Assembly (NCBI GenBank): GCA_016209385.1
Contig: JACQWB010000215.1
Location: forward strand, 1 to 48,617
DNA: 48,617 nt
Direction of reading: 5' to 3'
Source: Candidatus Rokuibacteriota bacterium
GTDB lineage: Bacteria; Methylomirabilota; Methylomirabilia; Rokubacteriales; CSP1-6
Part shown: piece by piece, positions 1 to 48,617 of the stretch
How positions within the stretch are numbered: the first letter of the stretch is position 1
Layout: the number at the start of each line of letters is the position of its first letter
Translations under genes and position numbers: made by a program
Notes under the pieces: generated by a model
The model's input: the letters and a program-made list of their open reading frames with translations, nothing else
Database searches by the model: none
Told to the model about the DNA's origin: nothing

Positions 1-24
1 CAATCAGTTATTTCCTAACGATCC

Positions 25-741
25 CTAACTGGCGAGATGGGCGCGGTCGGCGGCGTGGGCAGGATAGCGATTCAGGGCCTCGATTAGTCTCGGAATGGCT
101 TCTCGCTCTGCCTTGAGGGAGACCCCGTAGGCCTCGAGGACGACCCGCTCGATGCTCAGTTTGTCGGCCTTGCTGAGCCGGTCGAGGCGCTCGAGGCGTC
201 GGAGGTAGACGGTCAGGGCCCAGCGCCAGGCCGTGATGATCTGACGGGAGAGAGAAGGCGGTGGTGAGGCGGTGAGGAGTCGTTCCACGGCGTGGCGGAT
301 CAGCAGGAGCCGGGTCAGGTCGTCGGGTGCCAGGGCCCGAATTGCCCCGGCAAAGGCCTGAATGCCCGGGGCGCCGAGGCGCATGAGCGCCTCGGTCGTG
401 CGCCGAAGCACGACGGGGGGCTCCCCACGCCAGCAGGCCCCTTCGATCACTCGCGCGAGAGCCTGGATCGCGCCCTTCGATCCCATCTGCCCCAAGAGCC
501 ACGCGGCCTCCACGCGGGCCTCCGTGCTGCCGGTCTCGAGGACGTCACACAATGCCCGAACGACGGGCGGGCCCGCGGCTTTGAGTGCCGGCAGAGTTTC
601 TTGACGGGTCAGGCTCGCAAGCTGTCCGTCGATAAGGATGAGGAGTTCCTCTCGGACTCCCCGCTTGATTTCCACACGAGGGCGTTTCTCGGGAGTTTGT
701 CCGAGAACGCCCCGCACCCACGGGAATGTTTTGTCCCACAT
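25..741 (-). CDS. HEAT-repeat-like helical protein
   Basis: About 238 residues made of repeating amphipathic helices with HEAT/PBS-lyase character (ALKAAGPPVVRALCDVLE, then EAAWLLGQMGSKGAIQALAR, then TEALMRLGAPGIQAFAGAI). There are no catalytic residues, signal peptide or membrane segment. Such proteins usually serve as protein-protein scaffolds; the partner is unknown. I chose the ATG at 741 because a GGAGG lies 7 nt upstream of it; an ATG at 783 is also in frame but has no such site. The gene is transcribed leftward, away from the next gene, and ends 24 nt from the window edge, so downstream partners are not visible. Confidence 0.75.
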   Translation of the reverse strand: MWDKTFPWVRGVLGQTPEKRPRVEIKRGVREELLILIDGQLASLTRQETLPALKAAGPPVVRALCDVLETGSTEARVEAAWLLGQMGSKGAIQALARVIEGACWRGEPPVVLRRTTEALMRLGAPGIQAFAGAIRALAPDDLTRLLLIRHAVERLLTASPPPSLSRQIITAWRWALTVYLRRLERLDRLSKADKLSIERVVLEAYGVSLKAEREAIPRLIEALNRYPAHAADRAHLAS

Positions 742-1039
742 TCCGACCCCTCCGCCGAGGCCAGCAGCATTTCGGAGCAGCAAGGGGGAGAGACAGCAGA
801 GGGTCCTGCCTGGGCTCAGAAACGGGGTGTGAACCGGCTAACCCCGTGTGGTCTACCTGGAGTCGGGAAACCGGGGACGGTTGACTTCTACCACCCTACC
901 CCTACAGCGACCTGCTCTGGGAGGGATTGTCCCGCCAACAGCCGTTCGGGTCAAGTCGTTGACGCGCTACCTGGCCGGGGACTGCCCAGATGCCCGTTCG
1001 GGTTGTAGACTTGGGGCGGGGGGAAGGGAGGGAGGAGTC
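742..1039. other. Divergent intergenic region
   Basis: Roughly 300 nt between two divergent genes. No convincing ORF or RNA gene. It holds a near-repeat CCGTTCGGGT at about 942 and 994, and a TAGACT box at 1006-1011 that could be the -10 of the rightward gene. No clear -35 was seen. Confidence 0.35.
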
Positions 1040-1440
1040 ATGAGGGATCGGTGGGAACGCTGGGCGAGCCTTCTCTTGCTGGTGTTCATACTCTGGCCGG
1101 TGCCGGGCGAGCTGGGACGACCGCCCTGCGGGTCGTCCAGGATCGCGCCTACCGGGTCGGAGTCTTCCTCGTCGTCGACGCGCTCGTCGAAAACATCTCT
1201 CCTCGCCGGGTGGATGGGGCTGAGGTCTCGGTGGAGTTCTATACCTTCTTCGACCAGCTCGTGAGCTTGGAGCATACGGTGCTCCGGCCCGCAAGGATCG
1301 AGCCCGGCCAGAAGGCGACGTTGCGGGTGGCCACGCCGAACAGCGACAGCGTTCGCAAGATCCGCTACCGCTTCACGTGGCGGGAGAATGCCGAGCAGTT
1401 CCAGAACCGGCCGGAGGAGGAGAAGCCGACCTGGCGCTGA
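1040..1440 (+). pseudogene. Secreted small protein with apparent frameshift
   Basis: An ATG at 1040 follows GGAGGAG and encodes a clear signal peptide (MRDRWERWASLLLLVFILW, then PVPGELG). That frame then loses protein character at about 1105-1120. The frame one base back continues with a good beta-rich domain (ALRVVQDRAYRVGVFLVVD, VSVEFYTFFDQLVSLEHTVL, ARIEPGQKATLRV) to the stop at 1440. The domain resembles FxLYD/DUF3426-type extracytoplasmic beta domains. Read together they make one exported protein of about 133 residues broken by a single-base indel, either a true mutation or an assembly error in a GC-rich stretch. An alternative is a start at GTG 1051 without a signal peptide, but that leaves a good Shine-Dalgarno and signal sequence unexplained. 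Confidence 0.6.
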
Positions 1441-1493
1441 CAACGCGCGGGCCAGGTTACGTGTCCGAGATGCGTGAGATCAGGAGGTGAGCC

Positions 1494-1730
1494 ATGGCGA
1501 CGCAAGCGTACGTGTTTGTGTATGCGACGCCGGGAAAGGTGGAACCGGTGGCGAAGGCGATCGCCCGGCTCGGCGGCGTCAAGTCGGCGCACGCCTGCTG
1601 GGGGCGTCCGGACGTGATCGTCTTTGTCGAGGCGCCGACCCCCAGAGCCCTGGGTCAACTTGTCCTCAGGCGAATCCACAGGGTGCGGGGCGTGGAGGCG
1701 ACCGACACGCGGATCGTCGTCGAAGTTTGA
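1494..1730 (+). CDS. Stand-alone Lrp/AsnC ligand-binding (RAM) domain protein
   Basis: A 78-residue protein matching only the C-terminal effector domain of Lrp/AsnC regulators: AYVFVYATPGKVEPVAKAIA, then a GVKSAHACWGRPDVIVFVEA segment and a closing strand RIVVEV. The N-terminal helix-turn-helix is absent. The family folds as a beta-alpha-beta-beta-alpha-beta dimer/octamer and can bind amino acids or act as a small sensor. A strong AGGAGG (1480s) precedes the ATG. It probably shares a transcript with the next gene, 8 nt downstream. Confidence 0.8.
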   Translation: MATQAYVFVYATPGKVEPVAKAIARLGGVKSAHACWGRPDVIVFVEAPTPRALGQLVLRRIHRVRGVEATDTRIVVEV

Positions 1731-1738
1731 GCGCTCGC

Positions 1739-2134
1739 ATGCGGCTGCGGGGAACAGGGAAGGGCCGGCGGCTCCGTCGGACGATCGCGTCGGGCGGGAG
1801 CGGCATCGCCCAGCGCCTGAACGAGGCCGTGGGTACCTGGCCAGGCGTCAGGATCACGCCCATGTTCGGGCGCTGGGGCTACTTCGTAGGGAGCCAACTC
1901 TTCGGCTGCTTCCCGCTCCGAGCCAAGGAGACCGACCTCTGGATCCGGCTCTCCCCCGAGGACCAGGCCCGCGCGCTCCGGACTCCGGGCATCACGCCGC
2001 ATCGCCGCTTTGCCCGCCGCGGCTGGGTGGAGTATCGGCTGGAGTCGAGCGCGGGGCTCGGCCGGGCGCTCGGTTGGCTCCGCCGCAGCTACGAGCGGGT
2101 CAGAGCCGAGCCTGAGCCGGGGGAGGGGATGTAA
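1739..2134 (+). CDS. Luciferase-domain/DUF5519-like hypothetical protein
   Basis: A 131-residue basic protein. The core (MFGRWGYFVGSQLFGCFP, LWIRLSPEDQARALRTPG, GWVEYRLESSAGLGRALGWL, RRSYERV) has the layout of small DUF5519 or TfoX-N-like proteins, in which a central strand pair is followed by a GWV-(x)-(F/Y)-R block and a helix ending in SYE. No catalytic residues can be named. The start at 1739 is the first ATG after the preceding stop; the longer in-frame upstream extension overlaps the Lrp-domain gene and is not protein-like. It converges with the transporter gene, only 13 nt away. Confidence 0.55.
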   Translation: MRLRGTGKGRRLRRTIASGGSGIAQRLNEAVGTWPGVRITPMFGRWGYFVGSQLFGCFPLRAKETDLWIRLSPEDQARALRTPGITPHRRFARRGWVEYRLESSAGLGRALGWLRRSYERVRAEPEPGEGM

Positions 2135-2147
2135 GCTGCGCGGACTC

Positions 2148-3404
2148 TCAGCCGCTCGCCGGAACGGCCTCCGGCGCCTGCCGCGCGGCGTCGTACTGCC
2201 GCGCATTGAGCAGTGGCACCAGGAGCCAGCAGAGCGCCGTGAAGGCCGCGCTGATCAGGATCAGGTTCGTGAAGCCCAACTGGTCGTAGAGCCACCCGCC
2301 GCTGATCTGGCCGACCTGGACGGCGCCGTTGAAGACCGACATCAGGAGCGCGAAGAAGGTCCCTTCCGCCTGCTTGGGACAGGCCTTGGCGGCCAGGTCC
2401 AGGATGGTGAGCTGGATGATCATGCCGACGGCGCCGAAGATCAGGGCGATCGCGACCGCCGAGACGGGGCCCACGTAGCCCAGGTAGGCGAGCGTGGCGG
2501 TCACGCCGCCGCCGATGGCGAAGTGGATCAGCCGGTTGAACGGGATGGACCGGCAGAGGGCGAAGTAGAGGGCCGCGCCCACCGCGCCGGAGGCGTACAG
2601 GAGGGAGTCGAGGGTGCCGAGGAAGAGCTTGGAGAAGCGGAGCACGTCGGTCGAGTAGTAGGTCAGCGCGGGACCGAAGGAGGGGCTGAAGTTGTAGAAG
2701 AAGATGAAGCCGGCCACGATCCAGAGCGGGCGCGAGCCAAGCGTCCCGCGGATGGCCAGCCACGTTTCCCGGAACCGTTGCCCGCCGGCTTCCACGCGCG
2801 GCTCGCGGATGGCCCAGACGGCCATGCAGAAGGAGATCGCGGGAAAGACCATGGCGATCATGAAGGTCACCTGGAGCGGCTTGTGCTGGGCGAGCCAGCC
2901 GCCCCCGATCCCCACCAGCATCGAAGCCACCGAGATGGCGGCCCATTGCACCGCCTGGAACGTGCCGGTGAGCCCGAGCCGCTGGCCGTTCTCTACCATC
3001 ATCGCGTCGGTCAGCACGTCCGTGAAGGCGAGGCCGAACCCCATCAGCGTGAAGAAGACGGCCACGCCCCAGTACGTGTGTGACGGCATCATGCCGAGGG
3101 TGAACCCCATCGCGGCGGCGAGCCCGGACGTCAGGAGGAAGTAGCTCTTCCGCCGACGGCCGAAGAGCGGTAGGAAGTCGGAGACCAGACCGTAGACCGG
3201 CTTGACGAGCCAGGGAATGACCGTGATGGAAAAAAACGCGGCGGTCTGGGCCGCGCTCAGCCCGAGCGTGTCCTTCAGGAGGAACGTGATCGACAGGTTC
3301 GGGAGGTACCACATCCCCTGGGCGAAGTAGACCACCGCGAAGATCAGCGCCAGCCGCCGCGCCTCCGGGCGCTCGCGGAACGGCTTCAAGGCTGCCGGGC
3401 TCAT
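2148..3404 (-). CDS. MFS / BT1-type transporter
   Basis: About 418 residues with twelve hydrophobic segments. The signature GLVSDFLPLFGRRRKSYF between helices 2 and 3 is typical of the BT1 folate/biopterin transporter branch of the major facilitator superfamily, as is the early YFAQGMWYLPNLSITFLLKD helix. The substrate cannot be read from sequence. I place the start at ATG 3404, because the other in-frame ATG (3416) is inside a TATGAT -10-like box that lies exactly 6 nt before 3404, suggesting a leaderless message. Divergent from the molybdopterin oxidoreductase. Confidence 0.85.
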   Translation of the reverse strand: MSPAALKPFRERPEARRLALIFAVVYFAQGMWYLPNLSITFLLKDTLGLSAAQTAAFFSITVIPWLVKPVYGLVSDFLPLFGRRRKSYFLLTSGLAAAMGFTLGMMPSHTYWGVAVFFTLMGFGLAFTDVLTDAMMVENGQRLGLTGTFQAVQWAAISVASMLVGIGGGWLAQHKPLQVTFMIAMVFPAISFCMAVWAIREPRVEAGGQRFRETWLAIRGTLGSRPLWIVAGFIFFYNFSPSFGPALTYYSTDVLRFSKLFLGTLDSLLYASGAVGAALYFALCRSIPFNRLIHFAIGGGVTATLAYLGYVGPVSAVAIALIFGAVGMIIQLTILDLAAKACPKQAEGTFFALLMSVFNGAVQVGQISGGWLYDQLGFTNLILISAAFTALCWLLVPLLNARQYDAARQAPEAVPASG

Positions 3405-3410
3405 GGGCCC

Positions 3411-3416
3411 TATCAT
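3411..3416 (-). promoter_or_regulatory. -10-like box TATGAT of transporter gene
   Basis: On the minus strand TATGAT ends 6 nt before the ATG at 3404, so transcription would begin at or next to the start codon. No good -35 lies at 16-18 nt. Confidence 0.4.
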
Positions 3417-3425
3417 ACCCCGGAC

Positions 3426-3438
3426 GGCGCCAGGCGCC
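3426..3438. promoter_or_regulatory. Palindrome GGCGCC-A-GGCGCC in divergent promoter
   Basis: A perfect 6+6 inverted repeat with one central base, between the divergent transporter and oxidoreductase genes. It could be an operator controlling both, but in such GC-rich DNA it may be chance. Confidence 0.25.
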
Positions 3439-3459
3439 GTGCAACTTCGACGCGGCCCG

Positions 3460-3489
3460 ATGACGCGCGCACCGCGGCTGTGCTAGTCT
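3460..3489 (+). promoter_or_regulatory. Candidate promoter ATGACG-N18-TAGTCT
   Basis: A TGC-extended TAGTCT box (3484-3489) with ATGACG 18 nt upstream, ending 9 nt before the ATG at 3499. No Shine-Dalgarno lies between, so the transcript would be near-leaderless. Confidence 0.35.
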
Positions 3490-3498
3490 GGCATCACC

Positions 3499-5571
3499 AT
3501 GCTGGAGCGCCGGTCGTCAGTCTGCCCCCACGACTGCCCGTCCGCGTGCAGCCTGCTCGTCACCCTCGAGGACGGACGCATCACCGAGGTCGCGGGGAAC
3601 CCTGACCACCCCTTCACCCAGGGCGTGATCTGCGGCAAGGTCCACGACTACGCCGAGCGCGTCTACTCGTCCCTCCGCGTCCTAAGCCCGATGCGCCGCG
3701 TCGGTACGAAGGGCGAGGGCCGGTTCGAGCGAATCTCCTGGGACGACGCGGTCGAAGAGATCACCCGGCGCTTCCGCGAGATCATCACGCGCTGGGGCGC
3801 CGAGGCGATCCTCCCGTTCTCCTACGGCGGCACGCTCGGGCTGGTCCAGTACTACGCCGGGCACGCGTTCTTTCACGCGCTCGGGGCGAGCCGGCTCGAC
3901 CGGACCATCTGCATTGCCACTGCCTACGCCGGGTGGCGGGCGACGCTCGGGATGGTGGGCGGGAACGACTCGGAGCAGATGGTCCACTCGGACCTGATCG
4001 TGCTCTGGGGGATCAACGCCGCCTACACCCACGTCAACCTCATGACCTTCGTCAAGCGCGCGCGGCAGCGCCGGGCGTTCCTGGTGGTGATCGATCCCTA
4101 CCGGACGCGAACCGCGAAGGAGGCCGACCTCCATCTGATGCCGCGGCCGGGCACCGACACCGCCCTCGCGCTCGGGGTGATGCACGTGCTGATCGCCGAG
4201 GGCCTGATCGATCGCGACTACATCGCGCGAGCGACGCTCGGCTTCGACCGGCTGGCCCAGCACGTGAGGCAGTACGACCCGGACACGGTGGCTCGCATCA
4301 CGGGCCTCACGTCCGCGGAGATCGTGGACTTCGCCCGCCGCTACGGGGGGACCCGCGCGAGCTTCATCCGCGTCGGGATCGGGCTCTCCCGGCACGACAC
4401 CGGCGGGATGACCTGCCGGACCCTCGCGTGCCTTCCCGCCCTCACCGGCGCCTATGCCCACCCCGCGGGCGGCGCGCTCCTCTCCTCCTCGGGCTCCTTC
4501 CCGCTCAACCAGGCGGCACTCGAGCGCCCCGACCTCATGCCCGGGTCCGCGCCCCGCGTGATCAACATGATCCACCTCGGCCGCGTCCTCACCGACCCGG
4601 ATCTCATGCCGCCGGTGAAGGCGCTCTACGTCTACAACTCTAACCCGGCGGCGGTGTGTCCGAACCAGGAGCTGGTCCTCGAGGGCTTCCGTCGGGAGGA
4701 TCTCTTCACGGTCGTCCACGAGCAGATGCTGACCGACACGACGGACTACGCCGACCTCGTGCTCCCAGCCACCACGTCCATGGAGCACACCGACCTCTAC
4801 AAGTCCTACGGGCATCTCTACCTCCAGCTGGCCGAGCCGGTCATCGCGCCTGAGGGCGAGGCCAGGTCCAACTGGGAGGTGTTCGGGCTCCTCGCGCGCG
4901 CCCTCGGGCTCAAGGACCCGCACTTCGAGAAGACTGAAGCCGAGCTGATCGGCGAGGTTCTCGACGCGGACCACCCCGCGCTTCGGGGGATCACGTACGA
5001 GCGGTTGAGGGAGGAGCGCTCGGTCAGACTCGGCGTCAGGCGTCCGTATCTGCCCTTCGCCGACGGGGCGCCGACGCCGTCGGGGAAGGTGGAGTTCTAC
5101 TCCGCTCGGCTCGCCGCCCAGGGCTTGCCGCCGCTCCCCACGTATAGCCCGCTCGTCGAGGGGCCCGAGAACGCGGCGCTCGCCGGGCGCTTTCCGCTCC
5201 AGCTCCTCGTGCCGCCGAACAAGTTCTTCCTGAACTCGAGCTTCAGCCAGTCGGAGCTGCTCAGGCGGCGCCAGAAGGGGCCGACGGTGTTCCTCCATCC
5301 CGAGGATGCTGCGGCGCGGGGGATCGCCGACGGGGAGCTGGTCAGGGTCTTCAACGACCGGGGTCAGGCGCGATTCGTGACGGTCGTCACCCAGGACACG
5401 CGGCCGGGCGTGGCGGTGGTGGAGGGGATCTGGTGGCACAAGTTCTCGCCGGGCGGCCGCGGCGTGAACGTGCTGACCTCGGACCGGGTCACCGACCTGG
5501 GCGGCGGCCCGGCCCTGCACTCGAACCTCGTCGAAGTCGCCAGGCTCACATCATCCGGGAATCAGCGTTAG
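3499..5571 (+). CDS. Molybdopterin-dependent oxidoreductase (DMSO-reductase family)
   Basis: A 690-residue Mo/W-bisPGD enzyme. The N-terminus has the [4Fe-4S] motif (C9-P-H-D-C13-PSA-C17, and a fourth Cys in GVICGK at about 45), followed by the family's molybdopterin domains (GGTLGLVQYY, LIVLWGINAAYTHVN, PGTDTALALGVMHVLI, VVHEQMLTDTTDYADLVLPA) and the C-terminal dinucleotide-binding barrel (TVFLHPEDAAARGIADGELV, NDRGQARF). There is no Tat signal, so it is probably cytoplasmic. Cys138 in TICIATAYAG may be the metal ligand. The sequence type is close to thiosulfate/polysulfide reductase and acetylene-hydratase-like members; no small subunits are adjacent, so it may work alone. Substrate unknown. 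Confidence 0.88.
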   Translation: MLERRSSVCPHDCPSACSLLVTLEDGRITEVAGNPDHPFTQGVICGKVHDYAERVYSSLRVLSPMRRVGTKGEGRFERISWDDAVEEITRRFREIITRWGAEAILPFSYGGTLGLVQYYAGHAFFHALGASRLDRTICIATAYAGWRATLGMVGGNDSEQMVHSDLIVLWGINAAYTHVNLMTFVKRARQRRAFLVVIDPYRTRTAKEADLHLMPRPGTDTALALGVMHVLIAEGLIDRDYIARATLGFDRLAQHVRQYDPDTVARITGLTSAEIVDFARRYGGTRASFIRVGIGLSRHDTGGMTCRTLACLPALTGAYAHPAGGALLSSSGSFPLNQAALERPDLMPGSAPRVINMIHLGRVLTDPDLMPPVKALYVYNSNPAAVCPNQELVLEGFRREDLFTVVHEQMLTDTTDYADLVLPATTSMEHTDLYKSYGHLYLQLAEPVIAPEGEARSNWEVFGLLARALGLKDPHFEKTEAELIGEVLDADHPALRGITYERLREERSVRLGVRRPYLPFADGAPTPSGKVEFYSARLAAQGLPPLPTYSPLVEGPENAALAGRFPLQLLVPPNKFFLNSSFSQSELLRRRQKGPTVFLHPEDAAARGIADGELVRVFNDRGQARFVTVVTQDTRPGVAVVEGIWWHKFSPGGRGVNVLTSDRVTDLGGGPALHSNLVEVARLTSSGNQR

Positions 5572-5651
5572 TCCCTGCTCAACGGGCTTCCCGGAGGAAC
5601 CAGGCTTCGCGCCAGTTGTGGCCGTTCTCCCGAGAGGAAGGAGCCGGAGAG

Positions 5652-5999
5652 ATGAAGATCGTTCGACTGTACACGGGATCGGACGGAGAGTCGCACTTCG
5701 GGGAGGTGGAGGTGCCGTTCGAGCGCGCCGGTGACGCGGAGGCGACCGCGCTTCAGAACGCCACCGGGATCGTCTTTCGCCGCGCTCCCGCCGGCCACGT
5801 CCAGGACTGGCACCCGGCCCCACGGCGCCAGTACGTGATCACGCTGTCCGGCCAGGTGGAGATCGAGATCGGCGACGGGACCGTGCGGCGCTTCGGTCCG
5901 GGTGATGTGATGCTGGCAGAAGATCTGACCGGCCGTGGCCACACGACGCGCGTCGTGGGGACCCAGCCGCGCGTCTACGTCGCGGTTCCGCTCAAGTGA
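5652..5999 (+). CDS. Cupin-domain protein
   Basis: A 115-residue single-domain cupin. The barrel carries DWHPAPRRQYVITLSGQVEI (cupin motif 1, with the first His and the E at the end) and FGPGDVMLAEDLTGRGHTT (motif 2, with the closing His). These residues would bind a divalent metal. The family includes dioxygenases, isomerases and small-molecule sensors, so a reaction cannot be assigned. AGGAAGGAGCCGGAGAG precedes the ATG. It sits 80 nt after the molybdopterin enzyme and 19 nt before a RidA gene, suggesting a shared transcript. Confidence 0.8.
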   Translation: MKIVRLYTGSDGESHFGEVEVPFERAGDAEATALQNATGIVFRRAPAGHVQDWHPAPRRQYVITLSGQVEIEIGDGTVRRFGPGDVMLAEDLTGRGHTTRVVGTQPRVYVAVPLK

Positions 6000-6018
6000 T
6001 CAGAGGAGGGAGCGGGGC

Positions 6019-6366
6019 ATGACCATCAAACGTCACGGCGTCGGACGGCGCCTGAGCCAGGCCGTCGTCCACGGGAACACGGTGTACCTCGCCGGCCAGG
6101 TGGCGGGCGATCCGTCCGCCGACACGCGCGGCCAGACCGAGCAGATCCTCAAGAAGATCGACGCGCTCCTCGAAGCCGTCGGCAGCGACAAGTCGAAGCT
6201 CCTCTCCGCCACGGTGTGGCTGGCCAACATGGGGACCTACGACGAGATGAACGCGGCCTGGGACGCCTGGGTGGATCCCGCCAACACGCCGGCGCGGGCC
6301 ACCGTGGAAGCGAGGCTGGCCTCGCCCAAATATCTGGTCGAGATCGCCGTCGTCGCCGCCGTCTGA
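6019..6366 (+). CDS. RidA family reactive-intermediate deaminase
   Basis: A 115-residue YjgF/YER057c/UK114 protein. It has the N-terminal GRRLSQAVVHGNTVYLAGQV strand pair, the DARGQTEQILKKID-like helix (here DTRGQTEQILKKIDALLEAV), and the C-terminal PARATVEARLASPKYLVEI block with the substrate-carboxylate Arg and the conserved Glu. RidA proteins hydrolyse reactive enamine/imine products of PLP enzymes, in the cytoplasm, usually as trimers. GGAGGGAG precedes the ATG. The nearest genes do not include a PLP enzyme, so the physiological source of the imine is not evident. Confidence 0.88.
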   Translation: MTIKRHGVGRRLSQAVVHGNTVYLAGQVAGDPSADTRGQTEQILKKIDALLEAVGSDKSKLLSATVWLANMGTYDEMNAAWDAWVDPANTPARATVEARLASPKYLVEIAVVAAV

Positions 6367-6608
6367 GCCCGGGGCTCGCCGGTTCGCGAGGCTCTCACCC
6401 CGTTTCGGTACCTGCCGTCGCTCGCATCTTGCCCTGGTGCCTCGCCGGGCATGTTTTACCAACATTTGACAGTCCTGTGACAATTGCCTGGCGCGCGGCG
6501 GTTACGGTGGGGGGCAGAAACCTGAGGGGTGAGGAGGTGGGCGCAAGCGGAGAAATCCGGCGTTCTGGCGGCTCGGGTAGTCGAAAACGAAACCCAAGGA
6601 GGGGACCC

Positions 6609-6887
6609 ATGAAGCGAACTGTGTCGAGCATCCTGATGGTGGGTGTTCTGGGCTTGGCCGTGCTCTTCGCCGGGACGCCCGTTCCCGTGGGCTCGCCGGC
6701 TTACGCGGAGGTCACGGAGAAGCAGCTGATGGACCAGCTCAGCAAGATCAAGAAGATCGTATCCGACATTGAAACGAAGATGAAGTCGAAGAAGATGATG
6801 ATGGACGCCATGGGCATGGACAAGACCATGAAGATGCTCGCGGACGTCACAAAGATGCTGGAGGAGGTTTCACGGCAGGCCCCGTAG
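6609..6887 (+). CDS. Secreted methionine-rich protein (MrpX-like)
   Basis: A 92-residue protein with a signal peptide (MKRTVSSILMVGVLGLAVLF, then a probable cleavage after SPAYA at about 33). The mature part, about 59 residues, carries ten methionines, most in the stretch from 58 to 83 (KMKSKKMMMDAMGMDKTMKM), on an amphipathic Lys-rich helix. There is no Cys. AAGGAGGGG lies just before the ATG. Exported Met-rich peptides next to msrPQ are known from the Azospira hypochlorite response (MrpX), where methionine is the sacrificial oxidant sink and MsrPQ regenerates it. Here msrPQ lies 1.7 kb downstream on the same strand, which supports that role. Metal (Cu) binding by the Met cluster is an alternative. 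Confidence 0.7.
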   Translation: MKRTVSSILMVGVLGLAVLFAGTPVPVGSPAYAEVTEKQLMDQLSKIKKIVSDIETKMKSKKMMMDAMGMDKTMKMLADVTKMLEEVSRQAP

Positions 6888-7003
6888 GGCGCATACGAGT
6901 CCGCGCGGCGCCACGCCGGGTTGCCGTTTCCCGACCGGTGGGCTGTCTGCGTCGCGCGGCCGGGGAGGGCGCCCTTCCCTTGTTCACCCGGTGTGCGGGG
7001 ACT

Positions 7004-7105
7004 ATGCTGGGTGGACACAAGGGCATGATGAAGGGCGGTGGCATGATGAGGCGAGGGGACGGGATGATGGAGGCGGACAAAGACACGATGGAGAAGAAAC
7101 AGTGA
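7004..7105 (+). CDS. Possible Met-rich mini-ORF coupled to peroxiredoxin
   Basis: A 33-codon ORF with repeated Met pairs (GHKGMMKGGGMMRRGDGMME) whose TGA stop overlaps the GTG start of the Sec-peroxiredoxin as GTGA. The Met/Gly/Lys-rich content echoes the secreted Met-rich protein just upstream. There is no signal peptide and no strong Shine-Dalgarno, and the frame stays open upstream of the ATG. It may be a translational-coupling leader or a decayed second Met-rich gene. Confidence 0.35.
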   Translation: MLGGHKGMMKGGGMMRRGDGMMEADKDTMEKKQ

Positions 7106-7629
7106 GACGGCGCCTCCCGGCGCTCGTTCTCGCCGCGCTCCTGTTGGGCGGGCTCGCCCTCCCGGTGTCGGCCGTCGAGGTGGGCGAGAAGGCTCCCGAT
7201 TTCGCTCTGCCGGGTACCCCGGACAAGCCGGTACGCCTGAGCCAGTACGCCGGAAAGCGGGTCGTGGTGCTCCACTTCTACCTCGGCGACTTCCTCAGGG
7301 CCTGAGAGGCCGATCTGGCGTCCCGTCGGGACGGCTACGCGAAGTTCAGGGAGGCCGGCGCCGAGATCCTCGGCGTGAGCGTGGATGCTCCCGCCAAGCA
7401 CCGGCAGTTCCAGGTCCACCTCGGGCTCCCGTTCCCGCTCCTGAGCGACGAGAAGCGACAGGTCATCCGGCGCTACGGCGTTCTCGACGAGACCTGGAAC
7501 CTCGCCAAGCGGTCGTACTTCATCATCGACCGTCAGGGTGTCGTCCGCTTCAAGCGGATCTTCGACGACCCCGTGCGCGTCCTGACCAACGAGGAGTTGC
7601 TGGCGGAGGTGCGGCGCCTCGCGCCGTGA
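7102..7629 (+). CDS. Selenocysteine-containing exported peroxiredoxin
   Basis: One reading frame of 175 residues interrupted only by TGA at 7303-7305 (residue 68). Upstream is a signal peptide (VRRRLPALVLAALLLGGLAL, PVSA) and the thioredoxin-fold start VGEKAPDFALPG. At the active site the frame reads HFYLGDFLRA-U-EADL, which aligns with the BCP/PrxQ pattern FYP-x-x-FTPGC-x-x-E, so TGA sits exactly at the peroxidatic Cys. Downstream follow GVSVDAPAKHRQFQVHLGLP, FPLLSD and SYFIIDRQGVVR, all typical of the family. The protein has no Cys at all, hence no resolving Cys; the Se must be reduced by a partner. A hairpin at 7319-7333 fits a SECIS. The GTG start follows GGAGAAG. Without readthrough the product would be inactive. 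Confidence 0.85.
7303..7305 (+). other. UGA selenocysteine codon (peroxiredoxin)
   Basis: In-frame TGA replacing the peroxidatic Cys codon in FLRA-U-EADL. Both sides of it are well conserved peroxiredoxin sequence in the same frame. Confidence 0.85.
7319..7333 (+). promoter_or_regulatory. Candidate bacterial SECIS (peroxiredoxin)
   Basis: Perfect 6-bp hairpin CGTCCC-GTC-GGGACG. Counting U of UGA as 1, the loop G and U are nucleotides 23 and 24, the same positions as the SelB-contacting G23/U24 of the E. coli fdhF SECIS. Confidence 0.65.
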
Positions 7630-7679
7630 ACGGTGGCGCGGCGCAGGCTTCACCGTACTCCGCCGCGGAGGTGACGGCG

Positions 7680-8219
7680 ATGGAATACCTCAAGGAGACC
7701 GAACGGCCCGGGCCGGCGGTCCGGACATTCTACAAGATCGGCGAGCGGATGTTCGGCAAGGTGCCGACCCCCGAGCGACTCATGGCGCATCGCGTCCCGC
7801 TGATGCTGGGGCTCGGCGGCCTCTACGGCGCCATCGAGTGGTTCGGGACGATCGACGCGCAGCTTCGGGCCCTCCTCAACGTCCAGGTGGCGACGCTCTA
7901 CGGGAGCCCGTACTGAATGGACATCCGGCACGCCGTCGGCGTGAAGGCCGGGATCCCCGCCGAGAAGCTGGCCGCCCTGGGCTCGTACCGGGAGAGCGGA
8001 GCGTTCACGGAGCGCGAGAAGGCGGCGCTGGAGTTCGCGGAGCTGATCAGTCGTGACGATGCGGACGTGTCCGATGCGTGCGTGAGCCGGCTCTCGGAGC
8101 ATTTCTCCGATGGCGAGATCGTCGAGCTGGCGTTCATCGTCGGGTACCAGACCTTCGCCAGCAAGTTCGCCAAGGCCTTCAGGCTCGCGCCCCAGGGCTT
8201 TTCTCCGTCACCCGCATGA
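7680..8219 (+). CDS. Selenocysteine-containing AhpD-like protein
   Basis: About 179 residues of the carboxymuconolactone decarboxylase/AhpD fold, interrupted only by TGA at 7914-7916 (residue 79). The active-site segment reads LLNVQVATLYGSPY-U-MDIRHAVGVKAGI, where relatives have GC-x-(Y/F)-C-(I/M)-D. The TGA therefore replaces the second Cys of the CxxC pair and the first is Ser (SPYU). The C-terminal half (ESGAFTEREKAALEFAELIS, GEIVELAFIVGYQTFASKFA) is normal for the family. A GGAGGTGA lies 5 nt before ATG 7680; a GTG at 7626 overlapping the peroxiredoxin stop (GTGA) is the alternative. No signal peptide, so probably cytoplasmic, unlike the peroxiredoxin. AhpD proteins reduce peroxidases or decompose peroxides; a Se-dependent reductase or peroxidase is likely. 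Confidence 0.83.
7914..7916 (+). other. UGA selenocysteine codon (AhpD-like)
   Basis: In-frame TGA at the second position of the redox pair (SPYU). The next codon is ATG, which makes the 3' half look like a separate gene, but homology runs straight through. Confidence 0.83.
7929..7943 (+). promoter_or_regulatory. Candidate bacterial SECIS (AhpD-like)
   Basis: Perfect 6-bp hairpin CACGCC-GTC-GGCGTG, with the same GTC loop as the peroxiredoxin element. Loop G and U are nucleotides 22 and 23 counted from the U of UGA. Confidence 0.65.
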
Positions 8220-8245
8220 CGGCGAGGGGCAGGCTCGAGTACACT
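8216..8245 (+). promoter_or_regulatory. Candidate promoter ATGACG-N18-TACACT
   Basis: TACACT (8240-8245) ends 6 nt before a GTG at 8252, with ATGACG 18 nt upstream. The layout matches other apparent leaderless starts in this window. Confidence 0.35.
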
Positions 8246-8251
8246 AATCGG

Positions 8252-8533
8252 GTGGACCCAGGGTTTTTCGGCAGTCGCCTGGGCTCTGCGGACACGATGG
8301 CCCGGCGGCTTCGCGAAACGGTCGAGGCGCTCGCCACCCACGTCGAACGCGTCGGTGTCGAGGAGCCCGCCCGGCTGGCCGTGCTCAGGTCGGCCTTGCA
8401 CTCCATGCTGGGCGATTCCGCGTGTCGGGTGGACGTTCGAGCCGAGGCGCTTCGGCGCAGGCAGCTTCATCGCCTGCGCCAGCGACGAGGTGAGACCCGA
8501 GTAGATCTTCGAGCCGAGGCGAGGCCCGGGTAG
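8252..8533 (+). CDS. Small helical hypothetical protein
   Basis: A 93-codon ORF from GTG 8252. The first two thirds look protein-like and helical ([40 protein letters not shown]); the C-terminal third is Arg-rich and runs into a 29-bp repeat, where it stops at a TAG. A -10-like TACACT box sits 6 nt upstream, arguing for a leaderless gene. It has the same orientation as the Sec genes and msrP. No family is recognised. It could instead start at ATG 8297. Weakly supported as a real gene. Confidence 0.4.
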
Positions 8534-8610
8534 TTCTTCGAGCCGAGGGGCGTCGGCCATGCCGGGAGGCAGGCCCGCCACGAGGCGAGGCCCGAATAGA
8601 TCTTCAGGAG
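8492..8610 (+). repeat. Imperfect 29-bp direct repeats before msrP
   Basis: Two adjacent copies at 8492-8520 and 8521-8549 share the pattern GAGRCCCGRGTAG-(A/T)-TCTTCGAG and then CCGAGG. A third, partial copy at 8586-8610 (GCGAGGCCCGAATAGATCTTC) runs into the AGGAGG of msrP. The copies lack the regular spacers of a CRISPR. Possible roles are a regulator-binding array for the response regulator encoded downstream, or simple duplication. Confidence 0.55.
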
Positions 8611-8616
8611 GGACGT

Positions 8617-9573
8617 ATGCTGATCCGGCGTGCCCCGGACATCAGATCGTCGGAGATCACGGACGCCGCGGTCTACCTGAACCGGCGGTCGTTCATGATC
8701 GGCGTGGCGGCGCTGGCGCTTGCGCCGCCGGGCGCGGCCGCGGCGGCGCCCCCGCCGCCGGCGCAGCCGCTCGAGGCCAAGCGCAGCGCTGAGCTCTCGG
8801 TGGATGATCCGCCGACCAAGTTCGAGAGCGTGACCACGTACAACAACTTCTACGAGTTCGGGCCCAACAAGGACGACCCGGCCCGGCTGGCGCACATGCT
8901 CAGGCCGCGTCCCTGGACCGTCCAGGTGGACGGGCTCGTCGCGCGTCCGCGGCGGTACGACGTGGACGAGCTGATGCGGCTTGCCCCGCTGGAGGAGCGC
9001 GTGTACCGGCTGCGCTGCGTCGAGGGGTGGTCCATGGTGATCCCGTGGATCGGGTACCCGCTGGCGGTGCTCATCAAGCGGGTCGACCCGACGAGCCAGG
9101 CGCGCTTCGTCGAGTTCACGTCGCTCCTGGACCCGGAGCAGTTCCCGGGACAGCGGAAGGGTCTCTTCAGCTTCTCCTCGCTCGACTGGCCGTACGTGGA
9201 GGGGCTGCGGCTCGACGAGGCCCTTCACCCTCTGACGCTGCTGACGTTCGGCCTGTACGGGCGGGTGCTGCCGAACCAGAATGGGGCCCCGGTGCGCGTG
9301 GTCGTACCGTGGAAGTACGGGTTCAAGAGCGCGAAGTCGATCGTCCGGATCCGGTTCGTCAGCGAGCAGCCCCGGGCGACCTGGGAGAAAGCCGCGTCCC
9401 ACGAGTACGGCTTCTACTCCAACGTGAACCCGTCCGAGGATCACCCCCGCTGGAGCCAGGCGACCGAGCGGCGGATCGGCGAGTTTCGCCGGCGGAAGAC
9501 CCTGATGTTCAACGGCTACGCGGACCGGGTGGCGTCGCTGTACGCCGGAATGGACCTCCGGAAGTACTACTAG
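8617..9573 (+). CDS. msrP: MsrP, periplasmic Mo-dependent methionine sulfoxide reductase
   Basis: A 318-residue YedY/MsrP catalytic subunit. It has a Tat signal ([16 protein letters not shown], Ala-rich, Pro-rich linker), then the sulfite-oxidase fold: [40 protein letters not shown], and [19 protein letters not shown], where Cys134 is the molybdenum ligand. The C-terminus has [19 protein letters not shown] and the [20 protein letters not shown] segment diagnostic of MsrP. It repairs Met-sulfoxide (both R and S) in envelope proteins using electrons from quinol through MsrQ. AGGAGGGACGT precedes the ATG; msrQ starts 4 nt after the stop. Confidence 0.95.
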
Positions 9574-9577
9574 CCGC

Positions 9578-10255
9578 ATGTCCCGGCGCGCTCGGATCGT
9601 CCTGAAGGCGGCGGTGTGGGCGGCGTGCCTGTTCCCGCTCGCGCGCCTCCTCTATGAGTTCCACGCCGACGGCCTCGGCGCCAACCCGATCGATCACGTG
9701 ACGCGCACGCTCGGCGACTGGACGCTCCGGATCCTCCTCACGGCCCTGGCGCTGACCCCGCTCCGCCTCCTGTTCGGGATCTCCTGGCAGCTCAGCCTCC
9801 GGCGCCTCCTCGGGCTCTTCGCGTTCTTCTACGCGTGCCTGCACTTCGCTGTCTGGATCGTCCTGGACCATTTCTTCGACTGGCCTCAGATGTTCGCCGA
9901 TGTCATGAAGCGCCCGTACATCACGGTCGGCGTGCTCGCGCTGACCCTGCTCGTGCCGCTCGCCGCGACCTCGACGACGCGCATGGTGAAGCGCCTCGGC
10001 GGGCAGACCTGGCGGCGGCTTCACCGGCTGGTCTACGTCGTCGGCGTGCTGGCAGTGCTCCACTACCTGTGGCTCGCCAAGAAAGGCGTGGACGACCCGT
10101 ACTGGTACGCCTGCGTGCTGGTGGTCCTGCTCGGGGCCCGTGTGGTGGACTGGGGCCGGCGCCTCGCGGGGCGGCGCGGCCGGGCGGCGGACGCCGCGGC
10201 CGAGATGCGCCCCATCGGGCGCCTGCGCGGCGCCCCCGGGAGGACGCCGCCGTGA
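9578..10255 (+). CDS. msrQ: MsrQ, heme-binding membrane subunit
   Basis: A 225-residue membrane protein of the ferric-reductase-like transmembrane family with about six helices. Conserved His residues sit in LLGLFAFFYACLHFAVWIVL and RRLHRLVYVVGVLAVLHYLW, expected heme ligands, and SLRRLLGL marks the cytoplasmic loop. MsrQ passes electrons from the quinone pool or a flavin reductase to MsrP. Encoded directly behind msrP; its TGA overlaps the GTG of the Sec-thioredoxin (GTGA), so the three are translationally coupled. Confidence 0.93.
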   Translation: MSRRARIVLKAAVWAACLFPLARLLYEFHADGLGANPIDHVTRTLGDWTLRILLTALALTPLRLLFGISWQLSLRRLLGLFAFFYACLHFAVWIVLDHFFDWPQMFADVMKRPYITVGVLALTLLVPLAATSTTRMVKRLGGQTWRRLHRLVYVVGVLAVLHYLWLAKKGVDDPYWYACVLVVLLGARVVDWGRRLAGRRGRAADAAAEMRPIGRLRGAPGRTPP

Positions 10256-10782
10256 CGCCGGGGCGGCTGGCCGCGGCGACGCTCGCGCTCCTGATCGGGC
10301 TGGCGTTGCCTCCGGGTGCGGGCGCCCAGCGCGGCGCCCGGGTCGGGCTCCCCGCGCCCGAGATCACCGGGGCGTCCTGGATCAACAGCGAGCCGCTGTC
10401 GCGCGAGAAGCTCCGCGGCCGCGTCATCTTCGTGGAGTTCTGGACGTACGGCTGAATCAATTGCCAGAACGTGATCCCGCAGTTGCGGGTCTGGCACGAG
10501 AAGTACGCGGAGGCGGGACTGACGATCGTGGGGGTGCACACCCCTGAATTCTTCTGGGAGAAGCCCTACGAGAAGGTCGTGGCGACGACGAAACGGTTCG
10601 GGATTCTCTACCCGGTCGTGCAGGACAACGACTACGCCATCTGGAAGCGGTTCGGCGTCTGGGCGTGGCCGACGGCGGTCCTGGTGGACCGGAAGGGGAT
10701 CGTCCGCTACCAACACATCGGTGAGGGTGCCTACGCCGAGACCGAGTCCGTGATCCGGCGCCTCCTGGCAGAGGGGGGATGA
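10252..10782 (+). CDS. Selenocysteine-containing TlpA-like thiol-disulfide protein
   Basis: A 176-residue thioredoxin-fold protein interrupted only by TGA at 10453-10455 (residue 68). It begins with a signal peptide (RLAAATLALLIGLALPPGAG). The active site reads VEFWTYG-U-INCQNVIPQL, aligning with the FWTYxCINC motif of DipZ/TlpA-type proteins, so Sec replaces the first, nucleophilic Cys (UxxC). The family's later motifs follow: TIVGVHTPEFFWEKPYEKV, YPVVQDNDYAIWKRFGVWAW, then the cis-Pro in WPTAVLVDRKG. The start is GTG overlapping the msrQ stop; the stop overlaps the ATG of the kinase gene. Likely periplasmic, reducing the Sec-peroxiredoxin or other envelope targets. Confidence 0.87.
10453..10455 (+). 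other. UGA selenocysteine codon (TlpA-like)
   Basis: In-frame TGA at the N-terminal Cys of the CxxC motif, giving UINC. Confidence 0.87.
10476..10489 (+). promoter_or_regulatory. Candidate bacterial SECIS (TlpA-like)
   Basis: Hairpin CCCGC-AGTT-GCGGG, 20 nt after the UGA. The apical loop contains GU at nucleotides 30-31 from the U of UGA, within the accepted bacterial SECIS range. Confidence 0.6.
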
Positions 10783-12314
10783 CGATCCGCCCGGGCTCGC
10801 CGCTGGCCCGGTTCTCCGCCTTCGCCCTCCTGGCGATCGTCCTTCCCGCCGCCATCCTGGCCGTCCTCGGCTACCTCTCGCTCCGCCAGTGGGAAACCTC
10901 CGCCGAGCTGCTGTTCAGGGAGCAGGCCCGGGACATGGCGGCCATGGCGGCGGAGAAGGTGGAGATGGTCCTCGTCCGCGCCGAGGACGAGCTCCTGGGG
11001 CGGATCCAGTCGAGCCTGGAACGCCCTGACTTTGCCCCTGCCTCCCTCGCGCAGCTCCTGGCTTCCGCGCCGTTGATCCGGCAGCTCCATCTCCTCGACC
11101 GCGAGGCCCACCTCCTCTTCCCGCTGCCCGGCACCGGGGCAGACCCGGGCATCGTCTCGGGGCTCCTGGCCGAGATCCCGTACGGATTCTGGGAGCGGGG
11201 CGGCAGGCGTCGCCTGCTCGTGGGCGATCACGTGGTCCTGGCCGCGGTCCTGAGGGTCCCGGGCAAGTCCCCGGTGCTCGCCGCGCTCTCCTGGGACCCC
11301 GAGGCGCTCCGGCGGGAGATCCTGGCCCGGACCCTCGGCACGCTCGAGGGGCCGAGCATCCTCGCCGTCGTAGACCGCGAGGGTCGGCCGGTCTACAGTC
11401 GCCAGCCGCTCGATCGGGCCGAGCGGGTCGTGACTGTGAGCTTCGGCGAGGCGCTCCCGTTCTGGCGGGTCGCGCTCTACCGGCCCCACGGGATGTCCCC
11501 GCGCGACGCGGTCCGCCGCCAGGTCGTGATCTTCACCGTCGCCTTCGGCCTCCTGCTGCTCGTGATCGTGGTCGGGCTCGTCGCAACCTATCGCGTGGTG
11601 CGCCGCGAGACCGACATGGCACGGCTCAGAGCCGACTTCGTCGCGAACGTGTCGCACGACCTCAAGACGCCGCTCTCGCTCATCCGGATGTTCGGCGAGA
11701 CGCTCGAGCTGGGGCGGGTGGGTGACGAGGCCAAGCGCCAGGAGTATTACCGCGTGATCACGCGGGAGAGCGAGCGCCTCTCCCGGCTGATCGACAACGT
11801 CCTGGACTTCTCGCGGATCGAGGGAGGCCGTCGGGCATACGTCATGACGCCCACGGCGGTGGAGCCGCTCATCGGCGAGACCCTGAAGGCGTTCAGCTAC
11901 CCGCTCACCCAGCAGGGGTTCAAGGTGGAGGTGAGCGTGGCACCCGGTCTCCCCGAAGTCCCCATGGACGCCGACGCGGTCGGCCAGGCGCTCGCGAACC
12001 TCGTGGACAACGCGATCAAGTATTCGGCGAGCCGGAAGGCGCTCCGGGTGGAAGCCGTCGCGCGGGTCGGCCACCTTGCGCTGTCGGTGGCTGACGAGGG
12101 AGTCGGGATTCCCGCGGAGGAGCAGGGGAGGATCTTCGAGAAGTTCTACCGTGTAGGGCGGAGCGAGACGCAGGGACGGCGCGGCAGCGGCGTCGGGCTG
12201 GCGCTCGTGCGCCACATCGCGGAGGCCCACGGCGGGCGGGTGACGGTGGAGAGCCGGCTCGGGGAAGGGAGCTGCTTCACGCTCTGGATTCCCCTGGAGC
12301 CCCAGACGCGCTGA
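10779..12314 (+). CDS. Sensor histidine kinase
   Basis: A 511-residue membrane kinase. TM1 is at about residues 12-36, followed by an extracytoplasmic sensor region of about 200 residues (up to about 245), then TM2 (VVIFTVAFGLLLLVIVVGLV). The HisKA box is FVANVSHDLKTPLSLIRMF, with phospho-acceptor His293; N box LANLVDNAIKYS; G1 box VADEGVGIPAEEQGRIFEKF; G2 GSGVGLALVRHIAEAHGG. Its ATG overlaps the stop of the Sec-thioredoxin, tying it to the oxidant-defence genes. In E. coli, msrPQ is likewise controlled by the adjacent HprS/HprR pair, so this kinase probably senses envelope oxidants. Confidence 0.92.
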   Translation: MTIRPGSPLARFSAFALLAIVLPAAILAVLGYLSLRQWETSAELLFREQARDMAAMAAEKVEMVLVRAEDELLGRIQSSLERPDFAPASLAQLLASAPLIRQLHLLDREAHLLFPLPGTGADPGIVSGLLAEIPYGFWERGGRRRLLVGDHVVLAAVLRVPGKSPVLAALSWDPEALRREILARTLGTLEGPSILAVVDREGRPVYSRQPLDRAERVVTVSFGEALPFWRVALYRPHGMSPRDAVRRQVVIFTVAFGLLLLVIVVGLVATYRVVRRETDMARLRADFVANVSHDLKTPLSLIRMFGETLELGRVGDEAKRQEYYRVITRESERLSRLIDNVLDFSRIEGGRRAYVMTPTAVEPLIGETLKAFSYPLTQQGFKVEVSVAPGLPEVPMDADAVGQALANLVDNAIKYSASRKALRVEAVARVGHLALSVADEGVGIPAEEQGRIFEKFYRVGRSETQGRRGSGVGLALVRHIAEAHGGRVTVESRLGEGSCFTLWIPLEPQTR

Positions 12315-12322
12315 GGCATCCG

Positions 12323-13024
12323 GTGCCCCGGATCCTGATCGTGGACGACGAGCCCGAGATGGTGCGGGGGCTCGAGGACAACCTCCGCTTCGAGGGGTAC
12401 GGGACGCTCGCGGCGACCAACGGCCGGGACGGGCTCGCGCTGGCGCTGAGCGAGGTGCCGGACCTGATCGTGCTCGACGTCATGATGCCGGAGATGAGCG
12501 GCTGGGACGTGCTCCGGGCCCTCCGTCAGAAGCGGATCGACGTCCCGGTGATCATGCTGACGGCGCGCGGCGAGGAGCTGGACCGGGTCCTCGGGCTCGA
12601 GCTGGGCGCCGACGACTACGTGACGAAGCCGTTCGCGCTCCGCGAGCTGCTGGCGCGGGTACGGGCCGTGCTCCGCCGGCCGGGCCCCCGGCAGAAGTTC
12701 GAGGAGGTGGCCTTCGGCGACGTCCGCCTCCACCTCCGGGCGCGGCAGGTCTTCAAGGCGGGCACGGAGGTCCGGCTGACCCGCAAGGAGTTCGACCTGC
12801 TCCGCTACCTGGTCGAGCACCGCGGCGAGGTCCTGACCCGCGAGCGCCTCCTGGACGAGGTCTGGGGCTACGAGCACTTTCCCACGACGCGCACCGTGGA
12901 CACCCACATCCTCCGGCTCCGGCAGAAGTTCGAGCAGGACCCCGAGCGCCCGCGCTACATCCTGACCGTCCACGGCCAGGGGTACAAGTTCGCGGGGATG
13001 GACACGCCCTCCGCCACCCGCTGA
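12323..13024 (+). CDS. OmpR/PhoB-family response regulator
   Basis: A 233-residue regulator. Receiver domain with acidic pocket ILIVDDE, phospho-acceptor Asp52 in LIVLDVMMPEMSG and Lys in ADDYVTKPF; winged-helix output domain with LTRKEFDLLRYLVEHRGEVL and RTVDTHILRLRQKFEQDP. It starts at GTG 12323, 8 nt after the kinase stop. Likely activates the upstream Met-rich, Sec and msrPQ genes. The 29-bp repeats before msrP are a candidate binding site. Confidence 0.93.
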   Translation: MPRILIVDDEPEMVRGLEDNLRFEGYGTLAATNGRDGLALALSEVPDLIVLDVMMPEMSGWDVLRALRQKRIDVPVIMLTARGEELDRVLGLELGADDYVTKPFALRELLARVRAVLRRPGPRQKFEEVAFGDVRLHLRARQVFKAGTEVRLTRKEFDLLRYLVEHRGEVLTRERLLDEVWGYEHFPTTRTVDTHILRLRQKFEQDPERPRYILTVHGQGYKFAGMDTPSATR

Positions 13025-13084
13025 TCCTCCACTCCGAAGCCGCCGTTCGCCTGCCGATTACGATAGGGAAAGGGTCCGAGCGCC

Positions 13085-14950
13085 ATGGAGCCGTCCGAGG
13101 TCCGCCTTGCTGTCGGCCGCGACCCGCTCGCGGCTGCGTTTGAGCTTTCGCTGAAGGGCAGCCCGCGTGCGGGCCGGGTGCTGGCCGATCTGGTTCTGGG
13201 TGAGGAGATCGCGGGCCGGGTGGTCGAGGCCGGGGACGATGGCACCCTTCTCCTCGAGCTTCGAGGTGAGACGGTTCGGGCGAGGAGCGCGGTCGACCTC
13301 CCGGCGGGTAGCAGCGTCAACCTCCGGTTCGTCGCTCGTGCCCCTGAGCCGACCCTTCGGGTCGTCCCGGAGCAGCCGGCGGGGGACCGGCTCATGGCTC
13401 TGGCCTCAGCGGCGCTCTCGTCACCGGGCGACCTCGTGCCGCTCATCGCGCGTCTCGACGCGATCGCCGAGACTCTCGATCCCATCCCCTCGGCTGGTTC
13501 CGAGTTGGACGAAGCCGCGACGCCCGAGACGCCCGGGAAGGATGACGAGGCCCGATCAGGAGCCGAGCCCCGGCCGGGCGTCACGCGCGCCACAGGGTCC
13601 AAGCCCTCAACTGCGTATCCCGACGCGGCACGCCTGGCTCCGCCTCCGGCGCCGCCCAGGAACTCGCTCCACCCACCGGCGCTTCTCCCTCCCGTTGGAC
13701 CGCCCGACCCTCGGCAGGCTCGGGCCGCCGCGGGCGCGGGCGGGCCGTCTGTCGAACCTCAGGGACCCGCGACCGTCGCGGAGCCCGCCCAACCCGAGAG
13801 GTCCGCCCCGCATCGAGGGCCGACCTCGTCCGGAGCGTTACAGTCCTCGCGGCACATTCCTCTCCTACCGGGTCGTCCGCTTCCGACCGCCGTGGCAATT
13901 TCGCCCGCCGCCGTTCCGAAGGATAAGCCTGTCGCCTCCGCCGGTGGGGCTGTCTCGGCACCCGAAGGCGAGCTGAGCGGCCTCCGCGTGCCCGGGCCAG
14001 AGCCCGAGGCCCGGCTTCCGGAGGTCTCGGTCCGGCCCGAGGCCCCGCCGCCCGGGCCGGGTGAGCCTCCGGGCACGGTCTCTCTCGGCTCGGTCCCGCG
14101 TGATGCAGGCCCGGAAGCTGGAGACGTCTCGACCAGCGGAGCGGACGCTGGAAGCGTCCGGGCTCCATCATCGCACCGCGGGCCCGGCGCTCAGCAGAAG
14201 CCCGGGGTCGCGACCGGGGCGGGTGAGGCTGTGAGGCTTCAGCCCGAAGCCGGCCGGATCCTGAGAGGACTCCAGCGAGCGCTGGCCGAGGCCAGCGTCG
14301 ATCTCGGCCGGCTCACATCGGAAGCGCTCCGGAGCGCGATCCGCTCCTTGGCACAGCCGGTAGAACGCAGCCTGCTCGAGCTCGGCGATGGCCGAGCGGC
14401 TCCAGGTGGCTCAGGAGTCGAGGCGGATCTCAGAACGGCGCTCGCCAGGATCCTCGGGGACCCGGGGGCGGACGTGCTCCCGGACAACCTCAAGGAGCTT
14501 GCGGGTCAGGCGTTGGCTCGGGTCGAGGCGCGACAGGCGTTGAACGTGCTGGCCATGGCTCACGGCCAGCTCCTCCTCGAGGTCGCGGTGCGTGGCCCCA
14601 GGGGATGGGAGCCGGCGGCGATTCTGGTGGAGGACGAAGAGAGCGCGGGACGTGGCGAGGCGCACGAGAGGGTGACGCACCTCACGCTCCAGCTTCAGCC
14701 GGATGCTCTGGGAGCCCTGCGCGTGGTGGTCCGCCTGAAGGGCGACGAGGTCTCGTGTTACCTGGCCTGCTCCGATCCACACGTTGCCGAATTCGCCGGC
14801 GCGCGCCTGGCCGAGCTCCGTTCCGGTCTTACGAGCCGGGGGCTCCGGGTCGGTGCGGTCCAGGCGCTGGCGCTTCCCGGCGCGGAGGCGGTCGGCCCGC
14901 TCCGGCCGTCGCGGCTCCTCGCCTGGCCGTTGCTCGACGCGCTCCTATGA
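13085..14950 (+). CDS. FliK-like hook-length control protein
   Basis: A 621-residue protein in three parts: an N-terminal folded segment (about 1-110, VLGEEIAGRVVEAGDDGTLL), a long Pro/Ala/Gly/Glu-rich low-complexity middle (about 140-390), and a C-terminal domain (about 400-621). The C-terminal domain contains LTLQLQPDALGALRVVVRLK, DEVSCYLACSDPHVAEFAGA and LAELRSGLTSRGLRV, matching the FliK C-terminal pattern. FliK proteins measure hook length and switch the export gate through FlhB. It is followed by an FlhB-like gene with an ATGA overlap, as is usual for this pair. No other flagellar gene lies nearby. A TACGAT box at 13059-13064 may be its promoter. Confidence 0.75.
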   Translation: MEPSEVRLAVGRDPLAAAFELSLKGSPRAGRVLADLVLGEEIAGRVVEAGDDGTLLLELRGETVRARSAVDLPAGSSVNLRFVARAPEPTLRVVPEQPAGDRLMALASAALSSPGDLVPLIARLDAIAETLDPIPSAGSELDEAATPETPGKDDEARSGAEPRPGVTRATGSKPSTAYPDAARLAPPPAPPRNSLHPPALLPPVGPPDPRQARAAAGAGGPSVEPQGPATVAEPAQPERSAPHRGPTSSGALQSSRHIPLLPGRPLPTAVAISPAAVPKDKPVASAGGAVSAPEGELSGLRVPGPEPEARLPEVSVRPEAPPPGPGEPPGTVSLGSVPRDAGPEAGDVSTSGADAGSVRAPSSHRGPGAQQKPGVATGAGEAVRLQPEAGRILRGLQRALAEASVDLGRLTSEALRSAIRSLAQPVERSLLELGDGRAAPGGSGVEADLRTALARILGDPGADVLPDNLKELAGQALARVEARQALNVLAMAHGQLLLEVAVRGPRGWEPAAILVEDEESAGRGEAHERVTHLTLQLQPDALGALRVVVRLKGDEVSCYLACSDPHVAEFAGARLAELRSGLTSRGLRVGAVQALALPGAEAVGPLRPSRLLAWPLLDALL

Positions 14951-15264
14951 CGTCCCCGGCGCCGCGACCTGCCCGCGTCACGCGGCGGACGGCGGCCGCG
15001 CTCCGCTATCGTCCTCCCCGCGACGCAGCCCCTCGCCTCGTGGCCAAGGGCCAGGGTGTCGTGGCCGACCGGATCGTCGAGACAGCCCGACGGTATGGCG
15101 TCCCGATCCGGGAGGATCCGTTTCTCGTCGAGGCACTGGCCGCGCTCGACCTGGAGACGCAGATCCCGCCGGAGCTCTATCGCGTGGTGGCCGAGCTGCT
15201 GCTCTTCGTGTACCGGCTGAACGAGGAGTGGAGGCGGCGTTCGGACGTCACACGGCCCGGCTGA
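14947..15264 (+). CDS. FlhB C-terminal-domain-like protein (FlhX type)
   Basis: A 105-residue protein matching only the cytoplasmic domain of FlhB/YscU: ALRYRPPRDAAPRLVAKGQG, ADRIVETARRYGVPIREDP, FLVEALAALDLETQIPPELY, VVAELLLFVYRLN. It lacks the membrane part and the NPTH autocleavage site, like FlhX or YlqH. In the family it interacts with export substrates and FliK. The ATG overlaps the upstream stop. It converges with hpnN, 21 nt away. Confidence 0.85.
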   Translation: MTSPAPRPARVTRRTAAALRYRPPRDAAPRLVAKGQGVVADRIVETARRYGVPIREDPFLVEALAALDLETQIPPELYRVVAELLLFVYRLNEEWRRRSDVTRPG

Positions 15265-15285
15265 GCCGGTCGGCCGGCGCGACGC

Positions 15286-18027
15286 TCAGGCGGCGGGCAC
15301 CGAGACCTGCCGGCCCTCCAGGGTCGCGGTCGGGGTGACGAGGCGGATCAGCACCGGGAGCACGAGCAGCGAGGAGGCCAGGCTCGCGCAGGCGCCGATC
15401 GTGAGCAGGAGGCCGAGGCTCCAGATCCCCTGGTGCTGGGCGACCAGGAGGCTCCCGAAGCCGGCGATGGTGGTGAGCCCGTTGAAGACCACGGCCATCA
15501 CCGTGCTCCGCGCCAGCAGCGGGCCGCCGTGGGCGCGGCCCTCCATGAAGCGCACCACGACGTTCAGGCCGTACTCCGCCGCCGCCCCGATGATCAGCGG
15601 GAGCCCCCAGACGTTGGCCAGGTTGAACTTGAGGTCGAAGACGTACATGAGGCCCACAGTCCAGAGTGTGCCGAGGAGCAGCGGGACCAGCGCCAGGCAC
15701 GTTTCCCTGAGGCGCCGGATCATGAGGGCGGCGAGGACCGCGACCAGGACGAAGGCGTAAGCGGTTCCTTGGCGGTAGGCCTTCTCCATGAGCCGGATCG
15801 CCTCGTAGGTGATGATCGGGGGCCCGGTCACGTCGGGGTCGACGGAGCGGAGCTCCTCGACGAAGCGCGTGGCGCCCTGCCGATCCCAGATGTCCACCTT
15901 CGGGTGGATCTGGAGCAGGAAACGACCGCTCGCGCCGATGAACTTTCGACGCAGCTCCGCCGGCACGTCCCTGAGCGTGACCGGTCGCGGCCTCAGGTTC
16001 CGCTGGAGGGTGTGGAACTTCTCGATGAAGTCCCAGTAGAGCTGGGCCTGGAAGTGGTTCAGCGCCGGCTCGACCATGTCCCGATCGGCGGCGTTCAGCT
16101 TCTCGACGAGCGTGCCGACCTGTGCGCGGACCGCGGCTACCTCGCGATCGGGTCCTCCGGGGCCCGCCTCGGCGACGGCGACGTCGAAGCGCCGCTTGAG
16201 GGTTTCGAGGGCCGCGACCAGGTGGTCCAAGTCCAGTGAGCGGGGGCGGCCGACGCGGACCGGCGCGACCAGCGGGGCGAAGTCCTGGATGATCTTCGCT
16301 TTCTCGAGCTGCCGGTCCGGGATCAGCATGAGCACGCTGTCCACCTCCGAGACCGACGGCAGCCGCTCGAAGGCCTCGTGCTTCCGCCTGAGCTCGTCGA
16401 GCGAGGTGGCGCTGGCGAGGGCCGTGAAGCCCGAGCGGCCGGCGGTGGCGAGGATCTTCCGCTCCCACACCACGGACTCGGTCCCCTCGGCCTGAAGGTT
16501 CAGGAGGTTGTAGTCGAAGCCCACCGTGCGCACGGCCCAGAGCGAGAAGGCGGTGAGGAGGCCTGCCGCCGTGAGGACCGTTTTGGGATGTCGGGCGAGC
16601 CACTCGAGGAGCGGCACGCGGATCCGCTCGAGCTCGATCGCGCGCGGGATCCGGCCGCGCGGCCGCGTCGCGTGCCGGCGGTCGACGAGCACCAGGAGCG
16701 CGGGGAAGAAGGTCAGCATGGCGAGGAACGCCATGAGCAGCGCGGTGCCCGAGATGAAGCCGAACTCCCGGATGCCGCGGAAGTCGGTGAGCATGAGGAC
16801 GTAGAACGTCCCGGCCGCGGTGACCGCGCCGAGGAGGATCCCGGGCCCGCTCCGCGCGGCGGTCAGCTCCAGCGCTTCCCTGAGATTCCGGCCGAGGAAG
16901 ATCTCCTCCTCGTAGCGGAAGAGGAAGTAGATGCCGTAGTCGATCCCGATCCCCACTACGATCGAGATGAACATCACCGAGAAGATGGTCAGATGCCCGA
17001 CCGTCAGCGTGACGATCCCCATGGACCAGGCCAGGCTGACTGCCAGCACCGCGAGCATCAGGAGCGGCTTGCCCACGCGGCGGAACGCCACGAGCAGGAG
17101 CCCCAGGGTCAGGGCGAACGCCAGGAGCGTCGCCACCTCGCTGTCCCGGAACGCGGCGGTCATCTCGTCGTTGGAGATGGTCGGAGGGCCCGTGACGCCG
17201 ACGTGGACCTCAGAAAACTCGGCGCGGAGATCCGCGATGCGCTGGCGGATGATCTCGATCGCGGTGCGGTCGCCGGTGAAGCTGCCCTTCTGGCTCGCCG
17301 GCTCGACCAGGATGAACAGCAGGCTCTTGTCGTCGGAGAGGAAGTACCCAGAGTCCGCCTCCTCGGCCCGGCCGAAGGAGAAGAGCGTACCCCACGGCGA
17401 GCGGTACGGGTGGCGGTGCTCGGTCCGCTCCTCGATCTGCGTCAGGAGCTGGCGGAGGAACCGGAGGTCGGTGGACGCGCGGCCGTCGCCGACCCCGATG
17501 TCGAAGAAGTGGGCGAGGAAGGCGGCGGCGATCTGCTGGTTGATCCCCTCGATGAGCTGTCCCAGCGTCGGCGTGGCGGCGAAGGCCTCCATGAACTCCT
17601 GGTAGTCGAAGATCTTGTCGCGGATCTCGGTCAGCTCTTCGGTCGAGAGGTAGAGGAGCGCGCGCCCCTCGAAGCGCTTGGGGTCGATCCGGTAGGCCAC
17701 GCGCTGGAAGCGGATCGGGCTCGTGCGGAGCTCCCGGACGAGGCGGGCGGCGTACGCCTTCGACTCGTCCACGGTGCTGCCCTGGACGACCACGACGATG
17801 TCATCGAGCTCGCCGAAGTCGTCGGCGTACTGCCGGTAGAGGGTCGCGTAGCGCTGTCCCGGCGGGAGGAGGTGGAGGGTGGAGGTCTTGAAGGTGATCG
17901 CTGAGAGGGCGTAGGCGATTCCGCCACCGGCGAGCGCCAGCGAGAGCACCACCGTCAGGGCGGGGCGCTCGCAGGCCACTCGGACCACGCGGCGGAGCAA
18001 CCGGCCCGTCCGGGAGATCGCGATCAC
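15286..18027 (-). CDS. hpnN: HpnN, hopanoid-associated RND/MMPL transporter
   Basis: A 913-residue RND-superfamily protein with two repeats, each a TM helix plus a large periplasmic loop plus five helices. The first repeat has FSVMFISIVVGIGIDYGIYF and FRYEEEIFLGRNLREALELT; the second has FNLANVWGLPLIIGAAAEYG and LNVVVRFMEGRAHGG. The periplasmic loops (IVVVVQGSTVDESKAYAARL, FLLQIHPKVDIWDRQGATRF) match HpnN, which moves hopanoids from inner to outer membrane. The start is GTG 18027. It ends the long minus-strand run and begins 3 nt after the ino1 stop. Confidence 0.88.
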   Translation of the reverse strand: MIAISRTGRLLRRVVRVACERPALTVVLSLALAGGGIAYALSAITFKTSTLHLLPPGQRYATLYRQYADDFGELDDIVVVVQGSTVDESKAYAARLVRELRTSPIRFQRVAYRIDPKRFEGRALLYLSTEELTEIRDKIFDYQEFMEAFAATPTLGQLIEGINQQIAAAFLAHFFDIGVGDGRASTDLRFLRQLLTQIEERTEHRHPYRSPWGTLFSFGRAEEADSGYFLSDDKSLLFILVEPASQKGSFTGDRTAIEIIRQRIADLRAEFSEVHVGVTGPPTISNDEMTAAFRDSEVATLLAFALTLGLLLVAFRRVGKPLLMLAVLAVSLAWSMGIVTLTVGHLTIFSVMFISIVVGIGIDYGIYFLFRYEEEIFLGRNLREALELTAARSGPGILLGAVTAAGTFYVLMLTDFRGIREFGFISGTALLMAFLAMLTFFPALLVLVDRRHATRPRGRIPRAIELERIRVPLLEWLARHPKTVLTAAGLLTAFSLWAVRTVGFDYNLLNLQAEGTESVVWERKILATAGRSGFTALASATSLDELRRKHEAFERLPSVSEVDSVLMLIPDRQLEKAKIIQDFAPLVAPVRVGRPRSLDLDHLVAALETLKRRFDVAVAEAGPGGPDREVAAVRAQVGTLVEKLNAADRDMVEPALNHFQAQLYWDFIEKFHTLQRNLRPRPVTLRDVPAELRRKFIGASGRFLLQIHPKVDIWDRQGATRFVEELRSVDPDVTGPPIITYEAIRLMEKAYRQGTAYAFVLVAVLAALMIRRLRETCLALVPLLLGTLWTVGLMYVFDLKFNLANVWGLPLIIGAAAEYGLNVVVRFMEGRAHGGPLLARSTVMAVVFNGLTTIAGFGSLLVAQHQGIWSLGLLLTIGACASLASSLLVLPVLIRLVTPTATLEGRQVSVPAA

Positions 18028-18030
18028 CCC

Positions 18031-19104
18031 TTACTCCTCGCCCGCGATGAAGCGCTCGAGCTGGGCGCGCGCGACCTCGTCGGGCCACTGCTCCGGCGGT
18101 GACTTCATCAGGTACGCGGACGGCGCGAGCAGCGCGCCCTTCAGCCCCCGGTCCAGGGCCAGCTTGCAGCAGCGGATCGCGTCGATGACGACGCCGGCGG
18201 AGTTGGGAGAGTCCCAGACCTCCAGCTTGAGCTCCAGGTTGACGGGCAGGTCGCCGAAGCCCCGGCCCTCCAGGCGGATGTACGCCCACTTCCGGTCGGC
18301 GAGCCAGGGGACGTAGTCGCTCGGGCCGATGTGGACCACCTCGGGCGGGAGAGGGTGGGCGAGCTGGGAGGTTACGGCGTCGGTCTTCGAGGTCTTCTTG
18401 GACGTCAGGCGCTGGCGCTCGAGCATGTTCAGGAAGTCCGTGTTCCCCCCCACGTTGAGCTGGCTCGTGCGCTCGAGAGCGACGCCCCGGGACATGAAGA
18501 GGCGCGTCAGGATGCGGTGGACGATGGTGGCGCCGAGCTGGGACTTGGCGTCGTCACCCACCACCGGCAGCCCCCGCTCCTCGAACCGGCGCCTCCAGTA
18601 CGCCTCCCGCGCGATGAAGACCGGGATGCAGTTCACGAAGCCACAGCCGGCGTCCAGCACCTGCTCGACGTACCACTTCGTGGCCATCTCGCTGCCCACC
18701 GGCAAAAAGTTGACCACGACGTGGGTGTCCGTGTCCTTCAGGATCCCCACGATATCGGCGGTGGAGCCTGGCGCCTTCTGGATCACCTGCGAGAGGTACT
18801 GGCCCAGCCCGTCGTGCGTCATCCCGCGGTGGACCGGCACATTCAGCGGCGGGACGTCGAAGAACTTGGTCGTGTTGTTCGGCGGGGTGTAGATGGCTTC
18901 TGCCAGGTCGCGGCCGACCTTCCGGGCGTCGATATCGAAGGCGGCGGAGAATTCGATCTCCCCTACGTGATACGGGCCGAGGCGGGGATGCATAAGCCCG
19001 GGGATGAAGCCTTCGTCGGGCGCGTTCCGGTAGTAGTGGACTCCCTGGACCAGGGCGGAGGCGCAGTTGCCGACACCCACGATGGCTACACGAACGGTCT
19101 CCAC
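18031..19104 (-). CDS. ino1: myo-inositol-1-phosphate synthase
   Basis: A 357-residue enzyme of the MIPS family, converting glucose-6-phosphate to inositol-1-phosphate with NAD. Motifs: [20 protein letters not shown] (Rossmann), [65 protein letters not shown] (core) and [21 protein letters not shown] chose GTG 19104, because AAAGGAGG lies 7 nt upstream; the longer ATG 19155 adds residues that do not fit the family. The 87-nt upstream gap contains a TAGAAT box (19160-19165), so it may also have its own promoter. It supplies inositol-P in the lipid head-group gene run. Confidence 0.92.
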
Positions 19105-19191
19105 GCTGCTGCCTCCTTTCTCGGGGATCAGGCGGGAAAAGCGAACCGCAAGCACTGGGATTCTAGCATACCGAGCCAGGAAGCCCCGGCC

Positions 19192-20166
19192 TCACGCCGC
19201 GAGCTCCGACGTGAGGGAGCTCCGCAGGAACGCCAGGACGATGAGCCCTGCCGTGACCCAGGTCAGTTCCCGGAGGCGGCGGACCAGGGCAAAGGAGAGG
19301 CCAAGACCGGCACCGAGACCGAGGGCCGCGAACACGGCCACGTTGCCTCCCTCCAGCGCGCCCAGCCCGGCCGGGATCAGGAACGCGGCGAACTTGACGG
19401 CTGCGACGAAGGCTTCGATGACGAAGGCCGTGGTCAGCGAGATCGGGATCCCGAGGAAGTAGAGGATCAGGTACGCCTCCAGGCTGCCGAGGATCCAGCC
19501 CAGGAAATGGCACAGGAGCGAGACGCAGAGCCGTCCGCGGCGTTCCCGGTAGAATGCGGCCAGGGCGCGGTCGAGGCCGTGCAGCTTGTCCGCGTGGCGC
19601 TCGCCCCAGGCCAGCCCGAGCCCTGTCAGGAGCTTGAGCCCGCCACCGAAGATGCCGCGGCGCTGCACGATGACGAAGCCTCCCAGGGCGAGCGTCTCGA
19701 TCACGAGCAGCCCTGTCATCCCGTGGAGGAACGCCGAGGGGAGGGAGAAGAGCACCCACGCCAGCCCTAGGCCCAGGACGAGGAAGCAGCCCTGGGCGAG
19801 CGTGATCGTCGTCTTGTCGACGATTACCGAGGCCAGGCCCTCTTCGAATGGCACCCGGGGGCGAAGGAGGTAGGCCTTCACCGGCTCGCCTCCCACGGAC
19901 GCGGTCGGCGTGGCGACGTTGAACGCTTCGCCCGCCAGGCGCACCGGGTAGAGCGTGAGGAAGGAGGCCCGGTCGCGGTGGAACGCGAACCGCCAGCCGA
20001 GCGTGTCGAGGACCGTGACGACGCCGAACGGGAAGACCAGCACCACGAGCAGCCGCCACGAGAGCGTACGGATAGAGGTCAGGAGCATGTCGGGCCCGAC
20101 CTCGACGATGAGGTAACCGACGAAGGCCGCACCGAGCGCGAGGAGCGCCAGCCGGACCGTCTTCAT
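19192..20166 (-). CDS. YbhN/LPG-synthase-TM family flippase-like membrane protein
   Basis: A 324-residue protein with about eight hydrophobic helices of the YbhN/UPF0104/HpnL type: FNVATPTASVGGEPVKAYLL after helix 3, LASVIVDKTTITLAQGCFLV, FVIEAFVAAVKFAAFLIPAG and LGALEGGNVAVFAALGL. Members include the flippase part of lysyl-PG synthases and HpnL of hopanoid clusters. It starts at ATG 20166, overlapping the stop of the CDP-alcohol phosphotransferase (ATGA). The location suggests it moves or translocates the lipid made by the preceding enzymes. Confidence 0.82.
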   Translation of the reverse strand: MKTVRLALLALGAAFVGYLIVEVGPDMLLTSIRTLSWRLLVVLVFPFGVVTVLDTLGWRFAFHRDRASFLTLYPVRLAGEAFNVATPTASVGGEPVKAYLLRPRVPFEEGLASVIVDKTTITLAQGCFLVLGLGLAWVLFSLPSAFLHGMTGLLVIETLALGGFVIVQRRGIFGGGLKLLTGLGLAWGERHADKLHGLDRALAAFYRERRGRLCVSLLCHFLGWILGSLEAYLILYFLGIPISLTTAFVIEAFVAAVKFAAFLIPAGLGALEGGNVAVFAALGLGAGLGLSFALVRRLRELTWVTAGLIVLAFLRSSLTSELAA

Positions 20167-21338
20167 CGGGCGAGCCGCTTCCACCGGGCCAGGCAGGTGA
20201 GCCAGTACGCCTGCGAACCCAGGGCGAGCACGCCGACGAGGTAGGTCAGGGCCCACGGAGCCTTCCAGAGCAAGAGGATGAAGGAGATCAGGACGAGGTA
20301 AAAGGGGTCGCGGTTCCCCAACCGGACGAGTGCGCGCCCCAGACGCTCGGGCGGACGCATTCGGGGGAGGATCAGGTTGGCGAAGAGGGCGCTCATGAAG
20401 ATCCCGCAGGCCGCCAGGGCCCCGCCCGCGAGCATGAGCGTCCCTCCGATCCGGCTTGCGGTCACGGCGATCCCGAGGACTAGGAGCGCGTGCGTGACCG
20501 TGTCCGCGGAAAGGTCGAGCCAGCGGCCGAGGGCCGACTCCTGGAAAGTCAGCCGGGCGATCTCGCCGTCCGCGTGGTCGACCACGACGCCCGTCAGGTA
20601 GCAGAGCAGACCGAGGAGCGCGGACGCGGGCGTGGCGGACCAGAACTGCCAGGCGGCCGCCAGCCCGAGTGCAAGGCTCACCAGGCTGACGAGGTTGGGG
20701 GTGACCGGAAACCTCACGAGGAGTCGGGTGAGCCAGCGCGAGCAGCGGCGATTGATCAGGCGATCCATGAGGCTATCCGCCTCTGTGCCGAGGCTCCGGT
20801 AGAGCGCGGCCTCGGCCTCGCGCCGGCTCCCGCTATCCGTCACGGGAACGAAGTAGCCGCCTCCGGCGATCAGCGACACCCTGTCGCTCCGGAGCCGGAG
20901 CTCCAGCTCCTCGGCGATCGGAGCCCCCGCCACCAGCCGGTCCCGGAACAGCTGGGCGTCCGTGCCTGACATCACCATCACCGGAGCGGGGCTCCCTTTG
21001 GACTCCTCGAGCGCTGCCGTGATTCCGCGCTGGGCGGCGTCGCGGAGCTTCCTGAGGCTTCCCGCGTCCATGACGGTGTGGGCCGGGAGCAGGAGCACGG
21101 CGCCGGACCCGAGCGCTCGATCCTCCAGCGCGAACACGGCTGCGGACAGGCGGGGGTGGCGCCGGATCTGGGAGACGAGGGATTCGTCGGCGAGGCCGCG
21201 CGGGAGCCCGATCTCGCCGACGCCGACGTGAACGGCCGTCAGGAGCAGCCGCAGGAGCACGCTCCGGCCGGCCACGGCGCAGGAAACCCACTGCCGGCTA
21301 GCGGCGTCCGGGAGATAGATCACGGCGGCAAGGCTCAT
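20163..21338 (-). CDS. DIPPS-like CDP-alcohol phosphotransferase with N-terminal degenerate NTase-like domain
   Basis: A 391-residue protein. Residues about 1-185 resemble a nucleotidyltransferase fold but lack the GxGxRLxPLT loop. Residues about 190-391 are a CDP-alcohol phosphotransferase with several TM helices and the complete signature D-x2-DG-x2-AR-x8-G-x3-D-x3-D (Asp254 to Asp279). The linker MDRLINRRCSRWLTRLLVR, then PVTPN, is the form seen in di-myo-inositol-phosphate-phosphate synthases and their bifunctional IPCT-DIPPS relatives. It would couple a CDP/CMP-activated head group to an alcohol acceptor in the membrane. The ATG overlaps the NTase stop by 4 nt. The acceptor is unknown; see findings. 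Confidence 0.83.
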   Translation of the reverse strand: MSLAAVIYLPDAASRQWVSCAVAGRSVLLRLLLTAVHVGVGEIGLPRGLADESLVSQIRRHPRLSAAVFALEDRALGSGAVLLLPAHTVMDAGSLRKLRDAAQRGITAALEESKGSPAPVMVMSGTDAQLFRDRLVAGAPIAEELELRLRSDRVSLIAGGGYFVPVTDSGSRREAEAALYRSLGTEADSLMDRLINRRCSRWLTRLLVRFPVTPNLVSLVSLALGLAAAWQFWSATPASALLGLLCYLTGVVVDHADGEIARLTFQESALGRWLDLSADTVTHALLVLGIAVTASRIGGTLMLAGGALAACGIFMSALFANLILPRMRPPERLGRALVRLGNRDPFYLVLISFILLLWKAPWALTYLVGVLALGSQAYWLTCLARWKRLAR

Positions 21339-22072
21339 CGGGCCGTTGCCTCGATCCTCGGGAGGACCTCGCGCTCGGCGCGCCGCAGATCCTCCGGGAA
21401 GTCGACCTCGGTCCATGCGAGCCCGGTCACGTCCGCCCAGCCGACCTCGACCCGCCGCAGGAGCTGGTCCAGGGCGTCCTCGTACTCGATCCCGTCACCC
21501 GCCGCGCGCCGGACCTCCTCAACGCAGGCTTGGAGCGTTTCGCGGTGGGACCCCGCGCACTTGAAGAACCCGACTCCTTCGCCCACGACGTCGTGGGGCG
21601 GCGGGGTGATCTTCTTTCCCATCGCGACGACCCGCGGGCCGCGCGCGTACAGCTTCACCTCCTCGCCCGTCTCGGTGAAGGCCCGGTCCAGGAGGAGGGC
21701 GCTCGGCGCGGGCGCGTGGATCAGGCGTCGCAGGAGCTCCACGGGAAAGAGCACGTCGGCGTCCAAGATCAGGAGGTCGCCCCGAAGCGCCTCGAGCGCC
21801 GACCAGAGGGAGAGGATCGAGCCCTTGGTGTAGTCCGGGTTCTCGACGCAGCGCACGCCGAGGGTTCCGGCCCGCGAAGCGACCCGCTCCCGGATCTGCT
21901 CCTTGCAGTGACCGACGACCACCAGCGCTTCCCTGAACCCCACCGCCTCGAGCGCGTCGAGCATGCGCTCGAGGAGCGACCGCCCGCCCACGGGCAGGAG
22001 GCACTTGGGCCGGCCGTCGGTCAGGGGCGCGAGCCGCTGTCCCACCCCGGCGGCGAGAATAACGGCCTTCAT
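21335..22072 (-). CDS. Nucleotidyltransferase (inositol-P or phosphonate cytidylyltransferase type)
   Basis: A 245-residue sugar-nucleotidyltransferase-fold enzyme with intact loop LAAGVGQRLAPLTDGRPKCL at the N-terminus, ENPDYTKGSILSLWSALEAL (LicC/IPCT/PntC type) and metal-binding LILDADVLF. Its neighbours on both sides (AEP aminotransferase upstream, DIPPS-like enzyme downstream) overlap it by 4 nt each, so it probably activates the head group used by the latter. CTP:inositol-1-phosphate and CTP:2-aminoethylphosphonate are both plausible, since ino1 lies downstream and a second NTase is fused to PepM. Confidence 0.85.
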   Translation of the reverse strand: MKAVILAAGVGQRLAPLTDGRPKCLLPVGGRSLLERMLDALEAVGFREALVVVGHCKEQIRERVASRAGTLGVRCVENPDYTKGSILSLWSALEALRGDLLILDADVLFPVELLRRLIHAPAPSALLLDRAFTETGEEVKLYARGPRVVAMGKKITPPPHDVVGEGVGFFKCAGSHRETLQACVEEVRRAAGDGIEYEDALDQLLRRVEVGWADVTGLAWTEVDFPEDLRRAEREVLPRIEATAR

Positions 22073-23154
22073 CGTGCGGACAGGACGGCTTCCAGCGCGG
22101 TCAGGAACTCGCGGTACTCCTCCTGGGAGACGTCTCCCATGTTGGCCACGCGGAAGATCTTGGGTGCGAGCGCCCCCTGGCCGGCGTAGATCACGAAGCC
22201 GCGGGCCTTGAGCTGGTCATGGAGCCGCGCGTAGGAGAGTCCGGCGGGGAGCTCCAGCGCGGTGATCGTGTTGCTGCGCACCGCCTCCCCCAGGAGAAAG
22301 GTGAGCTCCAGCCGGCGAAACCCGTCACGGAGGAGCGCTGCAGCCCGGCCGTAGCGGGTGATCCGGGCGGGAACGGTCTCTTCGAGCAGTTCGGCGAGCG
22401 CTTCGTCCAGCGCATAGCCCGCGTGAACCGCCGGTGTGAAGAGCGGTTCGCCTTTCTCCTGGGCCTGCCAGTTGCTCGGGAGCGAGAGATACACGGCCCG
22501 GGGCGGGATCGCGGCGATCCGCGCCATCTCCTCGTGACGCACGAGGACGAAGGCGAGACCCGGGACGCCCTGGATGCACTTGTTCGCGGTCCCGGCGCAC
22601 AGGTCCACGCCGGTGGCCCGGAGGTCCAGCGCCTCGCCGCCGAGGCCCGAGATCGAGTCCACGAGGACCGTCTTGTCGAACTTCATGCTGAGCCGCGCCA
22701 CCTCCGGGAGCGGGTTGATGAATCCCGTGGTCGTCTCGTGGTGGACCATCGCGACGACCTGAATCCCGGGGTCCGACCGGAGCGCGGCCTCCACGCGCGC
22801 CAGGTCAGGTGGCCGCGTCCACGCTCCGGCGATCTCGACGACCCGGATGCCGTGGAGCGCGGCCATCCGCGCGATCCGCTCTCCGTACACGCCGTTGACG
22901 ACCGCGAGCAGGGCGCGGTCCGGCTCGACCGAGGAGGTGACTGCCGCCTCCAGCGCCGCCGTGCCCGACCCGGTGACGAGCACAGCGGTGAATCCGCTCG
23001 GGGCGAAGGCGGCGCAGAGCCGGGAGCGGATCGAGGCCATCAGCCGGGCAAACTCGTCTTCGCGGTGGCAGATGTCCGGGCGGAGCAGCGCGTGCCGGAC
23101 GCGCTCGGAGATGTTCACCGGCCCGGGGTTGAGCAGGATCATCCGGCGCGGCAT
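22069..23154 (-). CDS. 2-aminoethylphosphonate:pyruvate aminotransferase-like
   Basis: A 361-residue class V aminotransferase (fold type I PLP). N-terminal ILLNPGPVNISERVRHALLR and HREDEFARLM are typical of PhnW; VTGSGTAALEAAVTS contacts PLP; VLVDSISGLGGEALDLRATG holds the PLP Asp; Lys in GTANKCIQGVPGLAFVL forms the Schiff base, exactly the PhnW version. Beside a phosphonopyruvate decarboxylase it most likely runs in the biosynthetic direction, making 2-aminoethylphosphonate from phosphonoacetaldehyde. It starts 2 nt after the ppd stop and overlaps the NTase start. Confidence 0.88.
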   Translation of the reverse strand: MPRRMILLNPGPVNISERVRHALLRPDICHREDEFARLMASIRSRLCAAFAPSGFTAVLVTGSGTAALEAAVTSSVEPDRALLAVVNGVYGERIARMAALHGIRVVEIAGAWTRPPDLARVEAALRSDPGIQVVAMVHHETTTGFINPLPEVARLSMKFDKTVLVDSISGLGGEALDLRATGVDLCAGTANKCIQGVPGLAFVLVRHEEMARIAAIPPRAVYLSLPSNWQAQEKGEPLFTPAVHAGYALDEALAELLEETVPARITRYGRAAALLRDGFRRLELTFLLGEAVRSNTITALELPAGLSYARLHDQLKARGFVIYAGQGALAPKIFRVANMGDVSQEEYREFLTALEAVLSAR

Positions 23155-23155
23155 C

Positions 23156-24304
23156 TCAGCTCGCTCCGAGGGACGCGCGGAAGCGGTCGCGGATGGCCTC
23201 AGGCGGGTACGGGATGCGCGGCGCGGGTTCCTCGTGCGCCGTCACTTTGAGCAGGATGAAGTGAGGCCCGGGCTCGGCCAAGGCTGCGCGCATCGCCAGC
23301 CCGATCTCGGTGGCGGTCGTCGCCGCTCTGCTCGTCCGGTATCCCGCCGCCGCAGCGAGCCGGTCGAGCCGGACCTCGCGCGACAGAGAGGCCTGGTTGC
23401 CGGTCGAGCCGTAGACCTCGTTGTCGAACACGACGTGGACGAAGTTCGGCGGCGCGAGCGCGCCCACCATCGGCAGGATCCCCAGGCTCATGAGCAAGTT
23501 GCCGTCCCCGTCGAAAATCACGGGCTTCACGCGGGGACGCGCCACGGCCAGGCCGAGGCCGATCGCGGCGGCCAGCCCCATCGAGCCGATCATGTAGAAG
23601 TTCTGCTGCCGGTCCGCCACCGCGTGCGACTCGCGGCAGATGTAGCCGTTGGCGTGGATGACCGGCTCCCCCGAGAGGCACCCGAGCGCCACGCGGAGGG
23701 CCTCGTAGCGGGAGAGGACGGGCACCAGCTCGGCCGGAGGCTCTGCGTGTGGCCGGCTGGCGCGCGGCGCTACCTTGACCTCCGCGCGACCGCCGGGAGC
23801 TTCGGTCGCCGCCCCGGCCTCGAGCACCCCGGGCGGAACGAGGACGGCTACCGGCTCCATGCGCTCGCCGGCCTCCCGAGTTGCCCAGACCAGGTCCGCC
23901 GCGATGGAGGTCGCCGACAGCGTGCGGTGACGGATCCCGAGGAGGTCCAGCAGCTGCGGCGTGATGGCGCCGGTGAGGAGGTGCTCGGGTGCGTCGACGC
24001 CCCGGTAGCCGCGCCAGCTCACGACGAGCAAGCTCGGCAGCTTGTACAGGAGCGCGAGGGACGCGAGAGCGTTGAGGCCGGTGCCGAGCCCCGAGTTCTG
24101 GAGCAGCACCACCGGCCGCTTGCCGCCGAGCCAGGCCCCGGCGGCGAGGCCGACGGCGACGTCCTCCCGGACGGCGGCGAGGTAAGGGAGGCGGGGGTGG
24201 TGCTCGAGGGCGTCCAGGACGCCCTCGATGAGGGAGCAGGGCACGCCGGCGAAGAAGTCGTGCCCGAGGCCCTCGAGCTGGGTCGCGAACTCTTTTCCGG
24301 TCAC
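23156..24304 (-). CDS. Phosphonopyruvate decarboxylase
   Basis: A 382-residue ThDP enzyme with both halves in one chain. The N-terminal PYR domain has FAGVPCSLIEGVLDALEHH, AAVREDVAVGLAAGAWLGGK (catalytic Glu) and LLQNSGLGTGLNALASLALL. The C-terminal PP domain has MIGSMGLAAAIGLGLAVARP and the ThDP-Mg motif GDGNLLMSLGILPMVG. It decarboxylates phosphonopyruvate to phosphonoacetaldehyde, making the unfavourable PEP mutase step irreversible. The start is GTG 24304 behind a GGGGGG run. A 9-bp hairpin separates it from the pepM fusion gene. Confidence 0.9.
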   Translation of the reverse strand: MTGKEFATQLEGLGHDFFAGVPCSLIEGVLDALEHHPRLPYLAAVREDVAVGLAAGAWLGGKRPVVLLQNSGLGTGLNALASLALLYKLPSLLVVSWRGYRGVDAPEHLLTGAITPQLLDLLGIRHRTLSATSIAADLVWATREAGERMEPVAVLVPPGVLEAGAATEAPGGRAEVKVAPRASRPHAEPPAELVPVLSRYEALRVALGCLSGEPVIHANGYICRESHAVADRQQNFYMIGSMGLAAAIGLGLAVARPRVKPVIFDGDGNLLMSLGILPMVGALAPPNFVHVVFDNEVYGSTGNQASLSREVRLDRLAAAAGYRTSRAATTATEIGLAMRAALAEPGPHFILLKVTAHEEPAPRIPYPPEAIRDRFRASLGAS

Positions 24305-24322
24305 GGGCCCCCCAAAAGAGTA

Positions 24323-24345
24323 ACACCCACCGTTGGGGTGGGTGT
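24323..24345 (-). terminator. Hairpin between pepM fusion and ppd
   Basis: A 9-bp perfect stem (ACACCCACC with GGTGGGTGT, 5-nt loop), followed in the direction of transcription by TACTCTTTTG. It looks like a weak or attenuating terminator, or an mRNA-processing or stability element, inside the operon. The U-run is short, so readthrough is expected. Confidence 0.5.
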
Positions 24346-24367
24346 CCGGGTCGTCAGCGGGCGCCCC

Positions 24368-26035
24368 CTAGCTCTTGACCTCGGCCCAGGCCCGCTGGAA
24401 GTCCTCGAAGGTGTCTACCTCAAGCCACCCCTTGTAGACATCCACACACGAGACGGGCTCGCCATCGTCCACCAGCCGCTGGAGCAGATCCGTCAACGAG
24501 GCCCGTTCGAGCGAGTCGGCTTCGTGGAACGTCCCCCGGTGTGCGGCGCGGAGGCGCGCCCAGAGGTCCCGGAGCCGGTGGCATCCTCGTTCGGAGAAGA
24601 GGGCCATCCCGATGAACTCCCCAGTGGCCTCCTCGGGCGGCAGCCACTGGCCGATCCGCACCACGGTGTCCTCGTCTTCCGAGGAGAGAAAGCGGTGCCG
24701 AGGCGCCGGCGGGTTTCGGGTGATCACCAGGTCCATGGGCTTGGACAGCGGCAGCAGCCGGTCGCGGTGATCCGGCCAGGAGCGGTCCACCGCGATCGCG
24801 ACGTCGGCCCTGGACCTGAGCAGCTTCTCGAGTACCGCCTGGTCGAAGATGATGTCCGAGTAGAGGAAGAGGAGGCGTCCCTGCAGCTCCGGTTCGGCCG
24901 CGAACAGCGAGTAGAGCTCGCCGGTCTCCTCGTAGCGGTCGTTGTCGTAATACCTGATCCCCGGGATCGTGACCTTCTCCTTGCGGTACCCCCGCACCAG
25001 GACCACGTCGTGGATCCCGCAGGCGCGAAGCGTCTCGAGCTGCCGGTCGAGGATGCTCCGGCCCTTGATCTCGAGCAGGCACTTGGGCCGGTCCTCGGTC
25101 AGGGGGAGGAGCGACTTGCCCGACCCGGCGGCGATGATGATGACCCGCACCTGGTCCGCGCCCGAGGGCAGGAACTCGGCCTCGTAGGCTTTGAACTCGG
25201 AGACCCCGACCAGCTGGTAGATCTCTTCCAGCGTCACGGTGTGCGGGGCCACGGCTTCCAGGTGACGGGTCCGCGCCAGGACGGCAAGCGTCTCCTGCAT
25301 GCCCTTCACGCTGCCCCTGAGGACCTGGTTGGCGAAGATCACGAGCTTCACGCCCGCGGCCTCGAGCTCGTCGAAGCCGACCGAGGGGTAGAGGGTGGGG
25401 ACCACCACGATCGGGATGCCCCGGTCCCACCGCCGCAAGAACTCCAGCACCTCCGCGGCCGTGGGGGCCTTGGAGTGGACGAGGATCATGTCGGCGCCGG
25501 CCTCGGCGTAGGCGTGGGCGCGCTTGAGGGCCTCTGCCATCCCCCACCCGGCGATCAGCGCTTCGGTCCGGGCGATGACGACGAAGTCGCGGTCGCGCTG
25601 CGCGCGCTTGGCCGCGCGGATCTTGCCCGCGTGTTCCTCCAGGGTGGCCAGCTCGCGACGCACCCCTGGGTACAGGCTGCAGCGCTTGGGGAAGACGTTG
25701 TCCTCGATCGAGATCCCCCCGATGCCCGCCTTCTCGTACTCCTCCACCGTCCGCATCACGTTGATCGCGTTGCCGTAACCGTTGTCGCAGTCGGCGATCA
25801 CCGGGATGGCGACGGCGTCGTTGATATATCGCGCGACTTCGAGGTTCTCGGTCATCGTGAGCAGGTTGACGTCGGGCATCGCCCGCTGGGCGGCGGCGAC
25901 GGTGAAGCTCGAGGACCAGACCACCGGGAACCCGGCGGCCTCGATGAGCTTGGCGCTGAGGGCGTCGTGGGCCCCCACCGCGGCCACGGTACCCGGCTGC
26001 CTCAAGAGCGCTCGGAGCCTGGCGGCTTTCGTCAT
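24368..26035 (-). CDS. PEP mutase-like / nucleotidyltransferase fusion
   Basis: A 555-residue two-domain protein. Residues 1-290 are the isocitrate-lyase/PEP-mutase barrel: metal site IPVIADCDNGYGNAINV, IARTEALIAGWGMAEALKRA, ADMILVHSKAP, VVVPTLYP. The hallmark PepM motif EDKx5NS is instead EDNVFPKRCS (111-120), part way toward methylisocitrate lyase. Residues 296-555 are an NTase (IIIAAGSGKSLLPLTEDRPK, LLFLYSDIIFD, WLEVDTFEDF), the PntC type that activates 2-aminoethylphosphonate with CTP. With ppd and the AEP aminotransferase it forms a full route PEP to CMP-AEP. In its own NTase loop Ser replaces the usual Arg (GxGxR). The ATG lies 1 nt after the mlaC stop. Confidence 0.85.
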   Translation of the reverse strand: MTKAARLRALLRQPGTVAAVGAHDALSAKLIEAAGFPVVWSSSFTVAAAQRAMPDVNLLTMTENLEVARYINDAVAIPVIADCDNGYGNAINVMRTVEEYEKAGIGGISIEDNVFPKRCSLYPGVRRELATLEEHAGKIRAAKRAQRDRDFVVIARTEALIAGWGMAEALKRAHAYAEAGADMILVHSKAPTAAEVLEFLRRWDRGIPIVVVPTLYPSVGFDELEAAGVKLVIFANQVLRGSVKGMQETLAVLARTRHLEAVAPHTVTLEEIYQLVGVSEFKAYEAEFLPSGADQVRVIIIAAGSGKSLLPLTEDRPKCLLEIKGRSILDRQLETLRACGIHDVVLVRGYRKEKVTIPGIRYYDNDRYEETGELYSLFAAEPELQGRLLFLYSDIIFDQAVLEKLLRSRADVAIAVDRSWPDHRDRLLPLSKPMDLVITRNPPAPRHRFLSSEDEDTVVRIGQWLPPEEATGEFIGMALFSERGCHRLRDLWARLRAAHRGTFHEADSLERASLTDLLQRLVDDGEPVSCVDVYKGWLEVDTFEDFQRAWAEVKS

Positions 26036-26036
26036 G

Positions 26037-26681
26037 TCAGCGTTTCGTCGCGGGCGCCTTGACCTTGGAGTCTTCCGCGCCGGCGAACTCCTCCTGCTTG
26101 GTCTTCAGCTTCTTCACCAGCTCCTGGTAGGACGAGGTCTGGATGATCTTGTTGAACTGGGTGCGGTAGTTGGAGACCAGGCTGACACCCTCAATCGAGA
26201 CGTCGTAGACGAGCCAGCGGTCCCCCCGGCGGAGGAGCCGGTAGTCGACCGGCACCTCGGTGCCCTGCGGCGTGGCGATCTTGGTCCGGACGGTCGCCAC
26301 GTCGCCATCGACCAGCTCCCCGACGTAGGCGATCTTCTCCCCGCCGTAGAGGTCGATCTTGGAGATGTACGCGCGCTCCAGCAGGTCCCCGAAAAGCCTG
26401 ACGAACTCCTCCCGTTCCCGGTCGGTCCGAGCCTGCCAGTGTCGGGCGAGGGAACGCTTCGCGGTCTCGGCGAAGTCGAAGATGTCGTTGGCCACCTTCC
26501 GGACCGCCGCGCGCCGGTCCTTCCCCTTGCTGTCTTCTTTGAGCGCCGGGTCCTCGAGGATCTTCACGACCTTGTCGATGGCACCCCTGAGCTGGTCCGT
26601 CGGAGCTCCCGCCGACGCCGGCACCGCCAGCAGGGCGAGGAGCCCGGCGAGCACGAGGCTCGGATACCGAGAATGCATCAT
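26037..26681 (-). CDS. MlaC/HpnM-family periplasmic lipid-binding protein
   Basis: A 214-residue Ttg2D/MlaC protein. Signal peptide MMHSRYPSLVLAGLLALLAV, PASAGA. The body has VRKVANDIFDFAETAKRSLA, EREEFVRLFGDLLERAYISK, VDYRLLRRGDRWLVYDVSIE and GVSLVSNYRTQFNKII, all typical. MlaC carries lipids across the periplasm; the HpnM subgroup occurs in hopanoid clusters. GGAGG lies 7 nt before ATG 26681; an ATG at 26714 is an unlikely extension. It follows mlaD by 34 nt and precedes the pepM fusion by 1 nt. Confidence 0.88.
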   Translation of the reverse strand: MMHSRYPSLVLAGLLALLAVPASAGAPTDQLRGAIDKVVKILEDPALKEDSKGKDRRAAVRKVANDIFDFAETAKRSLARHWQARTDREREEFVRLFGDLLERAYISKIDLYGGEKIAYVGELVDGDVATVRTKIATPQGTEVPVDYRLLRRGDRWLVYDVSIEGVSLVSNYRTQFNKIIQTSSYQELVKKLKTKQEEFAGAEDSKVKAPATKR

Positions 26682-26715
26682 CGGCGGACCTCCAGTATGG
26701 CGAGCGTCTGACACC

Positions 26716-27156
26716 TCACACTTTCCCGAAGATGTACTTGGAGAGCAGCTCCTCGAAATCCACCGGCGCCTCCACCTCGCGGAGGCGGCCGTTGGGCGGG
26801 ATGAGCCGATCCGAGCCGCCCGGGTTGATCCGCACGTACTTCTCGCCGATCAGCCCTTTGGTCTTGATGGAGACGATGGCGTCCTCCTGGAGTTTGACCT
26901 CGGAGCGGATCCGCATCGTGACCCGCGCCTGGTAGTCCGCCAGGGTGATGGCCTCGACGCGCCCGACCTCCACGCCGGCGATCTCCACGGCGGAGCCGGG
27001 TTTGAGGCCGCCGACGGATGGGAAATCGGCGGTGACCACGTATCCAGGTCCTCCCAGCAGCTCGACTCGCCCCAGTTTAATCGAAAGGTACGCCAAAGCC
27101 AAGATGCCGAGGATGACGAAGACCCCGACCCCGAACTCCAGCGCTGCTCGGCGCAT
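26716..27156 (-). CDS. MlaD-family MCE-domain protein
   Basis: A 146-residue single-MCE protein: N-terminal TM anchor (LEFGVGVFVILGILALAYLS), then the MCE barrel with YVVTADFPSVGGLKPGSAVE and VEIAGVEVGRVEAITL, then GLIGEKYVRINPGG. MlaD forms a hexameric ring on the MlaFE transporter that shuttles lipids between the inner membrane and MlaC. ATG 27156 lies 54 nt after the mlaF stop. Confidence 0.92.
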   Translation of the reverse strand: MRRAALEFGVGVFVILGILALAYLSIKLGRVELLGGPGYVVTADFPSVGGLKPGSAVEIAGVEVGRVEAITLADYQARVTMRIRSEVKLQEDAIVSIKTKGLIGEKYVRINPGGSDRLIPPNGRLREVEAPVDFEELLSKYIFGKV

Positions 27157-27210
27157 CTTCAGCTCTCCCCACTCCGCGACTTCGGCGGTTCCGACAGGCG
27201 GTTCGGGGGT

Positions 27211-27957
27211 TCAGGTGGGCCGGATGGGGCCCTCAACCTCCCCCCGGATGAACTGCTGGACCACCGGGTTCTGCGAGGCCTGAATCGCCTCCGGCGGTCC
27301 GGCCTCGACGATGACGCCGGCGTGGAGCATGGCCACGCGTTGGGCGATCTGGAAGATCTCGGGGATCTCGTGGCTCACCATCACCGCCGTGAAGCGGAAC
27401 TTCCGATGGAGATCGAGGATCAGGTGGTGGATGGCGTTCACGAGCACCGGATCGAGCCCAGTCGTGGGCTCGTCGAAGAAGACGATCTCGGGCTCCGTGA
27501 CCAGCGCCCGCGCGATGGCGACGCGCTTTTTCATCCCGCCCGAGATCTCGGCGGGAAATTTGTGGCCCATCCCGGCCAGCCCGACCTGCGCCAGCTTCTC
27601 CTCCACCCGTCCCGTCACCTCCGCGGCCGGCAGACGTCGCTTCTCGCGGAGCGGGAACGCCACGTTGTCGAAGACCGTCATGGAGTCGAAGAGCGCCCCG
27701 CCCTGGAAGACGACGCCGTAGCGCTGCCGGATCCCGTCAAGCGCGCGCGGGCGGAGGCGCGTGATATCGGTCCCGTCCACCAGGACGCGTCCCGCGTCCG
27801 GTCGGAGCAGCCCCAGGAGGTGCTTGAGGAACACCGTCTTCCCTCCGCCGCTCCGGCCGATGACGATCATGACCTCGCCGGTCGGCACTTCCAGCGAGAG
27901 GCCCTGGAGGACCGCCTGGCCGTCGAAGGATTTGTAGAGGTCCTCGGCGCGTATCAC
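27211..27957 (-). CDS. MlaF-family ABC ATPase
   Basis: A 248-residue ATPase with Walker A GRSGGGKTVFLKHLLGLL, Q-loop VVFQGGALFDSMTVFDNVAF, ABC signature EISGGMKKRVAIARAL, Walker B IVFFDEPTTGLDPV and H-loop VMVSHEIPE. The EISGGMKKR signature and GALFDSMTV are typical of the MlaF branch. GTG 27957 overlaps the mlaE stop as GTGA, so the two are coupled. Confidence 0.93.
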   Translation of the reverse strand: MIRAEDLYKSFDGQAVLQGLSLEVPTGEVMIVIGRSGGGKTVFLKHLLGLLRPDAGRVLVDGTDITRLRPRALDGIRQRYGVVFQGGALFDSMTVFDNVAFPLREKRRLPAAEVTGRVEEKLAQVGLAGMGHKFPAEISGGMKKRVAIARALVTEPEIVFFDEPTTGLDPVLVNAIHHLILDLHRKFRFTAVMVSHEIPEIFQIAQRVAMLHAGVIVEAGPPEAIQASQNPVVQQFIRGEVEGPIRPT

Positions 27958-28742
27958 GGGAGCACGGAGCCCATGAAATAGTCCCAGACGAGGATCAGGA
28001 CCGAGGAGAGCACGACCGCCTCGGTCGTGGCGCGCGACACGCCCTCGGCGCCGTGGCCCGCGTAGTATCCCTTGTAGGCGCAGACCCAGGTCACGAGGAC
28101 GCCGAAGCTCAGCGACTTCCAGAAGCCGGTCATGATGTCGGCCAGGTCCACGAAGGTCTGCATCTCGCCGAAGTAGGTCCCGGACGAGAGGCCCAAGAGC
28201 TTCACGCCGACGAGATAGCCGCCGAAGATGCCGACCACGTCGAAGAGGGCGGTCATGAGCGGAAAGGTGATGAGGCCGGCCACGAGCGCCGGGACGACCA
28301 GGTAGCGGAACGGGTTCAGGGCCATCACGGTGAGGGCGTCGATCTGCTCGGAAATCCGCATGATCCCGATCTCGGCCGTCAGCGCGGAGCCCGCTCGTCC
28401 CGTCACCATGAGGGCTGAGAGCACCGGGCCGAGCTCCCGGATAAGCGAGAGCGCGACCGCCGGGCCGAGAAAGGCCTCCGAGCCGAAGCGCGTGAGCGTG
28501 AGGAATACCTGGAGTCCCAGCACCATCCCGGTGAAGGCGCCGGTGAGGATGATGACCGAGAGCGAGCGGAACCCGATGAAGTGGATCCGTTGCAGCACCT
28601 GGTAGCCCTTGAAGGGAGGGATGAAGGTCCACGTGATCGCTTGAGCGAGGAAGAGCCCGAAGCGGCCCAGCGACTGCACTCCCTCCAGCGAGACCTGGCC
28701 GACGGACTGGACGGAAGTCAGGAGGGCGGCGTAGGCGCTCAT
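27954..28742 (-). CDS. MlaE-family ABC permease
   Basis: A 262-residue permease with five or six TM helices. Signatures: FIGFRSLSVIILTGAFTGMV, LIRELGPVLSALMVTGRAGS, ALTAEIGIMRISEQIDALTV, MALNPFRYLVVPALVAGLI. ATG 28742 overlaps the SHC stop (ATGA), directly tying a hopene cyclase to a lipid-trafficking permease. A much longer in-frame upstream extension lies within the SHC gene and is not real. Confidence 0.93.
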   Translation of the reverse strand: MSAYAALLTSVQSVGQVSLEGVQSLGRFGLFLAQAITWTFIPPFKGYQVLQRIHFIGFRSLSVIILTGAFTGMVLGLQVFLTLTRFGSEAFLGPAVALSLIRELGPVLSALMVTGRAGSALTAEIGIMRISEQIDALTVMALNPFRYLVVPALVAGLITFPLMTALFDVVGIFGGYLVGVKLLGLSSGTYFGEMQTFVDLADIMTGFWKSLSFGVLVTWVCAYKGYYAGHGAEGVSRATTEAVVLSSVLILVWDYFMGSVLP

Positions 28743-30679
28743 CGGTTGCTTTGGCGATAGACCCCCAATGCCCACAAGGGGAAGTACTTCGCGTAATAGT
28801 GGTACTTGAGGTACAAGACTCGGGGGAAGCCAGTGCCGTTCCAGTAGCGATCCTCCCACGAGCCGTCGTCCCGCTGGCTCTCGAGCAGGTACCGCATGCC
28901 CCGCTCGACGCGCGCGCCCGCGGTGCGACCGCCGGCAAACAGGCTCAGCAGCGCCCAGGCTGTGTGGCTCGGCGTCGACGGTCCCACCCCGGCCAGGGAG
29001 CGGTCCGCGTAGCTCTCGCAGGTCTCGCCCCAGCCGCCGTCCGGGTTCTGCCTGCTCTCGATCCAATCGAGCGCCTTCTGGACGTACCCCTGCGAGAGGT
29101 CTTCCCCGATCGCCCGCAGTCCCCGGAGCACCGACCAGGTGCCGTAGATGTAGTTCACGCCCCAGCGCCCGTACCACGGGCCGCTCGGGTGCTGGGTGCG
29201 CCGGAGGAAGCGGATCGCTCTCGCCGCCCCGGGGAAGTCGGGACCATAGCCGAGCGTGCCCAGGGCTTCGAGCCCGCGCCCGGTGAGGTCTTCGGTGGAG
29301 GGGTCGAGGAGCGCCCCGTGGTCGGCGAAGGGGATGTGGTTGAGGATGAGCCGGTTGTTGTCAGCATCGAAGGACCCCCACCCGCCGTCGGTGCCCTGCA
29401 TCCCGAGCACCCAGTGGAGCCCTCGCTTGAGGGCAAAGCGCTGTTTGTCCGGGTCGAGGCCCCGGATCTTCTGGAGCGCCACCATGGCCATCCCCGTGTC
29501 GTCAAGATCCGGATAGAAGTCGTTGCCGTACTGAAACGGCCAACCTCCGGGCATGACGTGCGGACGCTTCACCCGCCAGTCGCCGGGCACCAGCACCTGC
29601 TTACCGAGGAGCCACTCCCCGGCCTGGAGGAGCGCCGGGTGATCCGCGGGCAGGCCGGACTCGATCAGCGCGTTGACGGCGAGCGCGGTATCCCAGACCG
29701 GTGAGGGGCAAGGCGTGTAGTGAATCGCCTCCGCCGTCTCGACGGCGAGCGCCTCGATTTCCTTGAGCTGGTTTTGGATCAGCGGGTGGTCGTTCGGATA
29801 CCCAAGGCAGCGCAGGGCGAGGACCGCGTTGGCCATGGCAGGGTAAATGCCGCCAAGCCCGCCGGGGACGGCGAGCCGCGGCTCCAACCACTGGCGGGCC
29901 GCCTCGATGGCCTGGGCCCGCCGCGGCCGCGGACTCCACCGCTCCCAGGCCTTGAGCGCGTCGTCCGCGGTGATGAAGAAGTTCTTCCAGAACCACGTCT
30001 TGAGCGAGAACGGGCGGGGCACCCGGGGGAACCGGAGCCGCGCCCGCTCCCTCGGGACGGGCCAGAGCTCGTCGAGCCTCAGGTCGGGCGGGAGCCGCTT
30101 CACCGGCCGCTTGTCCATCAGGATGAGGAGCGGAACGATCACCGTCCGGGACCAGTAGGAGACCTCGTAGAGGTTGAAGGACCACCACCGCGGCAGCAGC
30201 TTGATCTCCTGCGGCACCAGCATGATCTCCACCGGCATGGCCGGCACCCCCGACCACGGATATTCGCCGAACAGCGCCAGCGTGATCTTGGTGAAGACCT
30301 TGGCCCTGACCGGACCGCCCAGCTCCCTGATCAACCGACGCGCCGAGACCATCGCCGGATCGTCGACAGGAACGCGAGCCAGCTTCAGAGCGAAATACGC
30401 TTTAATGGTCGCTGACAGATTGGCCTGGCCGCCTTCGAAGAGGTTCCAACCGCCGTCGGGGAGCTGGCGGGAACGCAAGTACGCGACGGCCTTGGCCTCT
30501 CGCTCCCGATCCACCTGGTCCAGCAGGTGGCGGAGGAGGAGGTACTCGGTGGTGATGGTGGTGTCGGTCTCGAGCTCGCCGACCCAGTGGCCGTCGCCCG
30601 CCTGGGTGCCGAGGAGAAAGGCCCGGGCCCGCTCGATGGCCGCGTCAACGGTTGAACGGGACAGTGTCAAGGTGAGCAC
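28739..30679 (-). CDS. shc: Squalene-hopene cyclase
   Basis: A 646-residue class II triterpene cyclase that folds squalene to hopene/hopanol at the inner membrane. The catalytic motif DLDDT (Asp391-Asp393-Asp394-Thr395) is present. Several QW repeats are visible: GDGHWVGELETDT, PDGGWNLFEGGQAN, GTDGGWGSFDADNN, PDGGWGETCESY, DDGSWED. Also WYGRWGVNYIYGTWSVLRGL. I start at GTG 30679, where the N-terminal helix matches the family and AGGA lies 9 nt upstream; the open frame continues to 30985, but that part overlaps the divergent gene and reads as noise. Confidence 0.94.
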   Translation of the reverse strand: MLTLTLSRSTVDAAIERARAFLLGTQAGDGHWVGELETDTTITTEYLLLRHLLDQVDREREAKAVAYLRSRQLPDGGWNLFEGGQANLSATIKAYFALKLARVPVDDPAMVSARRLIRELGGPVRAKVFTKITLALFGEYPWSGVPAMPVEIMLVPQEIKLLPRWWSFNLYEVSYWSRTVIVPLLILMDKRPVKRLPPDLRLDELWPVPRERARLRFPRVPRPFSLKTWFWKNFFITADDALKAWERWSPRPRRAQAIEAARQWLEPRLAVPGGLGGIYPAMANAVLALRCLGYPNDHPLIQNQLKEIEALAVETAEAIHYTPCPSPVWDTALAVNALIESGLPADHPALLQAGEWLLGKQVLVPGDWRVKRPHVMPGGWPFQYGNDFYPDLDDTGMAMVALQKIRGLDPDKQRFALKRGLHWVLGMQGTDGGWGSFDADNNRLILNHIPFADHGALLDPSTEDLTGRGLEALGTLGYGPDFPGAARAIRFLRRTQHPSGPWYGRWGVNYIYGTWSVLRGLRAIGEDLSQGYVQKALDWIESRQNPDGGWGETCESYADRSLAGVGPSTPSHTAWALLSLFAGGRTAGARVERGMRYLLESQRDDGSWEDRYWNGTGFPRVLYLKYHYYAKYFPLWALGVYRQSNR

Positions 30680-30730
30680 GACGCTCGATCCTATCACAGC
30701 GGATCGGAAATGGAAATGTGAACAATTAGC

Positions 30731-30759
30731 TTGAAAAATCAGCGGGGTTTCGGTAATGT
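30731..30759 (+). promoter_or_regulatory. Strong sigma70-type promoter TTGAAA-N17-TAATGT
   Basis: TTGAAA (30731-30736) and TAATGT (30754-30759) with the optimal 17-nt spacer, in an AT-richer patch between the divergent shc and cruF-like genes. A TTG in the -35 box could be mistaken for a start codon of the cruF-like gene. Drives the rightward hopanoid operon. Confidence 0.65.
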
Positions 30760-30784
30760 CCTGTCGGGTTCGCTGGGGCACCTG

Positions 30785-31600
30785 ATGACTGATCTTCCCT
30801 ATCTCCTGCTCGCGACCGTGCTCCTCAGACCCTACGTCTTTGCGTTCCTGGCTGCTCATCTGTTCGTGGCGGGCCGGGAGCTTGGCGGCCGGCGCACCCT
30901 TGCCTTCACCGGGTGGGCGTGGGCGGTGGCCTTTGCCGCTGAGTTCGCCTCCACGCGGACGGGGGTCCCGTTCGGGCTCTACCACTATACAGGCGCGAGC
31001 CGGGGGCAGGAGCTGTACCTGGCCAACGTGCCGTTCATGGACTCCCTGTCGTTCGGCTTCCTGGCCTACGCCTCCTTCGCCCTGGCCCGGCTCGTCCTCG
31101 ACCGGGCCCGGGGCGTCGGGGTCGTGTTTCTCTCCGGCCTGCTGATGATGCTGCTCGATGTGGTCATCGATCCGCTCGCGGTCCGCGGGGATCGCTGGTT
31201 CCTGGGAGCGATCTTCTACTACCCCGAGGGGGGGGCGTACTTCGGCGTTCCGCTGTCGAACTTCCTTGGATGGGCCGTCGTGGGGTGGGTCATCGTCGGG
31301 GCGTATTCCTGGGTCTGCGGAAGCGAGGCTCCACCGCGACGGCGCGACCTCCTCGGCGGGATCGCGCTCTACTATGCCGTTCTGGTCTTCAACTTAGCTG
31401 TCACCTGGTGGATCGGCGAGCTACTGTTGCTGAGCGCAGGGGTGTTGCTCCACGCGGCCGGGGGAATGCTGCTCTGGCTCTGGCGGACCTTTGTCGCAGA
31501 GGGCAACGTCTCGGGCGTTTCGAGCGCGGGCTTCGCCCGCGCAACCCTAGGGGGGAGGCTTCGGAAGGGGGGCGAAGCCCCCCTCCGAGGATTATCGTGA
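30785..31600 (+). CDS. CruF-like carotenoid-biosynthesis (DUF422) membrane protein
   Basis: A 271-residue protein with seven or so TM helices. Conserved blocks: AFAAEFASTRTGVPFGLYHY, GQELYLANVPFMDSLSFGFL, LLMMLLDVVIDPLAVRGDRW and IFYYPEGGAYFGVPLSNFLG, with acidic and aromatic residues typical of CruF/bisanhydrobacterioruberin hydratase relatives. Role here unclear: possibly hydration of a C30 apocarotenoid or a hopanoid-related polyene. ATG 30785 fits the promoter; a TTG at 30731 is inside the -35 box. The last 30 codons cover two large hairpins, and the stop overlaps the hpnH GTG. Confidence 0.8.
   Translation: MTDLPYLLLATVLLRPYVFAFLAAHLFVAGRELGGRRTLAFTGWAWAVAFAAEFASTRTGVPFGLYHYTGASRGQELYLANVPFMDSLSFGFLAYASFALARLVLDRARGVGVVFLSGLLMMLLDVVIDPLAVRGDRWFLGAIFYYPEGGAYFGVPLSNFLGWAVVGWVIVGAYSWVCGSEAPPRRRDLLGGIALYYAVLVFNLAVTWWIGELLLLSAGVLLHAAGGMLLWLWRTFVAEGNVSGVSSAGFARATLGGRLRKGGEAPLRGLS
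31524..31542. repeat. GC hairpin GCGCGGGC-TTC-GCCCGCGC
   Basis: Perfect 8-bp stem with a 3-nt loop, in the 3' end of the cruF-like gene and just upstream of a second, larger hairpin. Confidence 0.55.
31561..31588 (+). promoter_or_regulatory. Large hairpin next to hpnH start
   Basis: A stem of TCGGA and GGGGGGC pairing with GCCCCCC and TCCGA (12 bp, one bulged A, GAA loop), ending 8 nt before the GTG of hpnH and partly covering its CCGAGG ribosome-binding sequence. Could regulate hpnH translation or protect processed mRNA. Confidence 0.45.
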
Positions 31601-32619
31601 GCGTGCCACTCTTGCAGATGTGGGCCGTGGCCTCCTACGTGATCAAGCAGAAGGTCCGGGGGAGGACGCGCTACCCGCTCGTGCTGATGCTCGAGCCGCT
31701 CTTCCGCTGCAACCTGGCGTGCGCGGGCTGCGGGAAGATCCAGTACCCGCCCCAGATCCTGCGGAAGCACCTCTCGGTCGAAGAGTGCCTCAGGGCCGTC
31801 GATGAATGCGGGGCGCCGGTGGTGAGCATTCCCGGCGGGGAACCGCTGCTGTACCCGGAGATCGGGAGGCTGGTCGACGCCCTGGTTGCCCGGAAGAAGT
31901 ACGTCTACCTCTGTACGAACGGGCTCCTGCTCAAGGAGAAGCTCGAACAGGGTGTGTTCAAGCCCTCTAGGTATCTCAGCTTCAGCATCCACATGGACGG
32001 TCTCCGCGAGGAGCACGATGCGGCCGTGTGCCGCGATGGTGTGTACGACAAGGCCGTGGAGGCCATCTGGGATGCCGTGCGGCGCGGGTTCCGGGTCACC
32101 ACGAACACGACCCTCTTCGATGGGGCCTCCCCGCTGCGGGTGAGGGAGTTTTTCGACGAGATGGTGAACCTCGGCGTGGAAGGCATGATGATCTCCCCCG
32201 GGTACAGCTACTCCAAGGCGCCGGACCAGGAGCACTTCCTCCGGCGCAGCAAGACCCAGCACCTTTTCTCCGCGATCCTCTCCGGTCCGAAGAAGCGCTG
32301 GAAGTTCAACCAGTCGCCGCTGTTCCTGCAGTTCCTCATGGGCAAGCGCGACTACGAGTGCACGCCCTGGGGGAACCCCACCTTCAACATCTTCGGCTGG
32401 CAACGCCCCTGCTACCTCCTCCAGGACGGCTATGCCGAGAGCTTCCGGGAGTTGATGGAGAACACGCGCTGGCAGGACTACGGCCGCCGGAGCGGTAACG
32501 CGAAGTGCCAGGACTGCATGGTCCACTGCGGCTTCGAGCCCACCGCCGTGAACGAGACGTTCGGGAGCTGGAAGGGCTTCAGGGACACGGTGCTGGCCAC
32601 GCTCACCGGCAAGCTGTAA
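31597..32619 (+). CDS. hpnH: HpnH, adenosylhopane-forming radical SAM enzyme
   Basis: A 340-residue radical SAM protein with Cys38, Cys42 and Cys45 in CNLACAGCG for the 4Fe-4S cluster and GGEPLLYPEI for SAM. Other HpnH hallmarks: EPLFRCNLACAGCGKIQYP, YLSFSIHMDGLREEHD, ISPGYSYSKAPDQEHF, CTPWGNPTFNIFGWQRPCYL and QDCMVHCGFEPTAV. It adds the 5'-deoxyadenosyl group to hopene, the first step to extended C35 hopanoids. GTG 31597 overlaps the upstream stop. Confidence 0.95.
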   Translation: MSVPLLQMWAVASYVIKQKVRGRTRYPLVLMLEPLFRCNLACAGCGKIQYPPQILRKHLSVEECLRAVDECGAPVVSIPGGEPLLYPEIGRLVDALVARKKYVYLCTNGLLLKEKLEQGVFKPSRYLSFSIHMDGLREEHDAAVCRDGVYDKAVEAIWDAVRRGFRVTTNTTLFDGASPLRVREFFDEMVNLGVEGMMISPGYSYSKAPDQEHFLRRSKTQHLFSAILSGPKKRWKFNQSPLFLQFLMGKRDYECTPWGNPTFNIFGWQRPCYLLQDGYAESFRELMENTRWQDYGRRSGNAKCQDCMVHCGFEPTAVNETFGSWKGFRDTVLATLTGKL

Positions 32620-32622
32620 CCG

Positions 32623-32958
32623 ATGTCGCTCCAGGGTTGGGTGCCGGAGCCGGGCGACTCCCTGACTCTCGCCGAGGTGATCGACCTCGCCTTCGATTAC
32701 CGCGGCAACACCACGATCGTCAGGGTGGACGGGACCGAGGTGGAAGGCTACATCTTCAATCGCGACCGTGACGTGCCGGAGCCCTTCATCCAGATGTTCG
32801 ACCTCGCCGGCAACGGGCCCTTCACGATCCGCTATTCCGAGATCCGGAACGTCAAGTTCACCGGCAGGGACATGGCCGCCGACAACTCGTGGACGGCCTG
32901 GCTCGAGGCCAAGGGGAAGGGCGCGGCCGACGGCCGCCACGGCAAGGAGCCTGAGTGA
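32623..32958 (+). CDS. Conserved-looking hypothetical between hpnH and hpnG
   Basis: A 111-residue soluble protein with beta-strand rich pattern (EVIDLAFDYRGNTTIVRVDG, TEVEGYIFNRDRDVPEPFIQ, MFDLAGNGPFTIRYSEI). No family recognised. It starts 3 nt after hpnH and its TGA overlaps the hpnG GTG (GTGA), so it is part of the hopanoid operon. The layout could suit a small-molecule or sugar-binding subunit helping side-chain assembly, but that is a guess. Confidence 0.7.
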   Translation: MSLQGWVPEPGDSLTLAEVIDLAFDYRGNTTIVRVDGTEVEGYIFNRDRDVPEPFIQMFDLAGNGPFTIRYSEIRNVKFTGRDMAADNSWTAWLEAKGKGAADGRHGKEPE

Positions 32959-33674
32959 CTGGGGCCCTCGTCCTCACCGGTGTCGAACTGGAAGCTCGGC
33001 GCCTGGCGCGCGAGCTCGAGCTGCCGCGTTCTGCGGACCTCCTCCCTTTTCCTGTCTACGAGGGCTCGCGGAACCGCGTCAGGCTGCGGGTGGTCCCGGT
33101 CGGGCTTCGAGCCGCGCTTCTTCCCGACCGCTGGCCGGCGCTCACCCGTGATCTCGCATCGCCGGTGCTCATCGCCGCGGGGAGCTGCGGGGCCCTGGCG
33201 CCGGGGCTGGCAGTCGGCGACCTCGTGCTCCCCGAGAGCGTCCTCGGCCCTGCCGGCGAGCGCCTGAATGTTACACCCGGCCTCCACGCCGCGGCGGTGA
33301 GGCTCGCGGCCGGCGCGTGGACCGGGCTGCTCCTGTCCAGTTCCGAGGTGATCGCGACGCCGGAGGCGAAGGCCGAGCGCTGGCGCGCGACTGGCGCCTC
33401 GGCCGTCGACATGGAGTCTGCCGCCATCCTGGCCTGGGCGTCTCGCCACGGGTCGGCCTCGGTGGTCGTTCGCGCCGTTTCGGACACCGCGCTTCAGCTC
33501 CTCCCCGGCGAGCTCGTCGGTCTCGTGACGCGGGCAGGGAGCCTGCGCCACGGTCGTGCGCTGGTCGTCGCCCTGACCTACCCGCGAGCGGTTCCCCACG
33601 CGCTGGTCCTCCATCGCGGCACCCGGATGGCGCTGAAGGCGGTCGCGAGGCTGATCGCCGCCCTCGTCGGGTAG
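32955..33674 (+). CDS. hpnG: HpnG, hopanoid-associated nucleoside phosphorylase
   Basis: A 239-residue phosphorylase of the nucleosidase/purine-nucleoside phosphorylase superfamily. Motifs: LIAAGSCGALAPGLAVGDLV (phosphate/ribose pocket), and ASAVDMESAAILAWASRHG with the ribose-binding Met-Glu. HpnG removes adenine from adenosylhopane to give a ribosylhopane phosphate. GTG 32955 overlaps the preceding stop. Short for the family at the N-terminus but complete. Confidence 0.88.
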   Translation: MTGALVLTGVELEARRLARELELPRSADLLPFPVYEGSRNRVRLRVVPVGLRAALLPDRWPALTRDLASPVLIAAGSCGALAPGLAVGDLVLPESVLGPAGERLNVTPGLHAAAVRLAAGAWTGLLLSSSEVIATPEAKAERWRATGASAVDMESAAILAWASRHGSASVVVRAVSDTALQLLPGELVGLVTRAGSLRHGRALVVALTYPRAVPHALVLHRGTRMALKAVARLIAALVG

Positions 33675-33880
33675 CGCCGTGGCGATAACCGTCGCATCTC
33701 TGCGTCCTCAGTCGTCACCCATCCTCAACGTACCCGGAGTACGTCTCCCGGCCCACCGTCGGTGGGTACCCGCCCCCACCGTCGGTGGGTACCCGCCCTG
33801 CTTCCTGTACCCGTCTTCGATGGGTACCCGGCTCGGTTCTCGCCCCGGCGCGGGGGGTCACTAGCGCTGGAGGGCCGGCG
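33675..33880. repeat. Hairpin-rich spacer with 23-bp tandem palindromic repeat
   Basis: Between hpnG and hpnA. Two exact 23-bp units (33752-33774 and 33775-33797), each holding hairpin CCCACC-GTC-GGTGGG followed by TACCCGCC, and a third decayed unit near 33811-33832 (GTCTTCGATGGGTACCCGG). Just upstream is ACGTAC-CCGGA-GTACGT (33728-33744). No ORF. The repeat resembles REP/BIME-type intergenic elements. Confidence 0.6.
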
Positions 33881-34897
33881 ATGGACGTTCTCGTGACCGG
33901 CGGCACGGGCTTTGTAGGCGCGAACCTGGTCCGCGAGCTTCTTGCCGAGGGCTACTCGGTGCGCGTTCTCGCCCGTCCCCGGAGCGACAGGCGGGCGTTG
34001 GCGGGCTGCCCGGTTGAAGTGATCCCCGGGGACCTGCTCGAGCCCGACTCGCTGCGTCGCGCGGTCCAGGGCTGTCGGGTGGTGTTCCACGTGGCCGCGG
34101 ACTATCGTCTCTGGGCCCGGGATCCGGAGGCCCTCTACCGGACCAACGTCGAGGGGACGCGCAACGTCCTCGAGGCCGCGCTCCGGGCCGACGTGGAGCG
34201 AGTGGTGTATACCTCGACGGTCGGGGTGCTCGGGATCCCGGAAGACGGTCGGCCAGGCACTGAGAGCACGCCGGTCACGCTCGACGAGATGGTCGGCCCC
34301 TACAAGCGTTCCAAGTTCCTCGCCGAACGGGTCGCCGACGAGTTCGTCGCCAGGGGGCTCGCGGTGGTCATCGTCAACCCGTCGGCCCCCATCGGCCCCT
34401 GGGACGTGAAGCCGACGCCGACAGGCCAGATGATCGTGGACTTCCTGGGGGGCCGGATGTTCGCGACGCTCGACACGGGGCTGAACCTCGTCCACGTCCG
34501 GGACGTGGCCAGGGGGCACATCCTGGCCGCCGAAAAGGGGCGGGTCGGGGAGAAGTACATCCTGGGCCGCGAGAACTGTTCGCTGGCGGAGATCTTCCAG
34601 CGGCTGAGTCGGATCACAGGCATTCCCGCGCCTCGCTTCCGCGTGCCGTACCCCGTGGCCTGGTTCGGCGCGCTGGTCATGGAAGGCGTCGCCCGCGTGA
34701 CGGGCGTGCCGCCGCGCGCCTCGTTGACCGCCGTGAAGATGGCGAAGAAGCACATGTACTTCAGCGCGGACAAAGCGGTGCGGGAGCTGGGGCTTCCCCG
34801 GACTCCCGTGGAGCAGGCCCTCGGCGACGCGGTAGAGTGGTTCGTCGCTCACGGGTATGCCCCGCGTCCCCCGGCCGCGGGGAGGGGCCGGACATGA
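33881..34897 (+). CDS. hpnA: HpnA, hopanoid-associated sugar epimerase/reductase
   Basis: A 338-residue extended SDR protein. N-terminal MDVLVTGGTGFVGANLVREL is the NAD(P) GxxGxxG motif; VVFHVAADYRLWARDPEALY, TNVEGTRNVLEAAL, TSTVGVLGIPEDG and the catalytic YKRSK (GPYKRSKFLAERVADEF) follow. This is the form found in hopanoid clusters, thought to modify the ribose-derived side chain. ATG 33881 follows CTGGAGGG. Its TGA overlaps the hpnD ATG. Confidence 0.92.
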   Translation: MDVLVTGGTGFVGANLVRELLAEGYSVRVLARPRSDRRALAGCPVEVIPGDLLEPDSLRRAVQGCRVVFHVAADYRLWARDPEALYRTNVEGTRNVLEAALRADVERVVYTSTVGVLGIPEDGRPGTESTPVTLDEMVGPYKRSKFLAERVADEFVARGLAVVIVNPSAPIGPWDVKPTPTGQMIVDFLGGRMFATLDTGLNLVHVRDVARGHILAAEKGRVGEKYILGRENCSLAEIFQRLSRITGIPAPRFRVPYPVAWFGALVMEGVARVTGVPPRASLTAVKMAKKHMYFSADKAVRELGLPRTPVEQALGDAVEWFVAHGYAPRPPAAGRGRT

Positions 34898-35745
34898 ACA
34901 CGGCCGAGCTTTGCTCCTCGCTGACCAAGAAGAGCCGCTCGAACTTCTACTATGCGTTCCTGTTCCTCCCGCGCCCGCAGCGCGAGGCTCTCTACGCCGT
35001 CTACGCGTTCTGTCGGATCGTCGACGACGTGGTGGACCTCGGCGGCATCCCGGAGGTGCAGCGCCGGGAACTGGCCCGATGGCGCCAGGAGCTCGCGCGC
35101 TGCTTCGAGGGCAAGGCAGAGCATCCCGTCGCGCAGCGCCTCGGTCAGGTGGCTAGGCGCTTTCCGATTCCGCGGACCGCCCTGGAAGCCATTGTGGACG
35201 GCGTCGAGATGGACCTCGACCATTTCCGCTACGAGACGTTCGGGGAGCTCTACCCGTACTGCTACCGGGTGGCGGGGGCGGTCGGCCTCTGCTGCATCGA
35301 GATCTTCGGCTACAGCGACCCCCGGTGCCACGAGTACGCCGTCAACCTTGGCGTGGCGCTGCAGCTCACGAACATCCTGCGCGACGTTCACGCCGACGCC
35401 GAGCGGGGGCGGATCTATCTCCCGCGGGAGGACCTCCGTCGGTTCGGCGTGAGCTCCGAAGACCTGAGGCGGGGCCGCTACACCCCGGCCTTCGTGGAGC
35501 TGATGGGGTTCGAGGCCCGACGGGCGCGCGAGTTCTACGCGCGCGCGTGGGCCGCCCTCCCGGCCCGAGACGCCCGGCGCCTGGTGGCCGCCGAGATCAT
35601 GGGACGGATCTACTTCGCGCTCCTCCAGGCCATCGAGAGGCGCCGGTTCCAGGTCTTCGGCGAGCGGGTTGCGGTGCCGGTCTCGCGCAAACTGGTCATC
35701 GCGCTCTCGTGCTGGGCGCGCGCGCGGCTGGGGAAGGCCGCGTGA
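34894..35745 (+). CDS. hpnD: HpnD, presqualene diphosphate synthase
   Basis: A 283-residue head-to-head prenyl synthase. First Asp-rich motif at 44-48 (IVDDVVDLGG), second in LQLTNILRDVHADAERGRIY; also SRSNFYYAFLFLP and YCYRVAGAVGLCCIEIFGYS. In the HpnCDE route HpnD joins two farnesyl diphosphates to presqualene diphosphate. hpnC and hpnE are not in this window, so squalene completion must be encoded elsewhere. Coupled to hpnA by ATGA overlap and to the next gene by GTGA. Confidence 0.9.
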   Translation: MNTAELCSSLTKKSRSNFYYAFLFLPRPQREALYAVYAFCRIVDDVVDLGGIPEVQRRELARWRQELARCFEGKAEHPVAQRLGQVARRFPIPRTALEAIVDGVEMDLDHFRYETFGELYPYCYRVAGAVGLCCIEIFGYSDPRCHEYAVNLGVALQLTNILRDVHADAERGRIYLPREDLRRFGVSSEDLRRGRYTPAFVELMGFEARRAREFYARAWAALPARDARRLVAAEIMGRIYFALLQAIERRRFQVFGERVAVPVSRKLVIALSCWARARLGKAA

Positions 35746-36785
35746 AGGCCGTCGTCTTCCACGGCCCCGGCGAGCTCCGCTACGAGGAGCTGCCCGTGCC
35801 CACGCCCGGCGAGGGTGAGGCGCTGGTCAAGATCGAGGCCGCGCTCACCTGCGGGACCGACGTCAAGACCTTCCGCCGCGGGCATCCCGTGATGATCCCG
35901 CGCGTCCCGACCGTGTTCGGCCACGAGCTCGCCGGCACCGTCACGGCGGTCGGCCGCGGCGTGACCGCCGTGCGCGAAGGAGACCGGGTCGTGGCGGCCA
36001 ACTCGGCGCCGTGCGGGGAGTGCCCGCTCTGTCGCGCGGAGCGCCCGAACCTCTGCCAGGATCTCCTCTTCGTCAACGGGGCCTACGGGGAGTACATCGC
36101 GCTCCCGCCGCGGCTCACGGCCAAGAACCTGGTGGTGCTCGGCGGGGCCGTGCCGGCGGGGCGCGCCGCGTTTGCCGAGCCCCTGGCCTGCGCCCTCCAC
36201 GGGATCGAGCGCGGGCGCGTCGAGCGGGGGCAGACGGTGGCGGTCTTCGGCCACGGCCCGCTCGGCTGTCTCCTCGCCATGGTCGCGGGCGCCCGGAAGG
36301 CGCGGGTCCTCCTCGTGGGGAAGACTGGCTTGCGTCTCGAGCGCGTCCGGGCGCTCGGTCTGGCCGAGTGTCTCGACGCGACGGCCGGAGACCCGGTCGC
36401 TCAGCTTCGGGCACTCACCGGCGGCCGCGGAGTCGATGTGGCGGTGGACGCGACGGGGCGGCCCGAGGTGTGGGAGCAGGCGATTCAGAGCGTGGCCAGG
36501 GGCGGCACCGTGGTATTCTTCGGCGGCTGCGCGCCGGGCACACTGGTGCGGCTCGACACGCGACGAGCGCACTATGACGAGCTGACGCTGGTCGGGGCGT
36601 TCCACCACACCCCCGGCCTGATCCGGGCCGCAGTCCGGTGCCTGGAGTCCCAGGAGGTGGTGCCCGACGTTCTCATCACCCACCGGATGGCGCTGGCTCA
36701 GGTGCCCGAGGCCCTCGAGCTGATGGCGCGGGGCGAGGCGTTGAAGGTGTTGATCCGGCCGAATACCGAGGGGGAGGACCGATGA
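35742..36785 (+). CDS. Zinc-dependent medium-chain alcohol dehydrogenase
   Basis: A 347-residue MDR protein. Catalytic Zn ligands in LTCGTDVKTFRRG and FGHELAGTVTAVG; structural Zn site in CGECPLCRAERPNLC; NAD Rossmann loop VAVFGHGPLGCLLAMVAGAR. Closest in style to sorbitol/threonine-dehydrogenase-like sugar alcohol oxidoreductases. Within the hopanoid operon it might oxidise or reduce a side-chain polyol. GTG 35742 overlaps the hpnD stop. Confidence 0.85.
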   Translation: MKAVVFHGPGELRYEELPVPTPGEGEALVKIEAALTCGTDVKTFRRGHPVMIPRVPTVFGHELAGTVTAVGRGVTAVREGDRVVAANSAPCGECPLCRAERPNLCQDLLFVNGAYGEYIALPPRLTAKNLVVLGGAVPAGRAAFAEPLACALHGIERGRVERGQTVAVFGHGPLGCLLAMVAGARKARVLLVGKTGLRLERVRALGLAECLDATAGDPVAQLRALTGGRGVDVAVDATGRPEVWEQAIQSVARGGTVVFFGGCAPGTLVRLDTRRAHYDELTLVGAFHHTPGLIRAAVRCLESQEVVPDVLITHRMALAQVPEALELMARGEALKVLIRPNTEGEDR

Positions 36786-37375
36786 GGTCTGCGACCGTCC
36801 TGGTCGCGGCGGCGCTGGTCTTCGGAGTGGCAGGCGCCGCGCCGGGCTACGATCCAGCGGACGAGTTCAAGCGGGGGACCATCGTGCTCACGCCCCAGGT
36901 CGACGGCGGGATCAGCAACAACATCGAGGGGCACGAGCGGATCACGCTGATCCCGCAGGCGAGCGGAGGCGTCCGGCTCTCCCTGCTCCCGCTGGACCCG
37001 CTGGGCCAGGGGCTCTGGCGCGGATCGCTCGAGACCGGGGTCGAGGGGTTCTTCCACTACTACCCGTCCCAGGAGGCCACGGCCGAGGGCCTCAAGCTGG
37101 CCTTTCGCTATCACTTTCTCGGCGTGTCGCCGATCTTCCCGTACCTGGAGCTGCTGGCGGGGGTCGGGGGCACGAGCCTCAACGTCGCCGAGGCTAGGTC
37201 AAACCACGCGTTCTTCCTCGAGGCCGGCCTCGGGCTCGCGTATTTCGTCGACGAGCGGGTCGCGCTGACGGCGGGCTACCGGCTCCAGCACGTCTCCAAC
37301 GGTAACGCCGAAAGCCCCAACCGGGGCTTCAACTCCGACCTCGGCGTTCTGGGCGTGTCGGTCTTCTTCCGCTGA
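36782..37375 (+). CDS. PagL-like outer-membrane lipid A deacylase
   Basis: A 197-residue exported beta-barrel protein. Signal peptide MRSATVLVAAALVFGVAG. Alternating beta strands follow, ending in GYRLQHVSNGNAESPNRGFN, where His and Ser are the PagL catalytic pair, and a C-terminal Phe-Phe-Arg. PagL removes a 3-O-acyl chain from lipid A. Its presence indicates an outer membrane, and its place at the end of the hopanoid operon suggests co-ordinated remodelling. The ATG overlaps the upstream stop. Confidence 0.8.
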   Translation: MRSATVLVAAALVFGVAGAAPGYDPADEFKRGTIVLTPQVDGGISNNIEGHERITLIPQASGGVRLSLLPLDPLGQGLWRGSLETGVEGFFHYYPSQEATAEGLKLAFRYHFLGVSPIFPYLELLAGVGGTSLNVAEARSNHAFFLEAGLGLAYFVDERVALTAGYRLQHVSNGNAESPNRGFNSDLGVLGVSVFFR

Positions 37376-37412
37376 GGTCACGGAGCTTCGGCCAGCTCGC
37401 GGGAAACCGGTG

Positions 37413-37441
37413 TTGAACGCGCCGGGAGCGTCGGCTATACT
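37413..37441 (+). promoter_or_regulatory. Promoter of ispH, TTGAAC-N17-TATACT
   Basis: TTGAAC (37413-37418) and TATACT (37436-37441) at the optimal 17-nt spacing. The -10 ends 12 nt before the ATG, leaving a leader of only about 6 nt and no Shine-Dalgarno. Confidence 0.65.
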
Positions 37442-37453
37442 GGCGGCCGTGAC

Positions 37454-38455
37454 ATGGCCGTGACCACCGGGCTCAGGGAGATCGTTCTCGCGGGACCCCG
37501 TGGCTTCTGCGCGGGGGTCGATCGGGCCATCGACATCGTCGAGCTGGCGCTCCAGGTCTGCTCGCCTCCGGTCTACGTGCGGAGGGAGATCGTCCACAAC
37601 CGTCACGTGGTGGAGGCGCTGCGGGCCAAGGGGGCCATCTTCGTCGACGAACTGGACGAGGTTCCCGACGGCGCCACCGTGATCTTCAGCGCTCACGGCG
37701 TCTCGCCAGCCGTCCGCGAGGAGGCGCGGCGTCGCGGCCTCAGGGTCATCGACGCCACCTGCCCGCTGGTGACCAAGGTGCACCTGGAGGCGGTCCGCTA
37801 CGCCCGCGAGGGGTACACGATCATCCTGGTCGGGCACGAGGACCACGACGAGGTGATCGGGACCACCGGCGAGGCGCCCGAGCGGATCGTGGTGGTTTCG
37901 TCCCCCGAAGAGGTCCAGAAGCTCGAGGTCTCCGACCCCGAGAAGGTCGCCTACATCACGCAGACGACGCTCTCCGTGGACGACACCCGCGATGTGATCG
38001 AGGCGCTGCGCCGGCGCTTCCCGCGGATCGTGGGGCCCTCGAAGGACGACATCTGCTACGCGACCCAGAACCGGCAGGCGTCGATCAAGACCGTGGCGGG
38101 CGAGGTGGACGTGGTGCTGGTCATCGGCGCCGCCAACAGCTCGAACGCGAACCGCCTGCGGGAGGTGTCAGAGGCGGTGGGGACGCGGGCGTACCTGATC
38201 AACGACATCCGCGAGATCAAGGCCGAGTGGCTCGAGGGCGCTGCGCGCGTGGGGATCACCGCGGGGGCCTCCACCCCCGAGTTCCTGGTCCACGAGGCGG
38301 TGCAAGCGCTTCGTCGGACCGGAGCCGCGGAGGTCCGGGAGGTCCACGTGGTGGACGAGAATGTCCGGTTCGGGCTCCCGCGCGAGTTGGAGGAAATCGC
38401 CCGGCAGGCCGGTCACGTGCTGCCCTCCACGGTGGCCGCCCTCGAACCCGGTTGA
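37454..38455 (+). CDS. ispH: IspH, HMBPP reductase
   Basis: A 333-residue [4Fe-4S] enzyme giving IPP and DMAPP in the final MEP-pathway step. Cluster Cys19 (GPRGFCAGVDRAIDIVE), Cys103 (DATCPLVTKVH) and Cys201 (DDICYATQNRQ) are all present, as are EIVHNRHVV, VIFSAHGVSPAV and VGHEDHDEVIGTTGEA. It feeds the isoprenoid supply for the hopanoid genes upstream. It has its own promoter and a very short leader. Confidence 0.97.
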   Translation: MAVTTGLREIVLAGPRGFCAGVDRAIDIVELALQVCSPPVYVRREIVHNRHVVEALRAKGAIFVDELDEVPDGATVIFSAHGVSPAVREEARRRGLRVIDATCPLVTKVHLEAVRYAREGYTIILVGHEDHDEVIGTTGEAPERIVVVSSPEEVQKLEVSDPEKVAYITQTTLSVDDTRDVIEALRRRFPRIVGPSKDDICYATQNRQASIKTVAGEVDVVLVIGAANSSNANRLREVSEAVGTRAYLINDIREIKAEWLEGAARVGITAGASTPEFLVHEAVQALRRTGAAEVREVHVVDENVRFGLPRELEEIARQAGHVLPSTVAALEPG

Positions 38456-38683
38456 TCGGGGAGGGGTCAGGCTCTCCCGCCCCGAAGGTCGGTCCGGTTT
38501 CTTCCCCGCTTTCCGCCGATACCCGCGTCCGCCCGCTCCCGACGGCCTCGTTCCGCGAGCCCGACCCAGCGGCACCCATGACCGAGGCTTCATCCGCGCT
38601 CTAGCATCGGGTCAGGCTCCTGACGCCGGGAGGGGCACGATCTGAGCGGCCGCCGCGTATTCGCTGCGGGGCGGCCCCGGGCA
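38456..38683. other. Intergenic region with GTCAGGCTC repeat
   Basis: No gene seen. The motif GTCAGGCT occurs at 38466-38473 and again at 38611, where it forms the perfect palindrome GTCAGG-CT-CCTGAC (38611-38624). GC content begins to drop toward the M28 peptidase gene. Confidence 0.35.
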
Positions 38684-40642
38684 GTGGCCTCAAAGTGCGG
38701 AGAGTGTCAGGTGAGAAGCGAAGAAAATCGCAGGTCCAGCGAAGTGCCAAACGCCCTCGCAGCCATCCACGCGCGTTGGGCGCGAGTAGAGTTACGTGTG
38801 GCAGAAATTCAGGAGAACATACGGCGCGCGTGCTCGAACCGCTCGCCCGGTGAGAGCTACAACCGGGCCAATGAGCGTCTCGTGGAAGAATTCATTGTCC
38901 GGTTGCGACACGAGTTCTCAGGGCGAACCTACGAAGTTCGACGAGAACCGCGGTCGAAAGGCTCGGGCCGCTCCACGGCGGAAACGCTCGCGGATGACTG
39001 GCAGCAGGCGCGAACACGGCGAGATGCGCCTTGTGTGGTGATCGAGCGTGAAAAACTCTCGCGCTGGGCTGTTCGCACCACGCGGTGGAACTTCATTTTC
39101 ACCGTGCCGGGAGAGAGCCCAGATATTTTTCTCCTCGTGGCTCATTATGATACCTGGCGCGGACCCGGAGCCGATGACAACACCACCGGGGAAGAAATCC
39201 TCAAGCAATACCTGCTGGCCGACCTGCGGGACTCGCAACGTCCAGGACTCACCCACGTCTACTTCCTGGCGGGCTCGGAGGAATGTGGGTTGATAGGCTT
39301 GCTTTCACAGCTCTTGGTGGCGCTGGGACTGAACGTCGGCGTCCAGGCGCTGCAGCAGCAAAGTTTTTGGCTACTGGGACTCGCGCTGGCCCTGTGTCCG
39401 CTGGCCAGCTACCGGTTCGGGGTGGCGGGCTCGCGCGAGTATGTGCGAGCGCTCTCATCGGAGGAACTGGAACGCATTCGCGCGGTGGTTTCCATCGACT
39501 CCGTGGGCGAAGGGCGACTGTTCATTCCCCGCAGCACGCTGGGAGCCGACTTTATCCGCGCATTGGTTCCCTTTGGCGACTACGATGCGTTCACGGACGT
39601 GCTGGAGGAAGGCGCACACCTGCACGGAATCAAGTACAACAACTATCTCGCGGGGGGAACCACCGACCATCTGTCGTTCTTGGAGGTGAACAACGGCCTA
39701 TGGGCACGCGCAACGCAAGGGCTGCGTCGGGAGTGGGCGCGGCTTACCGGCGGGCATTATCGGGCGGCGCGGCAGATCCCGGCTTCGGCGCTGGTGGCTA
39801 TGCAGCCGGGTAAAGCCTCCCCACTAGTGTTTGGCGGCAAACTTCACACACCGCAGGACATTCCGGAACGGGTTCACGATCAGCCGTTGATGGATGCGTT
39901 GCTGGTTACCGATTACCTGTTTCACATTGTGGAAGGAGGCGAGCGGGTGCGAGAGCCGCGCGATTTGAATGAGTTCCACTATGCGCGCGTGTATGAAGTT
40001 GCGCGCCCGGGGAGGCGGGCGTACTGGCTGGCATTGAGAGATGCGGTGGAACCCAACCGGCGCAATCTGAACGCCGTCTATGGAGCAGCAGCGGTCGTCG
40101 ATGAAGTGAGAAAGGAGGCGACGGTTGATGTGGGCGAGATTGTCGGTTGGGGTGTGGATACTCGGCTGCGGGAGGATGTGGCGGAGCTAGCGGCCGCTGC
40201 TGGGTACAGGTACAAGCGGGTTCGCATCGACCGTTTAACGGTGCGCCGGAATGAGCAGGTCTTGCTGTTCGCCCGGAACTTGACGCCGGCGGGGCAGCTA
40301 AGACGACGCGTTGACCGCGCAGTCGCGTGGCTAGAACGGTCGATGGGTCGCTATGTCTTCATCACGTTCTTCGCGGCTGGGTATTTGCTGGCCTTCTTGA
40401 CCAGTGTGGCCCTCGACTTTGGCTTTCGTCATTCCGACCGGTTGCGAACGTGGTTTCTAGATTACCCGGCGATCACCCTCCCGCTGGTGCTGGTGCTTCA
40501 ATTGGCCGTATTGGTCTTCCTGATGGCGCGCCAGATCCCGACCTGGATTGACAACCACTACAAGCACGAAAACCGCGCCGACAACCTAGGCAGTCTCCGC
40601 CGACAGCCAAAGCCTGCACGTGCGGAATCGCTCAAGCCTTGA
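38684..40642 (+). CDS. M28-family zinc peptidase with C-terminal membrane helices
   Basis: About 652 residues. The M28 site is present: LLVAHYDTWRGPGADDNTTG (His-Asp and the bridging Asp), LAGSEECGLIGLL (catalytic Glu-Glu), SIDSVGEGR and HTPQDIPERVHDQPL (late His). Between them are hydrophobic segments near 225-260, and two TM helices close to the C-terminus (YVFITFFAAGYLLAFLTSVA and LPLVLVLQLAVLVFLM). There is no signal peptide. Likely a membrane-bound aminopeptidase or related hydrolase. Third positions are visibly richer in A/T than in flanking genes, suggesting recent acquisition. The start is uncertain (GTG 38684 or GTG 38711). Confidence 0.8.
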   Translation: MASKCGECQVRSEENRRSSEVPNALAAIHARWARVELRVAEIQENIRRACSNRSPGESYNRANERLVEEFIVRLRHEFSGRTYEVRREPRSKGSGRSTAETLADDWQQARTRRDAPCVVIEREKLSRWAVRTTRWNFIFTVPGESPDIFLLVAHYDTWRGPGADDNTTGEEILKQYLLADLRDSQRPGLTHVYFLAGSEECGLIGLLSQLLVALGLNVGVQALQQQSFWLLGLALALCPLASYRFGVAGSREYVRALSSEELERIRAVVSIDSVGEGRLFIPRSTLGADFIRALVPFGDYDAFTDVLEEGAHLHGIKYNNYLAGGTTDHLSFLEVNNGLWARATQGLRREWARLTGGHYRAARQIPASALVAMQPGKASPLVFGGKLHTPQDIPERVHDQPLMDALLVTDYLFHIVEGGERVREPRDLNEFHYARVYEVARPGRRAYWLALRDAVEPNRRNLNAVYGAAAVVDEVRKEATVDVGEIVGWGVDTRLREDVAELAAAAGYRYKRVRIDRLTVRRNEQVLLFARNLTPAGQLRRRVDRAVAWLERSMGRYVFITFFAAGYLLAFLTSVALDFGFRHSDRLRTWFLDYPAITLPLVLVLQLAVLVFLMARQIPTWIDNHYKHENRADNLGSLRRQPKPARAESLKP

Positions 40643-40667
40643 AGATTCCGGTGGACCAAAAGGGCGT

Positions 40668-40681
40668 TTATGACGTCATAA
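40668..40681. promoter_or_regulatory. 14-bp palindrome TTATGACGTCATAA
   Basis: A perfect inverted repeat in the gap between the peptidase and the EF-G-like gene, AT-rich unlike its surroundings. Possible operator for the EF-G-like gene; no strong promoter could be assigned next to it. Confidence 0.4.
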
Positions 40682-40791
40682 TCTTGGCGGACCTGGAGGC
40701 CTCGATGTGGGGTGCCGCGCGATGCCTGCACATCCTGGCGAGCCGGAAAGCATTGTGGTAGCATTTCTGCCGTCGCGCTGAGGGGGTGACC

Positions 40792-42876
40792 ATGGCGCTT
40801 GAGACCGCCAGGATCCGGAACGTCGGCTTCGTCGGCCACGGCGGGGTCGGCAAGACATCGCTGGTCGAGGCGATCCTGTTCTCAACCGGATCCGTGAACC
40901 GTCTGGGCCGGGTGGACGACGGCACGACGACCACCGACTTCGACCCCGACGAGGTCAAGCGGAAGATCTCCCTCAACACCGCCGTCGCGTACTGCGATTG
41001 GCAGGGTCACCGGCTGAACCTGGTGGACATGCCCGGGTACGGCGACTTCATCTCGGACGCGCGGGCCGGGCTCCGGGTGGTGGAAGCCGCCATCGTGGTG
41101 GTGGACGCGGTGGCCGGCGTCCAGGTGCAGACCGAGAAGGTCTGGAAGTTCGCCAGCGAGTACAACCTCCCGCGTCTCGTGGTGGTGAACCGCCTGGACC
41201 GGGAGCGCGCCGACTTCTGGCGGACGCTCGAGTCCCTCGGGAAACGCCTCAAGGGCCGCCTCACGCCGCTCCAGCTCCCGGTCGGCGCCGAGGGTGGCTT
41301 CCAGGGAGTCGTGGACCTGGTGAAGCAGAAGGCGGTCCTCTACGCGGACCTGAGGCCCCGGGACGCCGAGATCCCCGCTGACCTCGCGGCCCAGGTCAAG
41401 GACTACCGGGAGAAGCTCGTCGAGGCCGTGGCGGAGAGCGACGACGAGCTGCTGGCCAAGTACCTGGAGGAGGGGGCGCTCGCCGAGGCCGAGATGCTCA
41501 AGGCGCTTCGCAGGGGGATCGCGGAGGGTAAAGTCATCCCGGTGCTGGCGGCCGCCGCCACCAAGAACATCGGCATCCACCCGCTCCTGGACCTGATCGT
41601 CGAATCGGTCCCGTCGCCGGCGGACCGGGGTGAGGTCGAAGGCAACGAGCTCAAGACCAAGCAGGCCGGAACCCGCCGGTCCGATCCCAAGACGCCGGTC
41701 TCGGCGCTGGTCTTCAAGACCTTGAGCGATCCCCATGTCGGCAAGCTCTCGCTCTTCCGCGTCTACTCGGGGACCCTGAAGTCCGACTCCCAGCTCTTCA
41801 ACGCCTCCAAGGAAGTCCGGGAGCGGCTCGGCCAGGTGGCCTGGATGCAAGGGAAAGCCCAGAAGGGCGTGGAGGCGCTCGGCCCGGGAGAGATCGGCGT
41901 CGTCGCCAAGCTGAAGGAGACCCTGACCGGCGACACGCTCACCGAGGAAGCCAACCCGTTCCTGCTCCAGCGGATCGCCTTCCCGGAGCCCGCGATCTCC
42001 TACGCGATCCAGCCTAAGACCCGGGGCGACGAGGATAAGATCTCGAACGCGCTGGCGCGCATTGCCGAGGAGGACCCCACCGTCCGCTCCCACTACGACG
42101 CGGAGACCAAGCAGCTCCTGGTCTCGGGCGTGGGGCAGCTCCACGTGGAGGTGATCGTGGAGCGGATGAAGCGCAAGTTCAACGTGGACGTGAACCTGCT
42201 CCCGCCCCGGATCCCGTACAAGGAGACGATCAAGGGGCGCGCGGAGGTGCAGGGGAAGTACAAGAAGCAGACCGGGGGCCGCGGCCAGTACGGCGACGTG
42301 TGGCTCAAGCTCGAGCCGCTTCAGCGGGGTGCGGGCTTCGAGTTCGTGGACGACATCTTCGGCGGGGCGGTGCCGCGGAACTACATCCCCGCCGTCGAGA
42401 AGGGCGTGCGCGACGCGATGAAGCGGGGCGTGATCTCGGGCTACCCGGTCGTGGACGTGCAGGTCACCCTCTACGACGGCACCTACCACGAGGTGGACTC
42501 CTCCGACATGGCCTTCCAGATCGCCGGCTCGCTCGCGCTCCAGAAGGGCATCCAGGAAGCCACCCCGATCATCCTGGAGCCGATCATGAACGTCGAGGTC
42601 ACCGTTCCGACCGATCAGGCCGGCGACGTGATCGGCGATCTGAACGGCCGGCGCGGCCGCATCGTGGGGATGGACCCCGCCGGGGAAACCTCCGCGGTCA
42701 AGGCGCAGGCCCCGATGGCCGAGATGCTCAACTTCGAGCCCGCCCTCCGCTCCATGACCGGCGGTCGCGGCGCCTACTCCATGGAGTTCTCCCACTACGA
42801 GGAGGTCCCCGCCTTCCTCGCCGAGAAGGTCATCGCCGCGGCCAAGGCGGAGAAGGAGAAGGCCGAGAAGCACTGA
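40792..42876 (+). CDS. EF-G-like translational GTPase (FusA2 type)
   Basis: A 694-residue GTPase with EF-G domain order. G1 is GHGGVGKTS (15-23) rather than GHIDAGKTT; G3 DMPGYGDF; G4 NRLDRE. Then domain II (VSALVFKTLSDPHVGKLSLF), domain III (RIAEEDPTVRSHYDAETKQL), domain IV (GGRGQYGDVWLKLEP, PVVDVQVTLYDGTYHEVDSS) and domain V (LEPIMNVEVTVPTDQAGDVI). The variant G1 and lack of neighbouring rpsL/rpsG/tuf mark it as the secondary paralogue, whose role (ribosome rescue, recycling, stress) is not settled. AGGGGGTG precedes ATG 40792. Confidence 0.9.
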   Translation: MALETARIRNVGFVGHGGVGKTSLVEAILFSTGSVNRLGRVDDGTTTTDFDPDEVKRKISLNTAVAYCDWQGHRLNLVDMPGYGDFISDARAGLRVVEAAIVVVDAVAGVQVQTEKVWKFASEYNLPRLVVVNRLDRERADFWRTLESLGKRLKGRLTPLQLPVGAEGGFQGVVDLVKQKAVLYADLRPRDAEIPADLAAQVKDYREKLVEAVAESDDELLAKYLEEGALAEAEMLKALRRGIAEGKVIPVLAAAATKNIGIHPLLDLIVESVPSPADRGEVEGNELKTKQAGTRRSDPKTPVSALVFKTLSDPHVGKLSLFRVYSGTLKSDSQLFNASKEVRERLGQVAWMQGKAQKGVEALGPGEIGVVAKLKETLTGDTLTEEANPFLLQRIAFPEPAISYAIQPKTRGDEDKISNALARIAEEDPTVRSHYDAETKQLLVSGVGQLHVEVIVERMKRKFNVDVNLLPPRIPYKETIKGRAEVQGKYKKQTGGRGQYGDVWLKLEPLQRGAGFEFVDDIFGGAVPRNYIPAVEKGVRDAMKRGVISGYPVVDVQVTLYDGTYHEVDSSDMAFQIAGSLALQKGIQEATPIILEPIMNVEVTVPTDQAGDVIGDLNGRRGRIVGMDPAGETSAVKAQAPMAEMLNFEPALRSMTGGRGAYSMEFSHYEEVPAFLAEKVIAAAKAEKEKAEKH

Positions 42877-42971
42877 ACCCCGGGGGGTCTTGCATGACCT
42901 GTCCCGCCTGTCGCGCCCAGAGCCCCGCCCCATTCGAGCCCAGGCGCGTGGTCTTCTGACAGGTAAACCAG

Positions 42972-42977
42972 TAGAAT
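42972..42977 (+). promoter_or_regulatory. -10-like box TAGAAT before fumarase genes
   Basis: TAGAAT ends 6 nt before ATG 42984, and no Shine-Dalgarno is present. Transcription would start at the initiation codon. No clear -35. Confidence 0.4.
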
Positions 42978-42983
42978 CAAGGC

Positions 42984-43865
42984 ATGCCAGCCATCGATCC
43001 GAAGTTGGTGGTGGAGACTGCCAAGGGGCTCTACATCCGGGCGCTGAAGGTCCTCCCGCCCGATGTCAAGGCGGCCCTGGCGCGCGCGCTTGAGCGTGAG
43101 AGCCATCCGCGAGCACGCGAGATCCTCGGCGTCATGCTCAAGAACCTGGAGGTCGCGGAGAGCCGTGGGCTCCTGGTCTGCCAGGACACCGGCACTCCGG
43201 TCTACAAGCTTCGGATCGGGCGTGGCCTGGAGTACGACGGCCCGGCGCTCATGGCTGCCATCGTTGAGGGCGTGAAGCAGGCCACGCTCGAGCACCCGCT
43301 CCGCTCGTCCGTTTGCCACCCGATTGATCGTTCGAACCCTCAGACCAATACCGGGGAGCGGATCCCCGCCATCGAGGTGGAGTTCCTGGAGGACTCTGGA
43401 TACCTGGAGCTGAAGATGATGCCGAAGGGCTCGGGCTCCGAGAACATGTCCTTCCTCAAGATGCTCTCGCCGGCGGATGGGCTCGCGGGGATCAAGAAAT
43501 TCGTGCTCCAGTGTGTCCTGGAGGCCGGAGGGAAGCCGTGCCCGCCGACGCTCGTCGGCATCGGGCTCGGGGGGACGTCGGACCTGGCGATGAAGCTCGC
43601 CAAGGAGGCGATCTGGCGGCCGATCGGCTCGGCTCACCCGGACCCGGCCATTGCGGCGCTGGAGGCCGAGCTTCTGGAGGCCATCAACTCGACCGGCATC
43701 GGCCCCATGGGCCTGGGTGGAGATACCACCGCACTCGCTGTCCAGATCGAGTACGCGCACACCCACATCACGCAGAACCCTGTCGCGGTGACGCTCCAGT
43801 GCTGGCGCGGCGAGCGCGCCATGGCTTGCATCTACCCCGACGGCCGCGTCGAGCATGGCTGGTGA
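42984..43865 (+). CDS. Class I fumarate hydratase, alpha subunit
   Basis: A 293-residue N-terminal-domain subunit of the two-component, oxygen-sensitive [4Fe-4S] fumarase/tartrate dehydratase family. Cluster ligands: LLVCQDTGTPVYKL, RSSVCHPIDRSNPQTNTG, and FVLQCVLEAGGKPCPPTLVG. GIGLGGTSDLAMKLAKEAIW and GPMGLGGDTTALAVQIEYAH are also typical. It hydrates fumarate to malate (or acts on tartrate). Forms a heteromer with the next gene product, 2 nt downstream. Confidence 0.93.
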   Translation: MPAIDPKLVVETAKGLYIRALKVLPPDVKAALARALERESHPRAREILGVMLKNLEVAESRGLLVCQDTGTPVYKLRIGRGLEYDGPALMAAIVEGVKQATLEHPLRSSVCHPIDRSNPQTNTGERIPAIEVEFLEDSGYLELKMMPKGSGSENMSFLKMLSPADGLAGIKKFVLQCVLEAGGKPCPPTLVGIGLGGTSDLAMKLAKEAIWRPIGSAHPDPAIAALEAELLEAINSTGIGPMGLGGDTTALAVQIEYAHTHITQNPVAVTLQCWRGERAMACIYPDGRVEHGW

Positions 43866-43867
43866 GC

Positions 43868-44458
43868 ATGGCCGAGCACAGCTTGACCACGCCGCTCAGC
43901 GAGCCCCAGGTGCGGAGCCTGCGCACCGGCGACTGCCTCACCCTCGACGGGATCGTCTTCGGCGTCCGTGACGCCACGCTGATCCGCATCTTCGACCACG
44001 GCCAGGCGCCACCCGTCGACCTCCGCGGCGCGGTCTGTCTCCACACCGCCCCGAACGTGAAGAAGATCGGGGAGCGGTACGAGCCGCTCTCGGTGGGCAC
44101 GACGACGAGCATGAGGATGGACCGCTTCACCGGCCCCCTCCTCGAGCGCTACGGCATCCGCGCCATCATCGGCAAGGGCGGGCTCTCCGGCGAGAGCCTG
44201 AAGCACTTCGAGCGTCTTGGGGGCGCGTATCTGGCGATCACCGGCGGGGCGGCCGCCCTGGAGACGACCCAGATCGAGGCCATCGAGGCCGTCTGGTGGG
44301 AGGACCTGATGCCCGAGTGCCTCTGGAAGTTCCGGGTGCGGGGGCTCGGGCCGCTCACGGTCGCCATGGACGCCCACGGCGGAAACCTCTACGCCGAGGT
44401 TCTCGGGGAGGCGCAGCGGCGCCTCGCCGACATCTACGCGAAGCTCGGCATCAAGTAG
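43868..44458 (+). CDS. Class I fumarate hydratase, beta subunit
   Basis: A 196-residue C-terminal-domain subunit: LRTGDCLTLDGIVFGVRDAT, GAVCLHTAPNVKK, VGTTTSMRMDRF, IIGKGGLSGESLKHFERLG, AYLAITGGAAALETTQIEAI and VWWEDLMPECLWKFRV. The CLHTAPNV segment closes the active site with the alpha subunit. Encoded straight after the alpha subunit and certainly co-transcribed. Confidence 0.93.
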   Translation: MAEHSLTTPLSEPQVRSLRTGDCLTLDGIVFGVRDATLIRIFDHGQAPPVDLRGAVCLHTAPNVKKIGERYEPLSVGTTTSMRMDRFTGPLLERYGIRAIIGKGGLSGESLKHFERLGGAYLAITGGAAALETTQIEAIEAVWWEDLMPECLWKFRVRGLGPLTVAMDAHGGNLYAEVLGEAQRRLADIYAKLGIK

Positions 44459-44696
44459 ACATGCGCCGGGGCGCCCTCCTCCGCTCAGACCTCGTCGCCT
44501 CGATGGGCTGCGCTCGCTCGGACGCCTCCGCTGGCCCCCCCATCCCCCCGAGGCGGGGGGTAGTCCTCGCGGCCCAACTGCGTTGGCCCGCTCGGAGCGC
44601 TCCGGCGTCCTGCGCTTCGCGGCCCGCTACGGCTCCTCGGATTCGCTCCGGAGGGCATCCCCGGCGCATCTCTCTGCGGCGGGTTACTGTGTAGCC
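44459..44696. other. GC-rich spacer with hairpin
   Basis: No gene seen. Contains a CCCCCC-GAGGC-GGGGGG hairpin at 44544-44560 that may end or protect the fumarase mRNA, and a TACTGT -10-like box at 44685-44690, 6 nt before the ATG of the next gene. Confidence 0.4.
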
Positions 44697-45689
44697 ATGG
44701 ACGTGTTCAGGCGGGGGATCAAGATCTGCGAGGCCCGGATGGGCCTGGTCTCGAACAACAAGGAGCTGGTGACCCGGTCGGAGTACTTCTCGGACCGCGT
44801 GATGCAGTCGCTCCTGACCGACTACCACAAGGTGGAGGAGATCCCCTGGGCGGAGGACCTGGACGCCCAGATCGACGTCGTTGACGTGCCGGGCACCGCA
44901 CCCGAGATCACCCTGGGGCGAAGCCGGGCGCTCGCCGTCGGCGACTGGAGTGCGCTGGAAGCCAGGGCCTCGGACCGCCGCTACACGCTCTTCGGCAACC
45001 TGGGCTTTCTCTTCCGCTACACGATCCGGATCCTCGAGGAGCAACACCGGATCTGGTCCTTCCACGCCTCGGCGATGGCGGACGAGAAGACGGGCGAGCT
45101 CTGGCTGATCCCCGGCGGCGCGGGCGCCGGCAAGACGGTCTTTCTCCTGGCCGGCCTCGAGCGCGGCTGGAGGATCTTCTCCACCGAGATGACTCACCTC
45201 AGGGTGTCCGAGCGCGGGTGCGAGTGGTTCAAGGGATCGCTCTTCGACAACGTGAGGATCGGGACGCTCCTCTACGACTTCCCCGGCGTCGCCGCACGGC
45301 TCGGCATCCGCTTCCCCGAGGTCAAGGACCCGTGGGCCCACAAGATCGCCCTCGACCTGGGGCATGTCCAGACCTCCACCGACACGCTCACGAGCCCGCC
45401 GCTCAGGATCGTGAGCCCCAAGGTCGAGTCGGGACGCGAGCGCGCCATCGTGTCGCCGATCGAGAAGCGTGAAAAGCTCGTCAAGCTCCTCTTCGACAAC
45501 GCGACGGAGAAGCACGGCGGGAGCGTGCTCCTTTACGACTGCTTGCCCCTCACGTCGCTGGACACTCCCGGGCTCTCGCGCGAGCGCTTCGAGGCCATGG
45601 AGCGGCTCGTCGCGACCGCCGAGATCAGGATGGCGCGGACGACGCTGTGCGGCGCGCGGAACTGCATGGAGGGACTTCTCGATGGCTGA
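44697..45689 (+). CDS. HPr kinase/phosphorylase-like P-loop protein
   Basis: A 330-residue soluble protein. The HprK-like core has IWSFHASAMADEKTGELWLI and then the P-loop PGGAGAGKTVFLLAGL (Walker A at 140-147), FSTEMTHLR as the probable acidic/metal site, and SLFDNVRIGTLLYDFPGVAA. HprK relatives phosphorylate Ser on HPr or small acceptors; no HPr or PTS gene is here. Its stop overlaps the ComA-like start by 8 nt (ATGGCTGA), so the two are tightly coupled and may act in one pathway. The start is ATG 44697, without a clear Shine-Dalgarno. Confidence 0.72.
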   Translation: MDVFRRGIKICEARMGLVSNNKELVTRSEYFSDRVMQSLLTDYHKVEEIPWAEDLDAQIDVVDVPGTAPEITLGRSRALAVGDWSALEARASDRRYTLFGNLGFLFRYTIRILEEQHRIWSFHASAMADEKTGELWLIPGGAGAGKTVFLLAGLERGWRIFSTEMTHLRVSERGCEWFKGSLFDNVRIGTLLYDFPGVAARLGIRFPEVKDPWAHKIALDLGHVQTSTDTLTSPPLRIVSPKVESGRERAIVSPIEKREKLVKLLFDNATEKHGGSVLLYDCLPLTSLDTPGLSRERFEAMERLVATAEIRMARTTLCGARNCMEGLLDG

Positions 45690-46500
45690 GCGGAAGGCGT
45701 GGGAGGGCGTGATCCGGATTCCGGTTGCTGAGCGGACCCAGAAGCCCCGGACCGTGGGCTGGACCATGGTGATCGACAAGGGGCTCGGCCTGAACCAGAT
45801 CGACGACCTCCTGGGCTCGGCCGCCGCCGCCATCGACGTCATCAAGCTGACCTTCGGCACCTCGGCCTTCGTCCCGTACGATCTCCTGAAGGAGAAAGTG
45901 AAACGGATCGCGTCGGCCGGCTGCGACGTGATGCCCGGTGGCACGTTTCAGGAGGTGGCGGTCTGGCAGCGGAGCTACGACCGCTATCTCGAGCGGGCCC
46001 AAGCCCTCGGTTTCAACGCGATCGAGATCTCGGACGGGACGATCGAGATGGACCTGAAGACCCGGAGGAGCGTGATCGAGCAGGCCGTGAAGGCCGGATT
46101 CAGGGTCCTGACCGAGGTCGGCAAGAAGGACCCGAACGACGCGCTCCCGATGTCGGTGCTCGCCGACCAGGTGATGCACGATCTCTCCCTCGGCGCCTTC
46201 ATGGTGATCATGGAGGCTCGGGAGGCCGGCAAGGGCGTCGGCATCTACGACGCCTCGGGACTCCCCAAGGAGTCCGAGATCGAGGCGTTCCTGCGCGGCG
46301 TCAAGGACCCGTCCCGGCTCCTGTGGGAGGCGCCCCTCGGCAACCAGCAGAAGTACCTGATCCTCAAGTTCGGCCCCAACGTGAACCTCGGCAACATTCC
46401 GCCCGAAGACGTCCTGGCGCTCGAGGCCCTCCGCTGCGGCCTCAGGGGCGACACCCTGAAGCGCGCCTGGCAGGCTGACCGCGAGTACCGTCGCGGCTAG
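45682..46500 (+). CDS. ComA-like phosphosulfolactate synthase
   Basis: A 272-residue TIM-barrel enzyme of the (2R)-phospho-3-sulfolactate synthase family. Motifs: TMVIDKGLGLNQIDDLLGSA, DVIKLTFGTSAF, GCDVMPGGTFQEVAVWQ, GFNAIEISDGTIEM, VLTEVGKKDPND and IMEAREAGKGVGIYDASG. The family adds sulfite to PEP, the entry to coenzyme M in methanogens and to sulfolactate in some bacteria. No comB/comC genes are in the window. It overlaps the HprK-like gene and precedes a respiratory Mo-enzyme operon. Confidence 0.88.
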   Translation: MAERKAWEGVIRIPVAERTQKPRTVGWTMVIDKGLGLNQIDDLLGSAAAAIDVIKLTFGTSAFVPYDLLKEKVKRIASAGCDVMPGGTFQEVAVWQRSYDRYLERAQALGFNAIEISDGTIEMDLKTRRSVIEQAVKAGFRVLTEVGKKDPNDALPMSVLADQVMHDLSLGAFMVIMEAREAGKGVGIYDASGLPKESEIEAFLRGVKDPSRLLWEAPLGNQQKYLILKFGPNVNLGNIPPEDVLALEALRCGLRGDTLKRAWQADREYRRG

Positions 46501-46513
46501 CGCCAGGGGCCTC

Positions 46514-48040
46514 ATGCGCTACGGCTTCGTCATCGATCACACTTGCTGCATCGGCTGCCACGCCTGCAGCGTGGCCTGCAAGGAGGAGAACCAGGTCCCG
46601 CTCGGCGTCTATCGGACCTGGGTGAAGTACATCGAGCGGGGGACCTTCCCCAACACCCGCCGCTACTTCTCGGTCCTCCGGTGCAACCACTGCGACAACG
46701 CCCCCTGCGTGACGATCTGCCCGACCGTCGCGCTCTTCCGGCGATCCGACGGCATCGTAGACTTCGACGGGACGCGCTGCATCGGCTGCAAGTCCTGCAT
46801 GCAGGCCTGTCCCTACGACGCGCTCTACATCGATCCGGCGACCCAGACCGCGGCGAAGTGCCACTACTGCGCCCATCGCGTCGAGGTCGGGCTCGAGCCC
46901 GCCTGCGTCATCGTCTGCCCCGTGCAGGCGATCGTCGCCGGTGATCTCGACGATCCGGCGAGCCGGATCGCCAGGCTCGTCGCCACCGAGCAGGTCCAGG
47001 TCCGAAAGCCCGAGCAGGGGACGCGCCCCAAGGTCTTCTACCTCGGCGCCGACGCAGCGGCCCTCACACCGCAGGCGCTCGAGCGGGGCGAGAGCTACCT
47101 CTTCGCCCAGACCGGGACGGACCGAGGGGCCCCGAAGCCTGCCCCTCCGGACACGTCGACGCTGAAGGACCTCCAGACGCTGGCGCGGACCGTGTATGAC
47201 GTCGACCACGTGGAGCGACCCTGGGGATGGAAGGTCGCAACCTACCTCTGGACAAAGGCGGTCGCGGCTGGAGCCCTGCTGCTCCCGGCCCTTGGCGTCG
47301 CGGCAGGCTGGAGCGAAGGCGGGCTCCTGGCGGGCGTTGTCGCGCCGTTTCTCGCGCTCGTCTTCCTCGCCCTCACCACGGGGCTGCTGATCTTCGACCT
47401 GAAGCGCCCGGATCGCTTCCACTTTATCCTGTTAAAACCCAACTGGCAATCGTGGCTGGTGTGGGGGGCCTGGATCCTGATCGCCTTCGGCGCGGTCACC
47501 GGCCTCTGGTTGGTCGGCGGCCTGGCAGTTCATGCGCGGCTCCTCAGGGTCCTCGCGTGGCCCGCGATCCTGCTCGCCGTCGCCGCCGCCGGCTACAGCG
47601 CCTTCCTCTTCGGCCAGGCCGAAGGGCGGGACTTCTGGCAGAGCCCCCTCCTCCTGTGGCATCTCCTCGTCGGCGCTGTGCTCGCCGGAGCGGCGAGCCT
47701 GATTCTGGCGGGCCTGGCCCTGGGCTCGGGTGCCGCCGTCATCGGTCTGCTCAAGAAGGTGCTTGCCGCCGCCCTTGCCGCCGAGGCCCTGGTCCTGTTC
47801 GCGGAGTTGTTCGGCTCCCACCCGAACCAGGATGTCGCGCGCGCGGCGGATCTCCTGACGCGGGGCGGGCTGAGCGGTCCCTTCTGTGGCGGAGTCGTGC
47901 TGGCCGGCATCGGCCTCCCCATGCTCCTGCTCCTTGGCGGCACGCCGAGCCTTGTGGTCGCCTCACTCCTTGCCCTGGCAGGGCACTGGCTCTACGAGCT
48001 CCTCTGGGTCAGGGCGGGTCAGTCGATTCCGTTAAGTTGA
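46514..48040 (+). CDS. Fe-S electron-transfer subunit fused to DmsC/NrfD-like membrane domain
   Basis: A 508-residue two-domain protein. Residues 1 to about 180 are a DmsB/NrfC-type ferredoxin with four Cys clusters (CCIGCHACSVACKEEN, CNHCDNAPCVTICPTVALF, CIGCKSCMQACPYDAL, CHYCAHRV with CVIVCPVQAI). Residues about 235-500 contain eight TM helices of the DmsC-like quinol-oxidoreductase type (GLLIFDLKRPDRFHFILLKP is the NrfD/DmsC loop). Such complexes pass electrons between quinones and a Mo catalytic subunit, encoded here by the next gene, 13 nt downstream. No Tat signal on this subunit. Confidence 0.92.
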   Translation: MRYGFVIDHTCCIGCHACSVACKEENQVPLGVYRTWVKYIERGTFPNTRRYFSVLRCNHCDNAPCVTICPTVALFRRSDGIVDFDGTRCIGCKSCMQACPYDALYIDPATQTAAKCHYCAHRVEVGLEPACVIVCPVQAIVAGDLDDPASRIARLVATEQVQVRKPEQGTRPKVFYLGADAAALTPQALERGESYLFAQTGTDRGAPKPAPPDTSTLKDLQTLARTVYDVDHVERPWGWKVATYLWTKAVAAGALLLPALGVAAGWSEGGLLAGVVAPFLALVFLALTTGLLIFDLKRPDRFHFILLKPNWQSWLVWGAWILIAFGAVTGLWLVGGLAVHARLLRVLAWPAILLAVAAAGYSAFLFGQAEGRDFWQSPLLLWHLLVGAVLAGAASLILAGLALGSGAAVIGLLKKVLAAALAAEALVLFAELFGSHPNQDVARAADLLTRGGLSGPFCGGVVLAGIGLPMLLLLGGTPSLVVASLLALAGHWLYELLWVRAGQSIPLS

Positions 48041-48053
48041 GGCGAACTTCGAT

Positions 48054-48617
48054 GGCAGTCCTTCACGAACCGCTTCATCCCGTGGCGAAGGAGCTTCCGC
48101 CGCCGTCCCGAGGCCTCGCCTCGTTCCCGCCCGCTGAGCGCTGGGACGATTGGGAGGAGTACGATCCCGTCGCCTGGCCCCGAAAGGTCAAGCGGAACTA
48201 CTGGATCATCCCGACCATCTGCTTCAACTGCGAGGCGGCCTGCGGCCTCCTCTCCTATGTGGACAAGCAGACCCTCAGGATCCAGAAGTTCGAGGGGAAC
48301 CCCGCGCATCCCGGAAGCCGCGGCCGAAACTGCGCCAAGGGCCCGGCCACGCTGAACCAGGTGAAGGATCCGGAGCGGATCCTCTACCCGCTGAGACGCG
48401 TGGGGAAGCGCGGCGAGGGCAAGTGGGAGCTGGTGACCTGGGATCAGGTCCTCGACGACATCGGCGGCCGGATCCGGAAGGCCCTGGTCGAGGGGAGACA
48501 GCGAGAGGTCATGTACCACCTGGGCCGGCCGGGCCACGAGCTGATCTACCTCCAGCGGGTCTTCCACGCCTGGGGGATCGACGGGCACAACAGCCACACC
48601 AACGTCTGCTCGGCCTC
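48054..48617 (+). CDS. Molybdopterin oxidoreductase catalytic subunit (partial at right edge)
   Basis: The first 188 codons of a large DMSO-reductase-family subunit that runs past the window. The [4Fe-4S] site is CFNCEAACGLLSYV plus a later Cys in GRNCAKGPATLNQVKDPERI. Then ILYPLRRVGKRGEGKWELVT and WDQVLDDIGGRIRK, the usual family start. NSHTNVCSA at the edge is where the metal-ligand residue is expected. No Tat signal at the N-terminus. Together with the preceding BC-fusion subunit it makes a membrane-linked respiratory reductase or dehydrogenase; the substrate cannot be judged from this part. Confidence 0.9.

Follow-up and report, generated by a model that had tools for sequence, protein, structure and literature searches.

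A predicted exported DipZ-like selenoprotein, TlpU, encoded beside msrPQ in Rokubacteria

The window, by which we mean the whole 48,617-nt stretch of contig JACQWB010000215.1 (assembly GCA_016209385.1, Candidatus Rokuibacteriota bacterium), carries on one strand (+) the genes msrP, msrQ, a thioredoxin-fold gene designated here tlpU, a sensor histidine kinase and an OmpR-type regulator. These genes and the features around them are as follows.

6609-6887, + strand: Met-rich protein, predicted to be exported; a homologue precedes msrP in genome G018
7004-7105, + strand: short Met-rich ORF whose stop overlaps the prxU start; like the C-terminal part of the Met-rich ORFs preceding tlpU in relatives
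7102-7629, + strand: prxU, predicted exported peroxiredoxin-like selenoprotein, in-frame TGA at 7303-7305 (Pfam AhpC-TSA)
7626-8219, + strand: cmdU, predicted CMD/AhpD-like selenoprotein, in-frame TGA at 7914-7916 (SPYU-MDIRHAVG; Pfam CMD)
8617-9573, + strand: msrP, molybdoenzyme with a twin-arginine signal (RRSFMIG) by inspection (NCBIfam NF003767)
9578-10255, + strand: msrQ, haem-binding membrane subunit (NCBIfam NF003831)
10252-10782, + strand: tlpU, predicted exported DipZ-like thioredoxin-fold selenoprotein with a UINC active site, translated with TGA as U
10453-10455, + strand: TGA codon for selenocysteine (Sec) at residue 68 of TlpU; kept in relatives, or TGC in genus g6
10462-10496, + strand: SECIS-like stem-loop, core CCCGC-AGUU-GCGGG, with a fold z of -2.93 and synonymous constraint
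10779-12314, + strand: sensor histidine kinase (HisKA and HATPase_c), recurring beside tlpU
12323-13024, + strand: OmpR-type response regulator (Response_reg and Trans_reg_C), recurring beside tlpU

The TGA stop of msrQ shares the letters GTGA with the GTG start of tlpU at 10252, and the stop of tlpU (10780-10782) shares ATGA with the ATG of the histidine kinase gene at 10779, each being a 4-nt overlap; the original prediction had these coordinates and overlaps exactly right. When TGA is read as U, the window translates from this GTG into a TlpU of 176 residues (VTPGRLAAATLALLIGLALPPGAGAQ...VEFWTYG-U-INCQNVIPQL...), in which U replaces the nucleophilic, N-terminal Cys of a CxxC motif, giving the UINC that had been predicted. 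By inspection the N-terminus reads as a signal peptide, and TlpU would then be an exported protein.

A TlpU homologue (E<=1e-30) was found in 58 of the 95 genomes of the phylum (Methylomirabilota/Rokubacteria), and the named MAGs with TlpU that a pattern scan returned belong mostly to Candidatus Rokuibacteriota. The active-site codon is TGA in 54 of the 59 fetched homologous loci of the phylum, the remaining five being two Cys orthologues, two loci truncated before the site and one Cys paralogue, so that, of the 56 orthologues fetched whose active site is intact, all but two have TGA. Both exceptions, G046 and G047, belong to genus g6, use TGC, have msrPQ adjoining and retain selB (partial in G047). 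Exchange between Sec and Cys in clear orthologues is characteristic of genuine selenoproteins, and here an in-frame UGA at the redox position is matched by Cys in some orthologues. The original prediction would have fallen had the TGA come from a sequencing error or had the position not been conserved as Cys or Sec; a sequencing error is ruled out as the same codon recurs in 54 loci, conservation as Cys or Sec is borne out by the 54 TGA and two Cys codons, and chance is no explanation for it. In the genome of the window (assembly of 4.57 Mb, 95% complete), contig C51 carries selB, selA and a tRNA-Sec whose anticodon is TCA, and contig C175 carries selD, a gene that also contains an in-frame TGA, which completes the set selA, selB, selC and selD; SelB is present in 84 of the 95 genomes. 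At the level of sequence, decoding of the tlpU TGA as selenocysteine is strongly supported. Some variants were seen among the homologues. Two loci of family f6 (L125 and L128) have UINS as active site, the resolving Cys being replaced by Ser and the Sec kept, and in genome G072 (L063/L143) in-frame internal deletions have removed the whole active site from a tlpU whose msrPQ and histidine kinase-response regulator flanks are intact, the gene being either decayed or mis-assembled. Genome G000 is rich in selenoproteins, having further thioredoxin-like homologues with one in-frame TGA besides a selD with an in-frame TGA (C274:19330, C110:14597, C32:7661, C277:5447 and C175:5104).

The 50 nt from the TGA were predicted by RNA folding to form a stem-loop of -18.8 kcal/mol (z -2.93), with CCCGC/GCGGG as upper stem and the loop AGUU from 25 nt after the UGA. 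Codons +8 to +11 (CCG CAG TTG CGG) have zero synonymous variants among 42 Sec genes from the group, and TTG is used for Leu in this hairpin core even in high-GC genomes; elsewhere in tlpU most conserved four- or six-fold degenerate codons vary freely in these genes. The Cys gene L096 has three of the four core codons altered (CCA CAG CTC AAA), and the Cys gene L088 has lost only the loop G (CAA) and still folds a strong hairpin. Distant Sec members have other stems (CCCUGGGUCAGGG, GCCUUGGGUCAAGGC and CCACAGUUGGUGG), and RNAalifold returned no structure from the mixed 29-sequence alignment, probably because some of the distant members pair one base out of register. Covariation counts taken at one fixed register were mixed, a synonymous recoding test gave a moderate result (mean apical z -2.1; 18 of 56 at p<=0.05) and Rfam had zero matches in the window at the gathering threshold. 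Since alignment-wide covariation is mixed and RNAalifold was blank, it is the synonymous constraint, standing beside the folding z score, that forms the strongest RNA evidence for a SECIS-like element.

The original prediction described the product as TlpA-like, which holds for the fold; its nearest relative, however, is the C-terminal domain of DipZ and not TlpA proper. AhpC-TSA was the best of three Pfam matches on TlpU, the others being Thioredoxin_8 and Redoxin, and no NCBIfam model reached its cut-off. By sequence, M. tuberculosis DipZ supplies the best solved relative, in its C-terminal part (2hyx, E 2e-36), and a search with an AlphaFold model of TlpU, built from 28 homologues with a mean pLDDT of 89.9, ranked the same DipZ structures at the top (E about 1e-17), followed by NHLRC2, the SOQ1 quenching protein and ResA. 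Residues W64, T65, G67, U/C68, N70, H96, P98 to F100, D125, N126, W139, P140 and G157 to G159 are invariant in TlpU, and the motifs FW-Y-CINCQ, GVHTPE, the WP loop and GEG are common to TlpU and the DipZ domain (PDB 2HYX/5CYY), which has CxxC where TlpU has UxxC. The thioredoxin domain of DipZ is fused to a membrane domain, and the solved DipZ region runs past the thioredoxin domain, whereas TlpU is stand-alone and linked to msrPQ. Both sequence and modelled fold thus place TlpU nearest to that branch of the TlpA family which contains DipZ and is driven by CcdA. At locus L118 (family f6) the gene immediately upstream of tlpU is a DsbD_TM gene, and a similar ORF takes the same place at L129, as if DipZ had been split in two; the window genome has three DsbD_TM matches, all on contigs other than that of the window. 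Cys relatives annotated as DipZ on two annotated Alphaproteobacteria plasmids do not have msrPQ adjoining. At L132 (4095-5570) and L133 (genomes G016 and G018) a Sec domain (WTYC-U-INC) opens a much longer protein, which looks like an NHL-repeat protein of the NHLRC2/SOQ1 type.

The msrP and msrQ genes were identified well above the NCBIfam cut-offs, MsrP with 471.5 bits against 207 for NF003767 and MsrQ with 169 bits against 130 for NF003831. We surveyed 43 fetched loci of the Rokubacteria family, leaving out the window itself and one additional listed locus that belongs to no member of the family, and counted msrP as linked when it lay on the strand of tlpU within 5 kb. By this measure msrP is linked to tlpU at 33 of the 43 loci, in three orders: tlpU-HK-RR-msrP(-msrQ), where HK and RR are the histidine kinase and response regulator genes, at 18 loci; tlpU-msrP-msrQ without HK-RR at 13; and msrP-msrQ-tlpU-HK-RR, as in the window, at two. 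Of the ten unlinked loci, three run into the end of their contig, about five show a different PF00174 molybdoenzyme where msrP would be and two have neither. This other PF00174 molybdoenzyme, of about 213 aa, stands in the place of msrP at L095, L098, L099, L107 and L115, and the genomes concerned have a canonical msrP elsewhere. An Anaerolineales MAG has a Sec tlpU, msrP and msrQ in succession, about 255 nt separating msrP from the gene before it. That the linkage is kept across different gene orders argues for a functional tie, and the 13 loci without HK-RR show it to be independent of the two-component genes; linkage of tlpU with msrPQ is strongly supported. On the other hand, G081 and G094 have msrP-msrQ-HK-RR without an adjoining tlpU, other genomes have msrPQ alone with no TlpU adjoining, and the Sec gene lies away from msrPQ in families f6 and f10. 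TlpU is therefore a frequent partner of msrPQ, as the original prediction of a coupling would have it, but not the obligatory third subunit that had also been suggested.

Two further groups of genes beside the unit, cmdU and the Met-rich ORFs, had no mention in the original prediction. cmdU sits between prxU and msrP, and its product matches Pfam CMD with 30 bits against a cut-off of 23; ORF calling splits the gene in two at its TGA, a codon kept in many genomes of the phylum. It lies beside tlpU or msrPQ in G072, G065, G066 and G040, and in the window three Sec genes (prxU, cmdU and tlpU) fall within 3.7 kb. prxU adjoins the unit in the window but is not conserved in it. The one close PrxU orthologue found (82%) is that of G094, a genome lacking a TlpU match at 1e-30, and PrxU is absent within about 6 kb of tlpU from every other TlpU locus fetched; the suggested test, whether TlpU is always present when the peroxiredoxin is, thus has a negative outcome. 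In about a dozen relatives the start of tlpU coincides with the end of a Met/Lys/Asp-rich ORF whose product looks secreted or lipoprotein-like, and in family f6 such an ORF lies just downstream of tlpU. The product of 6609-6887 shares 50% identity with that of an L154 ORF which precedes msrP by about 0.46 kb, and two of the Met-rich ORFs match TIGR02953 (the MXKDX repeat family) below its cut-off. These ORFs are of low complexity and were recognised at only about a third of family loci.

MsrPQ carries out periplasmic methionine sulfoxide repair without thiols. In E. coli msrPQ adjoins HprSR, a two-component system of the OmpR type that responds to hypochlorous acid; that unit is not known to include a thioredoxin-like gene or a Met-rich peptide. 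Hypochlorous acid induces the Brucella operon bcrXQP, which joins a Met-rich MXKDX peptide to MsrQP and contributes to resistance, and its Azospira homologue MrpX is described as scavenging hypochlorite by sacrificial oxidation (PMC8315932). The Rokubacteria loci would resemble the Brucella and Azospira systems in a putative Met-rich secreted peptide beside MsrPQ and a possible setting of hypochlorous-acid defence, and differ in having two-component genes where an ECF sigma factor is in control, and a selenothioredoxin where the available part of that account mentions no thioredoxin or selenoprotein (PMC8315932).

Since the parts are those of bcrXQP, here with a two-component system, an envelope oxidant-defence unit is the most economical reading, and on balance we favour TlpU as the cysteine-repair arm of such a periplasmic unit, a stand-alone selenol reductase of the DipZ type. 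TlpU would be the DipZ thioredoxin domain in exported, free-standing form, would probably receive its electrons through the membrane from a protein of the CcdA/DsbD type, and could act as a fast selenol reductase for oxidised periplasmic cysteines and possibly for small oxidants too. MsrP and MsrQ would meanwhile repair methionine sulfoxide with electrons from the quinone pool, the secreted Met-rich peptide may act as an oxidant sink that can be regenerated, and the two-component pair of histidine kinase and response regulator would sense the stress and induce the genes of the unit, TlpU thereby adding repair of Cys to an otherwise Met-repairing system. The electron donor, the substrate and the inducer (hypochlorous acid or similar) are what we infer for TlpU. 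Besides the Sec machinery and orthologues, the constrained hairpin, the DipZ kinship and the msrP linkage in Rokubacteria and in the Anaerolineales MAG, we counted for this model the Met-rich peptide at the tlpU start, which would match bcrXQP (PMC8315932), and, as regards CcdA/DsbD-type reduction, the DsbD_TM gene just upstream of tlpU at L118; against it we counted the msrPQ-HK-RR units that lack TlpU, the f6 and f10 copies away from msrPQ, the scarcity and low complexity of the Met-rich ORF and the mixed covariation of the hairpin. For the Rokubacteria unit as a whole we put forward, more tentatively and at somewhat short of even confidence, that the two-component system controls a Met-rich sacrificial peptide, MsrPQ and the selenothioredoxin for joint repair of Met and Cys with selenium as the fast catalyst, and that in some lineages the unit may also include the Sec CMD/AhpD-like and Sec peroxiredoxin proteins.

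The main rival holds that TlpU is chiefly a peroxidase, in which the U68 selenol reduces peroxides or hypochlorous acid and Cys71 resolves, chemistry of a type proposed for Prx-like UxxC selenoproteins. AhpC-TSA being the best Pfam match, the preference of Sec for fast reaction with oxidants and the oxidant-defence setting all agree with it, as do the UINS sites of L125 and L128, which without a resolving Cys fit one-selenol chemistry; but the nearest relatives are DipZ and ResA-type thiol-disulfide oxidoreductases, the Trx-like CxxC/UxxC and W-P loop are invariant and a DsbD_TM gene adjoins tlpU at L118, and we regard a primarily peroxidatic role as unlikely. Less probable still is a different exported redox function for TlpU, such as maturation of cytochrome c or of copper sites, msrPQ being merely co-regulated by the same two-component system: the homology to ResA and DipZ, the HK-RR genes common to many tlpU loci and the unlinked copies in f6 and f10 would fit, and yet at 13 loci tlpU lies directly beside msrP without HK-RR and the tlpU-msrP linkage outlasts changes of order. 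That the TGA is a true stop and tlpU a pseudogene or two fragments, as table 11, which reads a stop there, and a GTG ORF beginning at 10471 might suggest, is highly improbable against 54 loci keeping the TGA with protein conserved on both sides, Cys orthologues, a complete Sec machinery in the window genome and synonymous constraint directly 3' of the codon.

Sec thioredoxin-like UxxC proteins are a long-known class (PMC13188914, PMC2398784), and TlpU shares with the prokaryotic Trx-like, Prx-like and redoxin members the thioredoxin fold, the Sec placed first in UxxC and a SECIS just after the UGA. As far as the available parts of these two sources go, they describe no msrPQ, two-component or Met-rich-peptide setting such as TlpU has; the former lists Sec UxxC families, notes gene clusters of Prx-like and AhpD-like selenoproteins and cites 63 predicted selenoprotein genes in one Methylomirabilota MAG (PMC13188914). 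The literature searched, of incomplete coverage, yielded no DipZ-type selenoprotein tied to msrPQ, and papers on selenoproteins and MsrP, or on selenocysteine and DipZ or YedY, do not report the linkage in title or abstract. Of the view that a Sec thioredoxin with msrPQ was undescribed, it is the setting that holds within the literature searched, the UxxC class itself being known. Returning to the proposed envelope oxidant-defence unit, a conserved selenothioredoxin within it suggests that repair of Cys and Met is coordinated in the envelope, and the unit places thioredoxin-like selenoproteins, a class so far met chiefly in catalogues, in a functional context. The Cys-bearing, msrPQ-linked orthologues of genus g6 offer natural Sec/Cys comparisons for what selenium buys. 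In a phylum reported to reach very large selenoproteomes, the finding suggests use of selenium in the envelope, and with it a selenium-dependent branch of envelope oxidant defence in this uncultured soil and groundwater group.

Follow-up and report, generated by a model that had tools for sequence, protein, structure and literature searches.

The closest described relatives of the enzyme analysed here are the PEP mutases (PepM or Ppm; M. edulis, 1pym; Streptomyces platensis, 5unc), in which PEP binds with Mg, a gating loop closes, and the phosphoryl group leaves and is recaptured at carbon 3 to give phosphonopyruvate. Their gating loop carries the hallmark EDKx5NS. In the M. edulis numbering used throughout, EDK is E114-D115-K116, the lysine of FPK is K120, and N122-S123 follow; K120 and N122 are catalytic in that enzyme, and altering them harms activity. 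At the same place in the loop the methylisocitrate lyases have a cysteine: Cys123 has a role in PrpB, and the structure 1xg3 is titled as a C123S mutant.

Fusions of a PEP mutase barrel to a PF12804 nucleotidyltransferase (Ppm-PntC), standing beside Ppd, AEPT and a second nucleotidyltransferase, are described by Rice et al. 2019 (PMC6697681). In that paper 1,485 of 27,716 PF13714 sequences were kept in the Ppm inventory by the motif EDKXXXXXNS, which shows PF13714 to be a broad family, and 22 fusions without the motif were set aside as presumed non-Ppm. A 2025 actinomycete screen (PMC12723261) required a perfect EDKX5NS match, and a 2026 preprint likewise demands 'the correct sequence motif'. 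Both the fusion and its pathway are already known (PMC6697681); what is new here is a loop of the form EDN..CS, which lies outside the present defining motif and cut-off. The literature searched, whose scope took in few subscription papers, held no description of an EDN..CS mutase.

The gene lies on the reverse strand of a 48,617-nucleotide stretch of rokubacterial DNA (the window), and the features that bear on it are as follows.

20163..21416, reverse strand: CDP-alcohol phosphatidyltransferase, candidate acceptor-side enzyme (PF01066, 37.1 bits)
21335..22072, reverse strand: NTPT2, a second, stand-alone nucleotidyltransferase (PF12804, 75.7 bits)
22069..23154, reverse strand: AEPT/PhnW, 2-aminoethylphosphonate transaminase type (TIGR03301, 345 bits, cut-off 360.8; PDB 1m32)
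23156..24304, reverse strand: Ppd, phosphonopyruvate decarboxylase-type TPP enzyme (TIGR03297, 285.5 bits, cut-off 312.5; PDB 9iz3)
24368..26035, reverse strand: fusion of a PEP-mutase-type barrel and a C-terminal nucleotidyltransferase, 555 aa
24371..25153, reverse strand: fused nucleotidyltransferase domain, aa 295-555 (PF12804; nearest solved structure LicC, 1jyk)
25166..26035, reverse strand: barrel domain, aa 1-290 (best solved relatives the PEP mutases 5unc and 1pym)
25676..25705, reverse strand: gating-loop motif EDNVFPKRCS, aa 111-120 (E111-S120)
26037..26714, reverse strand: MlaC/HpnM-like, start of the conserved upstream hopanoid/Mla block (PF05494, synteny)

Downstream of the fusion, on the same strand, follow Ppd, AEPT, the second nucleotidyltransferase, the CDP-alcohol phosphatidyltransferase, an HpnL-like flippase, inositol-phosphate synthase and HpnN. 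Upstream lie HpnM/MlaC and squalene-hopene cyclase, with open reading frames between them that we take, from sequence and synteny, to be MlaD, MlaF and MlaE. The block that flanks the phosphonate genes in this way (15286-30985: squalene-hopene cyclase, MlaE/F/D-like, HpnM, HpnL-like, INO1 and HpnN) is syntenic across Rokubacteria, and these surroundings suggest that hopanoid transport is linked to a phosphono- or inositol-lipid. An open frame of 1071 codons runs antisense to pepM, Ppd and AEPT (22847-26062, forward strand); we regard it as a high-GC artefact.

Both halves of the fusion are recognised by their Pfam families, the barrel by PF13714 (PEP_mutase; aa 7-251, 199.6 bits, cut-off 31.5) and the C-terminal domain by PF12804 (NTP_transf_3; aa 298-418, 52.2 bits, cut-off 27). 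Compared with solved structures the latter is closest to LicC (1jyk, E 1.2e-14), with PntC (6pd1) fourth at E 1e-7, and by its family and these nearest relatives it is a predicted PntC/LicC-type nucleotidyltransferase. The NCBIfam models rank the fusion as PEP mutase (TIGR02320, 276.3 bits) ahead of phosphonopyruvate hydrolase (TIGR02321, 249 bits) and PrpB (184 bits), all three scores lying below the respective cut-offs of 319.55, 374.4 and 354.4 bits. An AlphaFold model built from a 41-row alignment of EDN fusions (mean pLDDT 90.5, pTM 0.57) has 5unc as its nearest neighbour (Z 40.0, rmsd 1.4, 288 residues aligned), followed by 1pym (Z 37.9) and phosphonopyruvate hydrolase (PPH; 37.7), and the methylisocitrate lyases are farther away (Z about 31-34). 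The sequence-only reading had proposed a PEP-mutase-type fusion with a hybrid EDN motif in an otherwise mutase-like barrel, and both parts of that proposal are borne out, the motif being read as EDNVFPKRCS at 25676-25705 on the reverse strand and the barrel having TIGR02320 as its top profile, 5unc and 1pym closest to its model, and its mutase-type residues in place.

Full-length fusions with the loop EDN-x-FPK-x-CSLYPG are present in 8 other genomes of the same family at 71-85% identity to the window, which brings the EDN..CS genomes of that family to 9; another 5 carry full-length EDK..NS fusions at 36-40% identity. Across the 290 barrel codons, differences from the nearest relative fall at third positions in 111 cases and at first and second positions in 24 and 15, so the barrel is under purifying selection. 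Because eight relatives carry the motif and substitutions follow this codon-position pattern, the motif is neither chance nor a sequencing error.

In the window N113, K117 and C119 correspond to K116, K120 and N122 of the M. edulis enzyme; the loop EDNVFPKRCS that stands in place of EDKx5NS therefore changes K116 to N and N122 to C, the latter being the residue of methylisocitrate lyases at this position, and keeps K120. The sequence-only reading had held that the catalytic Lys and Asn were both changed, which is right for N122 (and K116 is replaced as well) but not for K120, intact here and in all EDN barrels compared. That comparison covered non-redundant barrels sorted by their loops: 98 EDN, 43 EDK_NS, 8 EDK_TS (PPH-type) and 38 EDQ lyases. 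W44, D58, D85, E114, K120, R159, E161, H190, A238 and N239 are invariant in the EDN set (98/98 each) and common with EDK enzymes, and D87, S46 and S123, likewise common with EDK, are nearly so (94, 94 and 96 of 98). N116 and Y125 are specific to EDN barrels and found in every one of them. C122 occurs in 98/98 EDN barrels and 38/38 lyases, and 94/98 EDN barrels have R or K before it. Position 48 is Phe in 96/98 EDN and 8/8 EDK_TS barrels, whereas all 43 EDK_NS barrels have Leu; apart from positions 116 and 122 it is the only mutase-type active-site position at which the window departs. The lyases have Q116, C122, G123 and D161 (38/38 each) with H124 and E190 (37/38 each). A C86-C122 disulfide was considered as a group feature and dropped, since C86 is found in 90/98 EDN barrels but also in 3/43 EDK_NS barrels, including 5unc.

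Set against the known enzymes, the EDN proteins thus share with PEP mutase the fold, the metal- and phosphate-site residues, K120, R159 and H190, as well as the fused nucleotidyltransferase and the Ppd and AEPT neighbours, but have EDN-x-FPK-x-CS-[FL]Y instead of EDKx5NS, F48, a position outside the EDK and PPH clade, and scores below the TIGR02320 cut-off. Phosphonopyruvate hydrolase (2dua, 2hrw) has the same fold, F48 and most active-site residues in common with them but differs in having EDK and T122 and in lying inside the EDK clade. PrpB (1mum, 3eoo) resembles them in its loop Cys preceded by R/K, and differs in CGH versus CS[FL]Y, E190 versus H190, D161 versus E161, and its separate place in the tree.

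A scan of one genome per species with the pattern E-D-[KN]-x-F-P-K-x-C-S returned 111 stretches, which comprise 102 true barrels and 9 unrelated chance matches that were excluded (L050, L058, L083, L085, L091, L098, L117, L143 and L145). Although the pattern allowed either residue, 102/102 true barrels are EDN and none is EDK, so positions 116 and 122 change together. Family searches that were independent of the motif recovered EDN..CS, EDK..NS, EDK..TS, EDQ..CG and one EDS..NS loop, and neither EDN..NS nor EDK..CS. By record title the 102 barrels fall under 15 phylum labels, nine of which have five or more records: Planctomycetota (22), Myxococcota (15), Nitrospirota (14), Binatota (8), Acidobacteriota (8), Omnitrophota (7), Actinomycetota (6), Rokuibacteriota (6) and Pseudomonadota (5), with 5 records lacking an assignment. 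Nitrospinota, Chlamydiota, Nanobdellota, Campylobacterota, Peregrinibacteriota and Bacillota have a single record each, which may be binning errors. A sample from Planctomycetota gave 32 matches; of the 30 loci that were read, 18 were EDN, a share possibly inflated by eight genomes already known through their EDN loci and standing at 10/22 without them. Among the carriers in culture are Sorangium cellulosum (two strains), Minicystis rosea and Streptomyces sp. SID3343.

Several individual records deserve mention. An EDN fusion labelled Klebsiella pneumoniae (L094, a MAG) groups with Myxococcota and Pseudomonadota MAG sequences and is probably mislabelled through an error of binning or naming. 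The only archaeal-labelled case is a small Nanoarchaeota record of doubtful assignment with an EDN barrel and a split Ppd (L123/L302). The EDS..NS barrel (L222, EDSCFPKMNS) departs further at position 116 and keeps N122; its genome, G531, also holds two EDK..TS (PPH-type) loci and one EDKGFPKMNS barrel.

For the phylogenetic position we relied on a careful tree of 69 barrels (32 EDN, 20 EDK_NS, 3 EDK_TS and 14 lyases) drawn from a set of 112, with the motif columns omitted. It splits the EDN, EDK and PPH barrels from the 14 lyase rows with support 100/100 and holds EDK and PPH together at 100/99, with PPH nested within EDK. The EDN rows are basal to this EDK and PPH clade, as its sister or its stem, and the window does not fall inside the clade of characterised PEP mutases in this tree. 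A place well inside the methylisocitrate lyases, which the sequence-only reading had named as its refutation, is not what the tree shows. The best careful tree has the EDN barrels as a grade, although a single clade is not rejected (p-AU 0.404); a large quick tree also showed a grade, and constraining the EDN rows together there gave a higher likelihood (p-AU 0.853). We therefore dropped the EDN barrels as a proven clade. The proposal of an undescribed mutase clade with an altered gating loop remains the best-supported reading and extends well beyond one genome, but the clade itself is unproven and may be a stem grade.

Canonical mutases are missing from the genomes that carry EDN barrels. Among 95 genomes of the window's phylum, the EDN motif occurs in 9 and EDK..FPK..NS in 10, with no genome carrying both, which alone is weak evidence given that 0.95 would be expected by chance. 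Elsewhere the canonical motif was found in 0 of 40 EDN genomes. Because the FPK pattern misses canonical enzymes without FPK (for example EDKEGLKRNS), 36 of these 40 were also searched with TIGR02320: the best match always fell at the EDN place (227-313 bits), the next best reached at most 139 bits, and the cut-off was exceeded in none of the 36. The EDN protein is thus the only apparent mutase-type candidate in its genomes.

Gene context was compared for 36 EDN genes and 20 lyase genes from the same genomes, with flanks of up to 9.5 kb in either direction. Ppd was detected in 20/36 EDN versus 0/20 lyase neighbourhoods, AEPT in 13/36 versus 0/20, one or both in 21/36 versus 0/20 (Fisher p 5.5e-6), and the fused nucleotidyltransferase in 27/36 versus 0/20; these counts are lower bounds, as many stretches stop at contig ends, and the profiles, having been trained on EDN loci, are more likely to detect genes at such loci. 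Anywhere in the genome, Ppd is present in 36 of 40 EDN genomes. Neither Ppd nor AEPT is near the EDN gene in 15/36 neighbourhoods, 12 of them in genomes with Ppd elsewhere. The other 3 (Streptomyces SID3343, Humisphaera and Methylococcaceae) are without Ppd and have an AAT-family aminotransferase and an ATP-grasp ligase beside a stand-alone EDN barrel. This aminotransferase context was found in six genomes (at least 40% identity to two queries, or query source), not counting a seventh match at 28-29% (L123), and the ligase in five, the L071 stretch being cut at its end; neither gene occurs in the 20 lyase stretches. The gene set is that of the phosphonoalamide clusters (pnaABCD), in which PnaA transaminates phosphonopyruvate (PMC11867202). 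The best argument for the putative product of the EDN enzymes is that two unrelated downstream routes would each begin with phosphonopyruvate.

Within Rokubacteria, AEPT at 344 bits or more was found in 9/10 EDN genomes (one of the ten, G092, has a barrel that ends at a contig end before the motif), 5/5 EDK genomes and 4/10 genomes with Ppd but without PepM, which gives Fisher p 0.007 for PepM-bearing genomes versus none and 0.057 for EDN genomes alone. One rokubacterial genus includes a genome with EDN and AEPT (G007) and two with neither (G028, G091). In a Ppd tree, the EDN-, EDK- and no-PepM-linked proteins are mixed in one rokubacterial clade, as would follow if EDN and EDK enzymes could stand in for each other as suppliers; the same mixture shows Ppd persisting without either. 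Because ten rokubacterial hopanoid/Mla/INO1 clusters (L254, L255, L256, L257, L258, L259, L260, L263, L264 and L265) hold Ppd without PepM, it may have another job there, and we dropped Ppd adjacency as sufficient proof in this phylum. The adjacent ppd that the sequence-only reading took as support for a mutase does adjoin the fusion, but counts for less than was assumed. The persistence of Ppd without either enzyme is the main limit on our confidence in the PEP mutase reading. In three of the ten clusters (L254, L255 and L263) a second nucleotidyltransferase and a CDP-alcohol transferase are kept beside the PepM-less Ppd.

Taken together, the predicted fold, the pattern of residues, the place in the tree, the lack of a canonical mutase and the gene context favour an unrecognised 'EDN-Cys' subfamily of PEP mutases that feeds Ppd, AEPT and a fused PntC-like domain, a reading to which we assign a probability of roughly 0.8. 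Within it, the reaction catalysed, what N116 and C122 do and which compound is finally made are predictions. PEP would bind with Mg at D85/D87/E114 and the gating loop, with Asn116 and Cys122 in place of Lys116 and Asn122, would close; with otherwise ordinary PEP-mutase machinery (these Mg ligands, D58, K120, R159 and H190), the phosphoryl group would leave as in PEP mutase and be recaptured at carbon 3, yielding phosphonopyruvate. Ppd would decarboxylate this to phosphonoacetaldehyde and so pull an unfavourable equilibrium, AEPT would form 2-aminoethylphosphonate (AEP), and the fused domain, judging from known families, would activate AEP to CMP-AEP for transfer to a cell-surface acceptor. 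That acceptor is probably a lipid, given the hopanoid/Mla surroundings, and the CDP-alcohol-type transferase (20163-21416) may place AEP on it.

Several points speak against a mutase: the accepted motif is missing, the score lies below the TIGR02320 cut-off (as in 36/36 EDN genomes), N122 is lost, and position 48 has Phe as in PPH-type barrels. Because the EDN barrels lie outside the clade of characterised enzymes, phylogenetic bracketing does not force mutase activity, and both the 15/36 neighbourhoods without Ppd and AEPT and the 10 rokubacterial loci with Ppd but no PepM weigh on the same side. Some of these points would suit a different C-C or C-P reaction, in which the loop Cys would serve as acid/base, as it does in methylisocitrate lyases, and a Ppd-like enzyme would receive another 2-oxo acid: the Cys occupies the lyase position and follows R/K (94/98), EDN barrels fall outside the canonical clade, and ten rokubacterial Ppd clusters manage without PepM. 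We consider this quite unlikely, as the EDN barrels have H190 and E161 instead of the lyase E190 and D161 and lack CGH, AEP transaminase and a PntC/LicC-type domain co-occur with them, a second context has a PnaA-like aminotransferase, and the same Ppd lineage is partnered by canonical EDK mutases.

The remaining alternatives fare worse. That a C-C lyase of the methylisocitrate lyase family sits in a phosphonate operon by chance is scarcely credible and was rejected by tree, profiles and residues: apart from KRC in the loop and a prpB score of 184 bits (cut-off 354.4), the protein lacks lyase-specific residues (KRCSLY and H where K[KR]CGH and E190 are expected), EDN barrels are set apart from all 14 lyase rows at 100/100, and Ppd, AEPT or a nucleotidyltransferase (NTPT) is found in 0/20 lyase neighbourhoods. 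F48 and the 249 bits for TIGR02321 are compatible with a catabolic enzyme like phosphonopyruvate hydrolase, but that score falls short of 374.4, PPH rows have EDK and T122 where the window has N116 and C122 and nest within the EDK clade at a distance from EDN, and a hydrolase next to Ppd, AEPT and a cytidylyltransferase-type domain would presumably destroy the pathway's own substrate, making this a very improbable reading. Equally improbable is a decayed, inactive mutase domain retained for its fused nucleotidyltransferase; two residues of the diagnostic motif are indeed changed, but the residues are uniform over 98 sequences, the window's barrel is under purifying selection, stand-alone EDN barrels exist without the fused domain, and the genome has no other mutase.

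If the EDN barrels are the stem of the EDK and PPH clade, the loop Cys would be the older state and Asn122 derived. A tentative extension, which we hold to be rather doubtful, is that EDN-Cys enzymes keep the stem state of C-P bond formation, the mutase having arisen in a barrel with the lyase loop Cys. The loops could then form a series from EDQ..KRCG through EDN..KRCS to EDK..NS, plus EDK..TS in PPH; Asn122 would be a later refinement that the chemistry does not require, and in present-day EDN enzymes the thiol may take part in catalysis or a promiscuous second activity may persist. EDN enzymes offer a natural series for asking by what steps the loop of a C-C lyase turned into that of a C-P mutase.

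Should the EDN enzymes be mutases, EDKX5NS filters exclude a branch that the scan recovered from 102 species-level genomes with 15 different phylum labels. The cultured carriers make this mutase reading directly testable. One of them, Streptomyces sp. SID3343, has an EDN PEP mutase, an AAT-family aminotransferase, two ATP-grasp ligases and a MutE-like (methylaspartate mutase E) gene together at L294:3864-10370. With Humisphaera, Methylococcaceae and other EDN barrels beside an aminotransferase and ATP-grasp ligase(s), this locus resembles the phosphonoalamide clusters (PMC11867202); it differs from them in its EDN-type PepM and in the MutE-like gene between the ligases. It is possibly a new phosphonopeptide cluster of a kind that an EDKX5NS filter would overlook.
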